Assembly: GCA_022770365.1 (NCBI GenBank) | Contig: JALEHU010000008.1 | Span: forward strand, 1 to 62,464 | DNA: 62,464 bases | Reading direction: 5' to 3' | From: Blautia sp. | GTDB taxonomy: Bacteria > Bacillota > Clostridia > Lachnospirales > Lachnospiraceae | In this document: piece after piece, positions 1 to 62,464 of the stretch | Position numbering within the stretch: the first letter of the stretch is position 1 | Layout of the letters: the number at the start of each line of letters is the position of its first letter | The notes under the pieces: generated by a model | Seen by the model: the letters and a program-made list of their open reading frames with translations, nothing else | Told to the model about the DNA's origin: nothing | The model's database searches: none | Made by a program: the position numbers and the translations under genes

Positions 1-36
1 ACTGACGTTGAGAAAATTCTTCCGGTTCTGAAATAA
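1..36 (+). CDS. BMC-domain shell protein, C-terminal end only (partial)
   Basis: The window opens in frame with eleven residues, TDVEKILPVLK, and a TAA stop. This resembles the last residues of PduA/PduJ/EutM-type hexameric shell proteins, which commonly end in a (D/E)VEKILP segment. Only this tail is visible, so the call rests on that short match and on the microcompartment genes that follow 49 bases later. It is probably the facet-forming shell protein of the same pdu operon. Confidence 0.55.
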   Translation, partial: TDVEKILPVLK

Positions 37-85
37 TCAGAAATTTCAGTGAAATACATAACCAGGAAAGAAAGCAGGTGTATTC

Positions 86-730
86 TTGGAAGCGAATAAT
101 ATCGAGTTAATTACCAAAATGGTTATTGACGCCATTAATAAGGGCGAAAAGAAAACCAACGGATTTATGGTTCCGATCGGAGTTTCCGCGAGACACATTC
201 ACCTGACCCAGGAGCATGTGGAAGCATTGTTTGGCCCGGGGTATCAGCTCACAAAGAAAAAAGAACTGATGGGCGGACAATTTGCATCCAATGAGACAGT
301 CACGATTGTAGGATTAAAGCTTCGCGCAATTGAAAACGTGCGAATCCTCGGACCGGTGCGTAAAGCATCTCAGGTAGAGGTATCCGCAACAGATGCCATC
401 AAGCTTGGCATGAAAGTTCCGGTTCGCGAATCCGGCGATGTAAAAGGCAGTGCTCCGATTGCCATCGTAGGACCAAAGGGTGCCATTTATCTTCAGGAAG
501 GCTGTATTGTGGCTATGCGACACATCCATATGTCTCCGAAGGATGCGCAGGCAGCCGGTGTCAAAGACGGTGATATCGTATCTGTAAAGGCTGATAATGA
601 GCGCGGTACAATTTTCAATCATGTGAAAATCCGCGTACATGACAGCTTTACACTGGAAATGCATATTGATACTGATGAAGCAAATGCAGCACAGATTGCC
701 ACTGGCAATACAGTAACCATTATTAAATAA
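86..730 (+). CDS. pduL: Phosphate propanoyltransferase PduL
   Basis: PduL transfers the propanoyl group from CoA to phosphate, regenerating CoA inside the microcompartment and giving propanoyl phosphate for ATP formation. The 214 residues match the family length. Residues 2-20 (around NIELITKMVIDAI) form a short amphipathic helix of the encapsulation-peptide type, then a linker. Two PduL half-domains follow, each with a metal-binding histidine motif: SARHIHLT near residue 34 and MRHIHMSP near 143. The start is a TTG preceded by GCAGGTG; no in-frame ATG gives a complete protein. It lies between the shell-protein end and the vertex-protein gene, as expected for a lumen enzyme of this locus. Confidence 0.93.
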   Translation: MEANNIELITKMVIDAINKGEKKTNGFMVPIGVSARHIHLTQEHVEALFGPGYQLTKKKELMGGQFASNETVTIVGLKLRAIENVRILGPVRKASQVEVSATDAIKLGMKVPVRESGDVKGSAPIAIVGPKGAIYLQEGCIVAMRHIHMSPKDAQAAGVKDGDIVSVKADNERGTIFNHVKIRVHDSFTLEMHIDTDEANAAQIATGNTVTIIK

Positions 731-836
731 ACATTCCTCCATGCCAAGGCCGGTGGCAGAAATGTCACCGGCATTAGGAGGATTTAGGGGGTTGTTTTTA
801 AAAGACAATTTCTCAGATAAAAACGCGGAGGCTCAT

Positions 837-1103
837 ATGATTGTAGGCAAAGTAGTCGGAAGCGTAGTATCTACGCGCAAAAGTGAAAAGTTAATCGGAC
901 AGAAATTTATGATTGTTGAGCCAGTGAATCATATGAAAGCTGACCACAATCAGATTGTTGCAATCGATATGATCGGTGCAGGAATCGGAGAATATGTATT
1001 GGTGGCACAGGGAAGCGCAGCACGAATTGGCTGCGGCGTAGAAACAGCACCGGTTGATGCTGCGATTGTCGGTATCATTGATGATGGTGCAGGATTGGAG
1101 TAA
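837..1103 (+). CDS. pduN: Microcompartment vertex protein PduN (EutN/CcmL family)
   Basis: This 88-residue protein belongs to the EutN/CcmL family, whose pentamers cap the vertices of microcompartment shells. It starts MIVGKVVGSVVSTRKSEKL and contains the family segment DMIGAGIGEYVLVAQGSAAR with a C-terminal DAAIVGIIDD. The reading frame is open from 741, but the ATG at 837 has GCGGAGG five bases upstream and matches the family's usual start, so the longer version is rejected. It is four bases upstream of pduS, whose ribosome site lies inside the end of this gene, indicating translational coupling. Confidence 0.93.
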   Translation: MIVGKVVGSVVSTRKSEKLIGQKFMIVEPVNHMKADHNQIVAIDMIGAGIGEYVLVAQGSAARIGCGVETAPVDAAIVGIIDDGAGLE

Positions 1104-1107
1104 CGCC

Positions 1108-2436
1108 ATGGAAATCAAAGAATTACAGAAAATTATGCAGGAGAATGGTGTGGTAGGTGCCGGTGGCGCTGGTTTCCCGACATATGCAAAACTTACGGAC
1201 AAAGCCGACACGATTCTCATGAACTGTGCAGAGTGCGAACCTTTACTGAAGTTACACAGGCAGCTTCTTGAAAAGCATGCCTATGAGATTATGAAAACAT
1301 TCAACCTGATAGCGGAAACAGTAGGTGCTTCCGAGGCTATCATTGGAATCAAGAAATCTTATGTACAGACAGTTAAAGCGTTAGAGCAGCATATTGAAGA
1401 ATTCCCGAACATGCGGATCCACCTTCTGGAAGAAGTATATCCCATGGGAGACGAGGTTGTCCTGATTTATGAGGCAACCGGACGAGTAGTAAGGCCCGGC
1501 GGACTCCCGATTGAGCAGGGCGTAGCCGTGTTTAACGTAGAAACCATTTACAATGTTTACCGTGCTGTTGAAAAACAGAGACCGGTAACAGACAAATATG
1601 TATCCGTTGTAGCTGAAGTCAGCAATCCTGTCACAGTCAGAGTCCCTCTTGGCTGTACACTGGATGAGGTAGTTGCTCAGGCTGGCACAGTGACCATTAA
1701 GGAGCCTGTTTATTTTGTGGGCGGACCGATGATGGGACGGATCGGCAGCGGCTCAGAACCGGTAACCAAAACTACGAACGCAATTCTGGTCCTTCCAAAG
1801 GATCATCCTATTGTAATGAAGAAGTTAAGAACTTCTGCTATAGATCTGAAACGCGCAGCATCCATTTGCTGCCAGTGTAATACCTGTACGGATCTTTGTC
1901 CGAGAAATAATCTGGGACATCCGATTGATCCGGCCCGTTTCATGAGAGCAGCATCCAACAATGATTTCAGAGATCTGAATCCATACCTGGATGCAAGCTT
2001 CTGCAGTTCCTGCGGTGTCTGCGAGATGTATTCCTGTCCGCAGAGCCTGGCACCGAGAACACTCCTTGCTGATATGAAGGGTGGACTCCGAAAAGCAGGT
2101 GTCAGACCTCCACAGGGTGTTCAGCCAAAAGCTGTTCAGTCATCCAGAGAGTACCGTAAAGTTCCGGAAGAACGATTAATGGCACGTTTGGCTCTGACCA
2201 GATATGACAAGGATGCGCCAATGGATGAGACCCTTGTGGGAGTTCCGAAGGTAAAAGTCCTTTTAAGCCAGCATATCGGTGCGCCGGCACAGGCAATTGT
2301 AAGCGTAGGCGATGAAGTAACCAGAGGACAGATGATTGCACAGCCGGCAGGCGGATTAAGTGTTGGTATCCATGCAAGCATCTGCGGAAAAGTAACAGAA
2401 GTTACTGACCGCCATATTGTAATTGCAGCAAAGTAG
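1108..2436 (+). CDS. pduS: Microcompartment electron-transfer protein PduS (RnfC-like)
   Basis: PduS is an RnfC/NuoF-like flavin and Fe-S protein, thought to move electrons across or within the shell and to supply reduced cobalamin for adenosylation. The 442 residues show the N-terminal GAGGAGFPT nucleotide-binding segment (about residues 13-21), an SLBB-like middle, two cysteine clusters of ferredoxin type (CCQCNTCTDLC near 254 and CSSCGVCEMYSC near 297) and a C-terminal barrel-sandwich domain. The ATG at 1108 fits the GGAG at the end of pduN; the longer frame from 1054 overlaps pduN and is not supported. It pairs with pduT downstream, whose pore cluster is a proposed redox partner. Confidence 0.93.
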   Translation: MEIKELQKIMQENGVVGAGGAGFPTYAKLTDKADTILMNCAECEPLLKLHRQLLEKHAYEIMKTFNLIAETVGASEAIIGIKKSYVQTVKALEQHIEEFPNMRIHLLEEVYPMGDEVVLIYEATGRVVRPGGLPIEQGVAVFNVETIYNVYRAVEKQRPVTDKYVSVVAEVSNPVTVRVPLGCTLDEVVAQAGTVTIKEPVYFVGGPMMGRIGSGSEPVTKTTNAILVLPKDHPIVMKKLRTSAIDLKRAASICCQCNTCTDLCPRNNLGHPIDPARFMRAASNNDFRDLNPYLDASFCSSCGVCEMYSCPQSLAPRTLLADMKGGLRKAGVRPPQGVQPKAVQSSREYRKVPEERLMARLALTRYDKDAPMDETLVGVPKVKVLLSQHIGAPAQAIVSVGDEVTRGQMIAQPAGGLSVGIHASICGKVTEVTDRHIVIAAK

Positions 2437-2452
2437 AAAGGACGTGCAGAAC

Positions 2453-3001
2453 ATGAGTAAAGCAATCGGAATGATTGAATTTAAAACCACAGCCACAGGT
2501 ATTACTGCAGCAGATGCCATGGTTAAGACATCTGAAGTGGAGATTGTGGAAGCGCAGACCGTATGTCCGGGCAAATATATTGCAATTGTCACCGGCGATT
2601 TAAGTGCGGTAAAAGCAGCCGTTGATGCAGCGGTTACTACATATGAAGACAAATGTATTGACAGCTTCGTGCTGGGCAATCCTCATGAATCAATTTTCCC
2701 GGCTATCTATGGAACCACTTCCGTAGAAGATATCAGCGCTTTGGGAATCCTGGAAACCTACGATGCTGCCTCTATTATCGAGGCGGCAGATCAGGCTGCC
2801 AAGACAGCAATTGTAGATCTGATCGAACTCCGTATCGCAAAAGGTATGTGCGGTAAATCCTACATGCTGATTACCGGTGAGGTTTCCGCAGTAGAGGCTT
2901 CTATCGAAAGAGCAAAAGAGCTTGTCGCAGAAAAGGGTATGTATCTGGATTCTTCCGTTATTGCTCATCCTGACAGGCGTATGATTGATTCCATCTTATA
3001 A
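2453..3001 (+). CDS. pduT: Trimeric tandem-BMC shell protein PduT
   Basis: The 182 residues contain two consecutive BMC domains (roughly 1-90 and 95-182), the architecture of trimeric pseudohexameric shell proteins. Cys38 in the loop TVCPGK falls at the position where PduT trimers bind a [4Fe-4S] cluster in the central pore, so this tile probably carries electrons rather than metabolites. The second domain ends SSVIAHPD, the usual BMC closing segment. The ATG at 2453 follows AAAGGACG; an earlier in-frame ATG would overlap pduS. Its place directly after pduS agrees with a PduS-PduT redox conduit. Confidence 0.92.
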   Translation: MSKAIGMIEFKTTATGITAADAMVKTSEVEIVEAQTVCPGKYIAIVTGDLSAVKAAVDAAVTTYEDKCIDSFVLGNPHESIFPAIYGTTSVEDISALGILETYDAASIIEAADQAAKTAIVDLIELRIAKGMCGKSYMLITGEVSAVEASIERAKELVAEKGMYLDSSVIAHPDRRMIDSIL

Positions 3002-3037
3002 GTATTACCATCCTTAGTAAAGGAGGGCAAAAACATA

Positions 3038-3808
3038 ATGCTGGCATTAGAAAGACGTAATCTGATCCTTGAAAAGCTGCAGCTCGAAAAACGGGTAGTT
3101 GTCAGTGAACTCAGCCAGATGTTTGATGTTTCGGAGGAGACGATCCGCCGGGACCTTGACAAACTGGAAAAAGAGGGGCTTGCTACCAAAAGTTACGGAG
3201 GTGCAGTGATCAACGAGGATGTAAGTATCGATTTGCCCTTTAACGTCCGTAAGAACCAGAATGTTGCGGGAAAGCAGAAAATGGCTGAAATCACAGCATC
3301 ACTGGTACAGGAAGGTGATCATATTTTTCTGGACGCCAGTACTACGGCAGTTTTTGTAGCCAAGGCGCTGAAAGAAAAAGAACGCCTTACTGTGATTACA
3401 AATTCCGTGGAGATCCTTTTGGAATTATCTGATGTATCCGGATGGAATATTATTTCCACCGGAGGAGTGATGAAAGAAGGATACCTTGCTTTCCTTGGAT
3501 CCAAAACGGAAGAAGCAATCCGTTCTTATTACGTTGATAAGGTGATTTTCTCTTGTAAAGCCCTGGATCATAACTGGGGCATCATGGAATCTCAGGAACC
3601 GTTCGGAACAACCAAAAAAGCAATGGTGGCTTCCGCACGGGAAAAATTCCTGGTGATCGACAGTACAAAATTTGATCAGACCGCGTTTTCTGTAGCGGGA
3701 AATCTGCGGGATGTGGATGTGGTTGTGACAGATATAAAACCATCTGAAAAATGGCTGAAGCATTTTGAGGAACTGGGAGTTGAATGTAAGTATCCGTCAG
3801 AAACATAA
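3038..3808 (+). CDS. DeoR/GlpR-family sugar-responsive transcription regulator
   Basis: This 256-residue protein has an N-terminal winged helix (residues 1-57, with VSELSQMFDVSEETIRRDL) and a C-terminal DeoR sensor domain of the phosphosugar-binding type, beginning near residue 75. The family usually represses sugar catabolic operons and is released by a phosphorylated intermediate. It sits inside the pdu operon between the shell gene pduT and pduQ, with AGGAGGG before the ATG, so it is likely a local regulator of this locus or of the linked fucose/rhamnose genes. The effector cannot be read from sequence; FucR-like regulation by fuculose-1-phosphate is an inference. Confidence 0.88.
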   Translation: MLALERRNLILEKLQLEKRVVVSELSQMFDVSEETIRRDLDKLEKEGLATKSYGGAVINEDVSIDLPFNVRKNQNVAGKQKMAEITASLVQEGDHIFLDASTTAVFVAKALKEKERLTVITNSVEILLELSDVSGWNIISTGGVMKEGYLAFLGSKTEEAIRSYYVDKVIFSCKALDHNWGIMESQEPFGTTKKAMVASAREKFLVIDSTKFDQTAFSVAGNLRDVDVVVTDIKPSEKWLKHFEELGVECKYPSET

Positions 3809-3865
3809 CAGATGACAGGAGATTTGCAATGCGGCGAATCATCCACAGATAAAGGAGCATTTAAT

Positions 3866-5017
3866 ATGAAAACCTTTGAAATGAAGACAGTCATTCATTT
3901 TGGGGATAATTCTCTGGACAGACTTCGTGTTCTTCCATACAAAAGAGTTCTGATTATTACAGATCCTTTTGTTGTACAGAGCAAAATGGTTGACTTGATA
4001 ACTGCGCCACTTGAAAAAGGCAAAATACAGTATGATATTTTCTGTGACGTGGTACCGGATGCACCGGTAGGGAAAATTGCGGAGGGTGTTAAAAAATTTC
4101 TTGAGTTTCAGCCGGATGCGATTGTAGCAGTCGGTGGCGGATCAGCCATTGACTCTTCAAAAGCGATCCGTGAATTTGCTTTAAAAATCAATAACTATGG
4201 TAAAGTAGGACTGATTGCCATTCCTACCACCAGCGGAACAGGATCTGAGGTGACTTCTTTTGCGGTTGTCAACGATACAGATGCAAGAGTAAAATATCCT
4301 CTTGTTTCTGACAGTCTTACGGCTGATGAAGCAATCCTGGACGCGGAACTGGTGAAGAGTGTGCCGCCGGCCATTACAGCAGATACCGGTATGGATGTAT
4401 TCACCCATGCGCTGGAATCTTATGTAAGTACAGAGCACAATGAATTTTCTTCTGCGCTTGCGGAGAAATCCATTGAGATCTGCGGCGTTTTCCTGCTTCG
4501 TGCGTATCTTGACGGCAGTGATATGCACGCACGCCAGAAAATGCATGTAGCTTCCTGTCTTGCAGGTCTTTCTTTTAATACCGCAGGACTTGGAATTACT
4601 CACAGTATGGCACATCAGCTTGGTGCGATGTTCCATATTCCCCATGGAAGAGCCAATGCGATGCTTCTTCCGCACATTGTGGAATTTAATGCGAACATCA
4701 ATAAACACAGCAGAAGCCAGAAGGAGTATCTTCCGGCAGTGAAGAGATATGCGAATATTGCTCATATTCTCGGATTGAGTAATTATAATAAAGTTATGAG
4801 CGTTCGCTCTCTTGTAAACTGGATACAGTTTATGCTGAAAGAGATGAATATTCCAATGACCATACAGGAAATCGGAACGATTACTCCGGATGCTTATTTT
4901 GCTGCTGTTGACAAGATGGCAGATGCTGCTCTTGCAGATGCCTGCACAGCAAATAATCCGAGAATTCCTACCAAGGAAGATATCATAAAGATTTATACCA
5001 AATTGTGGTCATTCTAA
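3866..5017 (+). CDS. pduQ: Iron-containing 1-propanol dehydrogenase PduQ
   Basis: A group III iron-dependent alcohol dehydrogenase of 383 residues. In the microcompartment PduQ reduces propionaldehyde to 1-propanol and regenerates NAD+. The nucleotide-binding segment GGGSAIDSSKA is near residue 91, and the metal ligands lie in the TADTGMDVFTHALESY segment and in THSMAHQLGAMFHIPHG. The ATG at 3866 has AAAGGAG nine bases before it; the longer frame from 3812 lacks family similarity. A terminator-like hairpin follows at 5022-5052. No obvious encapsulation peptide is seen at the N terminus, so how it reaches the lumen is unclear. Confidence 0.88.
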   Translation: MKTFEMKTVIHFGDNSLDRLRVLPYKRVLIITDPFVVQSKMVDLITAPLEKGKIQYDIFCDVVPDAPVGKIAEGVKKFLEFQPDAIVAVGGGSAIDSSKAIREFALKINNYGKVGLIAIPTTSGTGSEVTSFAVVNDTDARVKYPLVSDSLTADEAILDAELVKSVPPAITADTGMDVFTHALESYVSTEHNEFSSALAEKSIEICGVFLLRAYLDGSDMHARQKMHVASCLAGLSFNTAGLGITHSMAHQLGAMFHIPHGRANAMLLPHIVEFNANINKHSRSQKEYLPAVKRYANIAHILGLSNYNKVMSVRSLVNWIQFMLKEMNIPMTIQEIGTITPDAYFAAVDKMADAALADACTANNPRIPTKEDIIKIYTKLWSF

Positions 5018-5021
5018 ACGG

Positions 5022-5052
5022 AAAAGGTCCGGCTTTAACACCGGGCTTTTTT
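5022..5052 (+). terminator. Internal terminator-like hairpin between pduQ and pduC
   Basis: AAAAGGUCCGG pairs with CCGGGCUUUU around an eight-base loop (11 pairs, two of them G-U) and runs straight into a T tract. It lies in the 52-base gap between pduQ and pduC, 17 bases before pduC. It may act as a partial terminator that sets the ratio of upstream to downstream products. Confidence 0.7.
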
Positions 5053-5069
5053 GGAAAAGGGTAGACAAT

Positions 5070-6734
5070 ATGAAACGATCGAAAAGAATCGAGGCGTTGG
5101 ATCAGCGTGCTGTCAATAAAGACGGATTTATTGATGAATGGCCGGAGATGGGCTTTGTAGCAATGCACAGTCCATATGATCCAAAACCTTCCATAATTGT
5201 AGAAAATGGAATCATAACAGAACTGGACGGAAAGAAACGCGCGGATTTCGATTTTCTGGATCAGTTTATCGCTGACTATGCGATCCGTATTGACAGGGCG
5301 GAAACCTCTATGGCAATTCCATCACTGGAGATTGCCAGAAAGATTGTGGATATTCAGACCTCCCGCAAGGAGATCCTGGAAATCGTATCCGGCATTACGC
5401 CTGCCAAAATGGTAGAAGTCATCAACTACCTGAATGTAGTAGAGATGATGATGGGCATGCAGAAAATGCGTGCAAGAAAAGTACCCGGAAACCAGGCTCA
5501 TATTACCAATCTGAAGGATGATCCGGTGCAGATTGCTGCAGATGCTGCAGAAGGCGCACTTCGCGGCTTTAGTGAGGAAGAGACCACCATGGGTGTTGCC
5601 AGATATGCACCGTTCAGCGCTATGGCACTGCTGATCGGTTCCCAGGTGGGACGTCCCGGCGTACTGACTCAGTGCTCTGCAGAGGAAGCAACAGAGCTGG
5701 AACTGGGTATCCGCGGCCTTACCACATATGCGGAGACACTTTCCGTATATGGAACAGAGAAGGTATTTATTGACGGTGATGATACACCGTATTCCAAAGC
5801 ATTTTTGAATTCTGCTTATGCATCCCGCGGCCTGAAGGTACGTTTTACCTCCGGAGCCGGTTCAGAGGTACTGATGGGTTCCAGTGAACGAAAATCCATG
5901 CTGTATCTGGAATGCCGCTGTCTTTATGTGACCAAGGGTGCAGGCAGCCAGGGGATCCAGAACGGTTCTGTAAGCTGTATCGGTGTTGCTGCCGGTGTAC
6001 CTGCAGGTATCCGTGAAGTGATGGGTGAAAACCTGGTGGCAGCTCTACTGGGACTGGAATGCGCGTCATCCAATGACCAGAGTTTTTCCAATTCTGATAT
6101 GAGAAGAACTGCGAGAACCATGCTTCAGTTCATGCCGGGTACGGATTTTATTTTCTCCGGATATGCGGCAGAACCGAACTACGATAACATGTTTGCAGGT
6201 TCCAACTTTGATGCGGAAGACTTTGACGATTACAATGTCATGCAGAGAGATATGCAGGTGGACGGCGGTCTTCGTCCGGTAACAGAAGAAGATGTGATCC
6301 GTGTCCGCCGTGAAGCAGGCAAGGCAGTGCAGGCAGTATTTAAATATCTTGGACTTACGGAAGTAACCGACGAACAGGTGGAAGCGGTCACGTATGCACA
6401 TGGAAGCAAAGATACCCTGAAACGTGATGTCGCTTCTGACCTGATGGCTGCTGATGACATGATGAAACGGGGAATCACAGGCGTTGATGTGGTAAAAGCC
6501 CTTGCAGAAAGCGGCTACACAAAGCTTGCTGAGAATATCCTGAATATGCTGAAGCAGAGAGTCATCGGTGACTATATGCATACGGCAGCCATTCTGGATG
6601 AGAATTTCCAGGTAATGTCCGGCGTGAATACTCCAAACGATTATATGGGACCGGGAACCGGTTATCGTGTTACCGGCAAACGCTGGGAGGAAATCAAAGC
6701 GATTCCTCACAGGATTGATGTAAATGAATTTTAG
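5070..6734 (+). CDS. pduC: Propanediol dehydratase large subunit PduC
   Basis: Large catalytic subunit of adenosylcobalamin-dependent diol dehydratase, converting 1,2-propanediol to propionaldehyde with PduD and PduE in the microcompartment lumen. The 554 residues equal the family length. Recognisable active-site segments include NQAHIT (Gln and His that contact substrate), GFSEEETTMG and CSAEEATEL (substrate and metal glutamates), QNGSVSCIG, and SSNDQSF with the catalytic Asp and the adjacent Gln typical of diol rather than glycerol dehydratases. Start ATG is preceded by AAAAGGG. It opens the pduCDEGHO block, in which pduD, pduE and pduG are tightly packed or overlapping. Confidence 0.97.
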   Translation: MKRSKRIEALDQRAVNKDGFIDEWPEMGFVAMHSPYDPKPSIIVENGIITELDGKKRADFDFLDQFIADYAIRIDRAETSMAIPSLEIARKIVDIQTSRKEILEIVSGITPAKMVEVINYLNVVEMMMGMQKMRARKVPGNQAHITNLKDDPVQIAADAAEGALRGFSEEETTMGVARYAPFSAMALLIGSQVGRPGVLTQCSAEEATELELGIRGLTTYAETLSVYGTEKVFIDGDDTPYSKAFLNSAYASRGLKVRFTSGAGSEVLMGSSERKSMLYLECRCLYVTKGAGSQGIQNGSVSCIGVAAGVPAGIREVMGENLVAALLGLECASSNDQSFSNSDMRRTARTMLQFMPGTDFIFSGYAAEPNYDNMFAGSNFDAEDFDDYNVMQRDMQVDGGLRPVTEEDVIRVRREAGKAVQAVFKYLGLTEVTDEQVEAVTYAHGSKDTLKRDVASDLMAADDMMKRGITGVDVVKALAESGYTKLAENILNMLKQRVIGDYMHTAAILDENFQVMSGVNTPNDYMGPGTGYRVTGKRWEEIKAIPHRIDVNEF

Positions 6735-6745
6735 GAGGCCCTGCT

Positions 6746-7423
6746 ATGGAAGTGAATGAACAACTGATACAAGCCATAACCAGAGCGGTCGTGGAGCAGT
6801 TGCAGCGAAGTGGTGCACAGCCGACGACCACATCTTCCCAGGGAACTCAGAGTCTTGCCGGGAAGACCAGAATGCGTCCGAAACGTTCCTATGAAGGAGC
6901 GGCAAGAGCAAAACAGGGTACAGACCCGAAAGAAGTTGTCATTGGTGTAGGGGCTGCTTTCCAGACAGAGATCACCAAAACCATCGGAGGAATTCCGCTG
7001 GATGAGGTGCTTCGGAATGTAAAAGCCGGAATCGAAGAAGAAGGAATGGTTTCCCGTGTGGTGAAAGTTCTGGATACTTCTGATGTAGGATTCATGGCGC
7101 TGCAGGCAGCAAAGCTTTCCGGTTCCGGAATCGGTATCGGAATCCAGTCCAAGGGAACAACTGTGATTCACCAGAAGGATCTTTATCCGCTGACGAATCT
7201 GGAGCTTTTCCCGCAGGCACCATTGATGGACCTTGAAACCTACCGTAAGATCGGCAGGAACGCAGCCAAATATGTAAAAGGGGAAAAGGTTACTCCCATT
7301 GAGTGCACCAACGACCCTATGGTACGTGCAAAATTCCAGGTAAAAGCGGCGCTGATGCATATTATTGAGACAGAGCAGCTTGACCCGGAGAAAGGCATGA
7401 TTGTATGGGAGGGCACAAAATGA
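6746..7423 (+). CDS. pduD: Propanediol dehydratase medium subunit PduD
   Basis: Medium subunit of diol dehydratase (225 residues, the usual size), forming the cobalamin-binding face with PduC. Residues 1-20 (MEVNEQLIQAITRAVVEQL) are an amphipathic helix of the encapsulation type, followed by a Ser/Thr-rich linker and the folded domain from about residue 50 (KEVVIGVGAAFQTEI). The segment GIGIGIQSKGT near residue 130 belongs to the cobalamin-contacting region. AGGAGG precedes the ATG, and the stop overlaps the start of pduE in an ATGA, indicating coupled translation. Confidence 0.96.
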   Translation: MEVNEQLIQAITRAVVEQLQRSGAQPTTTSSQGTQSLAGKTRMRPKRSYEGAARAKQGTDPKEVVIGVGAAFQTEITKTIGGIPLDEVLRNVKAGIEEEGMVSRVVKVLDTSDVGFMALQAAKLSGSGIGIGIQSKGTTVIHQKDLYPLTNLELFPQAPLMDLETYRKIGRNAAKYVKGEKVTPIECTNDPMVRAKFQVKAALMHIIETEQLDPEKGMIVWEGTK

Positions 7424-7815
7424 GCAACTATCCTTTAGGGCAGAACGAAGCCGACACCATTACATCCAAAACCGGGAAGAAACTTTCCCAGATCACACTG
7501 GATGAAGTAAAGCGCGGCAATGTTGCTGCTGAAGACATCAAAATATCACCGGAAATGCTGAAAAGACAGGGTCAGGTGGCAGCTGCTGCCGACAATCCTC
7601 AGATGGAAGCAAACTTTGAGAGAGCGGCAGAGCTTTCCAATGTCCCGGATGATGTGATTTTAACCATGTATAACAAGCTTCGCCCGAACCGTTCTACCAA
7701 GAAAGAGCTGGTTCTCATGGCACAGGAACTTCTGGAAAAATATCATGCTCCTCATTGTGCCAAACTGGTGCTGGAAGCTGCTGAAATTTATGAAAAAAGG
7801 GGAATTCTTCTTTGA
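7420..7815 (+). CDS. pduE: Propanediol dehydratase small subunit PduE (short form)
   Basis: Small subunit of diol dehydratase, 131 residues. The conserved body is clear: YPLGQNEAD at the start, ERAAELSNVPDDVIL and NKLRPNRSTKKEL in the middle, and a terminal helix. It begins directly at the YPL segment, so it lacks the extra N-terminal stretch of about 40 residues found in the approximately 170-residue enterobacterial PduE. In length it is closer to glycerol dehydratase small subunits. The ATG overlaps the pduD stop (ATGA) and the gene's own TGA overlaps the TTG start of pduG. Confidence 0.94.
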   Translation: MSNYPLGQNEADTITSKTGKKLSQITLDEVKRGNVAAEDIKISPEMLKRQGQVAAAADNPQMEANFERAAELSNVPDDVILTMYNKLRPNRSTKKELVLMAQELLEKYHAPHCAKLVLEAAEIYEKRGILL

Positions 7816-9626
7816 AACTGATTGCAGGTGTTGACATAGGAAATTCCACAACTGAAGTATGTATCGGCGCAGTGGGAGAGAACGGAAGCTTCCGTTTTCT
7901 CTCCAGTGCTTCCCGTATGACCACCGGAACCAAGGGGACTCTTCCAAATGTTCTGGGAATCAAGGCGGCGCTTGAGGAAGCAATGGACAGGATCCGTCAG
8001 CCTCTTGGTGCCCTTGATCTTGTGCGCCTGAATGAGGCGGCACCTGTCATCGGCGATACGGCGATGGAAACGATTACAGAGACCATCATTACGGAATCTT
8101 CCATGATCGGGCACAACCCGTCGACACCGGCAGGTGCGGGAGAGGCTGTTGGACAACTTCTTTTTCTGGAGAATATCTGGAAGGGAAAACCTGGAGTGCC
8201 GTACATTGTGGCGGCTGCAAGCAAGTTTTCCTATGAGGAGGTTGCTGCAAGACTGAACCAGCACATCCCGGAACTGGATGTCCGGGGACTGATTCTCCAG
8301 GCAGATGAAGCGGTTCTTGTGGAAAACCGTCTGAGCAAAAAGATGCCGATCGTGGATGAGGTGCGTCATATCAGCAAAGTGCCGGAAGGCAAACTGGCAG
8401 CGATTGAGGTGGCACTTCCCGGTACCAGTATCCGGATGCTCTCAAATCCATATGGAATTGCCACACTTCTGGGATTGAATGCAGAGGAGACGAAATCCGT
8501 AACCCCCATTGCCAAAAGCCTTGTGGGCAAGCGGAGTGCGGTTGTGATCCGTACCCCTCATGGAAACATCAGAGAAAATGTGCTTCCTGCCGGTGAAATT
8601 GTTTTTCACGGAGATAAGGAAGCAAATGTAAATATTGATGCCGGAGCAGACAAAATAATGGAAACTCTGGCGTCCGCCGGAGAAATCCGTGATATTGACG
8701 GCGAGCAGGATACCAATGTGGGAAATATGCTCCGCAGGATCAAGACAAGCATGGCGGATGTGGCAAAAGAGCATGAAGGCGGCAGTGATATCCGGATTAC
8801 GGATATCCTGGCGGTGGATACTCTGGCCCCGGTGGAGATCTCAGGCTCTCTTGCAGGGGAAACCTGTATGGAAAAAGCGGTTGGAATTGCTGCCATGGTA
8901 AAGACCCAGCATCTTCCCATGCAGAAAATCGCAGAGAGACTGGAACAGGAACTGCATGTGAAAGCAGTTGTTGCAGGAGTGGAAGCTGTGATGGCTTCTC
9001 TTGGTGCAATGACCACACCCGGCACGAAGCTTCCCCTTGCGATTCTTGATATGGGAGGCGGGTCCACAGATGCTGCGGTACTTCAGCCGGATGGAAGTGT
9101 AAAAACAACACATCAGGCAGGCGCAGGTGAACTGGTCTCCATGCTGATCCAGACAGAGCTGGGTCTGCACAGCAGAACAACAGCGGAACAGATCAAAAAA
9201 TATCCGATGGGTAAGGTGGAAAGCCTTTTTCACATGCGTCTGGAAAATGGATCCATGCAGTTTTTCGAGGAATCCATTGACCCCAGATATTACGGCCATG
9301 TGGTTCTCCTTGCACCAGGTGAAATGCTGAAGGTGGAAGAGGATATCCCCATGGAGAAGATTCTGGAAGTACGCCGGGAGGCCAAGAAGAAAGTCTTTGT
9401 GAGAAATGCGCTTCGGGCACTGGAAATCGTAGCACCGGATCATGATCTGCGGAAGATCCCCAATGTAGTACTGGTTGGTGGATCGGCAGAGGATTTTGAG
9501 ATACCGGAGATGCTGATGGAAGTTCTGTCTGATTACCGGATTGTCTGCGGCCGTGGAAATATCCGCGGAGTAGAAGGTCCGAGAAATGCAGTAGCCACAG
9601 GATTGCTTTTATCGTATCTGGGATGA
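7812..9626 (+). CDS. pduG: Diol dehydratase reactivase large subunit PduG
   Basis: PduG is the ATPase subunit of the chaperone-like reactivase that removes damaged cobalamin from inactivated diol dehydratase. The 604 residues match DdrA/PduG proteins. The N terminus AGVDIGNSTTEVC and the later segment LAILDMGGGSTDAAV (about residue 412) are phosphate-binding loops of the actin/Hsp70-like fold, and VVLVGGSAEDFEIPEM lies near the C terminus. Translation starts at a TTG overlapping the pduE TGA, with AAAAGGGG upstream. Partner PduH is encoded 49 bases downstream. Confidence 0.95.
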   Translation: MKLIAGVDIGNSTTEVCIGAVGENGSFRFLSSASRMTTGTKGTLPNVLGIKAALEEAMDRIRQPLGALDLVRLNEAAPVIGDTAMETITETIITESSMIGHNPSTPAGAGEAVGQLLFLENIWKGKPGVPYIVAAASKFSYEEVAARLNQHIPELDVRGLILQADEAVLVENRLSKKMPIVDEVRHISKVPEGKLAAIEVALPGTSIRMLSNPYGIATLLGLNAEETKSVTPIAKSLVGKRSAVVIRTPHGNIRENVLPAGEIVFHGDKEANVNIDAGADKIMETLASAGEIRDIDGEQDTNVGNMLRRIKTSMADVAKEHEGGSDIRITDILAVDTLAPVEISGSLAGETCMEKAVGIAAMVKTQHLPMQKIAERLEQELHVKAVVAGVEAVMASLGAMTTPGTKLPLAILDMGGGSTDAAVLQPDGSVKTTHQAGAGELVSMLIQTELGLHSRTTAEQIKKYPMGKVESLFHMRLENGSMQFFEESIDPRYYGHVVLLAPGEMLKVEEDIPMEKILEVRREAKKKVFVRNALRALEIVAPDHDLRKIPNVVLVGGSAEDFEIPEMLMEVLSDYRIVCGRGNIRGVEGPRNAVATGLLLSYLG

Positions 9627-9675
9627 AACACATATTAACAAAGCAAAAGAACCGGATGGAATGTGAGGGACGGGT

Positions 9676-10023
9676 ATGGTTGTGAATAGACCTGCAATTA
9701 TCATATATGTACAGGAACCGGATGAGGATCTGCTGAGGGAAGTCTGTGCCGGAATTGAAGAAGAAGGAGTTCTTTTTCAGGTGCAGAATCATGAGGGAGA
9801 TCTGGATACCCTTGCTTATGATGCTGCAAACGAATCCATGCTCGGTGCCGGAATAGGGATGACCGGAGCCAGACTTGCCATGCAGATGCAAAGACTTCCC
9901 AGAGGAAAAAATGTATTTGAACTGATTGCTCCGGCTTTCTGGCAATGCCGGAATCTTGGTGCGAACAGTGCGAGAGCAATTAAAAAAATGCCGTTTAAAT
10001 CCATATATGAGAGCAAAAACTGA
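9676..10023 (+). CDS. pduH: Diol dehydratase reactivase small subunit PduH
   Basis: Small subunit of the diol dehydratase reactivase, 115 residues, resembling the dehydratase medium subunit so that it can swap with it during cofactor release. Visible family segments are CAGIEEEGVLFQV, MLGAGIGMTGARLAMQM and the C-terminal NSARAIKKMPFK. The ATG follows GAGGGACGGGT. It acts with PduG and is followed 62 bases later by the cobalamin adenosyltransferase gene, so cofactor removal and renewal are encoded together. Confidence 0.93.
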   Translation: MVVNRPAIIIYVQEPDEDLLREVCAGIEEEGVLFQVQNHEGDLDTLAYDAANESMLGAGIGMTGARLAMQMQRLPRGKNVFELIAPAFWQCRNLGANSARAIKKMPFKSIYESKN

Positions 10024-10085
10024 GAATGATCAGTTTTTTGCGGGATTATCGGAGACAAATCGGTTGTATTTCGGGGGATGCCGTT

Positions 10086-11117
10086 ATGAACATTTATACC
10101 AGGAACGGAGACAGAGGCACTACAGACCTGATCCGTACAAAAAACGTTTCCAAGTCGGATGACCGTATCCAGCTTGTGGGAACCATAGATGAGCTGACGA
10201 GCCATCTTGGGCTGGTGAAAACCATGCTGAAGGATCAGGAAGCGATCCGCACTCTGGAGAAGATTCAGGGTACGTTGATTACGGTGATGGCTGGAGTGGC
10301 AGACCCTTATAACAGAGATTACAAAATCAATGACGATAAGACAGAAATCCTGGAAGAGGAAATCGACCGCATGGAAAAACTGTTTGATCGTCCGAAAAAA
10401 TTTATTCTTCCGGGAGCATGCCGGTTATCCGCGGAAATCGATGTTGCCCGCACGGTGGCCAGAAGAGCGGAGCGTGCACTGGCACTTGTCAGTGTGAAAT
10501 TCGGCGCTGATACCGGAACGAAGAAATTCATGAACCGGCTGGCAGATTATCTTTATGTGCTGGCGCGATATGTCGATGCAAAAGAAGCCGGCAAACTTCA
10601 TCCTCAGGCTTCAGAAACAGAAAGGGTGACATCTATGGGAGAAAATCAGAATGGTACAGCCAGTGAGGCTGTGATCCAGGAAGTTTTGAAGCGCATGGGA
10701 ATTCAGGGAAGAATCACCCTGGCAAGTGCCAAAAAGCTGATCGAAAAGATCGAAGAAGAGGCGAACCGCCGGGGTAAAAAGGCAGTTATCGCCATCTGCG
10801 GTCCGGATGGAAACCCGATTGCAGTCCATGTAATGGATGGTGCTTTTCTTGTAAGCTTTGATGTAGCCTTGAAAAAGGCATATACTTCCGTTGCAGTAAA
10901 AATGACGACGATGGAGCTGAGTAAACTTGCCCAGCCGGGCGGTACATTTTACGGTGTTGACAAGATGGACGGCGGTAAGATCGTTATCTTTGGCGGCGGT
11001 GTTCCGATCAAGGTGGGAGATACGATTATCGGAGGACTCGGCGTCAGCGGCGGTACAGGTGAAGAAGACCACAGCCTGGCAGAGTATGGCCTGTCGGTTC
11101 TGAACGAAGTTTTGTAA
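10086..11117 (+). CDS. pduO: PduO: cob(I)alamin adenosyltransferase fused to GlcG/HbpS domain
   Basis: A 343-residue two-domain protein. Residues 1-180 are a PduO-type ATP:cob(I)alamin adenosyltransferase, with the N-terminal IYTRNGDRGTTDLI ATP loop, the VGTIDELTSHLG segment and the conserved TVARRAERA helix. After a linker near residue 180, residues 190-343 form a GlcG/HbpS (DUF336) domain with GGGVPIKVGDTIIGGLGVSGG; in PduO this domain binds haem. The enzyme supplies adenosylcobalamin to PduCDE. The ATG at 10086 has GGGGGA upstream; the longer frame from 10026 adds a non-homologous leader. It is the last gene of the pdu run. Confidence 0.94.
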   Translation: MNIYTRNGDRGTTDLIRTKNVSKSDDRIQLVGTIDELTSHLGLVKTMLKDQEAIRTLEKIQGTLITVMAGVADPYNRDYKINDDKTEILEEEIDRMEKLFDRPKKFILPGACRLSAEIDVARTVARRAERALALVSVKFGADTGTKKFMNRLADYLYVLARYVDAKEAGKLHPQASETERVTSMGENQNGTASEAVIQEVLKRMGIQGRITLASAKKLIEKIEEEANRRGKKAVIAICGPDGNPIAVHVMDGAFLVSFDVALKKAYTSVAVKMTTMELSKLAQPGGTFYGVDKMDGGKIVIFGGGVPIKVGDTIIGGLGVSGGTGEEDHSLAEYGLSVLNEVL

Positions 11118-11324
11118 TAAATACCGGGTAATGTAAAACAATAAGGAGCTGTTGCGGCATAGAGATCAGTGGGTGCTGCAATGGCTCCGTTTCATTTGGT
11201 TTTCCGAAGAAGCGCTATTTAGTTCATTTGGCTTTCGCCTTGTATTAAGGGCCAGGCGAAAGATTAATGAACCAAATAGCGACTCTGATTTGAAAAAGAT
11301 TCTGGACCGGGTTTCAAAAAAAGA
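11118..11324. other. Non-coding gap after pduO, with a long inverted repeat
   Basis: No gene is seen between pduO and the lon leader promoter. The gap contains an imperfect 28-base inverted repeat (arms 11213-11240 and 11254-11281, 4 mismatches, 13-base loop) rich in CGCTATTT, GTTCATT and CTTTCGCCT. There is no T run after it, so it is not a classic terminator, though it could protect the 3' end of the pdu transcript. The left arm's GTTCATTTGGCTTTC is also partly repeated just upstream near 11190. Confidence 0.6.
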
Positions 11325-11352
11325 TTGACATTATGAAAATTTGGTATATAAT
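11325..11352 (+). promoter_or_regulatory. SigA-type promoter upstream of lon leader
   Basis: TTGACA at 11325-11330, 16 bases, then TATAAT at 11347-11352: both hexamers are perfect consensus. The predicted start is near 11359. The transcript would first meet the hairpin at 11387-11413 and only then the CIRCE element and lon. Confidence 0.8.
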
Positions 11353-11386
11353 TTAAAATCAAACAGTTACATATTTGCAGGATAGC

Positions 11387-11413
11387 TATGCTTCAGTTGA
11401 AGCGTATTTTTTT
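11387..11413 (+). terminator. Hairpin plus T7 in lon leader (terminator or attenuator)
   Basis: TATGCTTC and GAAGCGTA pair (8 pairs with one G-U) around AGTT, followed by seven T residues. It lies only about 30 bases after the predicted start of the 11325 promoter and before the CIRCE operator, so it would end most transcripts as an RNA of about 55 nt unless bypassed. Confidence 0.65.
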
Positions 11414-11423
11414 ACAGATCAAG

Positions 11424-11450
11424 TTAGCACTCAATTAGAATGAGTGCTGA
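11424..11450 (+). promoter_or_regulatory. CIRCE operator (HrcA-binding site) upstream of lon
   Basis: TTAGCACTC-N9-GAGTGCTGA matches the CIRCE consensus TTAGCACTC-N9-GAGTGCTAA at 17 of 18 positions, with the exact nine-base spacer. CIRCE is the operator of the HrcA heat-shock repressor, normally in front of groESL and dnaK operons. A weak TTTACA (11411) to TAGAAT (11436) promoter with a long 19-base spacer would place the -10 box inside this operator. The site ends 31 bases before the lon start codon. Confidence 0.88.
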
Positions 11451-11481
11451 CAAAACTGGGACAGATACAGGAGGTATGATT

Positions 11482-13752
11482 ATGGTAGTGATTCCAACTC
11501 ATGATTTGATTGTGTTGCCGGGTGTGACATTTTATTTTCAAAAGGAATATTTTAAGGAAATTGTCAGGAAAGATGCCGTTGTAGGCGAGGAAGCTATTTT
11601 TCTTATGCTGAAAGAAGACCGTCAGCGTGAGGAAATGAAAGCAGAGGATTTCTATTTCATCGGAGCCAGCGGAGTAATCGACAATATTGACAAAGACGGC
11701 AATGTGGGGATCAAGGCGGTCAGCCGTGTCATGGTTGATACGTTGGATGTAACAACGGAAACAATTTCACTGACTGCAACAGACCGTCCGGATATTGAGG
11801 ATATGGATGAGGCGGAACAGAAAAAGCATTATGAAGCGGTAAAAGCGGCAATTATACAGTTTGTTCAGGGGTTCCAGTGGGGCATTGTGGCAAGAAACTA
11901 TATATCCCAGTGGAAAAGTTTGGCCGAGATGGTCTGCACCATGTCCTATCATCTGAGCATCTCCACAGAAGAAAAATATGCAATTATGGAAGCAGATAAG
12001 ATTTCCGTACGTACTGCCCTGATGGAAAAAGCTCTGTATGAGTTTATTGAGGTGACAAAAGTAAGCAACGAAGTGCAGAAGGAGCAGGCTGAGACTCATG
12101 AACAGCTCTACAGGGAAGAGGCGATCAAGAAGCAGATTGAGATTCTGCAGAGGCAGCTGGACGAAATGCATCCGGAGAATGTATCTGATCTGCGTAAGTT
12201 TCAGCAGAAAATCCAGAATTCGAATATGAATGATACCGCCAGGTTTGAAGCGGAAAAAATTCTGAACCGTATGAAACAGGAAGGCGAAAACGGTCATGAA
12301 TATGGAATGCTGTACGATTATCTTGATTTTGTGACAGGACTGTGCTGGGATAAGGCGGAGTTTTCTGACATTGACCTCACAGAGGCGGAAAAGATTCTGG
12401 ATGAGGATCATTTCGGACTGAAAAAAGCCAAAGACAGGATTATCCAGCAGATAGCAGTCATGGCTCTTAACAAAAAACAGTCAGGCTCGATTCTCCTGTT
12501 TGTCGGTGCACCCGGTACCGGAAAAACAAGTATCGGACAAAGCATTGCAAAAGCTCTTGGAAGAAAATATGTCCGTGTCAGTCTTGGGGGTGTCCGGGAT
12601 GAGGCAGAGATCCGCGGCCACAGGCGTACTTATGTAGGGGCGATGCCCGGACGGATTATGGACGGAATCAAAAAGAGCGGTGCATCCAATCCGGTCATGG
12701 TTTTGGATGAGGTGGATAAACTTTCCCATGATTACAGCGGAGATCCTGCCAGCGCGCTGCTGGAGGTTCTGGATCCGGAGCAGAATTCCACATTTACAGA
12801 TCATTACATGAATGTTCCTTATGATCTTTCAGATGTATTGTTTATCTGTACAGCCAATACCACAGACACAATCCCTGAGCCGCTCCTGAATCGTATGGAA
12901 GTCATTCAGTTCCCTGGTTATACGGAATCCGAGAAGGTACAGATTGCCAGAAAACATCTCCTTCCCCGTGCAATGAAAACTATGGGAATCAAAGCCGCTA
13001 ATCTGAAAGTGTCCGATGAGGTACTTCATGCGATTATTTCTGATTATACGATGGAAGCCGGAGTACGAGGTCTTAAGAAGATGCTTGACACACTTTGCAG
13101 AACAGCTGCTGTGAAGCTTGTGAAAGGAGAGCAGAAATCCCTGACTGTAAGTACAAAACGTCTGAGAGAATTTCTGGATCAGAAACCTATGATCCATGAC
13201 CACATACTGGAGGAAAAGAAGCCTGGAATCGTAACCGGTCTTGCCTGGACACAGGCCGGCGGGGATATTCTTTTTATTGAAGCTTTGTTTACAAAAGGAA
13301 GCGGTCAGATTATTATAACAGGACAGCTCGGGGATGTGATGAAAGAATCTGTACAGATTGCAGTAAGTCTTGTAAAAAGCATGTTCCCAGATAAAGCACA
13401 GCTGTTTGAAGAAAATGATCTGCATGTACATGTGCCGGCCGGGGCTGTGCCCAAGGATGGACCTTCCGCGGGAATCACACTGACAACCGCAATTTCTTCT
13501 CTGGTGTCCCAGAATGCAGTCAGTGCTCAGATCGCTATGACAGGTGAAGTTTCCCTTCGGGGAGTGATCATGCCTATTGGCGGCCTGCCGGAAAAACTGA
13601 TGGCTGCTGTAAGAGCCGGAATTACTACAGTATTTATTCCAAAAGAGAACGAGGAAGATCTGGATGATGTGGCCGATGAAGTCAAAGAAAAACTGGAAAT
13701 CATTCCGGTGCATAAAGTAGAAGATGTTCTGAAAAAAATAGAAGTGATCTGA
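11482..13752 (+). CDS. lon: ATP-dependent protease Lon
   Basis: A 756-residue cytoplasmic AAA+ serine protease that degrades misfolded and regulatory proteins. Order: Lon N-terminal substrate domain (about 1-190), coiled-coil region (190-270), AAA+ module with Walker A GAPGTGKTS near 340 and Walker B VMVLDEVDK, and protease domain with Ser662 in PKDGPSAGI and Lys705 in GGLPEKLMAA. The Ser-Lys spacing of 43 equals that of E. coli Lon. The ATG at 11482 has GGAGG seven bases upstream; an earlier in-frame ATG at 11440 lies inside the CIRCE operator and is rejected. The operator suggests heat-shock control by HrcA. A strong terminator follows immediately. Confidence 0.95.
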   Translation: MVVIPTHDLIVLPGVTFYFQKEYFKEIVRKDAVVGEEAIFLMLKEDRQREEMKAEDFYFIGASGVIDNIDKDGNVGIKAVSRVMVDTLDVTTETISLTATDRPDIEDMDEAEQKKHYEAVKAAIIQFVQGFQWGIVARNYISQWKSLAEMVCTMSYHLSISTEEKYAIMEADKISVRTALMEKALYEFIEVTKVSNEVQKEQAETHEQLYREEAIKKQIEILQRQLDEMHPENVSDLRKFQQKIQNSNMNDTARFEAEKILNRMKQEGENGHEYGMLYDYLDFVTGLCWDKAEFSDIDLTEAEKILDEDHFGLKKAKDRIIQQIAVMALNKKQSGSILLFVGAPGTGKTSIGQSIAKALGRKYVRVSLGGVRDEAEIRGHRRTYVGAMPGRIMDGIKKSGASNPVMVLDEVDKLSHDYSGDPASALLEVLDPEQNSTFTDHYMNVPYDLSDVLFICTANTTDTIPEPLLNRMEVIQFPGYTESEKVQIARKHLLPRAMKTMGIKAANLKVSDEVLHAIISDYTMEAGVRGLKKMLDTLCRTAAVKLVKGEQKSLTVSTKRLREFLDQKPMIHDHILEEKKPGIVTGLAWTQAGGDILFIEALFTKGSGQIIITGQLGDVMKESVQIAVSLVKSMFPDKAQLFEENDLHVHVPAGAVPKDGPSAGITLTTAISSLVSQNAVSAQIAMTGEVSLRGVIMPIGGLPEKLMAAVRAGITTVFIPKENEEDLDDVADEVKEKLEIIPVHKVEDVLKKIEVI

Positions 13753-13754
13753 TG

Positions 13755-13792
13755 AAAATCCCCTGTTTCATATGCGAGAAACAGGGGATTTT
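13755..13792. terminator. Bidirectional intrinsic terminator after lon
   Basis: A perfect 15-base inverted repeat, AAAATCCCCTGTTTC and its complement, with an eight-base loop. The A/T ends give a T run on either strand. It begins two bases after the lon stop codon. Confidence 0.92.
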
Positions 13793-13866
13793 CCAAGCTT
13801 AAAGAAAAGTGATGAATATGATTTAAACTGATGCCGGATGATTATGAGGAAGGTACTGAATGATTA

Positions 13867-13897
13867 CCAATATCTTAAGATTTTTTAAAGATATTGG
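13867..13897. repeat. Inverted repeat upstream of the PAP2 gene promoter
   Basis: CCAATATCTT and its exact complement AAGATATTGG flank an 11-base T-rich spacer. It ends eight bases before the -35 box of the next promoter, so it may be a regulator site or a weak terminator hairpin. No family assignment can be made. Confidence 0.5.
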
Positions 13898-13904
13898 GAT
13901 TGCC

Positions 13905-13933
13905 TTGAGAGTTTACAGAAAAGTTGGTATACT
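13905..13933 (+). promoter_or_regulatory. Promoter of the phospholipid gene group
   Basis: TTGAGA (13905-13910), 17 bases, TATACT (13928-13933). It lies 39 bases upstream of the PAP2-family start codon and just downstream of an inverted repeat. Confidence 0.65.
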
Positions 13934-13971
13934 CTTAATTAGTGAAAAGATTTTACATGGAAGGAGAGTGT

Positions 13972-14664
13972 ATGAAAAAAGTAAAAAAAATATTATTAGC
14001 AATTGTTCCTGAATACAGTCTGTTTCCACTTGTCTTTGCCGTCTTATTCAATTTTACCGTCTATTATGGTTCGCGAGTCATCGCCGGAAGCTGGCAGCAT
14101 TACAATATTGAAAGCAGATTTGATGACTGCATTCCTTTCTGGCCGCCGTCTGTGGTGATCTATTTTGGAAGTTATCTGTTCTGGATCGTCAACTATATTC
14201 TGATCGCGCGTCAGGGGAAAAAAGAAGTCTGCCAGTTCTTTTCCTGTGATTTCCTTTCGAGAACCGCCTGTTTTGCATGTTATTTACTGTTTCCAACGAC
14301 TAATACACGTCCGGTTGTACAATCTACAGGATTTTTTAATCAGATTATGACTTTTTTGTATTCAATAGATGCGGCGGATAATCTGTTTCCGTCTATTCAT
14401 TGTCTGGTAAGCTGGCTTTGTTACATAGGTCTGCGAGACAGGAGAGATGTACCGGTCTGGTACCGGAGAGGATCCTGCTTTATGGCGATTCTTATCTGTG
14501 TTTCAACACTGACAACCAAACAGCATGTGATATGGGATGTGGCAGGAGGGATTCTTCTCGCACAGATTTGTTTCAGATTAGGCAAAAAACAGACAGTATG
14601 GAGAACTTATCAGAAACTGACAGACAAAGTGTACGGAGTATTTTTCCGTAAAGGTACAAAATAA
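13972..14664 (+). CDS. PAP2-superfamily membrane phosphatase/phosphotransferase
   Basis: This 230-residue protein has about six hydrophobic segments. The PAP2 signature is in the reduced form seen in AUR1-like members: FPSIHC near residue 138 and TTKQHVIWDV near 182, giving the catalytic histidine pair. Such enzymes remove or exchange phosphate on lipid phosphates at the membrane surface. The ATG at 13972 has AAGGAGA upstream; an earlier in-frame ATG at 13942 lies right behind the promoter and is unlikely. It directly abuts a YbhN-like gene, and pssA and psd follow, so a role in phospholipid or undecaprenyl-lipid turnover is likely. The substrate is unknown. Confidence 0.82.
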   Translation: MKKVKKILLAIVPEYSLFPLVFAVLFNFTVYYGSRVIAGSWQHYNIESRFDDCIPFWPPSVVIYFGSYLFWIVNYILIARQGKKEVCQFFSCDFLSRTACFACYLLFPTTNTRPVVQSTGFFNQIMTFLYSIDAADNLFPSIHCLVSWLCYIGLRDRRDVPVWYRRGSCFMAILICVSTLTTKQHVIWDVAGGILLAQICFRLGKKQTVWRTYQKLTDKVYGVFFRKGTK

Positions 14665-15699
14665 ATGCAGACAAAAAAGAAAGTGATAGGAAATACCATT
14701 TTGCTGGCGGCTGTATTTGCCCTTACTGTTTATGGTGTTTTTCACGGAGAAGATCTTGGAGCATTAAAAGATTCCATTATGCATGCAGATATCCGATGGC
14801 TGATCCCGGGGGTAGCCCTTGTGACATTTTTTATCTGGGGTGAGTCTATTATCATCTGGTATATGATGCGTACATTTCAGATACATCTGAAAAAACGGAT
14901 CTGTTTTCTGTTTTCTTCCGTAGGATTTTTTTTCAGCTGTATTACACCTTCGGCAAGCGGCGGGCAGCCAATGCAGATTTATTATATGAAAAAAGAAAGA
15001 ATTCCCATACCGGTATCAACGGTAATACTGATGATTATCACCATTACCTATAAACTGGTGCTGGTGGTGATCGGTCTTGGTATTCTATTCTTTGGAAGAG
15101 GATTTCTTCACCATTATCTTAAAGAAATACTTCCGGTTTATTATCTGGGGCTGTCTTTGAACGTTTTTTGTGTGAGTTTTATGACGGTTCTGGTTTTTCA
15201 TCCGGTGATGGCTGAAAAGATCATAATTGCGGGTACGCATATTTTTGAAAAATTACATTTGATGAAACACGGGGAAGAGCGCAGAAGAAAGCTTCAGGCA
15301 TCCATGGAAATATACAGGGAAACCGCAGCATATCTTCGGGGGCATAAAAAAGTGATCCTGAATGTGATACTGATTACCTTTGTACAAAGAATGGCACTGT
15401 TTGCTGTGACATGTCTGGTGTACCGGTCTTTTGCGCTGAACGGCACTTCTATGTGGGATGTGGTATTTTTACAGGCTGCAATCTCGGTTTCTGTGGACAT
15501 GCTGCCGCTTCCGGGAGGAATGGGAATCAGTGAAACATTATTCCTGAAGATATTTGCTTCTGTGTTCGGATCATTGACTTTGCCTGCAATGGTCATTTCC
15601 AGGGGAATGGCTTATTACAGCCAGATACTGATCAGTGCACTGTTTACGATGACTGCACAGATTTATTATATGTTCCGGCGTGCGCAGATACCGGAATAA
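14665..15699 (+). CDS. YbhN/AglD-family integral membrane protein (LPG-synthase flippase-like)
   Basis: The 344-residue protein has about eight membrane segments and belongs to the family of lysylphosphatidylglycerol synthase transmembrane regions (UPF0104/YbhN). Family features visible are GESIIIWYMMR, CITPSASGGQPMQIYYMKK near residue 92 and LPLPGGMGISETLF near 278. In MprF this fold flips an aminoacylated lipid; stand-alone members are thought to move or stabilise other lipids. It starts at the base after the PAP2 stop codon, with AAAGGT upstream, so the two are co-translated. No aminoacyltransferase domain is attached. Confidence 0.82.
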   Translation: MQTKKKVIGNTILLAAVFALTVYGVFHGEDLGALKDSIMHADIRWLIPGVALVTFFIWGESIIIWYMMRTFQIHLKKRICFLFSSVGFFFSCITPSASGGQPMQIYYMKKERIPIPVSTVILMIITITYKLVLVVIGLGILFFGRGFLHHYLKEILPVYYLGLSLNVFCVSFMTVLVFHPVMAEKIIIAGTHIFEKLHLMKHGEERRRKLQASMEIYRETAAYLRGHKKVILNVILITFVQRMALFAVTCLVYRSFALNGTSMWDVVFLQAAISVSVDMLPLPGGMGISETLFLKIFASVFGSLTLPAMVISRGMAYYSQILISALFTMTAQIYYMFRRAQIPE

Positions 15700-15710
15700 G
15701 TGTGATACAA

Positions 15711-15880
15711 GGGTCAAAAGGTCATGTGTTTCATGCTTGCATGAAAAAACATGACTTTGGGACCCGCAAAAACATGAGAAAGTAGCCCAAATAGGGCGGA
15801 TTTCGAATGTTTTAGGATTTCGGGAGCACAAAGTGCGGAGAAATCCGTGTATCAGAGGGGTCAAAATACCTTTTGATCCC
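15711..15880. repeat. Structured intergenic element with three consecutive hairpins
   Basis: Three hairpins fill the gap before pssA: 15711-15765 (GGGTC...GACCC enclosing GTCATGT/ACATGAC and TTTCATGC/GCATGAAA), 15815-15846 (GGATTTC/GAAATCC enclosing GCAC/GTGC) and 15857-15880 (GGGGTCAAAA/TTTTGATCCC). The string GGGTCAAAA opens the first and third hairpins. The layout suggests a dispersed, folded intergenic repeat rather than a simple terminator; no protein is encoded. Confidence 0.6.
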
Positions 15881-15917
15881 AACATCATTATTATGCTACA
15901 AAAGGGGGAGGGTACAA

Positions 15918-16574
15918 ATGATAGGAATTTATGATTATACAGTAGTACTTACATATATCAGTTTTGCATCGGCAGCGGCAGGTATTTTTTGCGCTTCAAC
16001 GATGCACCTGAGGTGGTCTATTTTCTTCCTGGCTTTATCAGGGCTTTGCGATATGTTTGACGGAAAAATCGCACGGACGAAGAAAAACAGGACAGATGAT
16101 GAAAAAAGCTTTGGAATCCAGATTGATTCCCTGTGTGATATAGTCTGCTTCGGGATTCTGCCCATGATCATCTGCTTCAAGCTCGGAATGGATCACATTT
16201 ACAGCATGATCATTCTGACACTGTATGGTCTTGCAGGGCTGATCAGGCTGGCATTTTTTAATGTAATGGAAGCAAAGAGACAGGAATCGACAGAAGTTGC
16301 CAGAAAGTATTATCAGGGACTGCCGATCACATCCATGGCGGTTGTACTTCCGCTTTTATTTCTGGTGTCTCCGCTGTTTCCCACTCATGATATGTTTCTG
16401 GTTGTTCTGCATATCATGGTGGCTTTGGTCGGCATACTGTTTATCACAGATTTTAAATTCCGCAAACCGTCAACAAAGGAAGTATTACTGTTAGTGATAC
16501 TGGTGGCAGCTGCTGTACTGGTGATTCTTTTTATCTGGCGCAGCTGGTGGAGACTGCTGCATTTTTATGAGTAA
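15918..16574 (+). CDS. pssA: CDP-diacylglycerol-serine O-phosphatidyltransferase PssA
   Basis: An integral membrane CDP-alcohol phosphatidyltransferase of 218 residues that makes phosphatidylserine from CDP-diacylglycerol and serine. The catalytic motif is DMFDGKIAR near residue 48 and GIQIDSLCD near 70, fitting D-x2-DG-x2-AR-xn-G-x3-D-x3-D. The spacer between AR and G is 12 residues instead of the common 8. About six hydrophobic segments are present. The ATG at 15918 follows GGGGGAGGG; the frame upstream is not homologous. The product is the substrate of the Psd enzyme encoded about 100 bases downstream. Confidence 0.9.
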   Translation: MIGIYDYTVVLTYISFASAAAGIFCASTMHLRWSIFFLALSGLCDMFDGKIARTKKNRTDDEKSFGIQIDSLCDIVCFGILPMIICFKLGMDHIYSMIILTLYGLAGLIRLAFFNVMEAKRQESTEVARKYYQGLPITSMAVVLPLLFLVSPLFPTHDMFLVVLHIMVALVGILFITDFKFRKPSTKEVLLLVILVAAAVLVILFIWRSWWRLLHFYE

Positions 16575-16679
16575 TGTATCTGTCTGGCGGTCATGAATCA
16601 TTGCATGCAGTCATGCCCTGGTTCCTGGCTGCTGAACAGGAAGCATATAGAAAATTTATAAGAAAACAGGAGGTTGGCA

Positions 16680-17543
16680 ATGCATCTGACAGCAGACCGG
16701 GAAGGAAATATTACAGAAGAGAATTCCCTGCAGGATCGTTTCCTGGAGGTGCTGTATCGCAGCAGAACAGGAAGAATTTTATTAAAGCCATTGGTTTCTC
16801 CCATGATTTCGAAACTGGGGGGAAAGATTCTGGACTCAGGGATGTCCAGGCTGCTGATTCGTCCGTTTATCAGAAGCAATTCTATTGACATGACGGATTA
16901 TGAGGAGAAAAAATACACTTCCTATAATGATTTTTTTAAGAGAAAGCTGGCTCCCTGTGCACGCGTAATTGAGGAAAAACCGGAGATCCTGATCAGTCCC
17001 TGTGACAGCAGGCTGAGTGTTTACAGAATCGAAGAAGGTTTCTCTTTTTTTATCAAGCAAACGCCGTATACGGTGCAGAGCTTGCTGAAGAGCGGCAGAC
17101 TTGCAAAAGCTTATGCCGGCGGATATCTCTGGGTATTCCGCTTGTGTGTGGATGATTACCACAGATATATTTATGTGGATCAGGGAAAAGTATCCGGCAG
17201 CCGCAGGATCCAGGGCGTTTTTCATACCGTCAATCCCGTTGCGAACGACCATTTTCCGATTTACAAAGAAAATACCAGAGAGTATTCCCTGCTCTGCTCC
17301 GAGAATTTTGGAACGATTCTTCAGATGGAGGTAGGAGCCCTTCTTGTGGGAAAGATTGAAAACCGTCCCGGAAACAGGAATGTACACAGAGGAGAAGAAA
17401 AGGGGAATTTTGCGTTTGGAGGATCTACGATCATCCTCATGACTCAGGCAGGAAAAGTTTTACCGGATGAAGATATCCTGAGAAATTCGTCAAAAGGCAT
17501 TGAGACCAGAGTGAAACTTGGAGAACATGTGGGAAGAAAGTGA
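16680..17543 (+). CDS. psd: Phosphatidylserine decarboxylase
   Basis: Converts phosphatidylserine to phosphatidylethanolamine. The 287-residue proenzyme carries the self-cleavage motif GGST, with Ser249 becoming the pyruvoyl group; upstream lie YTSYNDFFKRKL (about residue 78) and DYHRYIYVDQGKV, typical of Psd. The ATG at 16680 has AGGAGG six bases upstream, while a TTG two codons earlier is too close to it. Together with pssA it forms a complete phosphatidylserine-to-PE branch. The stop codon is followed at once by the recQ remnant. Confidence 0.92.
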   Translation: MHLTADREGNITEENSLQDRFLEVLYRSRTGRILLKPLVSPMISKLGGKILDSGMSRLLIRPFIRSNSIDMTDYEEKKYTSYNDFFKRKLAPCARVIEEKPEILISPCDSRLSVYRIEEGFSFFIKQTPYTVQSLLKSGRLAKAYAGGYLWVFRLCVDDYHRYIYVDQGKVSGSRRIQGVFHTVNPVANDHFPIYKENTREYSLLCSENFGTILQMEVGALLVGKIENRPGNRNVHRGEEKGNFAFGGSTIILMTQAGKVLPDEDILRNSSKGIETRVKLGEHVGRK

Positions 17544-17546
17544 GTG

Positions 17547-18230
17547 ATGGATGTGAATCATGGTGATAAATATGAGATTCTGAAGAAATATTTCGGATAT
17601 GATCAGTTCAGAGATGGTCAGGAGATGCTGATCGATCATATTCTTGCAGGTAAGGATGTGCTGGGAATTATGCCTACCGGGGCCGGAAAATCACTTTGTT
17701 ATCAGATTCCGGCACTGATGATGAAGGGAATTACCCTGGTGATCTCACCTCTGATTTCTTTGATGAAGGATCAGGTGAGCAGTCTGAATCAGGCTGGAAT
17801 TTCCGCTGCCTATCTGAACAGTTCTCTGACAATGAATCAGTATTACAAGGCACTTCAGTACGCGTCTCAGGGGCGGTATCATCCGGTAATAAGAGAACTG
17901 GTCCTGGAGAGGGACAGAGAACGCCTGAAAAAAATGACATATTACTGTTTCACTCATGAATGCCTTCGGGAATACATCCTGCGGTATTTCGGGGAATACA
18001 GTTCCAACTACTGCGGAAACTGTTCCAATTGTCTGGAGAACATAAATACGGTAAATACGGAAGGAAATTCCTGGATGAAATCAACAGGACGGGTTTCCCT
18101 GAGTGACACATTTGCAGCGAAAAGAAAATGCGGGAGCATCTGGAAGGATACTTCCGCATTTCTTGTTCATGCACGTTTGTATTTCCCGGGGGTGATTCCT
18201 TTATATTTTTTAAATGTGCGGATAAAATAA
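17547..18230 (+). pseudogene. recQ: RecQ helicase remnant with large internal deletion
   Basis: Residues 1-112 are the N-terminal part of RecQ, including [10 protein letters not shown], Walker [16 protein letters not shown] and [10 protein letters not shown]. The frame then jumps to the RecQ zinc-binding domain (residues 125-168: [26 protein letters not shown]). The DEAD-box motif II, the second helicase domain and the winged-helix/HRDC region are absent, so about 260 residues are missing in the middle and the C terminus is lost. After about 18050 the frame runs on as unrelated sequence into the 3' end of the convergent AraC gene. It cannot be an active helicase. The reading frame is preserved across the deletion. 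Confidence 0.82.
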
Positions 18231-19015
18231 CTGAGATCATTAAATCCATTACGATAGGCGATTTCTGTAATGGAATCGTCCGTCGTGGACAGCTGATAGC
18301 ATGCCTGTTCGATCCGCTGATGGTTCAGGTAATCCATAGGAGTCTGGTGGGTCATTTCTGAAAAAAACCTGCAGAAATATTTGGGTGACATGGACACGGA
18401 GGCAGACAATTGCTGAAGGGTGAGAGGAGCGGCATAGTTGTGCTCGATAAATTCCAGTACCTGTTTCAGCTGCAGAATACGCTTGTAATCCCTGCGTGCC
18501 TTGGTGATGCCGTCCAGATAGTAATGATTACTAAAAACAAGACCGAAAAAGTGGTAAAATTGTCCAAGAACAATCAGCTCATAACCGGGTGCTTTTTTCC
18601 ACATGGCGTCAAAAATGCTGTCCAGAACAGCCTGGATTTCCGGATATTTCTCAGTAAAATGATGATAAATTAAAATATCCTGATGAATTACTTTCTGCAT
18701 ATATCCTGCGCAGACGGAATTGTGTTTCAGAAATACGTTTCCGTCAAAAACAAGGCACTGGTAGACACAGTCAGAGGGAATGCCGCTGTGCAGGATTCCG
18801 CTATGGACAAAAATCACATCTCCCGACATGGCAGTAAAGCTTTTTTCGTCTAAAGTGACAGCAAGAGTGCCTTTGAGAATGCGGATGATCTCGTATTCCA
18901 CATGCCAGTGGTAGGACATGACATAACTCGGGTGCGTATTTTCCACATGGTGGAACTCAAAAGGAAAATCATAAGTCCCTCTTGGCCGGTCTTCATTATG
19001 GTCTAAATCATGCAA
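18167..19015 (-). CDS. AraC-family transcription activator with cupin domain
   Basis: The 282-residue protein has an N-terminal cupin sugar-binding domain (about 20-110, with [14 protein letters not shown]) and two C-terminal AraC helix-turn-helix motifs (about 185-282, ending in [17 protein letters not shown]). This is the RhaS/RhaR-type architecture. Translation starts at a TTG with AAGGAAGGTG upstream. It is divergent from fucI across a 178-base region with face-to-face promoter elements, so fucI is the likely target and fucose or a related sugar the likely ligand; that is inference from position. Confidence 0.88.
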
Positions 19016-19104
19016 AAAAACACCTTCCTTCCTGAAGTTTATAAAAATTTTACAGACATTTTCGTAACATTGCAGAAAAAGTGAATATTGTACTATTTTT
19101 TGCT

Positions 19105-19134
19105 ATTATAACACAAGTAATTTTCTTTTTGCAA
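19105..19134 (-). promoter_or_regulatory. Promoter of the AraC regulator gene
   Basis: Read on the minus strand: TTGCAA, 18 bases, TATAAT. It overlaps the region where the fucI promoter should lie (a TATAAT -10 box at 19138-19143 on the plus strand, with no good -35), so the two promoters face each other. That arrangement fits activator-dependent fucI transcription. Confidence 0.6.
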
Positions 19135-19137
19135 TCG

Positions 19138-19143
19138 TATAAT
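19138..19143 (+). promoter_or_regulatory. Candidate fucI -10 box lacking a -35 match
   Basis: A perfect TATAAT lies 51 bases upstream of the fucI ATG. The sequence 17 bases upstream of it (AAGTAA) does not resemble TTGACA, which is usual for promoters that need an AraC-type activator. Confidence 0.4.
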
Positions 19144-19193
19144 TCAATTATAAAGAAAAGAAGAAAATATAAATAACGGAGGTATTTTTTATC

Positions 19194-20987
19194 ATGGCAG
19201 AAAGCAGATTAATCGGAAGCTACCCAGTAATCGGTATCAGACCAACAATTGACGGACGCCGCGGTGTTCTGAAGGTTCGTGAATCTCTGGAAGAGCAGAC
19301 CATGAACATGGCAAAATCCGCAGCTAAATTATTTGAAGAGAATATCAGATATTCCAATGGCGAGCCTGTAAAAGTTGTTATCGCAGACACCACCATCGGA
19401 CGTGTTGCTGAATCCGCAGCGTGCGCTGATAAATTCAGAAAAGAAGGCGTTGACATTACAGTAACTGTTACTCCTTGCTGGTGCTATGGTTCCGAGACAA
19501 TGGATATGGATCCTCAGACCATCAAAGCTGTATGGGGCTTCAACGGAACAGAAAGACCTGGTGCAGTTTATCTTGCATCCGTTCTTGCTACACATGCACA
19601 GAAAGGTCTTCCGGCATTCGGTATTTACGGACATGATGTTTGTGAAGCAGACGACACAAGTATTCCTGCTGACGTTGAAGAGAAACTTTTAAGATTCGGA
19701 CGTGCAGCAGTTGCAGCAGCTTCCATGAGAGGCAAATCCTATTTACAGATCGGTTCCATCTGTATGGGTATCGGCGGATCCATCATCGATTCCGATTTCA
19801 TTGAGTCTTAACTTGGAATGCGTGTAGAATCTGTTGATGAGGTAGAAATCATTCGTCGTATGACAGAAGGTATCTACGATGAAGCAGAATATCAGAAAGC
19901 TCTTGCATGGGCAAAAGAAAAATGCAAGATCGGTTTCGATAAGAACCCGGCAGAACTGCAGATGTCTGATGAGAAGAAAGAAGAGCAGTTCGAATTTGTA
20001 GTTAAGATGGCAGTTATCATCAAAGACCTTATGAACGGCAACAAGAATCTTCCGGCCGGATGCGAAGAAGAGATGGTTGGACATAATGCTCTTGCTGCTG
20101 GTTTCCAGGGACAGAGACAGTGGACAGACTTCTATCCGAACTGTGATTTCCCGGAAGCTATGCTGAATACTTCCTTTGACTGGAACGGAGCAAGAGAGCC
20201 GTACATTCTGGCAACCGAGAACGACGTACTGAACGGTCTTGGAATGCTCTTTATGAAACTTCTTACCAACCGTGCTCAGATGTTCGCAGATGTTCGTACA
20301 TACTGGAGCCCGGAAGCAGTTAAGAAAGCTACAGGCTATGACCTTGAAGGCGTTGCAAAAGAAAACGGCGGATTTATTCATCTGATCAACTCCGGTGCAT
20401 GCTGTCTTGATGCTAACGGTGCTGCAAAAGATGCTGACGGCAATGGCGTGATGAAACCATGGTATGAAGTAACTCAGGAAGACCAGGATGCAATTATGGA
20501 AAATACTACCTGGAACTTCGCAGACCTTGGATATTTCCGTGGCGGCGGATATTCTTCCAGATTTGAGACAAAAGCAGAAATGCCGGCTACCATGATCCGT
20601 CTGAACCTTGTAAAAGGCCTTGGACCGGTTCTTCAGATTGCAGAAGGCTGGACAGTACATCTTCCGGAAGAAGTTTCTGATAAACTTTGGAAACGTACAG
20701 ACTACACATGGCCATGTACCTGGTTTGCTCCAAGATGTACAGGCGAAGGCGCATTCAAGACTGCTTACGATGTAATGAATAACTGGGGTGCTAACCACGG
20801 CGCAATCTCCTATGGCCACATCGGTGCAGATCTGATCACTATGTGCTCTATGCTTAGAATCCCGGTTTGTATGCACAACGTTCCGGAAGAAAAGATTTTC
20901 CGTCCGGCTGCATGGAATGCATTCGGTATGGATAAAGAAGGCGCAGATTTTAGAGCATGCAAGAATTACGGACCACTTTACAAATAA
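19194..20987 (+). pseudogene. fucI: L-fucose isomerase FucI interrupted by an in-frame TAA
   Basis: The reading frame covers the whole of L-fucose isomerase (597 codons; E. coli FucI has 591) but codon 206 (19809-19811) is TAA. The upstream part (205 residues) ends [10 protein letters not shown], and the same frame resumes [12 protein letters not shown], where the E. coli protein reads DFFESWLGM. A sense codon has therefore become a stop, with no frameshift. The downstream part (ATG at 19818, 389 residues) keeps the metal-site and catalytic regions, including [19 protein letters not shown] and NWGANHG. It has no ribosome site before its ATG. FucI converts L-fucose to L-fuculose. Unless the stop is an error or is suppressed, the enzyme is split. 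GGAGG precedes the first ATG by 11 bases. Confidence 0.88.
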
Positions 20988-21003
20988 TCAGCAAGCGGTT
21001 TAC

Positions 21004-21036
21004 AGGTCCTCCGGAATATCCGGAGGACCTGTTTTG
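21004..21036 (+). terminator. Terminator after fucI
   Basis: AGGTCCTCCGG and CCGGAGGACCT form a perfect 11-base stem with a five-base loop, followed by GTTTTGT. It lies 16 bases after the fucI stop. Confidence 0.88.
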
Positions 21037-21072
21037 TCAAATAGGAAATTCAGAAGAATTTCCTATTTGACA
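21035..21072. repeat. Perfect 17-base palindrome next to the fucI terminator
   Basis: TGTCAAATAGGAAATTC and its exact complement surround an AGAA loop. It directly follows the fucI terminator and has no T run of its own. It may be a second structural element or part of a dispersed palindromic repeat. The rest of the gap up to 21285 shows no gene. Confidence 0.7.
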
Positions 21073-21285
21073 GAACTTATTCCGCCGGAATTATATGATG
21101 AAGGGTTAAAAGGTGTTTTCATTCAGATCTCATTATAGAAAATGTCGAAGTATTTCCTAAAATTTGTAAAAAAAGGGGATTACTATTTTTGCATAGTTGT
21201 GTTAGAATGGTAACAGTATCATGAAATGGCATAATTGAGAAAATAAGCGTAAATTAAAATAAAGAAAAAGATTGAAGGGGAAGTT

Positions 21286-22398
21286 ATGAGAAAATGTGTA
21301 AGAACATTTCTGACTTTGCTGTTTTGTCTTATGCTGACTGTGAATGTCTATGCAGATGAAGCAGGCAAATCTCAGAAGCCGGATATTATAACAGACTATT
21401 ATATGGTTGTGGAATCGCCGGATGGTGGTGTTGATTTTTATGCCGGTGCAAGCTTCGGCAGCACCAGACTGAATAATGCACAGATTCCCAATGGAACAGC
21501 CGTTCATATTGAGGGAGAGAAGACTGATGAGAATCAGCGCGTCTGGGGATATACACAGTATCGCGGAATGTACGGATATGTTCCGGAAGATGATCTCAGA
21601 GTAGTGACCAGATCAGAAGCTATAGAGTCAGAGCTTTATCTGGCAGGTGCAGATAATGTGGATTATAACGCAGATTATGATGTGGAGCCAAGAGATGACG
21701 CAGGCATAGTTTACCTGTATCAGGGTCCCGGTGAGAAATATGGCAGGATTTCAGGAAACAGTGGGGTTCCTGCCGGATCGAAACTTCGTGTTTTTGAAGA
21801 TGCCGAATTAGCAGACGGAAGCCACTGGGCTCAGGTTCGTACGGAAGATGGTACAGAAGGCTGGGTCAATATGAATCTGATGAAGCCATATGGAACCGAA
21901 GACAGTAATGCGGTAAATGGTGAAATTGTTAATATGGAAGCAACAGGCACTGAGGCTGAAACACCAGGTACTGAGGACAGTGAAGCTGAGGAAGCACAGG
22001 AAGGTGATTTTCTGGCTGCCGGAAAGGCAGACCTTACTCCGACTCCTTCTGTCACAGTAACTCCGACTCCTACTGTTGAGCCAACTGCTTCTCCGACACC
22101 AACAGCCGAGCCGACAGAAGAACCGACACCGACTGCTGAGCCGACGGAAGAACCTACTCCGACAGCCAAGCCCACGGAAGAGCCGACACCGACTGCCGAG
22201 CCAACTGAGGAACCGACTCCTGCAGAGGGGGCGGTTAATGAGACAGTAACACCTGCAGCAGAGAGCCAGGAAGTATCTGCCGGTCAGGTATCAAGCGTGT
22301 CAAGCGTAGTGAGAAGTCCATTCTTCTGGATTCTCATTGTGGTAATCGTGGCAGTGATCGTTTTACTGGTATATCACTTTAAAAAGAGAGATAAATAA
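21286..22398 (+). CDS. Secreted SH3-domain protein with Pro/Thr repeat stalk and C-terminal membrane anchor
   Basis: The 370-residue protein has a signal peptide (1-24, cleavage after VYA), two bacterial SH3-like domains (about 45-110 and 140-205, the second with [13 protein letters not shown] and [12 protein letters not shown]), an acidic linker, a stalk of [10 protein letters not shown] decapeptides (about 265-315), and a C-terminal membrane helix (about 345-365) ending HFKKRDK. SH3b domains commonly bind peptidoglycan or cell-wall polymers. No catalytic domain and no LPxTG are present, so it is a membrane-anchored wall-facing protein of unknown role. It is a single gene between terminators at 21004 and 22424, with AAGGGGAAG before the ATG. 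Confidence 0.85.
22081..22220 (+). repeat. 30-bp tandem repeat encoding [10 protein letters not shown] units
   Basis: About four to five copies of a 30-base unit encode the Pro/Thr/Glu stalk of the SH3 protein. Copies beginning at 22111, 22141, 22171 and 22201 are clear; the one at 22081 is degenerate. Copies differ mostly at third codon positions, so the protein repeat is kept while the DNA drifts. Confidence 0.85.
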
Positions 22399-22423
22399 GA
22401 ATAAGTAATTTATAAATTACAGC

Positions 22424-22456
22424 GCCCCTGCCGTTATATGACAGCAGGGGCTTTTT
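22424..22456 (+). terminator. Terminator after the SH3 protein gene
   Basis: GCCCCTGC and GCAGGGGC form the stem, enclosing a 12-base loop, and TTTTT follows. Confidence 0.9.
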
Positions 22457-22590
22457 CTGTAATCAGGAAATATTCAGGATGTTTTCATTATAATTCACGC
22501 CTTCCACCTCACTGTTTTCTGCCCTGGAATAATGTTCCGGTGAAAGCTAACGAAGCCAACGAAATCCGAAACAAAATCCCACAAAACGAA

Positions 22591-22634
22591 AGCGCCATTG
22601 CCTCCGCAGAAAAATCTGCCGAACCAATGGCGCT
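22591..22634 (-). terminator. Terminator of fucU (minus strand)
   Basis: AGCGCCATTG (22591-22600) pairs with CAATGGCGCT (22625-22634) around a loop containing CAGA/TCTG. On the minus strand it follows the fucU stop by 24 bases and runs into TTCGTTTTG. The remaining bases between this and the SH3 gene terminator show no gene. Confidence 0.7.
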
Positions 22635-22658
22635 CAAAAACACCCCATATGAAACACC

Positions 22659-23102
22659 TTATCCGTTAATTACAACACCCTTCTGCAGCATAACATTTGC
22701 ATAAAGAGCCTTTTCACTTGTAGAAATAATACAGTAAGCAGTTTTTGCTTCGTCATAGAAAGCAAAACGTTCGATATTGCCGACTGATGCAGCACCACGC
22801 TCATCATGTTTTGCAATAATCTCTTTATAAGTATCCCAGATCGGAGTTTCTACATCATCACCAGGCATAACTTCCATCAGATTAACCGGATGTTCTACAT
22901 ATGTATCCAGCGGGAATAACTGCAGGATTGCATCCAGAATTTCCGGAACACCGTGTCCGTCACAGCGGATCGTGATCGCATTTTTGCCCATGGATTCTAC
23001 CGGGAAATTGCCGTCAGCGATAACAAGACGGTCACTGTGACCCATCTCACATAAAACTTTTAATAATTCAGGGGATAAAATTTCAGGAATTCCTTTTAAC
23101 AT
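22659..23102 (-). CDS. fucU: L-fucose mutarotase FucU (RbsD/FucU family)
   Basis: FucU interconverts the alpha and beta anomers of L-fucose (and, in the wider family, ribose pyranose/furanose) to feed isomerases or kinases. The 147 residues match the family: MLKGIPEILSPELLKVLCEM, GHSDRLVIADGNFP with the catalytic His, and a C-terminal VMLQKGVV. The start at 23102 has AAAGGAG upstream; the open frame extends 77 codons further without homology. It is transcribed away from the aldolase operon, sharing a 315-base control region, so it may be co-regulated with either the broken fucI or that operon. Confidence 0.9.
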   Translation of the reverse strand: MLKGIPEILSPELLKVLCEMGHSDRLVIADGNFPVESMGKNAITIRCDGHGVPEILDAILQLFPLDTYVEHPVNLMEVMPGDDVETPIWDTYKEIIAKHDERGAASVGNIERFAFYDEAKTAYCIISTSEKALYANVMLQKGVVING

Positions 23103-23133
23103 TTTTAGTTCTCCTTTCTTTTCAGCGACTCCG

Positions 23134-23155
23134 GTTATGTCGGATCTGACATAAC
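23134..23155. repeat. Perfect inverted repeat in the fucU leader
   Basis: GTTATGTC and GACATAAC flank a six-base spacer, 32 bases upstream of the fucU start. It is either an operator or a hairpin in the fucU mRNA leader. Confidence 0.6.
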
Positions 23156-23253
23156 TTACGAAACAGAATCTTTTTTTCGCTACTCTATACCATAACTTGA
23201 TTTTTGAGGGAAAGCAAGGCAATATTTTCCGGGAAAAGATGAAATTTTTATGG

Positions 23254-23282
23254 TTGACAGAAGGATGACAATGAGGTAATAT
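23254..23282 (+). promoter_or_regulatory. Promoter of the aldolase-lacI-kinase operon
   Basis: TTGACA (23254-23259), exactly 17 bases, TAATAT (23277-23282). The expected start is at about 23289, which is where the palindromic operator begins. Confidence 0.8.
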
Positions 23283-23288
23283 GAACTC

Positions 23289-23308
23289 AAACTGAAACGT
23301 TTCGGTTT
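23289..23308. promoter_or_regulatory. LacI-family operator palindrome
   Basis: AAACTGAAACGTTTCGGTTT is a 20-base palindrome with one mismatched pair, centred on the CG typical of LacI/GalR operators. It covers the predicted transcription start of the operon that encodes a LacI-type regulator, so autoregulation by that protein (24304-25317) is likely. It is not spaced like a CcpA cre site. Confidence 0.75.
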
Positions 23309-23417
23309 CTGAGACAGCATGGTACGTACACAAAAAATACTGCAGACAGAATTACTGTACTGTACGGTCAGACGTATGGGCAGGCAACAGACACAAACAA
23401 AACAGGAGGAAGAAATT

Positions 23418-24293
23418 ATGCCATTAGTTACATCAAAAGAAATGTTATTAAATGCACAGAAAGGCGGTTATGCAGTTGGTGCGTTCAATGCCGAGAATAT
23501 GGAAATGGTCAAAGCCATTATTCAGGCTGCCGAGGAACTGAAAGCTCCGGTCATGATTCAGACAACTCCATCCACAATTAAATATGGAACTCTGGAAACA
23601 TATTCCGCAATCGTAGCAGCAGAAGCAGCAAAAGCATCTGTTCCGGTTTGTCTGCATCTGGATCACGGCAGCAGCTTTGAACTTGCTATGCAGGCTATGA
23701 AAGCAGGATATACCTCCGTTATGATCGACGGTTCCAAACTGGATCTGGAAGGAAATATGGAAGTAAGCAAAAAAGTAGCGGATGTAGCTGCAGCAATGGA
23801 CATTCCGTGTGAGGCAGAGCTTGGTAAAGTGGGCGGAAAAGAAGATGATCTGGAAGCTGAAGCAGATACTAATACAGATCCGCAGGAAGCAAAAGAATTT
23901 GTTGAACGTACAGGTGTAACCTCTCTTGCAGTTGCAATTGGAACAGCACATGGATTCTATGTTGGAACACCGGTTCTGGACAAAGAACGTCTCAGCGAGA
24001 TCAGAGAAGTAGTAGATATTCCGCTTGTACTTCACGGGGCATCCGGTCTTACGGATGAAGACGTGAGAGACTGTGTAAAACGCGGTATCTGTAAAGTGAA
24101 TTTTGCCACAGAACTTCGTGCTGCATATACAAAAGCAGTCAAAGAACTCCTGGAAGAGAAACCGGATACGATCGATCCGAAAGCATACGGCAAAGCAGGC
24201 ATAGCGGCAGTCAAAGAACTGGTTATGAGCCGCATGAAAGTCTGCGGATGTGACGGAAAACAGAATAATAACAGGCTGTCAGATATGGAGTGA
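23418..24293 (+). CDS. Class II ketose-bisphosphate aldolase (fructose/tagatose type)
   Basis: A 291-residue zinc-dependent aldolase of the Fba/GatY/KbaY family that splits a ketohexose 1,6-bisphosphate into DHAP and glyceraldehyde 3-phosphate. Zinc and catalytic residues are in LHLDHGSS (about residue 80), the AELGKVGG segment, IGTAHGFY, and LHGASGL; NFATELR is the phosphate-site loop. The ATG at 23418 follows AGGAGG. As first gene of a LacI-controlled sugar operon with a PfkB kinase, it more likely serves a dedicated tagatose- or sorbose-type bisphosphate than central glycolysis. Family sequence alone does not separate these substrates. Confidence 0.9.
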   Translation: MPLVTSKEMLLNAQKGGYAVGAFNAENMEMVKAIIQAAEELKAPVMIQTTPSTIKYGTLETYSAIVAAEAAKASVPVCLHLDHGSSFELAMQAMKAGYTSVMIDGSKLDLEGNMEVSKKVADVAAAMDIPCEAELGKVGGKEDDLEAEADTNTDPQEAKEFVERTGVTSLAVAIGTAHGFYVGTPVLDKERLSEIREVVDIPLVLHGASGLTDEDVRDCVKRGICKVNFATELRAAYTKAVKELLEEKPDTIDPKAYGKAGIAAVKELVMSRMKVCGCDGKQNNNRLSDME

Positions 24294-24303
24294 GGTGATT
24301 TTT

Positions 24304-25317
24304 ATGGCTGCAACGATGAAAGACATTGCCAAACGTACCGGTCTTGGACTGGCTACTATTTCTTCTTATTTCAATGGTGGAAATGTAAGAGAAAAGAACC
24401 GCATAAAAATCGAAGAAGCTATCGAAGAACTTCACTACGAGGTCAACGAGGTGGCCAGAGGACTGAAGACAAATGCGACCAAGACGATCGGTGTTGTGAT
24501 TCCTGAATTGAATAATGTGTTCTGTTCGGAAATCATCGCAGGAATGGAAGATATTCTGCGAAGCCACGGATATGCCACGATCATTTGTGACTGCCGGACT
24601 GACAGAATACTGGAAAAAGAAGCGGTAGATTTTCTCACCCGCAAACGTGTAGATGGAATTGTAAATATGCCTGTGGATATTACAGGAAGCCATCTGACGG
24701 AATTTTGGGGAAAAGGAAAACCGGTAGTGCTGATCGACCGTAAAATTCAGGGCCTGGAGTGTGACAGTGTTCTTGTGGACAATCAGAATGCCGCTCATGA
24801 TGCAGTAGAATATCTTTTACAGAACGGACACAGGAACATTGGAATCGTGTGCGGACCGAGAGATGTCTTTACTGCACGGGAACGTATGAAAGGGTATTAT
24901 AAAGCTCATGAAGAAGCAGGGATTCCGGTGAGAGAATCACTGATCTATCATGGAGATTATACAATTCAGAGCGGAGTTCGGGCACTGGAAACACTTGTCG
25001 ACCGAAACAAAGATATGACTGCTGTTTTTGTTACAAATTATGAAATGACTATGGGTGCTGTGATCGGACTGAATGAGCTGGGAATTTCCATTCCCGGACA
25101 AATGTCTGTTATTGGTTTTGACAATCTGCAGTTTGCACGGGCATGCAGTCCGAAACTGACCATTGTTTCACAGCCTACGCAGGAAATCGGGAGAGAAGTG
25201 GCAAGGATTATTCTGGAACATCTGGAAGGCGGAGAAACAGCGACAACCACCGAGAAACTGCAGACAGAAATGATCATGGGCAAGTCCGTGGTAAAGTGTG
25301 GAGGAACATATGAATAA
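24304..25317 (+). CDS. LacI-family transcription repressor
   Basis: The 337-residue protein has an N-terminal LacI helix-turn-helix (MKDIAKRTGLGLATISSYF) and hinge, then a periplasmic-binding-type effector domain from about residue 60 (KTIGVVIPELNNVFCSEI) to the end. It is the second gene of the operon, 10 bases after the aldolase, and its stop codon overlaps the kinase start by eight bases. The palindrome at 23289-23308 is its probable operator. The ligand is unknown but is expected to be the sugar or polyol handled by the operon. Confidence 0.92.
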   Translation: MAATMKDIAKRTGLGLATISSYFNGGNVREKNRIKIEEAIEELHYEVNEVARGLKTNATKTIGVVIPELNNVFCSEIIAGMEDILRSHGYATIICDCRTDRILEKEAVDFLTRKRVDGIVNMPVDITGSHLTEFWGKGKPVVLIDRKIQGLECDSVLVDNQNAAHDAVEYLLQNGHRNIGIVCGPRDVFTARERMKGYYKAHEEAGIPVRESLIYHGDYTIQSGVRALETLVDRNKDMTAVFVTNYEMTMGAVIGLNELGISIPGQMSVIGFDNLQFARACSPKLTIVSQPTQEIGREVARIILEHLEGGETATTTEKLQTEMIMGKSVVKCGGTYE

Positions 25318-26821
25318 ACCATATTTATTAGGAATTGATATCGGTACCAGCGCCTGCAAAGTGGCAGTATTTGACCGGGAAGGTCATGTGGTGGCTGCTG
25401 CGTCAGGAGATTATCCTGTGTATTATCCGGAAGAAGGATGGGCAGAGCAGAATCCGGAGGAATGGTGGACTGCAGTCTGCCATGCCATTCATAAGGTTCT
25501 GGAAAGCGGTCAGATTTCCCCGGAGATGATCGCGGGAGTGGGAATTGACGGACAGAGCTGGTCTGCGATCGCAATTGATAAAGACGGGCAGGTACTGACG
25601 AATACACCGATCTGGATGGATACCAGAGCACAGTCCATTTGTGACCGCCTGAACAGTGAGATAGGCGCAGATGAAATTTTTGCATTGGCGGGAAATTCCC
25701 TTCAGCCATCTTATACCACTGCAAAAATTCTCTGGTATCAGGAAAATCTGCCGGATATTTATATAAAAATTGATAAGATACTCCAGTCTAACAGCTATAT
25801 TGCTTATAAACTGACAGGGGCTGTGACACAGGATGTATCTCAGGGCTATGGACTTCACTGCTTTGATATGAGAAACGGAAGCTGGAACGAAGAGATGTGC
25901 ACAAAGCTTGGAATTCCCATGGAATTTCTTCCGGATATCGTTTCATGCGATCATGTAGTAGGAACTGTTACGGAAAAAGCTGCCTGGGAATGCGGTCTTG
26001 CAGAAGGAACTCCTGTAGTTGCCGGAGGCCTGGATGCTGCCTGCGGTACTCTGGGAGCCGGCGTGATCCATCCGGGAGAAACTCAGGAACAGGGTGGTCA
26101 GGCCGGAGGAATGAGTATCTGTATGGATACCTACAAAGCAGATCCGAGACTGATTCTGGGATTTCATGTTGTCCCCGGACAGTGGCTGCTCCAGGGCGGC
26201 ACTACCGGAGGCGGCGGTGTCATGCGGTGGTTCGAACGGGAATTTGCCGACTATGAGCGGGAAATGCAGAAGCAAAACGGCAAATCATCTCTGGTTCAGC
26301 TGAACGAGATCGCAAATGAGGCTGCTCCGGGAAGTGATGGAGTTGTTTTCCTTCCCTATATGGCCGGAGAACGCTCCCCGATCTGGAATCCGGATGCAAA
26401 AGGGGTCTTTTACGGACTTGATTTTTCCAAAACAAAAGGACATATGGTCAGAGCATGTATGGAGGGTGTGGCTTTTTCTCTGAGACACAATCTGGAAGTG
26501 GCTGAGGAAGCAGGTGCAGATGCCCAGGTTCTTCGCGCAATGGGAGGCTCTGCGAATTCCCTTTTATGGACACAGATTAAATCAGATATTACAGGCAAGC
26601 CCATTCTGGTACCGTCGTCAGATACAGCGACAACTCTGGGAGCGGCAATTCTGGCAGGTGTTGGTGTGGGATTCTACAAAGACTACGAGGAAGCAGTTTC
26701 GCTTACTGTCAAAACAACCAGAGAACATCAGCCGAATCCTGAAAATAAAGCGGTGTATGACCGGAATTACCAGACATACCTGAAATTGTATGATTCACTG
26801 AAGAATCTGATGAAGAAGTAA
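25310..26821 (+). CDS. FGGY-family carbohydrate kinase (xylulokinase-like)
   Basis: A 503-residue ATP-dependent sugar kinase. FGGY_N begins LLGIDIGTSACKVAVF, the substrate region includes GVGIDGQSWSAIAID and WMDTRAQS, and FGGY_C carries GGTTGGGGVMRWFE and FLPYMAGERSPIWNPDA. The sequence is xylulokinase-like, but neighbours encode hexose-bisphosphate enzymes, so a ketohexose may be the real substrate. The ATG at 25310 overlaps the lacI end and has GGAGGAAC upstream. A small stem-loop (GAAAAGC/GCTTTTC, 26841-26858) separates it from the next gene. Confidence 0.88.
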   Translation: MNKPYLLGIDIGTSACKVAVFDREGHVVAAASGDYPVYYPEEGWAEQNPEEWWTAVCHAIHKVLESGQISPEMIAGVGIDGQSWSAIAIDKDGQVLTNTPIWMDTRAQSICDRLNSEIGADEIFALAGNSLQPSYTTAKILWYQENLPDIYIKIDKILQSNSYIAYKLTGAVTQDVSQGYGLHCFDMRNGSWNEEMCTKLGIPMEFLPDIVSCDHVVGTVTEKAAWECGLAEGTPVVAGGLDAACGTLGAGVIHPGETQEQGGQAGGMSICMDTYKADPRLILGFHVVPGQWLLQGGTTGGGGVMRWFEREFADYEREMQKQNGKSSLVQLNEIANEAAPGSDGVVFLPYMAGERSPIWNPDAKGVFYGLDFSKTKGHMVRACMEGVAFSLRHNLEVAEEAGADAQVLRAMGGSANSLLWTQIKSDITGKPILVPSSDTATTLGAAILAGVGVGFYKDYEEAVSLTVKTTREHQPNPENKAVYDRNYQTYLKLYDSLKNLMKK

Positions 26822-26874
26822 ATAAAGTTAAAAAGTGACAGAAAAGCACATGCTTTTCAAAAAGGAGGATCAAA

Positions 26875-27924
26875 ATGAAAGCAGCAGTTGTTGTAGCAAA
26901 TGAGGATGTCCGTTATCTGGATGTGGAAGAACCTCAGGTGAAACCAGGATATGTGAAGGTGAAAGTAAAAGCATCCGGAATCTGCGGTTCTGATATCCCG
27001 CGTGTATTGCATAACGGTGTACATTTTTATCCCATCGTACTGGGACATGAATTTTCCGGAGATGTGGTAGAGGTTGGAGAAGGTGTTACGAAGACAAAAG
27101 TCGGAGATCGTGTTTCCGGTGCTCCTCTGCTTCCGTGCATGAAATGTGACGATTGTCAGAACGGAAACTTTTCTCTGTGCAAGCACTACAGTTTCATTGG
27201 TTCCAGAGAACAGGGCAGCAATGCAGATTATGTAGTACTTCCTGAAAAAAATGTAGTACCTTTTGATGCATCGATTCCTTATGAACAGGGTGCAATGTTT
27301 GAGCCGTCTACCGTTGCCCTTCACGGATTACTGCAGAATGATTATCAGGGAGGACAGTATGTTGCCATCCTTGGCGGCGGTACCATCGGTATGTTCACAA
27401 TGCAGTGGGCTAAGATTTTCGGCTCCAGAAAAGTGGTCGTTTTTGATATCAGCGAGGAACGTCTTGCTCTGGCAAAGCGTCTGGGTGCAGATGAAGTGAT
27501 CAACACGACAAAAGAAGATTTTATGAAGACTGCAATGGAGCTCACCGGCGGAAAAGGATACGGATATGTATTTGAAACGGCAGGACAGGTGCCGACCATG
27601 CATATGGCATTTGAACTTGCCGGAAATAAAGCACATGTATGCTTTATCGGAACTCCTCATGTAGATCTTTCCTTTACACCAAAGCAGTGGGAGAATATGA
27701 ACCGCAAAGAATTCAAACTGACCGGTTCCTGGATGTCCTACAGTGCTCCGTTCCCGGGCAAAGAATGGGAACTGACTGCACATTATTTCGCAACAGGTCA
27801 GCTGAAATTTGACCCGAGCCTGATCTATAAAAAAATGCCGATGAGCCAGGCTCAGGAGGCATTCCAGCTGTTTAAGACACCTGGACTTGTCAAGGGCAAG
27901 ATTCTGCTTGTGAACGAAGATTAG
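26875..27924 (+). CDS. Zinc-dependent polyol dehydrogenase (galactitol-1-phosphate/sorbitol type)
   Basis: A medium-chain zinc alcohol dehydrogenase of 349 residues. The catalytic zinc site is formed by CGSD (about residue 38) and GHEFSG (about 60); the structural zinc cysteines are in CMKCDDCQNGNFSLC (about 87-101). The Rossmann motif AILGGGTIG lies near 165. The nearest recognisable group is GatD-like polyol 5-dehydrogenases. It would oxidise a polyol or polyol phosphate to a ketose with NAD+. It lies between the FGGY and PfkB kinases, supporting a polyol-to-ketose step in the operon. Confidence 0.87.
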   Translation: MKAAVVVANEDVRYLDVEEPQVKPGYVKVKVKASGICGSDIPRVLHNGVHFYPIVLGHEFSGDVVEVGEGVTKTKVGDRVSGAPLLPCMKCDDCQNGNFSLCKHYSFIGSREQGSNADYVVLPEKNVVPFDASIPYEQGAMFEPSTVALHGLLQNDYQGGQYVAILGGGTIGMFTMQWAKIFGSRKVVVFDISEERLALAKRLGADEVINTTKEDFMKTAMELTGGKGYGYVFETAGQVPTMHMAFELAGNKAHVCFIGTPHVDLSFTPKQWENMNRKEFKLTGSWMSYSAPFPGKEWELTAHYFATGQLKFDPSLIYKKMPMSQAQEAFQLFKTPGLVKGKILLVNED

Positions 27925-27938
27925 GAGAAGGTTGGAAA

Positions 27939-28871
27939 ATGATACTGACAGTAACTTTAAATGCAGCAATTGATAAGCGCTATGTGGTGGAAGGGTATAA
28001 AGTCGGTGAAGTGAACCGCGTTAAAGAATGTGCCTATGTACCGGGCGGAAAGGGACTGAATGTTTCCAAACCTGCGGCAATTTACGGTGCGGAAGTAGTT
28101 GCTACCGGATTTGTGGGCGGTCATGCAGGCAATTATATAGAAGAAAAACTTCTGCCTTTTCACATAAAAAGTGATTTCTATCATGTAGAAGCAGAAAGCC
28201 GTTCCTGTATCAATATCTGGGATGAAGTGAATCATGTGCAGACAGAGTTTCTGGAGCCGGGATTTACGCTGACCCAGGAGGACTTTGACGGTTTTACAGA
28301 GAAGTTCAAAGAGCTTGTGCAGAAAGCAGACGTGGTGGCTATGTCCGGAAGCGTGCCGAAAGGTCTGGACGGAACTGCCTATCAGAAACTGGTGAAAATT
28401 GTAAAGGAAGCAGGAAAACCTGTTATTCTGGATACCAGCGGCAGACTTCTGGAGATGGGAATCGAAGCCTGCCCGACCATGATCAAGCCGAATATTGATG
28501 AGATTCGCATGCTGACCGGAAAGCCCTGCGATAGTTTTGAAGAGATTATTGAGGCTGCAAAAGTAATCCATGGAAAAGGAATAGAGATCGTGGCGGTTTC
28601 TCTTGGGGGAGACGGTTCCATCGTGGTATGTGACGAAGGTATTTTTCAGGCAAAGGTTCCGAAAATCGATGCAGTGAACACCGTAGGCTGCGGTGACTCC
28701 ATGATCGCCGGATTTGCCCTGGGAATCAGTGAAAAACTGCCGATGGAAGAAATCCTGCGCAAAGCCAGTGCAATTTCAGCTGCGGCAGCCATGAGAGAAG
28801 AAACCGGATTTTTTGTAAAGGAAGATATGGAAGAAATTCTGCCGAAAGTGCAGATTATGAAACATAATTAA
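27939..28871 (+). CDS. PfkB-family 1-phosphofructokinase/tagatose-6-phosphate kinase
   Basis: A 310-residue PfkB sugar kinase starting MILTVTLNAAIDKRY, with the substrate motif GGKGLNVSKPA near residue 37 and the catalytic motif NTVGCGDSMIAG near 247, whose Asp is the base. This subfamily (FruK/LacC) adds the second phosphate to fructose-1-phosphate or tagatose-6-phosphate. It follows the dehydrogenase by 14 bases and would make the bisphosphate substrate of the aldolase encoded at the head of the operon. Confidence 0.9.
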   Translation: MILTVTLNAAIDKRYVVEGYKVGEVNRVKECAYVPGGKGLNVSKPAAIYGAEVVATGFVGGHAGNYIEEKLLPFHIKSDFYHVEAESRSCINIWDEVNHVQTEFLEPGFTLTQEDFDGFTEKFKELVQKADVVAMSGSVPKGLDGTAYQKLVKIVKEAGKPVILDTSGRLLEMGIEACPTMIKPNIDEIRMLTGKPCDSFEEIIEAAKVIHGKGIEIVAVSLGGDGSIVVCDEGIFQAKVPKIDAVNTVGCGDSMIAGFALGISEKLPMEEILRKASAISAAAAMREETGFFVKEDMEEILPKVQIMKHN

Positions 28872-28885
28872 GGAGGAATTGAACT

Positions 28886-29896
28886 ATGACATTTATTGAT
28901 CCGTCTACAGTACCACAGAGAACCCTGTATACAGGCGTAAAAATGCCGGCAGTGGGAATGGGAACCTTTGGAAGTGACCACGCAGATCCGGATGCAGTAT
29001 CCGCATCCGTTGCAGGTGCCATCCGCGTAGGATACCGTTCTTTTGACTGTGCTGCCTGCTATGGAAATGAGGACCAGATCGGTAAGGTATTCCAGGATGC
29101 TTTTGAAGAAGGTGTTGTAAAAAGAGAAGAACTATTTATTGCGTCCAAGGTATGGAACGACATGCACGGAGACGGAGATGTTCTCCTGGCATGTGCCAAA
29201 ACACTGAAAGATCTGAAACTGGATTATCTGGATATGTACTATGTACACTGGCCATTCCCGAACTATCATGCACCGCATTGTGATGTGGATTCCCGTAATC
29301 CGGATTCCAAACCGTTTACGGTAGAGCGCTTTATGAAGACCTGGAGACAGATGGAACGTCTGGTGGATATGGGCCTGACAAAACACATCGGTATGTCCAA
29401 TATGACCATCCCGAAACTGGAAGCAGTGCTTCCACTTTGCAGAATCCAGCCTGCAGCGATTGAAATGGAGCTTCATCCATGCTTCCAGCAGCCGGAGCTG
29501 TTTGATTACTGCCGCGCACACAATATCGAAGTGGTAGGCTTCTGCCCGATCGGTTCTCCGGAACGTCCGGAACGTGACAAGATGCCGGAGGATATCGCTG
29601 ATATCGAACTTCCGGAACTGAAGAAAATTGCCGAGGCACATGGAATCCATCCGGCGGTTGTCTGCATTAAATGGGCAGTTCAGAGAGGCCAGACACCAAT
29701 TCCGTTCTCTCTGAAGGAGAAGAATTACACCAAGAACCTGCAGTGCGTGACGGAAGATCCGCTGACTGACGAGGAGATGGAGATCATTAAATCTCTGGAT
29801 AAAAATAACCGTCTGATCAAAGGCCATGTATTCCTCTGGGAAGGAGCCAAAGACTGGCATGACCTGTGGGATGAAGATGGAGTGATCGTGAAATAA
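28886..29896 (+). CDS. Aldo/keto reductase
   Basis: A 336-residue NAD(P)H-dependent reductase of the TIM-barrel aldo/keto reductase family. The catalytic tetrad is visible: Asp in SFDCAA, Tyr in CYGNED, Lys in ASKVWND and His in YVHWPF. The cofactor-binding segment near the C terminus is PFSLKEKNYTKN. It is the last gene of the operon, 14 bases after the PfkB gene, and ends at a strong terminator. It could reduce an aldose to the polyol used by the dehydrogenase, or detoxify an aldehyde; sequence does not decide. Confidence 0.88.
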   Translation: MTFIDPSTVPQRTLYTGVKMPAVGMGTFGSDHADPDAVSASVAGAIRVGYRSFDCAACYGNEDQIGKVFQDAFEEGVVKREELFIASKVWNDMHGDGDVLLACAKTLKDLKLDYLDMYYVHWPFPNYHAPHCDVDSRNPDSKPFTVERFMKTWRQMERLVDMGLTKHIGMSNMTIPKLEAVLPLCRIQPAAIEMELHPCFQQPELFDYCRAHNIEVVGFCPIGSPERPERDKMPEDIADIELPELKKIAEAHGIHPAVVCIKWAVQRGQTPIPFSLKEKNYTKNLQCVTEDPLTDEEMEIIKSLDKNNRLIKGHVFLWEGAKDWHDLWDEDGVIVK

Positions 29897-29962
29897 AACG
29901 ACCGTACATCCCTGTGTCTGCGCAGGAAGAAATCAGTATCAGGATAAGATATACATAAAAAG

Positions 29963-30003
29963 CAGCTCCGAAAGACCGTACAATGTCTGCCGGAGCTGTT
30001 TTT
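29963..30003 (+). terminator. Terminator after the aldo/keto reductase
   Basis: CAGCTCCG and CGGAGCTG form the outer stem, with AGAC/GTCT pairing inside the loop, followed by five T residues. Confidence 0.88.
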
Positions 30004-30034
30004 CTTATATTATAACTCCGCAAAACGACAAATA

Positions 30035-30063
30035 TTGTAAAATCCACGGAAACATGATAACAT
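30035..30063 (+). promoter_or_regulatory. Candidate promoter of the first YesN/YesM system
   Basis: TTGTAA (30035-30040), 17 bases, TAACAT (30058-30063). Each box matches consensus at four of six bases. It lies between the upstream terminator and the response regulator gene. Confidence 0.4.
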
Positions 30064-30142
30064 TAAGAAATAGATGCCGTGTCTCTGACAATTTTGGAAA
30101 GAGGACGGATATTAAGAAAACGAACGGAGAAGGCAGAATTTT

Positions 30143-31762
30143 ATGTATCGTATATTACTTGTTGACGATGAAATCCTGGTGCGTGATGCCATCAGGGAGA
30201 ATATTGACTGGGCAGGTATTGACTGTGAACTGGTGGGAAATTGCCAGAACGGGCAGGAAGCTGCTGAATTTGTGAAACAGCATCCGGTAGATATCGTACT
30301 TACAGATATCTGCATGCCGTATATGGACGGTATGGAACTGAGTCATTTCCTGCATGATAATTATCCGGATATTGTGATTGTGATCTTCAGCGGCTTCGGA
30401 GAATTCGAATATGCCAAAAAGGCGATTCAGTATAATGTCAGTGAATATCTGCTGAAACCGATCACGGCCATGGAACTGACCGCAGTCATCAATCGGATGA
30501 AAGAAAAAGTGGACCAGCGTCAGAAAGAAAAGCGCAAGATGGAGAAACTTACCAAAGTATCTGAGAATTACCGCAAGAATGCCCAGATCATTCGCTCAAA
30601 AGCAATCGAAGCGCTGGTGAGCTGTTCACAGAATGTGAATGAGAGTCTGGCTCAGCTGAAAGGTATGGGAATCGAACTTGGTGCGTCCAATTACAGAGTG
30701 GCGGTTTTTGACATTGACCTCTATTCTGATATGTACAAGGTTGATGTGGAAAAACGGCAGGAAAGTGCTTTGATGGCGTTTGTCCTTTATAATATCAGCA
30801 ATGAGATCGTGGAACGGGAATCGGCGGGAATTGCATATCAGGAAGGCGGCAACCGTGTATGCATCCTGTTCCAGGGTACCCGTACCCGTGATTTTTCCAA
30901 TAAAATCAGAAGTATCTGCCGGGAAATCCAGCAGAAAGTGAAAGAAGTAATCGGAATTGATGTTTCCATGGGAATCGGCACATGGGTGCGAAACCTGGAG
31001 GATCTGATTCTTTCCCATGATATGGCTGCGAAAGCTATTCAGTATCGTTATCTGCTTGGAGGGAGCCTTCTGCTGGATATGGAAGAGAAGAAGCCAAATG
31101 GAGAAATTTCCCTTTATGATACGCTGGAACAGCTTACCGACAGCCTGAAAACCGGCAAAAAAGAAACCATGGTACTGTGTCTGTCCCGTATGGAACAGGA
31201 GATCAAGGGAGCTCTTGTGGAAAAAAGCCGTGCATGCATGTATCTCCAGCAGATGGTGCGTGCTATTGGAAGTGCCAGCGATTCTGTCCAGGCAGACAGG
31301 GAAGAACCCCTCAGAGGGCGTGAAGCTCTGCTGCGAAATGTGACAGAGCAGAGTACTTTTCAGCAGGCCATCGGTCTGGTAAAAGAGTACGCACAAGAGG
31401 TATTTGAGAATCTGTCCAGCATGAACAGCTCCAGCGGACAGCGTCAGGCATATCTGGCTTTGGATTACATACAGAATAATTATATGGATCCCAATCTGAG
31501 CCTGAACAGCATCTGTTCTTATTTAAGCATCAGTACAAGTTATTTCAGTACAATTTTTAAAGAAGTAACAGGAGAAACTTTTATGGAGGTGCTGATCCGC
31601 ACACGAATGGATAAAGCCCGTGAACTTCTGGAAAATACAACCCTCAAAAACTATGAGATTGCAGAAAAAGTAGGCTTTTCCGATCCCCACTATTTCGGGA
31701 TCTCTTTTAAAAAGATTACAGGAAAAACTCCTACCGAGTATGCCAGGGAGTATCGTAAATGA
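30143..31762 (+). CDS. YesN-type response regulator with AraC output domain
   Basis: The 539-residue regulator has an N-terminal receiver domain (1-120; acidic VDDE, phospho-acceptor Asp55 in LTDICMP, and the conserved Lys in LLKPI), a long middle region (about 140-430) and a C-terminal AraC DNA-binding pair of helix-turn-helices (about 440-539, with SYFSTIFKEVTGETFMEVL and YFGISFKKITGKTPTEY). Its stop overlaps the ATG of the histidine kinase gene (ATGA). The downstream Rbs-type importer is the probable target. Confidence 0.93.
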   Translation: MYRILLVDDEILVRDAIRENIDWAGIDCELVGNCQNGQEAAEFVKQHPVDIVLTDICMPYMDGMELSHFLHDNYPDIVIVIFSGFGEFEYAKKAIQYNVSEYLLKPITAMELTAVINRMKEKVDQRQKEKRKMEKLTKVSENYRKNAQIIRSKAIEALVSCSQNVNESLAQLKGMGIELGASNYRVAVFDIDLYSDMYKVDVEKRQESALMAFVLYNISNEIVERESAGIAYQEGGNRVCILFQGTRTRDFSNKIRSICREIQQKVKEVIGIDVSMGIGTWVRNLEDLILSHDMAAKAIQYRYLLGGSLLLDMEEKKPNGEISLYDTLEQLTDSLKTGKKETMVLCLSRMEQEIKGALVEKSRACMYLQQMVRAIGSASDSVQADREEPLRGREALLRNVTEQSTFQQAIGLVKEYAQEVFENLSSMNSSSGQRQAYLALDYIQNNYMDPNLSLNSICSYLSISTSYFSTIFKEVTGETFMEVLIRTRMDKARELLENTTLKNYEIAEKVGFSDPHYFGISFKKITGKTPTEYAREYRK

Positions 31763-33558
31763 CGAAAGAAAAAGAATACGGCCGCATTCTCGGGAAATTC
31801 AGGAGTATTCAGAGCGCCATATTTATGGCGATATCTGTTCTCGTGCTCTGTGCAGTCATCATCGTGACCGCGGTTTCCATGAGATATACACGTTCTTCTA
31901 TTTTTGAAAATTCGGTAGTATATACAAGAACCATTATTCATCAAATGACACAGAATATCGATTCTTATATTAACTATATGGATAATATTGCATCCATGAT
32001 CGCAGAAAGTGAGGATGTACAGTATTATCTTTTTTCACAGAATGAAAGTTCCGAATACAGGAAGCGCCTTCTGAGTCAGTATTCCACGGTACTGAACAGC
32101 CGTGAGGATATCCGGAATCTGGGAATCCTCTGCGAGGGCGGCAGTTACCTTTTTAATGAGGGTATACAGGTGAAGAATCCTTATCTTGATCTTGAAGGAC
32201 AGGAATGGTATCAGAATGCAATGGCAAGTGAGGAAGAATCCAGTCTGACTTCCTCTCATGTACAGCATGTTATTCAGGGGGAACGTCCCTGGGTAATTAC
32301 TCTGAGCCGCAGAATACCCAATAACCTCAATGACAGCAGCAGCGGGGACGGTGTTTTCTTTATTGATCTGAACTACAGCGCCATCAGTGAATTGTGTGAT
32401 GAGAACAGCATTGGGGAAAAAGGGTATGTTTTCATCCTGGATGAGAATGGCAGCGTTGTCTATCATCCCCAGCAGCAGCAGCTCTATAATGAACTTCAGA
32501 CAGAAAATATCGATATCGTCATGAATGCGGAATCTGATACAGTCATTACCAGCAACAGTGATGCCGGGAAGCTTTACACAATGGCCAGATCCGAAAAGAC
32601 AGGGTGGACAATAGTGGGCTGCATGAATGTGGGAGAACTTCTTAAAAACAGCCGCCAGGCACAGAGTGTTTATATCCTGATGGCAGCAGTTCTGGTAGTG
32701 ATCGCTCTTCTGCTGTCCAGCCTGATCTCACGGAATATCACACTTCCCATTCAGCGTCTGCGTGATTCCATGGCAAAAGTGCAGGAAGGAGATTTTGAAA
32801 CGGCTGACGTGGAGGTAGTATCCGGAAATGAGATCGGAAGTCTGACAACATCCTTTAATGTCATGACGCACCGGATACAGGAGCTGATGGAACAGAATAT
32901 TTACGAGCAGAAAGAAAAACGAAAAAGTGAGCTGAAAGCCCTGCAGTCCCAGATCAATCCGCATTTTCTCTATAATACGCTGGATTCCATTATCTGGATG
33001 GCGGAGGGCAAAAAGAATGAAGAAGTAGTGCTGATGACAGCATCTCTTGCACGCCTTCTCCGTCAGAGCATCAGCAATGAGGATGAACTTGTTCCCATAG
33101 GACAGGAAGTGGAATATGCCAGAAGCTATCTTACCATCCAGAAAATGCGCTATAAAGATAAACTGGAATTTCAGATTGATGTTGCACCGGAAATCAGCAA
33201 TATCATGATCATTAAGCTGGTGCTGCAGCCGATTATCGAAAATGCCATTTACCACGGTCTGAAGTATAAAGAAAGCATTGGCCTTCTGATCGTTCACGGT
33301 TATGCACAGGATAATCATGCTGTACTGGAGATCATAGATAATGGAATAGGTATGGATGAGGAAACGCTGGAACATATATTTGAAAAGCACAAAGTGAATT
33401 ATCACTCCAATGGAGTCGGCGTTTACAATGTTCAGAAACGACTGCAGCTGTATTATGGAAGCGACTATGGAATTACCTATAAAAGCCGTGTAGGAGAAGG
33501 AACCATGGCGACGATTACCATACCTATGAATCAGGAGGATGCCCATGAAACAATCTAA
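31759..33558 (+). CDS. YesM-type sensor histidine kinase
   Basis: A 599-residue membrane kinase: helix 1 (about 18-40), extracellular Cache-like sensor (41-300), helix 2 (about 302-322), HAMP domain with SLTTSFNVM, His_kinase domain with the phospho-acceptor in QSQINPHFLYNTLDS (about residue 400), and HATPase with ENAIYHGLK and DNGIGMDEE. Such LytS/YesM-family kinases pair with AraC-output regulators to control carbohydrate uptake. Its 3' end overlaps the next gene, a sugar-binding-type protein, by 14 bases, so all three are one translational unit. Confidence 0.93.
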   Translation: MTKEKEYGRILGKFRSIQSAIFMAISVLVLCAVIIVTAVSMRYTRSSIFENSVVYTRTIIHQMTQNIDSYINYMDNIASMIAESEDVQYYLFSQNESSEYRKRLLSQYSTVLNSREDIRNLGILCEGGSYLFNEGIQVKNPYLDLEGQEWYQNAMASEEESSLTSSHVQHVIQGERPWVITLSRRIPNNLNDSSSGDGVFFIDLNYSAISELCDENSIGEKGYVFILDENGSVVYHPQQQQLYNELQTENIDIVMNAESDTVITSNSDAGKLYTMARSEKTGWTIVGCMNVGELLKNSRQAQSVYILMAAVLVVIALLLSSLISRNITLPIQRLRDSMAKVQEGDFETADVEVVSGNEIGSLTTSFNVMTHRIQELMEQNIYEQKEKRKSELKALQSQINPHFLYNTLDSIIWMAEGKKNEEVVLMTASLARLLRQSISNEDELVPIGQEVEYARSYLTIQKMRYKDKLEFQIDVAPEISNIMIIKLVLQPIIENAIYHGLKYKESIGLLIVHGYAQDNHAVLEIIDNGIGMDEETLEHIFEKHKVNYHSNGVGVYNVQKRLQLYYGSDYGITYKSRVGEGTMATITIPMNQEDAHETI

Positions 33559-34528
33559 AAAATGGATGATTATACTGGGAGTGTTTATTGCTGTTTCCGG
33601 ATTGCTTCTGAGCCTCCGGATCTGGAGTGACCGCGGTGAAAGAAAAACATGGTCCCTGGTCTATATTCCCAAAACTATGGATGGGACCAATGATTTCTGG
33701 ACATCCCTGATGGCAGGGGTGAAAATGGCTGCCAAAGAGTACGGCGTTTCAGTGGAGATTATGGGACCTGACAGGGAGCAGGATGTGGAACGGCAGAATG
33801 AACTGCTTTCCGAGGCAATTGAGATGAATCCGGATGCACTGCTGATTTCTCCTTCGAGCTTTACCGAGTCTGAAGAACTTTTAAAAGAGGCAAAATCCAG
33901 AGGCATTCCTGTGGTTTATATTGACTCTTACACCAAAGATGAGATTCAGGATCTGACAGTGGCTACAGACAATCTGGAAGCCGGACGCAAACTTGGCGAA
34001 TATGCAGCCGGACTGATCGGGGAAGACAGCAAAATTGCCGTTGTCTGCCATGTAAAAGGGGTTTCTACAGCGCTCGAGCGGGAACAGGGCTTTCGGGAAG
34101 GTCTGGGCGACAAGGCGGAAAATATTGTGGAAGTCGTATACTGTGATTCCATGTATGAAAAGTCATACAGTCTGACAATGGGGCTCCTGGAGAAATACCC
34201 GGATCTGAAACTGATTGCAGGGCTGAATGAATATTCTTCTGTAGGCGCAGCAAGAGCGGTGAAGGACTGCGGTGCGGAGAATCGTGTAAAAGTGGTTGGA
34301 GTTGACAGTTCCCAGGAAGCTGTGGGACTGATGGAGCAGGGGATATTTCAGGGAATTGTAGTACAGAAAGCATTTAAGATGGGATATCTTGGAGTGAAGG
34401 AAACAGTACGGATGCTTAAGGGAGAAAAGGTCGGAAAGAATACGGATTCCGGTTCTGAACTGGTGACCCCGGAGAATATGTATGCCAGTGAAATTGAGAA
34501 ACTTCTGTTTCCTTTTGACAGTATATAA
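33545..34528 (+). CDS. Membrane-anchored sugar-binding-type sensor protein (three-component system)
   Basis: This 327-residue protein has one N-terminal membrane segment (about 8-25, no signal peptidase motif and no lipobox Cys) and a type I periplasmic-binding domain (about 35-320; MDGTNDFWTSLMAGVKMAA, VYIDSYTKD, VVGVDSSQEA). It is fused by overlap to the kinase gene. In Clostridium, XylFII is a similar anchored binding protein that presents xylose to a LytS kinase, so a sensory rather than transport role is inferred here. The ATG at 33545 is chosen because the one at 33539 lies inside the GGAGG ribosome site. A terminator follows. Confidence 0.85.
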   Translation: MKQSKKWMIILGVFIAVSGLLLSLRIWSDRGERKTWSLVYIPKTMDGTNDFWTSLMAGVKMAAKEYGVSVEIMGPDREQDVERQNELLSEAIEMNPDALLISPSSFTESEELLKEAKSRGIPVVYIDSYTKDEIQDLTVATDNLEAGRKLGEYAAGLIGEDSKIAVVCHVKGVSTALEREQGFREGLGDKAENIVEVVYCDSMYEKSYSLTMGLLEKYPDLKLIAGLNEYSSVGAARAVKDCGAENRVKVVGVDSSQEAVGLMEQGIFQGIVVQKAFKMGYLGVKETVRMLKGEKVGKNTDSGSELVTPENMYASEIEKLLFPFDSI

Positions 34529-34540
34529 TATTTATATTTG

Positions 34541-34585
34541 AAAGGTTAAAAAATTACGGTATCGTAAATTTTTAACCTTTTTTTA
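34541..34585 (+). terminator. Terminator after the three-component sensor operon
   Basis: An 18-base stem, AAAGGTTAAAAAATTACG against CGTAAATTTTTAACCTTT with one mismatch and a GTAT loop, runs into a T tract. It separates the sensor operon from the importer. Confidence 0.88.
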
Positions 34586-34597
34586 TAAGAATTTCCA

Positions 34598-34626
34598 TTT
34601 TCATCAGAAGATTTTCAAGTTATTAT
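34598..34626 (+). promoter_or_regulatory. Candidate weak promoter of the first Rbs-type importer
   Basis: TTTTCA (34598-34603), 17 bases, TATTAT (34621-34626). The poor -35 box would suit activation by the neighbouring AraC-type response regulator. No other promoter is seen between the terminator and the permease. Confidence 0.35.
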
Positions 34627-34673
34627 TATAAAAGCAAAAACATAGAAATTTAAAAAAACAGGGAGGGAAAAAA

Positions 34674-35651
34674 TTGGAAAAGCTGAAACAAAATCCAATC
34701 ATAAAAAAGCTCGGACTGAACAGAATTCTTCTGGTGGGGATTCTGATTGTTATGTTCGTAGTTTTCAGAGCTGCATTGGGAAGTAAATTCCCGGTTCTTG
34801 ACAGCATCAAGTCAACTCTGAACTATGTATATTTTTTGGGCTTTTTATCACTTGGCGTTACATTTGTAATCGCTACAGGAGGAATCGATTTCTCCATAGG
34901 GCCGGTAATGTTCTGTTGTGCACTGATTTCCGGCTACTGCCTGACCAGCTATGGCGTTCCATGCGCATTGGCAATGGTGATCTGCATTCTGGTTGGTGTC
35001 TGCTTTGGATTTTTTAACGGATGGCTGGTATCTTACATGTCTGTTCCGCCGTTTATTGTATCCATGGCATCTATGAACATTGCGAAAGGTCTCGCTTCCG
35101 TATTTACCAAGACACAGTCTGTGAGCTGGCCGTTAGGAAATGATCCTGATAATGGCTGGTTCAGAAACATTGTTTCCTATAAGGGCTTCCCGGTAGGTCT
35201 TGTGATCTTCCTGACGGTTGCTGTTATCTGCGGTATTATCCTTTACCGTACGAAACCGGGACGTTACATCCTTTGCCTTGGCTCTAACAGTGAGGCAGTG
35301 CGTCTTTCCGGTGTCAACACGAAGAAATGGCGTATGCTTGCATACATCATCTGCGGAACGATGGCAGGAATCGCAGCTCTGTTCTTCGTAGCTACTTATA
35401 CAACGGTTCAGCCGGGATATGGTGACCAGTACAACAACGAAGCAATTGCAGGCTGCGTTATGGGCGGTACATCCATGGTCGGCGGACTTGCATCCATCGG
35501 CGGTACAGTTATCGGCGTATGCATCATTTCTCTTTTACAGCAGGGCATCATGGCCTTTGGCCTTGGTAAAGGACAGCAGATGATCATTACCGGTATCATT
35601 GTAATCGTAGCAGTATATGCCGATGTTTCTGCAAGACGCAGAAAGAATTAA
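34674..35651 (+). CDS. RbsC-type sugar ABC transporter permease
   Basis: A 325-residue permease of the ribose/galactoside (BPD_transp_2) family with about eight to ten membrane helices. Recognisable segments are GVTFVIATGGIDFSIGPV near residue 60 and MGGTSMVGGLASIGGTVIG near 263, the cytoplasmic loop that contacts the ATPase. It starts at a TTG with GGGAGGG nine bases upstream; no closer ATG gives the hydrophilic N terminus. It forms a complex with the ATPase and second permease downstream. Confidence 0.9.
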   Translation: MEKLKQNPIIKKLGLNRILLVGILIVMFVVFRAALGSKFPVLDSIKSTLNYVYFLGFLSLGVTFVIATGGIDFSIGPVMFCCALISGYCLTSYGVPCALAMVICILVGVCFGFFNGWLVSYMSVPPFIVSMASMNIAKGLASVFTKTQSVSWPLGNDPDNGWFRNIVSYKGFPVGLVIFLTVAVICGIILYRTKPGRYILCLGSNSEAVRLSGVNTKKWRMLAYIICGTMAGIAALFFVATYTTVQPGYGDQYNNEAIAGCVMGGTSMVGGLASIGGTVIGVCIISLLQQGIMAFGLGKGQQMIITGIIVIVAVYADVSARRRKN

Positions 35652-35669
35652 GGAAGGGAGGATACAGCA

Positions 35670-37181
35670 ATGGGTGAAGTTATTCTGACTATGAAAGACA
35701 TTGATAAGTCCTTTCCTGGTGTTCATGCTTTGGATCATGTTAATTTCGAGGTGAAACGCGGAGAAGTACATGCTCTTATGGGAGAAAACGGTGCCGGAAA
35801 GTCCACATTGATGAAGGTTCTTACCGGTATTTACCAGAAAGATTCCGGCTCGATTACCTACAAAGGCAAAGAAGTGGAATTCCATAATACAAGAGAAGCA
35901 CAGGATGCAGGCGTTGTAATCGTACATCAGGAATTAAACATGGTGGGTGATCTTACAGTCGCTCAGAACATTTTCATCGGACGTGAGCCTAAGAAGGGCT
36001 TCCGTATTGATGACAAGAAAATGATCGAGGATTCAAAGAAACTTTTCCATGATTTGAATATTGAAATCGATCCTAGAGAGAAGATGCACAATCTTACGGT
36101 CGGCAAACAGCAGATGTGTGAAATTGCAAAAGCGATTTCCCATAAAGCGGAAGTGATTGTCTTTGATGAGCCATCAGCAGCTCTGACAGAGAAGGAGATC
36201 GCAGATTTATTTGTAATCATCCGTGACCTTCGTGAAAAGGGACTGGGAATCGTTTATATTTCCCATCGTATGGATGAGATCAAGGTCATCACAGACCGTG
36301 TAACAGTCATGCGAGACGGCGGTTATGTAGGCACTCTGGTTACAGCAGAGAGTACCAAGGAAGATATCATCAACATGATGGTTGGCCGTGTTATTTACGA
36401 GGATCCGAAGCAGCACAGCATGGTTGCACCGGATGCTCCTGTAGTCCTTAAGGTAGAGCATCTTAACGCAGGCAAGATGGTTCAGGATGTCAGTTTCGAG
36501 CTTCGCAAAGGCGAGATTCTCGGCTTCTCAGGACTGATGGGTGCCGGACGTACAGAGACAGCCAGGGCACTGTTTGGTGCAGACCCGAAACAGAGCGGAA
36601 AGATCTCTGTTATGGGAAAAGACGGTCAGCTTCGTGAGGTTACCATTAACAGCCCGCAGGATGCAGTTAAATATGGTATTGGTTACCTGTCAGAGGACAG
36701 AAGAAGATATGGTTGTGTCGTACAGAAATCCTGTATTGAAAATACAACCCTGGCAACGATGGAGCAGTATACCAGCGGTCTGCTGATCAACTCTGCCAAA
36801 GAGAAAAAAGTAACCGAGAGATATATCAAGGAACTTGCAACCAAGACTCCTTCTGCAAATCAGCTTGTTGTAAATCTTTCCGGTGGTAACCAGCAGAAAG
36901 TCGTTATTGCCAAGTGGCTTACAAGAGACAGTGATATCCTGATCTTTGATGAGCCTACCAGAGGTATCGACGTTGGTGCCAAGAATGAAATTTATAAATT
37001 AATGAACAAACTGGCAGCTGAGGGTAAATCAATTATCATGATTTCGTCTGAGATGACAGAAGTTCTCCGTATGAGTGACCGCATCATCATTATGTGTGAG
37101 GGTAAAGTAACAGGAAATATTGATATTTCTGAAGCTACCCAGGAAAGCATTATGAACAAGGCTACGCGAAATATCGATTAA
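35670..37181 (+). CDS. RbsA/MglA-type sugar ABC transporter ATPase (two ABC domains)
   Basis: A 503-residue ATPase with two nucleotide-binding domains. Domain 1 has Walker A GENGAGKST and Walker B VIVFDEPSAAL. Domain 2 has the degenerate Walker A GLMGAGRTE typical of RbsA, with signature LSGGNQQK and Walker B ILIFDEPTRGID. It powers import with the flanking permeases and the binding protein at 38244. AGGGAGG precedes the ATG. The gap to the next permease is 11 bases. Confidence 0.94.
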   Translation: MGEVILTMKDIDKSFPGVHALDHVNFEVKRGEVHALMGENGAGKSTLMKVLTGIYQKDSGSITYKGKEVEFHNTREAQDAGVVIVHQELNMVGDLTVAQNIFIGREPKKGFRIDDKKMIEDSKKLFHDLNIEIDPREKMHNLTVGKQQMCEIAKAISHKAEVIVFDEPSAALTEKEIADLFVIIRDLREKGLGIVYISHRMDEIKVITDRVTVMRDGGYVGTLVTAESTKEDIINMMVGRVIYEDPKQHSMVAPDAPVVLKVEHLNAGKMVQDVSFELRKGEILGFSGLMGAGRTETARALFGADPKQSGKISVMGKDGQLREVTINSPQDAVKYGIGYLSEDRRRYGCVVQKSCIENTTLATMEQYTSGLLINSAKEKKVTERYIKELATKTPSANQLVVNLSGGNQQKVVIAKWLTRDSDILIFDEPTRGIDVGAKNEIYKLMNKLAAEGKSIIMISSEMTEVLRMSDRIIIMCEGKVTGNIDISEATQESIMNKATRNID

Positions 37182-37192
37182 GGAGGACAGTC

Positions 37193-38170
37193 ATGAATAA
37201 GAAAAGTAAAAGTATTATAAGTGATCAGAGATTTATTGTTTTGTTAGTTGTTATTGCATTGACAGCAGTATTCTCTATAATGAGTAAGGAGTTCAGGCAG
37301 TACAATACCATGCTGAGCCTGTTGGATTTTTCCTACTATGACCTTCTGATGGCAATCGGTGTTACGTTTCCGCTTATTACAGCCGGTGTAGACCTGTCAA
37401 TCGGAACCGGAATGGTTTGTTATGCGCTGATCGGCGGAACTCTGATCAGAAGCTATGGATGTCCTGTTATTGTTGCAATGCTGGTATGTATTTTACTGGG
37501 TGTTGCGTTCGGCGCAGTGAATGGTGTTCTGATCGGTGTTATGAATCTTCCTCCATTCCTGGCTACTCTTTGTACCTGTATGATCACCCGTGGTATCGGA
37601 TCTCTTTGCAGTGCGACTCCATGGCCGGGTCTTACACAGGAAGGCGGATGGTTCCATTCAATCTATAAGCTTACCATCGGTACAGGAAGAAGCGCAGACC
37701 GTTATCCGATCGGTTTCCTTTGGATGGTTCTTCTGGTTCTTCTGATGGAGTTTGTTCTGAACCATACAAAATTCGGTCGTTACACGATCGCAATTGGTTC
37801 CAACAAAGAAGCAGCAGCTCTTTCCGGAATCAACGTGAAGTTTTATCATGTTATGGTATATGTTGTCTGCGGCCTGTTTGTAGGTCTTGCAGCAACAGCA
37901 TATGCAGCAGTTACTCCTACTGTTCAGCCGGGTACAGGTGCCGGACTTGAGATGGATGCCATCGGCGGTGTATTCGTAGGTGGTGTTGCCGCATCAGGCG
38001 GATATGGATCCATACTCGGAACATTTGTCGGTATTTATGTTATCATGCTTTTGAAGACCGGTCTTCCTTATATCGGACTTCAGGCAAACTGGCAGCAGAT
38101 TATCACAGGTATCGTGCTGATCGTTGCGGTACTCATCGATATTCTTAAAGAGAAAAAAGGAGCACAATAA
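37193..38170 (+). CDS. RbsC-type sugar ABC transporter permease (second)
   Basis: A 325-residue permease related to, but distinct from, the one at 34674, so the importer is a heterodimer in the membrane. Family segments are GVTFPLITAGVDLSIGTGM near residue 58 and FVGGVAASGGYGSILGTFVG near 262. AAGGAGG precedes the ATG. It is followed after 73 bases by the binding-protein gene, with a cre-like site in the gap. Confidence 0.9.
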   Translation: MNKKSKSIISDQRFIVLLVVIALTAVFSIMSKEFRQYNTMLSLLDFSYYDLLMAIGVTFPLITAGVDLSIGTGMVCYALIGGTLIRSYGCPVIVAMLVCILLGVAFGAVNGVLIGVMNLPPFLATLCTCMITRGIGSLCSATPWPGLTQEGGWFHSIYKLTIGTGRSADRYPIGFLWMVLLVLLMEFVLNHTKFGRYTIAIGSNKEAAALSGINVKFYHVMVYVVCGLFVGLAATAYAAVTPTVQPGTGAGLEMDAIGGVFVGGVAASGGYGSILGTFVGIYVIMLLKTGLPYIGLQANWQQIITGIVLIVAVLIDILKEKKGAQ

Positions 38171-38190
38171 ATTATTGAGATATGTGAAAC

Positions 38191-38204
38191 GGTAAACGTT
38201 TTTG
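38191..38204. promoter_or_regulatory. Possible CcpA cre-like site before the binding-protein gene
   Basis: GGTAAACGTTTTTG resembles the cre consensus TGTAAACGTTTACA around the AAACGTTT core, with mismatches at the first base and near the end. A site here could let carbon status control the binding protein separately from the permeases. Confidence 0.3.
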
Positions 38205-38243
38205 CATAAAAACAAGGCACATAAATAAAAGGAGGACAAAGAA

Positions 38244-39362
38244 ATGACAATCAAAAAAGTGATCGCACTGGGAATCAGTACAGCAATGGTAGCAGGTATG
38301 GCTGTTACACCGGTATTTGCATCAGAGGATCCGGCAGCACAGTTTGAGGGACTGACAGCTAACGAAGCTTATGAATTCCCGATGATGGTAAAATCCTTCC
38401 AGTCTACATACTGGGAAGCAGCTATGAAAGGTATGGATATGGCTGCAGAGGAACTTGGTGTTACATACAAAGCACAGGGACCGAACAGTGAATCTGATAT
38501 TGCTGACCAGGTAAACATGATCAACACAGCAATCGGAACGAACCCGGCTGGTCTTGGTCTTGCAGCATGTGATACATCTTCTGTACTGGAAGCTCTTCAG
38601 ACATGTGCAGACAAAGGTATTCCGGTAGTAACTTTTGATACCGGTGTTGCTGATGCTCCGGAAGGCTCCGTAGTAGCAGAAGTTTGTACAGACAATGCAC
38701 AGGCTGGTTCTGTTGCAGCTGAAAATATGTATGCAGCAATCAAAGATGTTGTAGCAAACGCAGAAGGACAGGTTATCATCGGTGAAGTTAACCAGGATGC
38801 AACAGCTCTGAATATTCAGCAGCGCGGCGGCGGTTTCATTAACAAAATGATCGAACTTCTTCAGGCAGACGGAAAAACAGTTGCAGTAGCTGGTAATGAA
38901 TTCTATGTAAACGCAGCAACAACCGCTGATGCAACAGAAGCTGATGCAGACGTTGTTATCCAGGTAGCAGTTCCTGCACAGACAACGGTAGAGCTTTGCT
39001 CCACAGAGGCTCAGGCTATTCTTTCCAAAGAAAACTGTATCGCAATCTTCGGTTCCAACCAGACAGCAGCAGAAGGTGTTCTTGCAGCTAATGCAAACCT
39101 TAACGTTCTTGGTTCCGATGCAGCAGCAGGTGATGTAATCGGTGTTGGTTTTGACGCTGGTTCTATCATTAAAGCAGCTGTTCAGGATGGCACATTCCTT
39201 GGTGCTGTTACACAGTCTCCTCTGATGATGGGCTACTATGCAATCTACGCTCTTACAGCAGCAGCTAACGGACAGGAAGTTTCTGATGTTCCTACAGATG
39301 GTTACTGGTATGATGCAACAAATATGGAAGAAGAGACAATCGCTCCGAACCTGTATGACTAA
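38244..39362 (+). CDS. Sugar ABC transporter substrate-binding protein (Rbs type)
   Basis: The 372-residue protein has a signal peptide (1-27, cleavage after VFA) and a type I binding-protein fold: FPMMVKSFQSTYWEAAMKGMDMAAEE, the loop FDTGVADAP, and VIGVGFDAGSIIKAAVQDG. The solute is presumably a monosaccharide. The usual lipobox cysteine of Gram-positive binding proteins is missing, so after cleavage it would be free or held by another component. It is the last gene of the importer, with AAAGGAGG before the ATG and a terminator at 39436. Confidence 0.88.
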   Translation: MTIKKVIALGISTAMVAGMAVTPVFASEDPAAQFEGLTANEAYEFPMMVKSFQSTYWEAAMKGMDMAAEELGVTYKAQGPNSESDIADQVNMINTAIGTNPAGLGLAACDTSSVLEALQTCADKGIPVVTFDTGVADAPEGSVVAEVCTDNAQAGSVAAENMYAAIKDVVANAEGQVIIGEVNQDATALNIQQRGGGFINKMIELLQADGKTVAVAGNEFYVNAATTADATEADADVVIQVAVPAQTTVELCSTEAQAILSKENCIAIFGSNQTAAEGVLAANANLNVLGSDAAAGDVIGVGFDAGSIIKAAVQDGTFLGAVTQSPLMMGYYAIYALTAAANGQEVSDVPTDGYWYDATNMEEETIAPNLYD

Positions 39363-39435
39363 TCTGATAAGATGATTTGTATACTACTGACATGAAAATA
39401 ATTCTCTAGATACATAGAGTAATTTAACCATAGGG

Positions 39436-39470
39436 GGTCGTACACCGGGAATGGGTGTGCGGCCTTCTTT
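39436..39470 (+). terminator. Terminator after the first importer
   Basis: GGTCGTACACC pairs with GGTGTGCGGCC (11 pairs, two G-U), followed by TTCTTT. It lies 73 bases after the binding-protein stop. Confidence 0.75.
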
Positions 39471-39524
39471 GGTATTACGGGTAATACAGGATAAACAAAA
39501 GATAAATAACAGGAGGATGAACCG

Positions 39525-40898
39525 ATGTCTGTAATGGGAATTGATATCGGAACAACGACAATCAGTTTGATCATGATGGATGATGAGACCGGAATACTTC
39601 TGGACAGCATGACAATTCCGCACAGATCCTTTTTAAAAGGACACTCCGCATTTAACAGGATTCAGGATCCGGGTATTATCTGGAAGCTGACAGAAGATGC
39701 AGTAAAAGAAATCATCCGTAAACATGGTAATCCTAAAAGTATTGGAATGACTGGACAGATGCATGGATTCCTGTATATTGATCAGAAAGGAGAAGCTGTC
39801 AGTCCTCTCTATACATGGCAGGATGGAAGCGGAAATGAACTTTTTTCGGATGGAAGAACCAGTGCGGAAATACTACAGAGTGCCACTGGTTCGGCATCGG
39901 CGGGATATGGCCTTACAACGCATTATTATCATCTGCAAAAAGACATGATTCCTGATAATGCAAAAAAAATGGTGACGATCAGTGATTATATTGCCATGAA
40001 GCTCTGCTGCTTGAAGAGCCCTTTTATTTCAGCGGATATGGCAGCAAGCTGGGGCTGTTTCGATCTGGAACTTGGTGATTTCTGCAGACAGGAACTGGAA
40101 GAACTTCATATGGACCTTACATATCTTCCGGAAATCTTATGTGGTCATCCGATTGTAGGAGTGACAGCCGGTGAGCTCCCCAAAAATATTCCGGTGATTG
40201 CTTCTCTTGGAGATAATCAGGCAAGTTTTCTCGGTTCAGTGAAAGATCTGTCCAATACAGTTTTGATCAATATTGGCACCGGGAGTCAGGTCTCTTTTGG
40301 TACAGAAAGATATGTGGATGCGAGTGGCTCCATAGAACTTCGCCCCTGTACAAACAAACAGTTTCTTATGGCCGGCTCCGGACTCTGCGGCGGAAGGGCA
40401 TATGCAATGCTGGAACGGTTTTACCGGGAAATTTCAGGGAAAGAGCAAACGGAAGACATGTATCAGAAGATGGAACAGCAGGCCCGCGAGTTTATGGATA
40501 TTTACGGAAAAGAGGCATCCTGGAAAATAAAGACTACTTTTTCGGGAACAAGAAGTAATCCCGGAGAACGGGGTGTGATTTCATCAGTCAGTGTGGAAAA
40601 TTTCTATCCTGGTGCCATGACACTGGGGATGATACAGGGAATTCTCATGGAATTGAAAGAAATGTATGATGAGATGTGCCGGATAACAGGGACAAAAGCA
40701 GTTAATCTGGTGGGATCAGGAAACGGACTTCGACGTAATTCCCTGATGTGTGAACTGGCGGAAGATATCTTCCGCATGCATATGCAGATTCCTGCATGCA
40801 GTGAGGAAGCTGCGTATGGAGCAGCGCTTCAGGCACTGGTCTCTTCCGGTTTTGAAGATTCGCTGGAAAAGGCCCAGAAAAAAATACGGTATCTTTGA
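39525..40898 (+). CDS. FGGY-family carbohydrate kinase (sedoheptulokinase-like)
   Basis: A 457-residue sugar kinase. It begins GIDIGTTTISLIMMDDETG and has the sedoheptulokinase-like GMTGQMHGFLYID near residue 74, LYTWQDGSG, and LVGSGNGLRRN near the C terminus. It is shorter than the kinase at 25310 and clearly from another FGGY subgroup. AGGAGG precedes the ATG. It lies between the Rbs-type importer and rhaB, so it may phosphorylate the imported sugar. Substrate is not decidable by eye. Confidence 0.82.
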   Translation: MSVMGIDIGTTTISLIMMDDETGILLDSMTIPHRSFLKGHSAFNRIQDPGIIWKLTEDAVKEIIRKHGNPKSIGMTGQMHGFLYIDQKGEAVSPLYTWQDGSGNELFSDGRTSAEILQSATGSASAGYGLTTHYYHLQKDMIPDNAKKMVTISDYIAMKLCCLKSPFISADMAASWGCFDLELGDFCRQELEELHMDLTYLPEILCGHPIVGVTAGELPKNIPVIASLGDNQASFLGSVKDLSNTVLINIGTGSQVSFGTERYVDASGSIELRPCTNKQFLMAGSGLCGGRAYAMLERFYREISGKEQTEDMYQKMEQQAREFMDIYGKEASWKIKTTFSGTRSNPGERGVISSVSVENFYPGAMTLGMIQGILMELKEMYDEMCRITGTKAVNLVGSGNGLRRNSLMCELAEDIFRMHMQIPACSEEAAYGAALQALVSSGFEDSLEKAQKKIRYL

Positions 40899-41091
40899 TG
40901 GATAAACAGGATAAAAGGAAAAATCAATTACAGCAGATTGCAAATAAAGACACTTTTTTTGACAAACAAGGTTCTTCTCTCTTGATGAATACTATAGTAA
41001 TATGTTATTATCAAATATGAAAGAACACACGTGAAAACAGCAAAATGCACAAAATATTTTGCAAATCTTACATATTTAGGAGGGTTTTACA

Positions 41092-42498
41092 ATGGCAACT
41101 TATTATTTAGCAGTGGATATGGGAGCATCTAGCGGACGTCTGATTCTGGGACACATGGAAAATGGAAAGATGGAGCTGGAAGAAGTTCATCGCTTTGAGA
41201 ACGGAATGGTGAAAAAAGACGGAGAGCTTTGCTGGGAATTCGACCGTATCTTCAAAGAAATCATCATTGGAATGAAAAAATGCAAAGAGATGGGCAAGAT
41301 TCCGGTAAGTATGGGGGTTGATACCTGGGGTGTTGACTTTGTACTTCTTGATAAAGATGACAAAGTACTGGGCAATACCGTTGGTTATCGTGATCATCGT
41401 ACAGAAGGTATGGATGAAGAAGTTTATAAAATCATTTCTCTGGAAGATCTGTATGCAAGAACCGGTATCCAGAAAGCAATCTTTAACACCATTTATCAGC
41501 TGATGGCTGTCAAGAAAAAACATCCGGAGTATCTGGAACAGGCAGAGACCCTGCTTCATGTACCGGATTACTTCCATTATCTTCTGACGGGAGTAAAGAC
41601 CAATGAATATACAGAAGCTACAACAGGACAGCTTGTAAACCCTCATACAAAAGAATGGGATTATGAGTTGATTGATATGCTGGGATATCCAAGAAAAATG
41701 TTCCAGAAACTGATCATGCCGGGTACTGTGATTGGTCATCTCTCTGAAGAAGTACAGAAAGAAGTCGGTTTTGACCTGGAAGTGGTTGCACCTGCAACTC
41801 ATGATACCGGATCTGCAGTACTGGCTGTACCGGCAAATGATGACGACTTTATCTACATCAGCTCCGGAACATGGTCCTTAATGGGTCTGGAAAGAGAAAC
41901 TGCAGACTGCTCCAAAAAGAGCTGTGAAATGAATCTGACCAATGAGGGCGGATATGCAGGACGATTCCGTTACCTGAAGAACATCATGGGACTCTGGATG
42001 ATCCAGTCTGTCCGTCATGAAGTTAATGATATGTACAGCTTCGCGGAAATCTGTTCTATGGCAGAAGAAGCCAAAGACTTCCCGTCCAGAGTGGATGCCA
42101 ATGACGAGTGCTTCCTTTCCCCGGATAATATGACTGAGGAAGTGAAGGATTACTGCCGCAGAACAGGACAGCCTGTTCCGGAAACTATGGGTGAGATCGC
42201 GACTGTTATTTATACCAGCCTTGCAGAATGCTATGCAAAAACAGCTAAGGAACTGGAAGAAATGACAGGCAGAACATACAGCCGCATCCATGTTGTAGGC
42301 GGTGGTTCCAATGCAGGATATCTGAATGAACTGACAGCTAAAGCGACAGGTAAAGAAGTTCATGCAGGTCCTGGAGAAGCAACTGCAATCGGCAATATTA
42401 CTGCTCAGATGCTGAAAGCAGGAGAATTCAATACCGTTGAGGATGCCCGTACTATGATCCATGAATCATTTGGCATCAAGATCTATAAACCGGAATAA
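41092..42498 (+). CDS. rhaB: Rhamnulokinase RhaB
   Basis: Phosphorylates L-rhamnulose to rhamnulose-1-phosphate. The 468 residues begin YLAVDMGASSGRLILG, contain GVDTWGVDFVLLD, GYRDHRTEGM, ISSGTWSLMG and the C-terminal VVGGGSNAGYLNELTA, all characteristic of RhaB. AGGAGGG precedes the ATG. The 193-base gap upstream contains TTGACA at 40959 without a good -10 at standard spacing, consistent with activator-dependent expression. rhaA follows in the same direction. Confidence 0.95.
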   Translation: MATYYLAVDMGASSGRLILGHMENGKMELEEVHRFENGMVKKDGELCWEFDRIFKEIIIGMKKCKEMGKIPVSMGVDTWGVDFVLLDKDDKVLGNTVGYRDHRTEGMDEEVYKIISLEDLYARTGIQKAIFNTIYQLMAVKKKHPEYLEQAETLLHVPDYFHYLLTGVKTNEYTEATTGQLVNPHTKEWDYELIDMLGYPRKMFQKLIMPGTVIGHLSEEVQKEVGFDLEVVAPATHDTGSAVLAVPANDDDFIYISSGTWSLMGLERETADCSKKSCEMNLTNEGGYAGRFRYLKNIMGLWMIQSVRHEVNDMYSFAEICSMAEEAKDFPSRVDANDECFLSPDNMTEEVKDYCRRTGQPVPETMGEIATVIYTSLAECYAKTAKELEEMTGRTYSRIHVVGGGSNAGYLNELTAKATGKEVHAGPGEATAIGNITAQMLKAGEFNTVEDARTMIHESFGIKIYKPE

Positions 42499-42613
42499 TC
42501 CGGAAAAATTGAAATAAATGCAACAGTTCAGATGAACCGGGCTGTTACAGAGAACGAGCAAAATGGATTGAGAATATCCGTTTTCCATAAACTATTACCA
42601 GGAGGAAACAACA

Positions 42614-43873
42614 ATGACTATCAAGGAAAGATACGAAGAAGCCAAAGCCAGATACGCTGCGATCGGCGTGGACACAGACAAGGCTGTGGAAACTTTGAAA
42701 AATATACCGGTTTCTCTGCACTGCTGGCAGGGAGATGACGTTAAAGGTTTTGACCAGGACGGTCCTCTGACAGGCGGTATCCAGACGACCGGAAATTATC
42801 CGGGAAAAGCGACAACACCGGAACAGCTGATGGCTGACATGGATAAGGTACTGTCACTTGCACCTGGAAAGAAAAAAATCAACGTTCATGCATGCTATGC
42901 TATTTTTGAAGATGGTGAATGGGTTGACCGAGATAAGCTTGAGCCGAAGCATTTTCAGAAATGGGTGGATTTCGCAAAAGAAAGAGGTATGGGTCTTGAC
43001 TTCAATCCGACATTCTTCTCCAGCCCTAAGGTAAAAGATGGTCTGACACTTTCCAGCCCGGATGAAGAAACAAGAAAATTCTGGATTGAGCATGGCAAAG
43101 CCTGCATCCGTATTTCCCAGTATTTCGCAGAGCAGACAGGTATTCCATGTGTTATGAATATCTGGACCGGTGACGGATACAAAGATATCCCCGGCGACAG
43201 ACTTGGACCTAGAATGCGTTATAAAGAATCCATCGAAGAAATTCTTTCCGAGCCCTTTGACACCAATCTTGTAAAACCATGCGTTGAATCCAAGGTTTTC
43301 GGTATCGGTGTAGAATCTTATACAGCAGGAAGCGCAGAGTTTGCACTTTCCTTCGCAGCAGCACATAAAGATAAATGCCTGCCGCTGATGGACAATGGCC
43401 ATTATCATCCGACAGAAGTTGTTTCTGACAAGATTTCTGCTCTGCTGTGCTTCTTCCCGGAACTGGCACTTCATGTAACACGTCCGGTTCGCTGGGACTC
43501 CGACCATGTAGTTCTCTTCGATGATGAGACCAGAGAAATTGCGAAAGAAATCGTTAGAAATGATGCACTGAATCGTGTATATATCGCACTGGATTATTTT
43601 GATGCAAGCATCAACCGTATTTCCGCATGGACCACAGGTCTGAGAAATATGCAGAAATCCCTGCTGTTTGCACTTCTTCAGCCAAATGCAGAAATGAAAG
43701 CACTCCAGGAATCCAACAGCCTGACCAAGCTGATGACCGTTCAGGAAGAAGTTAAGACCTTCCCGTTCGGTGATGTATGGGATTATTACTGCGAGGAATG
43801 CGGTGTGCCCGCAGGTTTCAAGTGGTTCGAAGAAGTCGAGAAGTACGAAGAAGAAGTACTTTCCAAGAGATAA
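42614..43873 (+). CDS. rhaA: L-rhamnose isomerase RhaA
   Basis: Interconverts L-rhamnose and L-rhamnulose. The 419 residues match the family length. Conserved regions include VSLHCWQGDDV near residue 35, CVESKVFGIGVESYTAGS near 220, MDNGHYHPTEVVSDK and the metal-binding HVTRPVRWDSDHV near 290. AGGAGG precedes the ATG. It follows rhaB by 115 bases and ends before the terminator at 43958. No rhamnulose-1-phosphate aldolase gene accompanies it in this window. Confidence 0.96.
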   Translation: MTIKERYEEAKARYAAIGVDTDKAVETLKNIPVSLHCWQGDDVKGFDQDGPLTGGIQTTGNYPGKATTPEQLMADMDKVLSLAPGKKKINVHACYAIFEDGEWVDRDKLEPKHFQKWVDFAKERGMGLDFNPTFFSSPKVKDGLTLSSPDEETRKFWIEHGKACIRISQYFAEQTGIPCVMNIWTGDGYKDIPGDRLGPRMRYKESIEEILSEPFDTNLVKPCVESKVFGIGVESYTAGSAEFALSFAAAHKDKCLPLMDNGHYHPTEVVSDKISALLCFFPELALHVTRPVRWDSDHVVLFDDETREIAKEIVRNDALNRVYIALDYFDASINRISAWTTGLRNMQKSLLFALLQPNAEMKALQESNSLTKLMTVQEEVKTFPFGDVWDYYCEECGVPAGFKWFEEVEKYEEEVLSKR

Positions 43874-43957
43874 TGGAATAACTGTACAGGCAGAAAGCCG
43901 TATGGTTATGACTGACATGATAAGCCTACTAACCTATCTTTTATACACATATTCACG

Positions 43958-43991
43958 AAAACGGGAGCCTGCCAGTCGGGCTCCTGTTTTT
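43958..43991 (+). terminator. Terminator after rhaA
   Basis: AAAACGGGAGCC pairs with GGCTCCTGTTTT (12 pairs, one G-U), giving a stem that continues into a T run. Confidence 0.88.
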
Positions 43992-44049
43992 ATATCGGGA
44001 AATTATGTGGAATTTTGCTGAAATATTGCCAAAATACCGGGAAAATGGA

Positions 44050-44078
44050 TTGACAGGAAGGGGAAAATTGTCTAAAAT
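44050..44078 (+). promoter_or_regulatory. Promoter of the opp operon
   Basis: TTGACA (44050-44055), exactly 17 bases, TAAAAT (44073-44078). The predicted start near 44085 gives a leader of about 105 bases before oppB. Confidence 0.78.
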
Positions 44079-44133
44079 AGTTGCATTAGTTCTTTACTAA
44101 GGTATTACATCATATTAACTGGGCGCAAGAAAG

Positions 44134-44161
44134 CTGATAGTTGTGTGCTGTCAGTTTTTTT
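44134..44161 (+). terminator. Leader hairpin plus T7 before oppB (possible attenuator)
   Basis: CTGATAG pairs with CTGTCAG (seven pairs, one G-U) around TTGTGT, followed by seven T residues. It is inside the predicted opp leader, 28 bases upstream of the oppB start, so it could limit readthrough into the operon. Confidence 0.55.
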
Positions 44162-44189
44162 ATGTCAGAAGAAAAAAGGAGATTGTATT

Positions 44190-45107
44190 ATGGCAAAGTA
44201 TATTGCAAAACGCCTTGGGATGGCAGTAGTAACAATCTGGCTGGTTGCTACGCTGACCTTTTTCCTGATGAACCTGGTTCCCGGCGGACCGTTCCTGTCA
44301 GAAAAGGCAGTAAGTCCCAAAGCTCTGGAAGCTCTGGAAGCGAAGTATGGCCTGGATAAACCTTTGCATGAGCAGTATCTGACTTATATGAAAGATGCGC
44401 TTCACGGAGATTTTGGTGACAGCCTGAAGCAGAGAGGCCGTACCGTGGCTTCTATTATTACATCAAAATTCCCGGTTTCTGCCAAGATCGGCGGTCTTGC
44501 TGTTCTGGTGGCATTTTTTGTGGGCGTACCGCTGGGATGTGTATCTGCACTGCACCGGGGGAAGGTTACCGATAACATTATCATCGTGATAGCTACCTGT
44601 GGAATAGCGGTGCCCAGTTTCGTCATCTGTACACTTCTGATGTATGGCTTCGGTGTAAAGCTGGGCTGGCTGCCTACCCTGGGTCTTGGAACATGGAAGC
44701 ATTATATTATGCCGATCACCGCACTGGCATTTTACCCCACTGCGTACATCACCCGTCTGATGCGTTCTTCCATGCTGGATGTTCTTGGTCAGGATTATAT
44801 GCGTACATCCAGAGCCAAAGGGTTAAGTCAGTTTGTGTGCCTGTTTAAACATGCACTGAGAAATGCCATCCTTCCGGTTGTTACTTATCTTGGACCACTG
44901 CTGGCGTATACGGTATCCGGAAGCTTTATTGTGGAGAAAATCTTCTCTATCCCGGGACTTGGAAGAGAATTCATCAGTTCCATTACGAACCGTGATTATA
45001 CTGTTATCATGGGAACAACAATTTTCCTGGCAACTCTGATGGTACTTATGAATGTCGTTGTGGATATTGTCTACAAACTGGTAGATCCGCGTATCAAACT
45101 GAAATAG
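44190..45107 (+). CDS. oppB: Oligopeptide ABC transporter permease OppB
   Basis: First permease of an Opp/Dpp-type importer, 305 residues with six membrane helices. The N terminus YIAKRLGMAVVTIWLVATLTFFLM is the family signature; the cytoplasmic coupling loop is RTSRAKGLSQFVCLFKHALRNA near residue 208. The ATG at 44190 has AAAGGAG upstream; the longer frame from 44145 overlaps the leader hairpin. It is followed after 13 bases by oppC. Confidence 0.93.
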   Translation: MAKYIAKRLGMAVVTIWLVATLTFFLMNLVPGGPFLSEKAVSPKALEALEAKYGLDKPLHEQYLTYMKDALHGDFGDSLKQRGRTVASIITSKFPVSAKIGGLAVLVAFFVGVPLGCVSALHRGKVTDNIIIVIATCGIAVPSFVICTLLMYGFGVKLGWLPTLGLGTWKHYIMPITALAFYPTAYITRLMRSSMLDVLGQDYMRTSRAKGLSQFVCLFKHALRNAILPVVTYLGPLLAYTVSGSFIVEKIFSIPGLGREFISSITNRDYTVIMGTTIFLATLMVLMNVVVDIVYKLVDPRIKLK

Positions 45108-45120
45108 GAGGAAAGGATAA

Positions 45121-46161
45121 ATGAAGAAAAATCCGTTAAGTATGCAGTTGGATTTGGATGATTTCCTGCCTGCTTCCGACGAAGAAAAAGAAAACCTTGT
45201 AGTCATGCGTGACAGCGTCAGCTTCTGGAAAGATGGTCTACGCCGTCTGCGCAAAAACAAAATTGCCATGGTCAGCCTGGCTGTGGTAATTGTGATCATG
45301 ATCTGTGCGTTTATTGTACCGGCTTTTTATCCGTATACCTATGAACAGCAGATCAAAGGCAGTGAGAATCTTGCACCGATGACATATTCAGAAGAGGAGC
45401 TTGCGAGAAAAGAAGCAGGGGAAAATGTATTCCCGCATATTCTTGGCACAGATAAAATGGGACGTGATTATGCGATCCGCGTGATGATGGGAAGCCGTGT
45501 TTCTCTGATCGTCGGTCTGGTAGCCGCGGTGATCATTCTGTTTGTCGGTTCCGTATTTGGTTCCATTGCGGCATTCTGCGGCGGCTGGGTGGATATCCTG
45601 ATGATGCGAGTCGTGGATATCATTTATACCATCCCGGACATCCTTCTGATCGTACTTCTGTCCTTTGCACTGAAAGATCCGCTGGAACGTCTGTCGATGG
45701 TTCCGGGATTCGGATGGATTCAGGTGCTTGGACGCAACCTGATCAGTATCTTCATCGTATTCGCACTTCTGTACTGGGGCGGTATGGCACGTATGGTCCG
45801 CAGCCAGATCCTGATGCTCAAAGAAAGTGAATATGTAACAGCAGCCAGAGCGCTGGGTGCATCTGCCGGCAGAATCATCAAAAAGCATCTGCTGACCAAC
45901 TGTATCGGTACGCTGATCGTAACAACCACACTGCAGATCCCGTCCTCTATTTTTACAGAGAGCTTCCTGAGCTTTCTGGGACTTGGCGTCGCAGTACCGA
46001 TGCCTTCTCTGGGAAGCCTTGCCAGTGATGCCATCAACGGACTGAATACCTATCCGTACCTGCTGTTTATTCCTGCATTACTGATCAGTCTGATCATCCT
46101 GAGCTTTAACCTGCTGGGGGATGGTCTTCGTGATGCATTCGACCCGAAGATGAAGAATTAG
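45121..46161 (+). CDS. oppC: Oligopeptide ABC transporter permease OppC
   Basis: Second permease, 346 residues. It has a hydrophilic N-terminal extension (1-45), a first helix near 56-76, an extracellular stretch with HILGTDKMGRDYAIRVMMG, and the coupling loop TAARALGASAGRIIKKHLLTN near residue 240. AGGAGG precedes the ATG. It pairs with OppB to form the peptide channel. Confidence 0.93.
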   Translation: MKKNPLSMQLDLDDFLPASDEEKENLVVMRDSVSFWKDGLRRLRKNKIAMVSLAVVIVIMICAFIVPAFYPYTYEQQIKGSENLAPMTYSEEELARKEAGENVFPHILGTDKMGRDYAIRVMMGSRVSLIVGLVAAVIILFVGSVFGSIAAFCGGWVDILMMRVVDIIYTIPDILLIVLLSFALKDPLERLSMVPGFGWIQVLGRNLISIFIVFALLYWGGMARMVRSQILMLKESEYVTAARALGASAGRIIKKHLLTNCIGTLIVTTTLQIPSSIFTESFLSFLGLGVAVPMPSLGSLASDAINGLNTYPYLLFIPALLISLIILSFNLLGDGLRDAFDPKMKN

Positions 46162-46177
46162 AGAGGAGAAAAAGCTG

Positions 46178-47173
46178 ATGAGTGATTATTTGGTAAGTAT
46201 TGAACATGAGAGACTCTCTTTCTTCACACCTGCAGGTGAGGTCAAGGCTCTGAACGATGTAACCTTTCAGATCAAAGAAGGAGAAGTACTCGGGATTGTA
46301 GGCGAGAGCGGATCCGGTAAATCCGTAACAGCTTACAGTCTGATGGGACTGACTGCCTATCCAGGCAAACTCCTGGGCGGAACTCTGGATTTCAACGGAC
46401 ACCGTATCAATGATATGACCGAGAAGCAAATGAGGAAAATCCGGGGAAAAGAAGTATCCATTATTTTCCAGGATCCTATGACCAGTCTGAATCCGGTTTA
46501 TACCATAGGAAACCAGATCCGTGAAGTACTGAAACTGCACACAGATAAAAGCAAGGCGGAAATTCAGGCAAGAGCTGTGGAACTCCTGGAACTGGTAGGA
46601 ATCAATGAGCCGGAGAAACGTCTGAAACAGTACCCTCATGAACTTTCCGGCGGTATGCGCCAGCGTGTCATGATCGCAATCGCTCTGGCATGTGAGCCGA
46701 AGCTCCTGATTGCAGATGAACCTACAACAGCTCTGGATGTAACCATTCAGGCACAGATTCTGGAACTGATGATGGAACTGAAGGATAAACTGGGAATGGC
46801 GATCATGATGATCACCCATGATCTTGGTGTGGTTGCAAGCATGTGCGACCATATCGCGGTAATGTATGCCGGAAATATTGTGGAATATGGAAAAACAGAT
46901 GATATTTTCTATAACCCGAAACATGAATATACCAAAGGCCTGATCCGCAGTATTCCCAGAATGGACAGCAGGGAACATGAACGTCTGATCCCGATCGAAG
47001 GCACTCCGGTGGACATGCTGAATCCGCCAAAGGGATGCCCGTTTGCCTCCAGGTGTGATAATTGTATGAAGATCTGTCTGAGAGAGAAAGCGCCGGTAAT
47101 GTATTTTGGTGATGTTCACTATTCTTCATGCTGGATGAATCAGAAAGCGGAACTGGAAGGAGGAAATAAGTAA
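46178..47173 (+). CDS. oppD: Oligopeptide ABC transporter ATPase OppD
   Basis: A 331-residue ATPase with Walker [10 protein letters not shown], signature LSGGMRQRV and Walker [13 protein letters not shown]. The C-terminal region with [14 protein letters not shown] is the cysteine-bearing extension typical of OppD/DppD, which binds an Fe-S cluster in some homologues. Its stop codon overlaps the ATG of oppF by one base. Confidence 0.94.
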
Positions 47174-48225
47174 TGAGTGATAAATTACTGAAGGTGGAGC
47201 ACCTCTACCAGTATTTTTCGGCAGGAGGATATGGTAAAAATAAAAAATATGTACAGGCAGTGGATGATGTTTCATTCTTTATAAATAAGGGAGAAACCCT
47301 TGGCCTGGTAGGAGAGTCCGGATGCGGAAAAACAACCACCGGCCGTTCCATTCTCCGTCTTTACGAGCCGACCAAAGGCCGTATCATTTACAATGATAAA
47401 GTCCTGTATGACAGCGGAAATGTTGCCCTCAAAGACGAAAACGGCAATGACATCCTGGAACAGGGCAAACCGAAATTCGGAACCAGAACGGCTGTGGATA
47501 TGAAGCCCTACCGCCGTGAAATGCAGATCGTTTTTCAGGATCCGTATGCCAGCCTGGATCCCCGAATGACAGTCGCAGATATTGTAGGAGAGGGTATCGA
47601 TATCCATCATCTTGCTGCCAGCAAAAAAGAGCGTTATGACAAGGTACAGCATCTTCTGGAATGCGTGGGACTGAACTCTGAGCATGCCAACCGTTATCCC
47701 CATGAGTTTTCCGGTGGACAGCGCCAGCGTGTAGGTATTGCCCGTGCTCTTGCAGTAGATCCGAAGTTCATTGTTTGTGACGAGCCGATTTCCGCTCTGG
47801 ACGTATCCATTCAGGCACAGGTGGTGAATATGTTTGAAGATCTGCAGGCAGAGCTGGGACTGACCTATCTGTTTATTGCCCACGATCTTTCTGTTGTGAA
47901 GCATATTTCCAACCGCATCGGCGTCATGTACCTGGGAAAACTGGTTGAGCTGGCAGACAGCTATGAACTGATTTTCCACAATGTACATCCGTACACGAAA
48001 AGCCTGATTTCTGCGATTCCGATCGCGGATCCCAAAACGGCGAGAGCAAATAAACGTATCGTTCTGGAAGGAGATGTGCCAAGTCCGTTAAATCCACCGT
48101 CCGGATGCCGTTTCCGTACCAGATGTCCTTATGCGACAGAACAGTGTGCGGCAGAGGTACCGCAGTGGCGTGAGGTAAGCAAAGGACATTATGCAGCGTG
48201 TCACAATCTGGACAAAGTAAACTGA
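47173..48225 (+). CDS. oppF: Oligopeptide ABC transporter ATPase OppF
   Basis: A 350-residue ATPase: Walker [10 protein letters not shown], signature FSGGQRQRV, Walker [13 protein letters not shown], and a C-terminal [15 protein letters not shown] segment. An insertion of about 30 residues ([14 protein letters not shown] onwards, about residues 75-110) lies between Walker A and the Q-loop, as in some OppF proteins. It forms the ATPase pair with OppD. A 220-base gap with its own promoter separates it from oppA. Confidence 0.93.
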
Positions 48226-48304
48226 AAGCATGGAGAATTTGCCTATAATGATGGCTGCGGATTTGTATAAAACAGAAATCAGAACATCAATTCGCACAAA
48301 AATA

Positions 48305-48333
48305 TGGACAAATTTCTGAAAAAATGATATAGT
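48305..48333 (+). promoter_or_regulatory. Separate promoter of oppA
   Basis: TGGACA (48305-48310), 17 bases, TATAGT (48328-48333), between oppF and oppA. An extra promoter would give the binding protein higher expression than the membrane components. Confidence 0.6.
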
Positions 48334-48445
48334 TCATATATTCGTATACCGGAAGAACACAAAGAAGGTGTTTCCGTACAAAACTGTATGCACCAGCTAA
48401 GTTCAGCTGATGACATAAATAATCTAATCCTATAGGAGGAATAAG

Positions 48446-50062
48446 ATGAAGAAGAGAATTTTCAGCGTTCTTCTTGCAGCAATGATGACTGTTACCATGA
48501 TGAGCGGAACAGTTATGACAGTAGCAGCTGAAGAAACAGAAGGAAAAGAGCTTTCCGTACAGGTAGGCCCGAACCCGGAGACAATCGACCCGGCACTGAA
48601 CAGTGCAGTAGACGGCGGCAACATGATCCTTCATGCATTTGAATGTCTTCTGACCTATGATCAGGACGGCAATATCGCACCTGGTCAGGCAGAAACATGG
48701 GAAACATCCGAAGATGGATTAACCTGGACATTCCATCTCCGTGACGGTCTGAAATGGTCTGATGGATCCGATCTTACAGCAAACGATTTCGTTTACAGCT
48801 GGAAACGTGTATGTGATCCGAATGTAGCAGCTCCTTATGCAGAGACCGTTCTTGGTATGGTTGAAGGCTATGATGCAGCAATCGAGGGTGACCTGGATGC
48901 CCTTGCAGTAACCGCACCGGATGACAAGACTCTGGAAGTTAAACTGAGCTCCCCATGTACTTACTTTGACGGACTGGCAGCATTTGCTACCTTAAGCCCG
49001 GTTCAGCAGGCAACTGTTGAAGCTAACGGCGACGCATGGGCAATCGAGCCATCCACATATGTATGTAACGGACCGTTCTATATCAGCGAGTGGGTACCAA
49101 GTTCCCATATCATTATGACCAAGAACCCGTACTACTGGAATGCAGATGCGATCAAACTTGGCAGCATCAAATGGAACCTGATCGAAGATTCCAATGCTGC
49201 ATACAGTGCATACCAGAATGGTGAAGTCCTGATGATCAAAGACGTTCCTACAGAAGAAATCCCATCCTTAAAGGAGAATGAGGAGTTCCATGTAGAACCG
49301 ATCATTGGTACTTACTATATTTCCTACAATACACAGGTTGAGCCGCTGGACAACGCACTTGTTCGTAAAGCTCTGACTCTTGCGATTGACAGAGAGCACG
49401 TTGCAAATACTCTGATGCAGGGTACTTACACAGCAGCACCGAACTTCATGGGACCTGGCTGGCAGGATACCGACGGTTCTGATTTCTACAGCAATGCAAA
49501 CAACGGTGAGCCATACATGAGCACAACTGCTGATATCGACGGCGCACTTGCAGCTCTGGAAGAAGCTGGTTACCCGAATGGCGAGGGACTTCCGGTTCTT
49601 CACTATATCACCAATGATGCCGGTTATCACAAAGTTGTTGCAGAATATCTGCAGCAGGCATGGAAAGAAATCGGTGTTACTCTGGAAGTAGAAATCGTAG
49701 AATGGTCCAGCTTTACACCAATGAGACGTAACGGCGAATTCGAGATCGCTCGTAACGGATGGGTTGGAGATTACAAAGATCCTTCTAACCAGTTAGAGCT
49801 TATGTACTCCACAAACGGCAATAATGATGGTAAATTCTCCAGCGAGGCATTTGATGCAGCTATTGATACATCCAGAACTACTACAGATGCAGCAGAACGT
49901 TCCGCAGCTCTTCATGAAGCAGAAGATATCATGATGGAAGAGTCCGCATGCTGCCCGCTTGCATACTACAACGACTTCTGGCTGCAGAGCAGCAAGATTG
50001 AAGGTATGTGGCATTCACCGACAGGATACTGGTACTTCATGTATGCTGACATTGCAGAATAA
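48446..50062 (+). CDS. oppA: Oligopeptide-binding protein OppA
   Basis: A 538-residue family 5 solute-binding protein (SBP_bac_5). The signal peptide spans residues 1-29 (cleavage after VAA). Typical segments are GPNPETIDPALNSAVDGG, GLTWTFHLRDGLKWSDG near residue 92 and YISYNTQVEPLDNALVRKALTLAIDR near 290. No lipobox cysteine is visible, although most Gram-positive OppA proteins are lipoproteins. AGGAGG precedes the ATG; two hairpins follow the stop. Confidence 0.93.
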   Translation: MKKRIFSVLLAAMMTVTMMSGTVMTVAAEETEGKELSVQVGPNPETIDPALNSAVDGGNMILHAFECLLTYDQDGNIAPGQAETWETSEDGLTWTFHLRDGLKWSDGSDLTANDFVYSWKRVCDPNVAAPYAETVLGMVEGYDAAIEGDLDALAVTAPDDKTLEVKLSSPCTYFDGLAAFATLSPVQQATVEANGDAWAIEPSTYVCNGPFYISEWVPSSHIIMTKNPYYWNADAIKLGSIKWNLIEDSNAAYSAYQNGEVLMIKDVPTEEIPSLKENEEFHVEPIIGTYYISYNTQVEPLDNALVRKALTLAIDREHVANTLMQGTYTAAPNFMGPGWQDTDGSDFYSNANNGEPYMSTTADIDGALAALEEAGYPNGEGLPVLHYITNDAGYHKVVAEYLQQAWKEIGVTLEVEIVEWSSFTPMRRNGEFEIARNGWVGDYKDPSNQLELMYSTNGNNDGKFSSEAFDAAIDTSRTTTDAAERSAALHEAEDIMMEESACCPLAYYNDFWLQSSKIEGMWHSPTGYWYFMYADIAE

Positions 50063-50093
50063 TCTGTAAATGAATGATCCTGAATAAATGAAA

Positions 50094-50152
50094 CCGGCTG
50101 TGATACAGCCGGCAGGGGGCCGCTGCACACAGATTGTGTGCAGCGGCCCCCT
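50094..50152. terminator. Double hairpin terminator after oppA
   Basis: CCGGCTG/CAGCCGG (50094-50112) is followed by a perfect 17-base stem AGGGGGCCGCTGCACAC with its complement (50114-50152). It lies between convergent genes. No T run follows, so it may act by structure alone or in both directions. Confidence 0.75.
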
Positions 50153-50206
50153 CTGTAATATCGGATTATTTTCCCTGCGTGCCCGACAGTATTCGTAATG
50201 CGATGA

Positions 50207-50587
50207 TTATTTTCTAAATGCTTCATGTTCTTTTTTCAGTTCCTCCCAGAGCTGTATGGAATTCCAGTGCTGTGTAACTGGAGTGAGAACTGCTTTCAGT
50301 GCAACTGACGGAATCTGATTCTCACGAAAGAATGAAAGAAAATGCTCCAGCTGTTCCTGGGAGAAATCTTTCAGTACCACCATTTCATCCGGGAAACTGC
50401 AGCCCAGATTAAACTGTGGATTTTTTGCGAAGCCCGGTAATCCGAACAGATAACCAAGACTTTCCAGATACTGTGGAGTCTGAATAACTTTTATTTCTAT
50501 TCCGGCACGATTCAGAAACTGCCGGATTCTGTAAGTCCGTTCATCTTCTCTGAAATTATACATTAAAATCTGTGGCTGATCAGTCAT
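50207..50587 (-). CDS. DUF3783-family protein of unknown function
   Basis: A 126-residue cytoplasmic protein without signal or membrane segment. It matches the DUF3783 pattern: an N-terminal LMYNFREDERTYRIRQFL, a middle segment on gene-specific divergence, and the conserved C terminus KAVLTPVTQHWNSIQLWEEL. Function is not known. Its ATG overlaps the stop codon of the histidine kinase gene (ATGA), and AAAGGAG precedes it. It is therefore the third gene of a response-regulator/kinase operon, which hints at a role connected with that signal pathway; that is inference only. Confidence 0.8.
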   Translation of the reverse strand: MTDQPQILMYNFREDERTYRIRQFLNRAGIEIKVIQTPQYLESLGYLFGLPGFAKNPQFNLGCSFPDEMVVLKDFSQEQLEHFLSFFRENQIPSVALKAVLTPVTQHWNSIQLWEELKKEHEAFRK

Positions 50588-52494
50588 ATTATTTCTCCTT
50601 TCAGTCTGCGGAAATCCTCAAAAAAATCTTCGGAATCTTCTCCGCCGGACACCGTATTGTGTATAAAAGGACTCTGATATTCTTTCTGTGCAGGAAGACG
50701 GATCTGTACTTCTGTTCCTTTGCCCGGTTCACTGGCGTAGGTAAGTCCGTATTCGGGTCCGTAGAGAATCTGCAGTCTTCGATGGGTATTATAAACTGCG
50801 ATGTTGGTTCCTCCGGAAGAACCGGTACCGTTTCCTGTGAGAAGATTCGCAAGTTTTTCCGCCGGAATCCCCATACCGTCATCTGAGATTAAGAGAACAA
50901 TATCCTCATTCTCCATCCATCCGGTAAGAACGATTGTACCGGATTTGTGGTCTGTTTCCAGAATACCGTGGAGAATCGCATTTTCAATGACCGGCTGCAG
51001 TGTAAGCTTGGGAATCGGGTATTCCATCAGTTCGTCAGGAATGTCTGATACGAAAGAAATACTGTCATGGAATCTCATGTTCTGAAGATGCACGTAAATA
51101 GAAACATGTTCTTCTTCTTTGGCAATGGTACTGATACTCTGCTTCCTGCTGAGTGTCAGTTTGTAGAATTTTGAAAGATTCTGTACTGCGTCGATGACTT
51201 CAGAATTACGACCCTGTTGTGCAAGCCAGTTGATCATATCCATCGTATTATAGAGAAAGTGAGGATTGATCTGTGCCTGCAGGGTGTTAAATTCCGCAAT
51301 GCGCAGATCCTCGGCTGCTTTGCCGTGGTCTGCAATCAGCTTATCCATCTTTTGGGTCATATAGTTATAGGTGTCGATCAGATCACCGACTTCATCATGA
51401 TAAACCGGATCGTCCATGGGGAGCAGAGAGCCTTTGCGGACCTGCCCCATCTGCCGGATGACGGAAGAAATTCGATTGGTGATGGAATGTGCCAGTGAGT
51501 TTGCCAGAAAAAGTGCGAGCAGCAGGAAAATAATATAAAATAATACATACTGCAGCATCAGAGTCTGACTCTGGCTGATCAGCGGACTGGACGGGAGTAC
51601 AGTCACCATAAACCAGCCGGGCTGGGAAATGCGATAAAATCCCGCATAAATCTTGTTGTCCAGAATTGTCCGCTCAATAAAATTGTTGGAAGACATGACG
51701 GATTTTTCAATATCTTCATAATTCAGCCAGTAAATTCCGGATAAGGATTCATCGGAAGAGGCCACAAGGGCATTTCGCTCATTGATGATGTAAGAAACAC
51801 TTCCGTCCAGGGAAAGATTCTTGGACAATACTTCTTTCAGAGGCTGAGAAGAATAATAAACTGCCGCGTAGCCACGATAAACATTCCCGTGATAATAGAG
51901 AGAGATAGAGCGAATATACGCCATATCACCATATTCTTCCTGCTCCTGTTTCCCGAGATAAAAAGAAGGACAGAAAAGCTCTGAAATATTGGATCCCTGA
52001 AAAATTCCATACCAGTATGTCCCCCGGATGTTTTGTACAGCGCCGAAGTATTCCCGGGTATTGCTGCCGGTGAATAGCGGAGAGGAAGTGTTTGGCAGGT
52101 TCAGATAAATACGAAAGCCTGTGATCAGATCTCTGTTTACGATTCCGTCCAGGTGTGTTTTAAATTCTGCTGCCTTCTGTGAAGAAGCCAGGGATGAAAA
52201 CGTAGAATTAACCGGCTGATGGAATAGGGTCTGAAAAAAAGGCAGGTCAGAAATTTCCGTATAAGTATCCATGACCTCCTGAACCATATCCTCAATCTGC
52301 GGAGATGTTTTCGCGGAAGCATCCTGTTCCTGACTGATGGTGTAGGAAACAACCATGTCATATAATTTATTATAAAAGAAGATGCCAAGCATCAGTATCG
52401 GTACGGTGACTGTGACCATCAGCGCAAGATAAAACTTGGACTGCAGGCTCAGGTCACCGTAAAACTGCCGGAGTTTTCGGTAACATGTTTTCAT
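50584..52494 (-). CDS. YesM-type sensor histidine kinase (second system)
   Basis: A 636-residue membrane kinase: helix 1 (about 21-42), extracellular Cache-like sensor (43-305), helix 2 (about 312-336), HAMP, His_kinase with the acceptor in QAQINPHFLYNTMDM near residue 411, and HATPase with ENAILHGIL and SDDGMGIPAE. About 35 residues beyond the ATPase domain (KEYQSPFIHNTVSGGEDSED onward) form an acidic tail. The gene overlaps both neighbours by four bases, so regulator, kinase and DUF3783 protein are co-translated. Confidence 0.93.
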   Translation of the reverse strand: MKTCYRKLRQFYGDLSLQSKFYLALMVTVTVPILMLGIFFYNKLYDMVVSYTISQEQDASAKTSPQIEDMVQEVMDTYTEISDLPFFQTLFHQPVNSTFSSLASSQKAAEFKTHLDGIVNRDLITGFRIYLNLPNTSSPLFTGSNTREYFGAVQNIRGTYWYGIFQGSNISELFCPSFYLGKQEQEEYGDMAYIRSISLYYHGNVYRGYAAVYYSSQPLKEVLSKNLSLDGSVSYIINERNALVASSDESLSGIYWLNYEDIEKSVMSSNNFIERTILDNKIYAGFYRISQPGWFMVTVLPSSPLISQSQTLMLQYVLFYIIFLLLALFLANSLAHSITNRISSVIRQMGQVRKGSLLPMDDPVYHDEVGDLIDTYNYMTQKMDKLIADHGKAAEDLRIAEFNTLQAQINPHFLYNTMDMINWLAQQGRNSEVIDAVQNLSKFYKLTLSRKQSISTIAKEEEHVSIYVHLQNMRFHDSISFVSDIPDELMEYPIPKLTLQPVIENAILHGILETDHKSGTIVLTGWMENEDIVLLISDDGMGIPAEKLANLLTGNGTGSSGGTNIAVYNTHRRLQILYGPEYGLTYASEPGKGTEVQIRLPAQKEYQSPFIHNTVSGGEDSEDFFEDFRRLKGEII

Positions 52495-54053
52495 TGTAAA
52501 ATTTTCTCCCTGTATTCAGACGGGGAAAGTCCACTGTATTTTTTGAAGCTTTTCCCGAAATAGTTGCCATCGCTGTAGCCGACTCTGGAGGAAATTTCCG
52601 TGATCTTGTAACGGGAATCTCCCAGGAGCTGTTTGGCGCGTTCCATACGGTATTCCGTCAGATACTGATTCAGGGTCTGGCCTGTCTCGTTTTTGAAAAA
52701 GGTACATACATAAGATGTGGACAGGAATACATGTGTACTGATATCTTTGACGGACAGGGTTTCGTTCATATAGTTCTTGCTGATGTAATCCTTGATGAGG
52801 AAAATGGTGGGGTTTTCTTCTGAAGCATTTCGGGCATCCTGAAAAAACTTTTCCACTTTTTCATCCAGTACATGATGCAGTTCACAGAAAGAAAAACACT
52901 GCTCCATGGTATCAGAAATATTTTCATGTACGGAAGAGGCAGAGTCAGTCAGTTTTCTTTGCCTGCGCGCATCCTCAAGAGTAAGAAATAATTTGTAATA
53001 CAGATCCTTCACCTGATTGGGCAAAAGGGTGTGGTTTCTGCTGAAATGCCCTTCCAGAGAATGAAGAAGGTTTTTGACCGCGCTGTAATCCATGGATGTG
53101 AGCGCTTCAGCAAGAGCGGCTTCCGGTACCTGCTGGTGTGGTTCCTCCGGATATTCCGGTGTTTCCGAGAGAATTTCGGAAGTAAGTACCGTATTTTCGG
53201 GAAAGAAAAAGCTGCTCTGAAGCAGTATGACCGCAGATTCATAGGACTGATATGCTCTGGAAATTCCGGGAAATGTATCTCCTGCTGCGATGAAGTGCCT
53301 GCCCAGGAGATTATGTCGGCTGTTCAGGAATTCGCCGACTTCCTTTATTACTGCAGGAGAGGGGGAGGCAGCGCCGTAGAGGAAATATACCAGATACTGA
53401 ACACGCTTTTCTGCATAGATACAGTTCATATGCCGCGATTTAAGAAAACTGTTCAATTCCTGGCATATGTCGCTGACAGAAGACTGTGCCGGTTCCAGAG
53501 ACATATCGTGCTTTACAATAAAGGCAGTGAAATAAGTTCCGGATGTCATGGGCAGAGAAAGGTCCCTGCAAAGCTGCACAAGGGCTTCATTATTTGCGTC
53601 AAATGGGATGGTAAGATGAAGCGCCAGCCTGGAAGCGGTTGCAATGGAGTGCATGGTTTCCGCTCTGCGAGAATGGACTTTATGGAGGTACAGCTCTCGT
53701 GCTTCTGCGACAGCCTCGCGGATTTCCTGGGGATCCAGAGGCTTTTCGATATAATTTACAGCTTTCAGCTTGATGGCTGCCTTGAGATATTCTTTATCGG
53801 AATATCCGCTCATAAAAATAGATACCGTATCCGGCAGAATACGTTCGATCTGCTCAAGCATGGTAATTCCGTCCATGCGCGGCATACGCACATCACAGAG
53901 AATGATCTCCGGCTGATAAAGGCGGGCGGCTTCAAGACCGTGAACACCGTCATCAGCCTGGAGGACTTCATCAATTCCCAGAGTATTCCACTCTATAGAA
54001 GAAATAACACCGGTGCGTGTCAGCTCCTCATCGTCTACAATCAGTAATTTCAT
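52491..54053 (-). CDS. YesN-type response regulator with AraC output domain (second system)
   Basis: A 520-residue regulator. Receiver domain 1-120 with VDDE and phospho-acceptor Asp54 in LCDVRMP, conserved Lys in YIEKPLD; long middle region; AraC helix-turn-helix pair at about 420-520 (SYVCTFFKNETGQTLNQYL, YFGKSFKKYSGLSPSEY). The ATG at 54053 has AAAGGAG seven bases upstream; the longer frame from 54098 adds unrelated residues. It is divergent from a rhamnose-type ABC importer, its probable target. Confidence 0.93.
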   Translation of the reverse strand: MKLLIVDDEELTRTGVISSIEWNTLGIDEVLQADDGVHGLEAARLYQPEIILCDVRMPRMDGITMLEQIERILPDTVSIFMSGYSDKEYLKAAIKLKAVNYIEKPLDPQEIREAVAEARELYLHKVHSRRAETMHSIATASRLALHLTIPFDANNEALVQLCRDLSLPMTSGTYFTAFIVKHDMSLEPAQSSVSDICQELNSFLKSRHMNCIYAEKRVQYLVYFLYGAASPSPAVIKEVGEFLNSRHNLLGRHFIAAGDTFPGISRAYQSYESAVILLQSSFFFPENTVLTSEILSETPEYPEEPHQQVPEAALAEALTSMDYSAVKNLLHSLEGHFSRNHTLLPNQVKDLYYKLFLTLEDARRQRKLTDSASSVHENISDTMEQCFSFCELHHVLDEKVEKFFQDARNASEENPTIFLIKDYISKNYMNETLSVKDISTHVFLSTSYVCTFFKNETGQTLNQYLTEYRMERAKQLLGDSRYKITEISSRVGYSDGNYFGKSFKKYSGLSPSEYREKILQ

Positions 54054-54126
54054 TGATTTCTCCTTTAAGTCAGTACAGGATCTTTTGTGTTCCAGCAATT
54101 GTTATTGTAGTAAATATCTATAGACT

Positions 54127-54135
54127 ATTCTAGCA
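54127..54135 (-). promoter_or_regulatory. Extended -10 promoter of the second YesN/YesM operon
   Basis: On the minus strand the sequence reads TGCTAGAAT, an extended -10 element (TG-N-TAGAAT), 74 bases upstream of the regulator start. No convincing -35 box is present. Confidence 0.45.
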
Positions 54136-54233
54136 TAAACTGCCTATAAATTCGAGAAAATCCTGAGATGTTTTGTGCAGAAAGGGAAAAAAATTTTACC
54201 CTGATTCAAAAAATATTCCCGTTTAAAAAAAAA

Positions 54234-54248
54234 TTTACCAATGGTAAA
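54234..54248. promoter_or_regulatory. TTTACCA-A-TGGTAAA palindrome at the importer promoter
   Basis: A seven-base inverted repeat overlaps the best -10-like sequence (TAAAAT, 54245-54250) of the importer operon. A second TTTTACC half site lies 39 bases upstream (54194-54200). Together they may be binding sites for the divergent AraC-type response regulator. Confidence 0.5.
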
Positions 54249-54294
54249 ATAAAAACATATCAAACAACAAGTAAACAAGGGAGGAGAAAGAGCC

Positions 54295-55809
54295 GTGTCT
54301 GAATATGTTCTTGAGTTAAAAGGCATCACCAAGATTTTTCCGGGCGTTAAGGCACTGAACAATGTACAGTTCCAGCTGAAACCCGGTGAAGTCCATGCGC
54401 TTATGGGCGAAAATGGTGCCGGCAAATCTACCTTTATCAAGGTAATTACCGGTGTACATAAGGCTGAAGAAGGCGAAATGTTCCTGTACGGACAGAAAGT
54501 GGATTTCAAAGGACCTAAGGATGCACAGGCAGCAGGTATAGCAGCCGTGTATCAGCATCCGACATCTTATCCGCATCTGACTGTGGCAGAGAATATTTTT
54601 ATGGGCCACGAGATCATCAAGCACAAAATGATCCAGTGGAAAGCCATGAATGAGGAAGCAAACAAAGTTCTGAAGGAATTAAATGCGGATTTTACAGCGA
54701 CAGCAGAAATGGGTACATTAAGTGTGGCTCAGCAGCAGATGGTAGAAATTGCAAAAGCACTTTCTACTCATGCGAAGATCATCATTCTGGATGAGCCTAC
54801 AGCAGCTCTTACCAGAAGAGAATCTGAAGAATTGTACCGTATTGTTGATAAATTAAAAGCAGATGGAGTTTCTATTATTTTCATTTCCCACCGTTTCGAG
54901 GATATGTACCGCCTGGCAAGCAGAGTTACGGTATTCCGTGATTCACAGTACATCGGAACCTATGATGTGAATGGAATTACCAATGCAGATCTGATCAAAG
55001 CCATGGTTGGCCGTGAGATCAAGGATCTCTTCCCGAAACCGGAAGTAAAAATCGGCAAGGAAATGCTGAGAATTGAAAATCTTTCCAGAACCGGTTTCTA
55101 TAAGAATGTATCCTTCGAAGTTCATGCGGGCGAAATTGTCGGACTGACTGGTCTGGTTGGCGCCGGCCGCACGGAAGTTGTAGAGAGTGTCTGCGGAATT
55201 ACAAAAGCAGACAAAGGTAAAGTATATCTGGAAGGACAGGAAGTAGATATCAAACAGCCGTCTGACGCAATGGATAAAGGTATTATCCTTCTTCCGGAAG
55301 ACCGTCAGAAAGAAGGTCTGATCATGAGCTGGGGACTCGGAAGAAATGTAACTCTTCCTACCATCAGCAAATATGCAAAGAATGGAATCAATGACGAAAA
55401 GACAGAACGTGATCTTGCAAAGAAACTTCTTGAAGAAGTTGATACAAAGGCAGTGGATATTTTCCAGCCTGCAAGTTCTCTTTCCGGCGGTAACCAGCAG
55501 AAGGTGGTTGTTGCAAAGGCATTGAGCCAGGAAATGAAAGTTGTTATCATGGATGAGCCGACCAAGGGTGTTGATGTAGGTGCCAAAGCTGAAATCTATG
55601 CGATCATGGGCGATCTTGCACTGAAGGGCTATGCGATCATCCTGATTTCTTCCGAAATGCCGGAAATCCTTGGAATGGCTGACAGAATTATTGTTATGTG
55701 CAACGGCCGCAAGACCGGTGAACTGAACCGGGATGAAGCGACTCAGGAGAGAATCCTTGAGCTTGCGATGGAAAAAAGCGGACACGCAGGAGAGGGGGCT
55801 GCTAAATAA
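54295..55809 (+). CDS. Sugar ABC transporter ATPase (RbsA type, rhamnose importer-like)
   Basis: A 504-residue protein with two ABC domains. Domain 1: Walker A GENGAGKST, signature LSVAQQQM, Walker B IILDEPTAAL. Domain 2: degenerate Walker A GLVGAGRTE, signature LSGGNQQK, Walker B VIMDEPTKGVD. It starts at a GTG with GGGAGGAG upstream. Its stop overlaps the first permease start by one base. The association with a RhaS-like binding protein suggests a rhamnose or related deoxysugar as substrate. Confidence 0.92.
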   Translation: MSEYVLELKGITKIFPGVKALNNVQFQLKPGEVHALMGENGAGKSTFIKVITGVHKAEEGEMFLYGQKVDFKGPKDAQAAGIAAVYQHPTSYPHLTVAENIFMGHEIIKHKMIQWKAMNEEANKVLKELNADFTATAEMGTLSVAQQQMVEIAKALSTHAKIIILDEPTAALTRRESEELYRIVDKLKADGVSIIFISHRFEDMYRLASRVTVFRDSQYIGTYDVNGITNADLIKAMVGREIKDLFPKPEVKIGKEMLRIENLSRTGFYKNVSFEVHAGEIVGLTGLVGAGRTEVVESVCGITKADKGKVYLEGQEVDIKQPSDAMDKGIILLPEDRQKEGLIMSWGLGRNVTLPTISKYAKNGINDEKTERDLAKKLLEEVDTKAVDIFQPASSLSGGNQQKVVVAKALSQEMKVVIMDEPTKGVDVGAKAEIYAIMGDLALKGYAIILISSEMPEILGMADRIIVMCNGRKTGELNRDEATQERILELAMEKSGHAGEGAAK

Positions 55810-56801
55810 TGGAAAAGAAATCCTTAGTGAAAAAAATTACAGGCTCCCGTGAGGCGCTGCTTGCAATAATCTTACTGATCCTTTTTGCGGTTGTTACAGT
55901 GATCAGTCCATCTTTTCTGACTCCCAGATCACTGATGGATATGCTGAAAAACAACGCAGTGACAATGGTTATGGCATTGGGTATGCTTTGTGTCATGCTG
56001 ATTGGCGGTATTGATATTTCCATCATGTCCACACTGGCATTATCCGGTATGTCGATTGGTATGCTGCTGAAATATGAAAAGATTTCCAGCCCGCTGCTTG
56101 CCTTCCTGATCGCAATTGCGATCGGTGTAGCCTGCGGATTCCTGGTAGGTCTTGTTATTTCAAGAGCAGATGTACCTCCGATTATTGCAACGATGGGCTT
56201 TATGTATGTTTTCCGTGCAATGGGCTACCTTGTCTCTAACGGAGGTGAGTGGGCAGGTGCTGCTGCACTTGGAACCTTCAAGGATTTTGCAACAACAAAA
56301 CTTCTTGGAATCAACTGTGTTATCTGGGTGATCATTGTCTGCTATGTATTTTTCTTCTGGTTTATGAAATGGACAAGAACAGGCCGTAAGATTTATGCGG
56401 TAGGAAGCAATCCCAGCGCAGCAGAGGTTTCCGGTATCAATGTAAAGAATATCAAACTTCTGGTATATATGATCATGGGACTCCTTGCCGGTCTGGGCGG
56501 AGCTCTTCAGGTTTCCATTTATGCATCTGCCATGCCTGATATGCAGCAGGGCGGTGAAATGGACGTTATTGCAGCCTGCGTTATCGGCGGTGTAAGTATG
56601 AGCGGCGGCCGCGGAAGTGTAATCGGAGCACTGTTCGGTTCTCTGATCCTGGCAACGATCGCAAAAGCTCTTCCGCTGGTTGGAATCGATGCACTGGCTC
56701 AGAATACCATTAAGGGTGTCCTGATTCTGGTGGTTGTAGTAGTCAACGTTGTTCTTCAGCGTGTGGCTGACAGAAATGCATTAAAAGGAAGGGAGATGTA
56801 A
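55809..56801 (+). CDS. Sugar ABC transporter permease (rhamnose-type, first)
   Basis: A 330-residue permease of the RbsC family with about nine helices. Family segments: ALGMLCVMLIGGIDISIMS near residue 60 and IGGVSMSGGRGSVIGALFG near 258. It is translationally coupled to the ATPase and is followed two bases later by the second permease. Like RhaP/RhaQ and LsrC/LsrD importers, two different permeases are used. Confidence 0.9.
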   Translation: MEKKSLVKKITGSREALLAIILLILFAVVTVISPSFLTPRSLMDMLKNNAVTMVMALGMLCVMLIGGIDISIMSTLALSGMSIGMLLKYEKISSPLLAFLIAIAIGVACGFLVGLVISRADVPPIIATMGFMYVFRAMGYLVSNGGEWAGAAALGTFKDFATTKLLGINCVIWVIIVCYVFFFWFMKWTRTGRKIYAVGSNPSAAEVSGINVKNIKLLVYMIMGLLAGLGGALQVSIYASAMPDMQQGGEMDVIAACVIGGVSMSGGRGSVIGALFGSLILATIAKALPLVGIDALAQNTIKGVLILVVVVVNVVLQRVADRNALKGREM

Positions 56802-56803
56802 TC

Positions 56804-57808
56804 ATGGCTGGAAAATCTGGAAGAAGTATCAATAATGTACCGGAGAGTTCTTTGAAACGGGCGTTTCTCAGCTGGGAAGGCATTCTTCTCGTCCTGTTTG
56901 TAGTAATTAATATTTTTTGTGCATGCTACTCAGAATACTATAATCTGAACAGCCTGCTACGTCAGATGCCGGTTTATCTTGCAGAAGTATTTCTTATGCT
57001 TCCCATGGCGTATATCCTGGTTTTGGGCGAAATCGATATTTCCGTAGGTTCTATCGTATGTCTTTCTGCTACCATGAGCTGTATTGTCTGCAACACAGGT
57101 GCTCCGTTTATCGTAGTTATTATCACTGCACTTGTTGTAGGTACTCTGTGCGGTGCTGTAAACGGTTTTATCCTTACAAAGTTTACCGAACTTCCGCCAA
57201 TGATCGTAACACTGGCAACACAGATTATTTTCCGCGGTATTGCAGAAATCATTCTTGGAAGCGGCGGCAGTATTTCCGCATCCAATACAGACGGTTTCCG
57301 TATGCTGGCCGGCAAAGTTGGCAGCGTACCGTATATTCTGTTCCTGGTACTGATCCTTGCAGTGATTTTTGCAGTGATCCTCGGCAAGAGTACTTTCGGA
57401 CGCCGTGTATATGCAATTGGGACAAATCGTCTGACAGCATATTATTCCGGCATCCATGTACAGAAAATTCGCATGATTATTTACACAATTATGGGAACTG
57501 TATCTGGACTTTGTGCTCTGTTTATAGTATCATCTTCTTATGGAGCAAATACGACAACAGGAAACGGGTTTGAAATGGACGCCATCGCAATGGCAGTATT
57601 CGGCGGCATTTCTTCTACAGGCGGTAAAGGTAACCTTGCAGGCGGTGTGATTTCCGCATTCATCATTGTATGTCTTCGTGTAGGTCTTGGCCAGAAGAAC
57701 GTGCATGCACAGGTAATCCTTCTGATCCTCGGTGTACTTCTGATCTGTGCAGTAGCACTTCCGAATGTTGTAAAACAGATTCAGAGAACCATGAAGACCA
57801 GAAAATAA
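56804..57808 (+). CDS. Sugar ABC transporter permease (rhamnose-type, second)
   Basis: A 334-residue RbsC-family permease with a hydrophilic N terminus (1-25), then VFLMLPMAYILVLGEIDISVGSI near residue 62 and FGGISSTGGKGNLAGGVISAF near 266. It completes the membrane part of the importer. The 74-base gap to the binding-protein gene contains a stem-loop (57821-57847). Confidence 0.9.
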   Translation: MAGKSGRSINNVPESSLKRAFLSWEGILLVLFVVINIFCACYSEYYNLNSLLRQMPVYLAEVFLMLPMAYILVLGEIDISVGSIVCLSATMSCIVCNTGAPFIVVIITALVVGTLCGAVNGFILTKFTELPPMIVTLATQIIFRGIAEIILGSGGSISASNTDGFRMLAGKVGSVPYILFLVLILAVIFAVILGKSTFGRRVYAIGTNRLTAYYSGIHVQKIRMIIYTIMGTVSGLCALFIVSSSYGANTTTGNGFEMDAIAMAVFGGISSTGGKGNLAGGVISAFIIVCLRVGLGQKNVHAQVILLILGVLLICAVALPNVVKQIQRTMKTRK

Positions 57809-57820
57809 TAATCACGTTGT

Positions 57821-57847
57821 TAGCTGCTTTTGACATATGAGCAGTTA
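57821..57847 (+). other. Intercistronic stem-loop between permease and binding-protein genes
   Basis: TAGCTGCT pairs with AGCAGTTA (eight pairs, one G-U) around an 11-base loop. It has no T run. Such structures between permease and binding-protein genes often shield the downstream mRNA and raise binding-protein expression. Confidence 0.5.
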
Positions 57848-57882
57848 CAAAATAAAACTATATATCCAAGGGAGGACTAAAA

Positions 57883-58905
57883 ATGAACAAAAAAGTATTA
57901 AGCGCAATTCTCTGTGGAACCATGATCGTTGGTGCAGCTTGCCCGGTATTCGCAGGCACAGCAGACGGAAAGAAGATCGCACTGGTTGGTAAATCTGCCG
58001 GCAACGCGTTCTTCGAAATTGCAGCAGCTTCTTTCAAAGAGGCAGCAGAAGCTGAAGGTGCTACAGTAGACGTAGTTTATCCTGAGACAGCTACAGCAGA
58101 CGCTCAGATCAAGGTTCTTGACAACCTGATCTCCCAGCAGCCGGATGCTATCTGCATCGCTGCGAACGACGTCAACGCTCTTCAGGCAAAACTGGAAGAA
58201 GCTATGGCAGAAGGTATCAAAGTATCTTCCTTCGACTCCGCTCCGAATAAAGACAGCCGTCAGGTATTCGTAAACCAGGCTGGTACTGTTGCTGTTGGAC
58301 AGGCTCTTATGGATGCAGTTCTTGATATCGCCGGCGGAGAAGGACAGTGGGCAATCCTTTCTGCTACATCTCAGGCAGCTAACCAGAATGCATGGATCGA
58401 CGCTATGAAGACCATCATGGAAGGCGATGAGAAATACAGCGGACTGGAACTGGTTGAAGTTGCTTATGGTGATGACGAGCCACAGAAATCCACAGACCAG
58501 ACTGCAGCTCTTCTTGAGAAATATCCGGATCTGAAAGTGATCTGCGCACCGACAACTGTTGGTATCGCAGCAGCAGCGAAATATCTTCAGGACAATGGTT
58601 CCGCATGCAAACTGACCGGTCTTGGACTTCCGTCCGAAATGATCGAGTACACAGGTGCTGATGATGAGCATTCCTGCCCGTACTTCTACCTGTGGGATAT
58701 GCAGGGCCTTGGAAAACTGAGCGCTTATGCAACTATTGCTCTTGTTAATGATGAAATCACAGGTGCTCTGGATGAGACCTTTACAGCTAGTGACCTTGGT
58801 GAATATACCATTACCGAAGCTGATGACGGCGGTACAGAAATCGTTCTTGGTCTTCCTCTGCAGTTCAATTCCGATAACATCGAAGAAATGGCAAAATTGT
58901 ACTAA
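57883..58905 (+). CDS. Substrate-binding protein, RhaS (rhamnose) type
   Basis: The 340-residue protein has a signal peptide (1-25; possible cleavage after VFA, or a poor lipobox at GAAC) and a type I binding fold: GKSAGNAFFEIAAASFKEAAE, SFDSAPNKDSRQVFVNQAG and the C-terminal PLQFNSDNIEEMAKLY, similar to the end of RhaS-type rhamnose-binding proteins. GGGAGG precedes the ATG, and a terminator follows at 58942. Rhamnose is the best guess given rhaBA in the window, but AI-2/Lsr-like or other deoxysugars cannot be excluded. Confidence 0.87.
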   Translation: MNKKVLSAILCGTMIVGAACPVFAGTADGKKIALVGKSAGNAFFEIAAASFKEAAEAEGATVDVVYPETATADAQIKVLDNLISQQPDAICIAANDVNALQAKLEEAMAEGIKVSSFDSAPNKDSRQVFVNQAGTVAVGQALMDAVLDIAGGEGQWAILSATSQAANQNAWIDAMKTIMEGDEKYSGLELVEVAYGDDEPQKSTDQTAALLEKYPDLKVICAPTTVGIAAAAKYLQDNGSACKLTGLGLPSEMIEYTGADDEHSCPYFYLWDMQGLGKLSAYATIALVNDEITGALDETFTASDLGEYTITEADDGGTEIVLGLPLQFNSDNIEEMAKLY

Positions 58906-58941
58906 GATTTGCTGAAGTACACAATCATGTAAGAACACTTT

Positions 58942-58973
58942 GGAGCGGAACCTTTATGGTTCCGCTCCGTTGT
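58942..58973 (+). terminator. Terminator after the rhamnose-type importer
   Basis: GGAGCGGAACC and GGTTCCGCTCC form a perfect 11-base stem with a TTTAT loop, followed by GTTGTT. Confidence 0.82.
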
Positions 58974-59025
58974 TCATGTCTGTCGGGACAGACATCACTA
59001 TGACGGAAGCAGGCAGGAAACCACT

Positions 59026-60009
59026 ATGCAGCAGGAATTATTGGATCATTTGAGGAAAATAACGGAAGAAGAACGGCGAATTCTGGACGGTGTAGGAGAA
59101 GTAGATAAAGATCTTTATACATCAGGTAAGGATTTTACGGTAGACAGCAGAAAAATGCTGGAAGAGGGGAAACTGATCGCGGTACGGACGCATACCCGAT
59201 TTGTACATTTTCCTGCGCACAGACATAATTTTATCGAGGTTCTCTATGTCTGTGAGGGGCATCTGACGAATATCATTGACGGAAAACAGGTAGTAGTCAG
59301 AAAAGGCGAACTTTTGTTTTTGAATCAGTTTACCAGACATGAAATCCTCCCGGCAGGAGAAAGTGACATTGTCATTAACTTCATGGTGCTTCCGGAATTT
59401 TTTGATGTTGCGTATTCAATGGCCGGCAGCAATAATGTTCTTGCGGATTTCCTTGTAAATGTTCTGAGGCAGGATGAGGAACGGGGGGAATATCTACATT
59501 TCAAAGTATCTGAGGTCCTTCAGATCCAGAATCTTCTGGAGAATATCATCTATTCTCTTGTGACCGGCAGAGGTGACCAGAGCCGTATCAATCAGACAAC
59601 CATGGGACTGATTTTTCTCTATCTTCTGGATTCTGTCCAGTATGTGGAAATGCGTGTGCCCAATCAGTATGAGAATATGATCATGATGACAACGCTGGAC
59701 TATATTGAACAGCAGTACAGAACAGCGACGCTTACGGAACTGTGTGAAAAGCTTCATCTTCCCATGCATATGCTCAGTAAGATGATCAAGAAATCCACAG
59801 GTTTTAATTTTAAGGAGCTGCTCCAGCGCAAACGGCTGAATAAGGCAGCGGAACTGATGTGCGACACAGACCTTCCGGTGAATGATATCATAGCTGCTGT
59901 AGGATACGAAAACAACAGTTATTTTCACCGGGTGTTTAAAGAACGATATCATATGACTCCCCGTGCGTTCCGTATAAAAAATATGCAGGAATCCCGGGTG
60001 AGATTATAG
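59026..60009 (+). CDS. AraC-family regulator with cupin domain (RhaR/RhaS type)
   Basis: A 327-residue regulator. An N-terminal leader is followed by a cupin sugar-binding domain (about 60-135, with FPAHRHNFIEVLYVCEG and FTRHEILPAG), a helical linker and AraC helix-turn-helix pair (about 225-322, ending YFHRVFKERYHMTPRAFR). It lies directly downstream of the rhamnose-type importer in the same direction but beyond a terminator. Rhamnose-responsive control of the rha and importer genes is a reasonable inference. GCAGGAAA precedes the ATG. Confidence 0.88.
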   Translation: MQQELLDHLRKITEEERRILDGVGEVDKDLYTSGKDFTVDSRKMLEEGKLIAVRTHTRFVHFPAHRHNFIEVLYVCEGHLTNIIDGKQVVVRKGELLFLNQFTRHEILPAGESDIVINFMVLPEFFDVAYSMAGSNNVLADFLVNVLRQDEERGEYLHFKVSEVLQIQNLLENIIYSLVTGRGDQSRINQTTMGLIFLYLLDSVQYVEMRVPNQYENMIMMTTLDYIEQQYRTATLTELCEKLHLPMHMLSKMIKKSTGFNFKELLQRKRLNKAAELMCDTDLPVNDIIAAVGYENNSYFHRVFKERYHMTPRAFRIKNMQESRVRL

Positions 60010-60014
60010 AAAAA

Positions 60015-60049
60015 CTCCCTTTCACGGCAGAGCCGGAAAGGGAGCTTTT
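60015..60049 (+). terminator. Terminator after the AraC/cupin regulator
   Basis: CTCCCTTTC and GAAAGGGAG form the stem, with CGGC/GCCG pairing inside the loop, followed by CTTTTC. Downstream to 60282 the sequence is AT-rich without a gene; it contains a short palindrome AGTTTTTAT-A-ATAAAAACT at 60162-60180. Confidence 0.82.
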
Positions 60050-60282
60050 CTAGTTTTTATTTTAATCATTAGAAGGCAGAGATCAGAATCTCCAGAATCA
60101 GGTGCGCTGCAGTGAATGTAACGCTGGAATGTTTATTATGGTATCTTTAGTTTCAATCTTTAGTTTTTATAATAAAAACTGTAGTCATTGTATCATGTTT
60201 TAAGAATATTTTAAATATTCTAAATTACACAAAAATTCAACACCATATTTGTACAAATAAATGAAAATTCAGCCTTAAAAAA

Positions 60283-60960
60283 TCAAATATCGTGGAATTT
60301 TCCAATCTTATTCTTAATATTCTGCATTTCATTATCCATATTAATGACAGCAACTGCACATTCCATCAATTCTTTACTGACTTCTTCATATCCATCCATC
60401 TGCTCAATTCCCTTTTTGTACCGGAGCTGATGCTCCAGAGTCGCCCAGAAATCCATTCCATTGGTACGGATCTGGATTTCCACTTTCATCGGAGTTTTGC
60501 CCCTGGAGAAAAAAACAGGAATTTCGATGATCATGTGATAACTGCGGTAGCCGTTTGGTTTGGGATTTTTGATGTAATCTTTTACCTGGAGAACCGTGAT
60601 ATCATCCTGACTTGCTAAAAGATCCGCAATGGTGTAAATATCATCCACAAAAGCGCATACTACGCGGATACCGGCTACATCATGAAGCTGCGTGACGATG
60701 TTGTCGGGAGTAAATTCGCACCCGAGTTTCTGGAGTTTACGGTAAATACTTTCCGGTTTTTTGATGCGTGTTTTAATAAACGAAATGGGATTACGCTGAT
60801 TTTCTACAGAAAATTCATCATCGAGAACTTCAAGCTTGGTCCGCACTTCGCGGATCGCGCACCGGTACATCATCATCAGATCGTTGAATTTAGCCGTATT
60901 GTTGATAAATTTCTGAGGGTCTGAGGTGTCAAGCCATGGTTTTGTATCTTTTGTTGCCAT
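60283..60960 (-). CDS. Small alarmone synthetase (RelP/RelQ-type GTP pyrophosphokinase)
   Basis: A 225-residue cytoplasmic protein holding only the RelA/SpoT synthetase domain, which makes (p)ppGpp from ATP and GTP/GDP. Conserved segments are FIKTRIKKPESIYRKL (about residue 60), LHDVAGIRVVCAF (about 92), KPNGYRSYHMII and VEIQIRTNGMDFWATLEHQLRYK (about 158-182), which includes the catalytic glutamate. No HD hydrolase, TGS or ACT domain is present. AAAGGAC precedes the ATG. It is a single gene on the minus strand, unrelated to its sugar-gene neighbours. Confidence 0.92.
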   Translation of the reverse strand: MATKDTKPWLDTSDPQKFINNTAKFNDLMMMYRCAIREVRTKLEVLDDEFSVENQRNPISFIKTRIKKPESIYRKLQKLGCEFTPDNIVTQLHDVAGIRVVCAFVDDIYTIADLLASQDDITVLQVKDYIKNPKPNGYRSYHMIIEIPVFFSRGKTPMKVEIQIRTNGMDFWATLEHQLRYKKGIEQMDGYEEVSKELMECAVAVINMDNEMQNIKNKIGKFHDI

Positions 60961-61085
60961 AAATGTTTGTCCTTTCGTTAGAGATTCCGTGATCGACGAG
61001 CCTGACTCTGTTCCGGAACTTTTTCCATGGAGTCAGTATTGATTGTTTCATTATAAACCAAAAAAAGAAAATTATCAAATTTCTA

Positions 61086-61114
61086 TTGTAAATCTTTTTT
61101 TGTGAGGGTATGAT
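61086..61114 (+). promoter_or_regulatory. Promoter of the MBL-fold gene
   Basis: TTGTAA (61086-61091), 17 bases, TATGAT (61109-61114). The expected start near 61121 lies downstream of the first in-frame ATG at 61117 and so supports the ATG at 61153 as the true start. Confidence 0.6.
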
Positions 61115-61152
61115 AGATGGGAAGGGATTTTTGTGAAAGGGGAGTAAGTCGC

Positions 61153-61977
61153 ATGCGTATTGTTACGTTAATGGAAAACACGGCTGTTTCAGATGAATAT
61201 GTCTGCAGCCACGGGCTGAGCCTTTACATTGAGACAAGAGGTCATAAAATACTGTTTGATATGGGGCAGGACGGAGGATTCCTGAAAAATGCGCAGAAGC
61301 TGGGAGTAGATATCGGAAGTGTGGATGCTGCGATTCTTTCCCATGGACATTATGACCATGGAGGAGGCATCAGCGCTTTTCTTGAAGCAAATACGCAGGC
61401 GCCCATACATATACAGAAAAAAGCACTGGGCGAGTTTTACGCTCATGATCTGGATGGTTCGAACCGTTATATCGGATTGTCACCGGAATGGAAAGAGAAT
61501 CCCAGAGTAATTGCCCATACCGGTGATTATAAGCTGGATGCGGGGATACAGATCTTTGCGGGAGTTACCGGAAGAGAATGTTATTCTCCAGCCAATGACC
61601 GGCTTTTTGCGTCGATGAACGGACACCATATTCCGGATTTGTTTATGCATGAGCAGAATCTCCTTCTGAAGGAGGGCAGCAGGATTATTCTTATAGCCGG
61701 CTGTGCACATAACGGAATGGTCAATATACTGAAAAAAGCCGAAACATTCGCTCCGTCAGGCATTGATTATGCAATTGGAGGAATGCATCTTATGAAAGCT
61801 TACAGCGACAGCGAAAAACAGAAGATGTTCTGCACAGGCATGGCAAAGAAACTTAAAGAGCATTCCTGTCAGTATTATACATGCCACTGTACCGGCACAG
61901 AATCCTATGAAATGCTTAGGAGAGAAATGGGCACACAGATTCACTATCTGTCTGCCGGAAGTATTCTGGAAATCTAA
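61153..61977 (+). CDS. MBL-fold metallohydrolase
   Basis: A 274-residue metallo-beta-lactamase-fold protein with the metal motif SHGHYDHGGG near residue 62 and later metal ligands in IAGCAHNGMVN (about 182). Residues RIVTLMENTA at the start and YAIGGMHLMKA near 208 place it near the archaeal-type dihydropterin synthase-like MBL family (TM_0207-like), whose true substrates are mostly unknown. AAAGGGGAG lies upstream of the chosen ATG. It is followed after 30 bases by the degV remnant. Confidence 0.85.
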   Translation: MRIVTLMENTAVSDEYVCSHGLSLYIETRGHKILFDMGQDGGFLKNAQKLGVDIGSVDAAILSHGHYDHGGGISAFLEANTQAPIHIQKKALGEFYAHDLDGSNRYIGLSPEWKENPRVIAHTGDYKLDAGIQIFAGVTGRECYSPANDRLFASMNGHHIPDLFMHEQNLLLKEGSRIILIAGCAHNGMVNILKKAETFAPSGIDYAIGGMHLMKAYSDSEKQKMFCTGMAKKLKEHSCQYYTCHCTGTESYEMLRREMGTQIHYLSAGSILEI

Positions 61978-62007
61978 CAGACGAATAAGAGCAAGAGAAG
62001 GGAAAAT

Positions 62008-62360
62008 ATGAAAAAGCTTGGAATAATAACAGACAGTCACAGCGGTATCAGCTAGGAAACAGCGGATCAGCTTCAGATCCGGGTGCTTCCCATGCCGTTC
62101 TATATTGAAGGGGAATGCTATTATGAGGGTGTTACCCTGACACGTGAGGCTTTTTTAAGAAGCTTCATGGAGGCGCGGAGGTATCTACATCTCAGCCGTC
62201 ACCGGTTGATGTAATGAAAATATGGGATGAAGCTCTTGCTGAATATGAACAGATACTTTATATGCCGCTGAGCAGTGGTTTAAGCGGTTCTTATATGACG
62301 GCAGCTGCAATGGCATCAGAGGAAAAGTTTGAAACAAATGGGTAGTGGATAGAGAAAAAG
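62008..62360 (+). pseudogene. Decayed DegV-family (fatty-acid-binding) gene
   Basis: The ATG at 62008 begins KKLGIITDSHSGIS, the classic DegV N terminus, but codon 16 (62053-62055) is TAG. The frame continues as DegV (RVLPMPFYIEGECYYEGVTL), then shifts by one base near 62170 to give EVSTSQPSPVDVMKIWDE and LSSGLSGSYMTAAAM, and shifts again near 62338 (WVVDRE). One nonsense codon and two frameshifts make it non-functional. DegV proteins bind fatty acids for FakA-dependent phosphorylation. The rest of the gene is not recognisable before the window ends. Confidence 0.85.
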
Positions 62361-62390
62361 TAAAGGGCATAACAACAGAGCCATCTTTCG

Positions 62391-62464
62391 GTGGCTTCAA
62401 AAAGAAATATAGACACAACACCTAATCAGATAGCAGGAACAGCATCATCTTTGATGATATATCC
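62391..62464 (+). other. Open frame of unknown origin running off the window end
   Basis: After the last DegV-like residues the sequence no longer resembles DegV. From GTG at 62391 a frame stays open to the end (VASKRNIDTTPNQIAGTAS...). No ribosome site is visible. It could be the edge of inserted DNA or simply decayed sequence; I do not recognise it. Confidence 0.25.

Follow-up and report, generated by a model that had tools for sequence, protein, structure and literature searches.

A premature stop codon in the L-fucose isomerase gene of a Blautia draft genome: probably a recent nonsense allele

The fucI locus

The stretch of DNA analysed here (62,464 nucleotides, referred to below as the window) corresponds to contig C100 in a Blautia draft genome of 3.0 Mb (G000; 130 contigs, 85% complete, 3% contamination). 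At positions 19194-20987 of its forward strand lies a frame for L-fucose isomerase (fucI) of 597 codons before the final stop, an internal TAA counted, and on translation this TAA (codon 206, 19809-19811) is the sole interruption of the frame. The original prediction described just such a lesion, a single in-frame ochre codon with the same frame and family similarity on both sides of it, and translation and profile matches confirm both points. The first piece (19194-19811), 205 codons and then TAA, is matched over residues 9-204 to positions 2-195 of the TIGR01089 (fucI) profile, and the second (19818-20987), an open frame of 389 residues that begins at the next ATG, is matched over residues 1-389 to positions 200-587. 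Neither piece alone reaches the curated cut-off of this model (337.4 and 627 bits, respectively, for a cut-off of 850 bits), and the two together show collinear, full-length similarity in one frame; as they fall on adjoining stretches of the same NCBIfam models, they represent one gene in one frame. The FucI of an intact relative (L003) aligns with the window frame over 597/597 positions at 97% identity, with one TAA inside, and, as this alignment crosses the TAA without a shift, a frameshift in place of a stop is ruled out.

The two pieces together also align near full length with known structures (E. coli FucI 1FUI and 4C20-4C22, D-arabinose isomerase 3A9R and 6K1F), and what sets the window's frame apart from E. 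coli FucI is the single stop, which falls near residue 200 of the E. coli protein. The Raoultella enzyme is described, in the available part of the source (PMC6894278), as a hexamer of subunits with domains N1 (residues 5-172), N2 (173-352), and C (353-591), each pocket combining the N2 and C domains from one subunit with the N1 domain from another, with Glu337, Asp361 (given as 359 at one place in the paper), and His528 as metal ligands. On this scheme the first piece holds N1 plus some 27 residues from the beginning of N2, and the second holds most of N2, the C domain, and, by an alignment with the known structures read by hand, the positions of all three metal ligands. No paper on a fucose isomerase with a premature stop codon was found, and among the papers listed by related searches none has a title or an abstract opening that names the window's allele.

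Immediately 3' of fucI, a hairpin of 14 pairs with a short T-rich tail (TTTGTC; 21002-21032, plus strand) is predicted by folding as a possible terminator: the 60-base stretch folds at -28.5 kcal/mol (z -6.95), and the hairpin is absent from the output of a simple terminator scan. fucI may thus be transcribed as a single-gene unit, in which case the stop would do no polar harm to its neighbors. On the other side of the gene, a recQ sequence (17544-18230) is a remnant, with stretches that correspond to about residues 30-138 and 383-433 left of a frame that has 640 residues in the nearest genome (G051), most of the remainder being absent. The 227-residue remnant is found at 100% identity on seven contigs (P0241; the longest of 5,811 bp), and the recQ damage is therefore shared.

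Neighboring genes linked to the fucose route are in place, as had been predicted for fucU, the regulator, and the propanediol microcompartment. The divergent AraC-family gene (18167-19015, minus strand), with family matches of which none is over a curated cut-off, is found beside fucI in relatives too, and it likely regulates fucI. A FucU/RbsD-type mutarotase gene (22659-23102, minus strand; NF011949, 116.9 bits, below the cut-off of 141) has its start set by hand inside a longer frame. The microcompartment locus (86-11117, plus strand) encodes PduC, PduD, PduG, phosphate propanoyltransferase, and cobalamin adenosyltransferase, all over cut-off, along with a PduE-type protein and a PduT-type shell protein below cut-off. 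For rhamnose, rhaB (rhamnulokinase) and rhaA (L-rhamnose isomerase), at 41092-43873 on the plus strand, are both open and over cut-off (TIGR02627 and TIGR01748). Three sugar kinases of the window were scored as L-fuculokinase and all fall short of the cut-off, and the fucose route is thus traced only in part.

The aldolase of the pathway is probably to be sought on another contig of the same genome, C53, which encodes a class II aldolase, over its Pfam cut-off and under every NCBIfam cut-off, adjoining a PduP-type aldehyde dehydrogenase and an alcohol dehydrogenase. At two loci (L041 and L043) these three genes lie directly upstream of the window's microcompartment genes, and two of the three are visible at another locus (L036), which is truncated there, suggesting that C53 is probably the missing left neighbor of the window. 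The C53 aldolase is likely shared by the fucose and rhamnose routes. One example of such sharing is the related bacterium Clostridium phytofermentans, for which, in the available part of PMC3557285, one aldolase and one microcompartment are proposed for both sugars. The window, taken with C53, resembles the pathway outlined there for C. phytofermentans and Roseburia inulinivorans in having a microcompartment locus with a propanediol dehydratase, in having a class II aldolase, which is proposed to serve both sugars, in having separate isomerases for fucose and rhamnose, and, by eye, in a frame (3038-3808) that resembles a DeoR-type regulator. It differs in the dehydratase, which in the window matches the PduC/PduD and PduG families and in that pathway, as far as the available text goes, is an enzyme of the B12-independent glycerol-dehydratase-like kind, listed along with its activator. 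It differs further in the fucose isomerase, which in the window is interrupted. With a microcompartment that may serve rhamnose too, and with open rhaA and rhaB, retention of the microcompartment is not puzzling.

Codon 206 in relatives

The original prediction held that one base change from a tyrosine codon would explain the TAA and called for codon 206 to be compared in related strains; none of the relatives compared has a stop at this codon. Tyrosine occupies the aligned position in 29/29 loci of the same genus (those fetched from the 50 other genomes with a fucI match), in 80/80 named loci (the best 80 of 589), and, in an alignment, in 119 of 120 proteins among the matches listed, the remaining one having no residue there. 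Across the family, 113 fucI matches (the window's own counted, three of them partial) were found in 111 of 397 sampled genomes; the window's alone carries an internal stop. A wide loss of fucI in the family is thereby ruled out. For L-rhamnose isomerase, taken as a yardstick, stops occur in three of 121 matches (111 of 397 genomes), and those three may lie near an end; such lesions thus appear rare, yet not unheard of, in these genomes. A survey of the genus with the C-terminal piece, a query blind to codon 206, returned open frames of 599 or more in 47 of 53 rows, the other six being the window itself, four that start or stop short (three of them at contig starts), and one match of 39% identity.

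Two observations on fucI elsewhere are recorded here in their own right. One of the 80 named loci, from a roe deer gut draft genome (L091, JAFTQL010000048.1), carries a lone in-frame TAA of its own at codon 263 of fucI. In addition, two FucI proteins (P0053 and P0061) have an identical, unrelated tail beyond about residue 305, which suggests a shared insertion or break in fucI.

The genome itself contains one fucI match in total, both with the C-terminal 389 residues and with a full-length relative as the query, and the search for a second fucI that had been proposed as a check thus found none in the 85%-complete draft; given a draft in 130 contigs at this completeness, a second isomerase could be missing from it.

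An intact allele and the age of the stop

A nonsense pseudogene of recent origin is expected to have one stop in a gene otherwise undamaged, and to be accompanied by an intact allele in close relatives. The window's fucI fits this description, with nothing different about it beyond the particular gene, and the disabling change is indeed absent from the close relatives. A database protein (P0122), found on six contigs (the longest of 134,147 bp), is uninterrupted and differs from the window's FucI at residue 206 alone, the remaining 596 positions being identical. The existence of this protein implies that the stop is private to one strain or one assembly. Codon 206 aside, the FucI of G051, the nearest genome, departs from that of the window in nine places, and a database protein under the name Blautia sp. 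HCP3S3_G3 shows the same nine differences.

The branch leading to the window since the split from G051 allows the stop to be dated approximately. With 24 changes that could not be assigned left out, this branch has 3 nonsynonymous and 33 synonymous changes behind the stop and 2 nonsynonymous and 14 synonymous changes before it. By simple counts, neutral evolution over the whole branch would have produced about 125 nonsynonymous changes behind the stop; the 3 observed (upper Poisson bound 7.75) thus place the stop within roughly the last 6% of the branch at most, a bound obtained by hand arithmetic on raw, uncorrected counts. By these measures the part of fucI behind the stop shows no decay, a result that an assembly error or a still-working gene would predict equally.

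The first of these, an error of assembly or base calling or a minority variant in the consensus, with an ordinary, intact fucI in the living strain, must be taken seriously, even if we consider it the less probable account. A wrong base in the assembly would look the same, the genome is a fragmented draft with some contamination, and the rest of the protein is undecayed and identical to an allele present on six contigs. It also agrees with an error that no 205-residue FucI fragment of 100% identity is found among the 120 listed of 4404 matches (the best listed is at 95%), although the proteins behind these matches are clustered at 90% and an identical fragment could hide inside a cluster. Against it, the comparison of the window with relatives, which reaches to about 39 kb with gaps, shows an internal stop in no sense gene apart from fucI, the other flagged rows being, on inspection, antisense frames or stretches upstream of a start. 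In addition, the damaged recQ is present at full identity on contigs of which the longest, by its size, is not the window's own, so that this part of the contig is no artefact. Should any of the contigs that encode P0121 to P0123 come from the same sample as the window, an assembly error would become more likely.

One of these proteins, P0121 (581 residues, on a contig of 5811 bp), is identical to the intact P0122 except that residues 129-144 (16 residues) are missing in frame, which represents either a further fucI lesion of another kind or a misassembly; its contig has the size of the longest contig with the recQ remnant (5811 bp). If both lesions were real, fucI would have been lost repeatedly within one lineage of this species, by a TAA in one assembly and by the 16-residue gap in another. 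We regard this as improbable. If true, it would mean that the entry of fucose was stopped while the fucosidases and a rhamnose-fed microcompartment stayed, such strains releasing fucose to their neighbors.

Restart and read-through

The second way to account for the absence of decay, a gene that still works, may be considered in two forms. In the first, ribosomes would restart at the ATG two codons past the TAA, and the resulting fragments, separated close to the N1/N2 border, would come together as a working hexamer. The in-frame ATG six bases behind the stop, a cut about 27 residues behind the domain border in an enzyme whose N1 domain is described as serving the pocket of a neighboring subunit (PMC6894278, available part), and a second piece without relaxed selection are all compatible with this. 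The translation signals speak against it. The start at 19194 is preceded by a ribosome-binding site, GGAGGT (19178-19183, plus strand), with an anti-Shine-Dalgarno pairing of -10.9 kcal/mol, versus -2.4 kcal/mol at the ATG at 19818, and 36 of the 54 other ATGs inside fucI pair as well as the latter or better. The claim that no ribosome site serves the downstream ATG is thus borne out to the extent that it lacks a good one, with the caution that among 13 other gene starts used as a yardstick pairing is 0.0 at 11440 and -4.8 at 5070 (-7.3 to -11.8 at the other eleven), and weak pairing, found at one or two of these starts as well, is alone no proof against initiation. Moreover, the same methionine is present in intact relatives and is hence no adaptation, the catalytic piece would be deprived of the start of N2, and an uninterrupted, otherwise identical allele exists. 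Taken together, these points make a split enzyme very improbable.

In the second form, a suppressor tRNA or leaky decoding would read through the TAA and yield some full-length FucI. The lack of decay behind the stop agrees with this too, but no TTA anticodon is found among the 31 tRNAs of the genome, an incomplete set in which tRNA-Tyr has the anticodon GTA, and the compared part of the window has no other sense gene with an internal stop. Of all the explanations considered, this is the one to which we give the least credence, and neither restart nor read-through has positive support. Of the 31 tRNA matches, 30 were read by ARAGORN and the 31st is a tRNA-Sec (anticodon TCA) encoded on contig C30 of the same genome (L156); from this gene, the organism probably makes selenoproteins.

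Consequences for fucose utilization

Overall, the stop in the window's fucI most likely reflects either an ordinary recent breakage or an assembly error, with no new mechanism involved. Of these, we consider it probable that it is a nonsense allele of very recent origin, confined to the strain or subpopulation from which the assembly derives, and that it blocks the entry of fucose. Ribosomes would start at 19194 and end at codon 206, producing a 205-residue fragment that comprises N1 and the beginning of N2. The remaining 389 residues, with the metal site, would not be made at any useful level, as the next ATG has no good ribosome site. Without this part there would be no active site, and L-fucose, as well as D-arabinose, the other substrate of the enzyme, would be barred at the only isomerase detected, while rhamnose would still feed the aldolase, the propanediol dehydratase, and the microcompartment. 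Judged from the gene sequence, both the FucI enzyme and growth on fucose would be lost. One observation counts against such a loss: all six GH29-family matches of the genome, of which four lie on one contig and one is weak (29.8 bits, cut-off 25.2), are free of stops, and stop-free fucosidase matches would be expected were fucose still used. The proposal that the strain has lost the entry step from fucose therefore stands as the likeliest mechanism, but it does not extend to all close relatives, as the uninterrupted FucI on six contigs demonstrates.

In conclusion, a reading of gene content would credit this organism with the use of fucose and with the formation of propanediol from it, when, as sequenced, the entry step should be absent. 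If the stop is an error, it shows the care needed when pathways are called from draft genomes. If it is real, it provides a natural pair of otherwise identical alleles with which the worth of fucose use to a gut commensal may be assessed.
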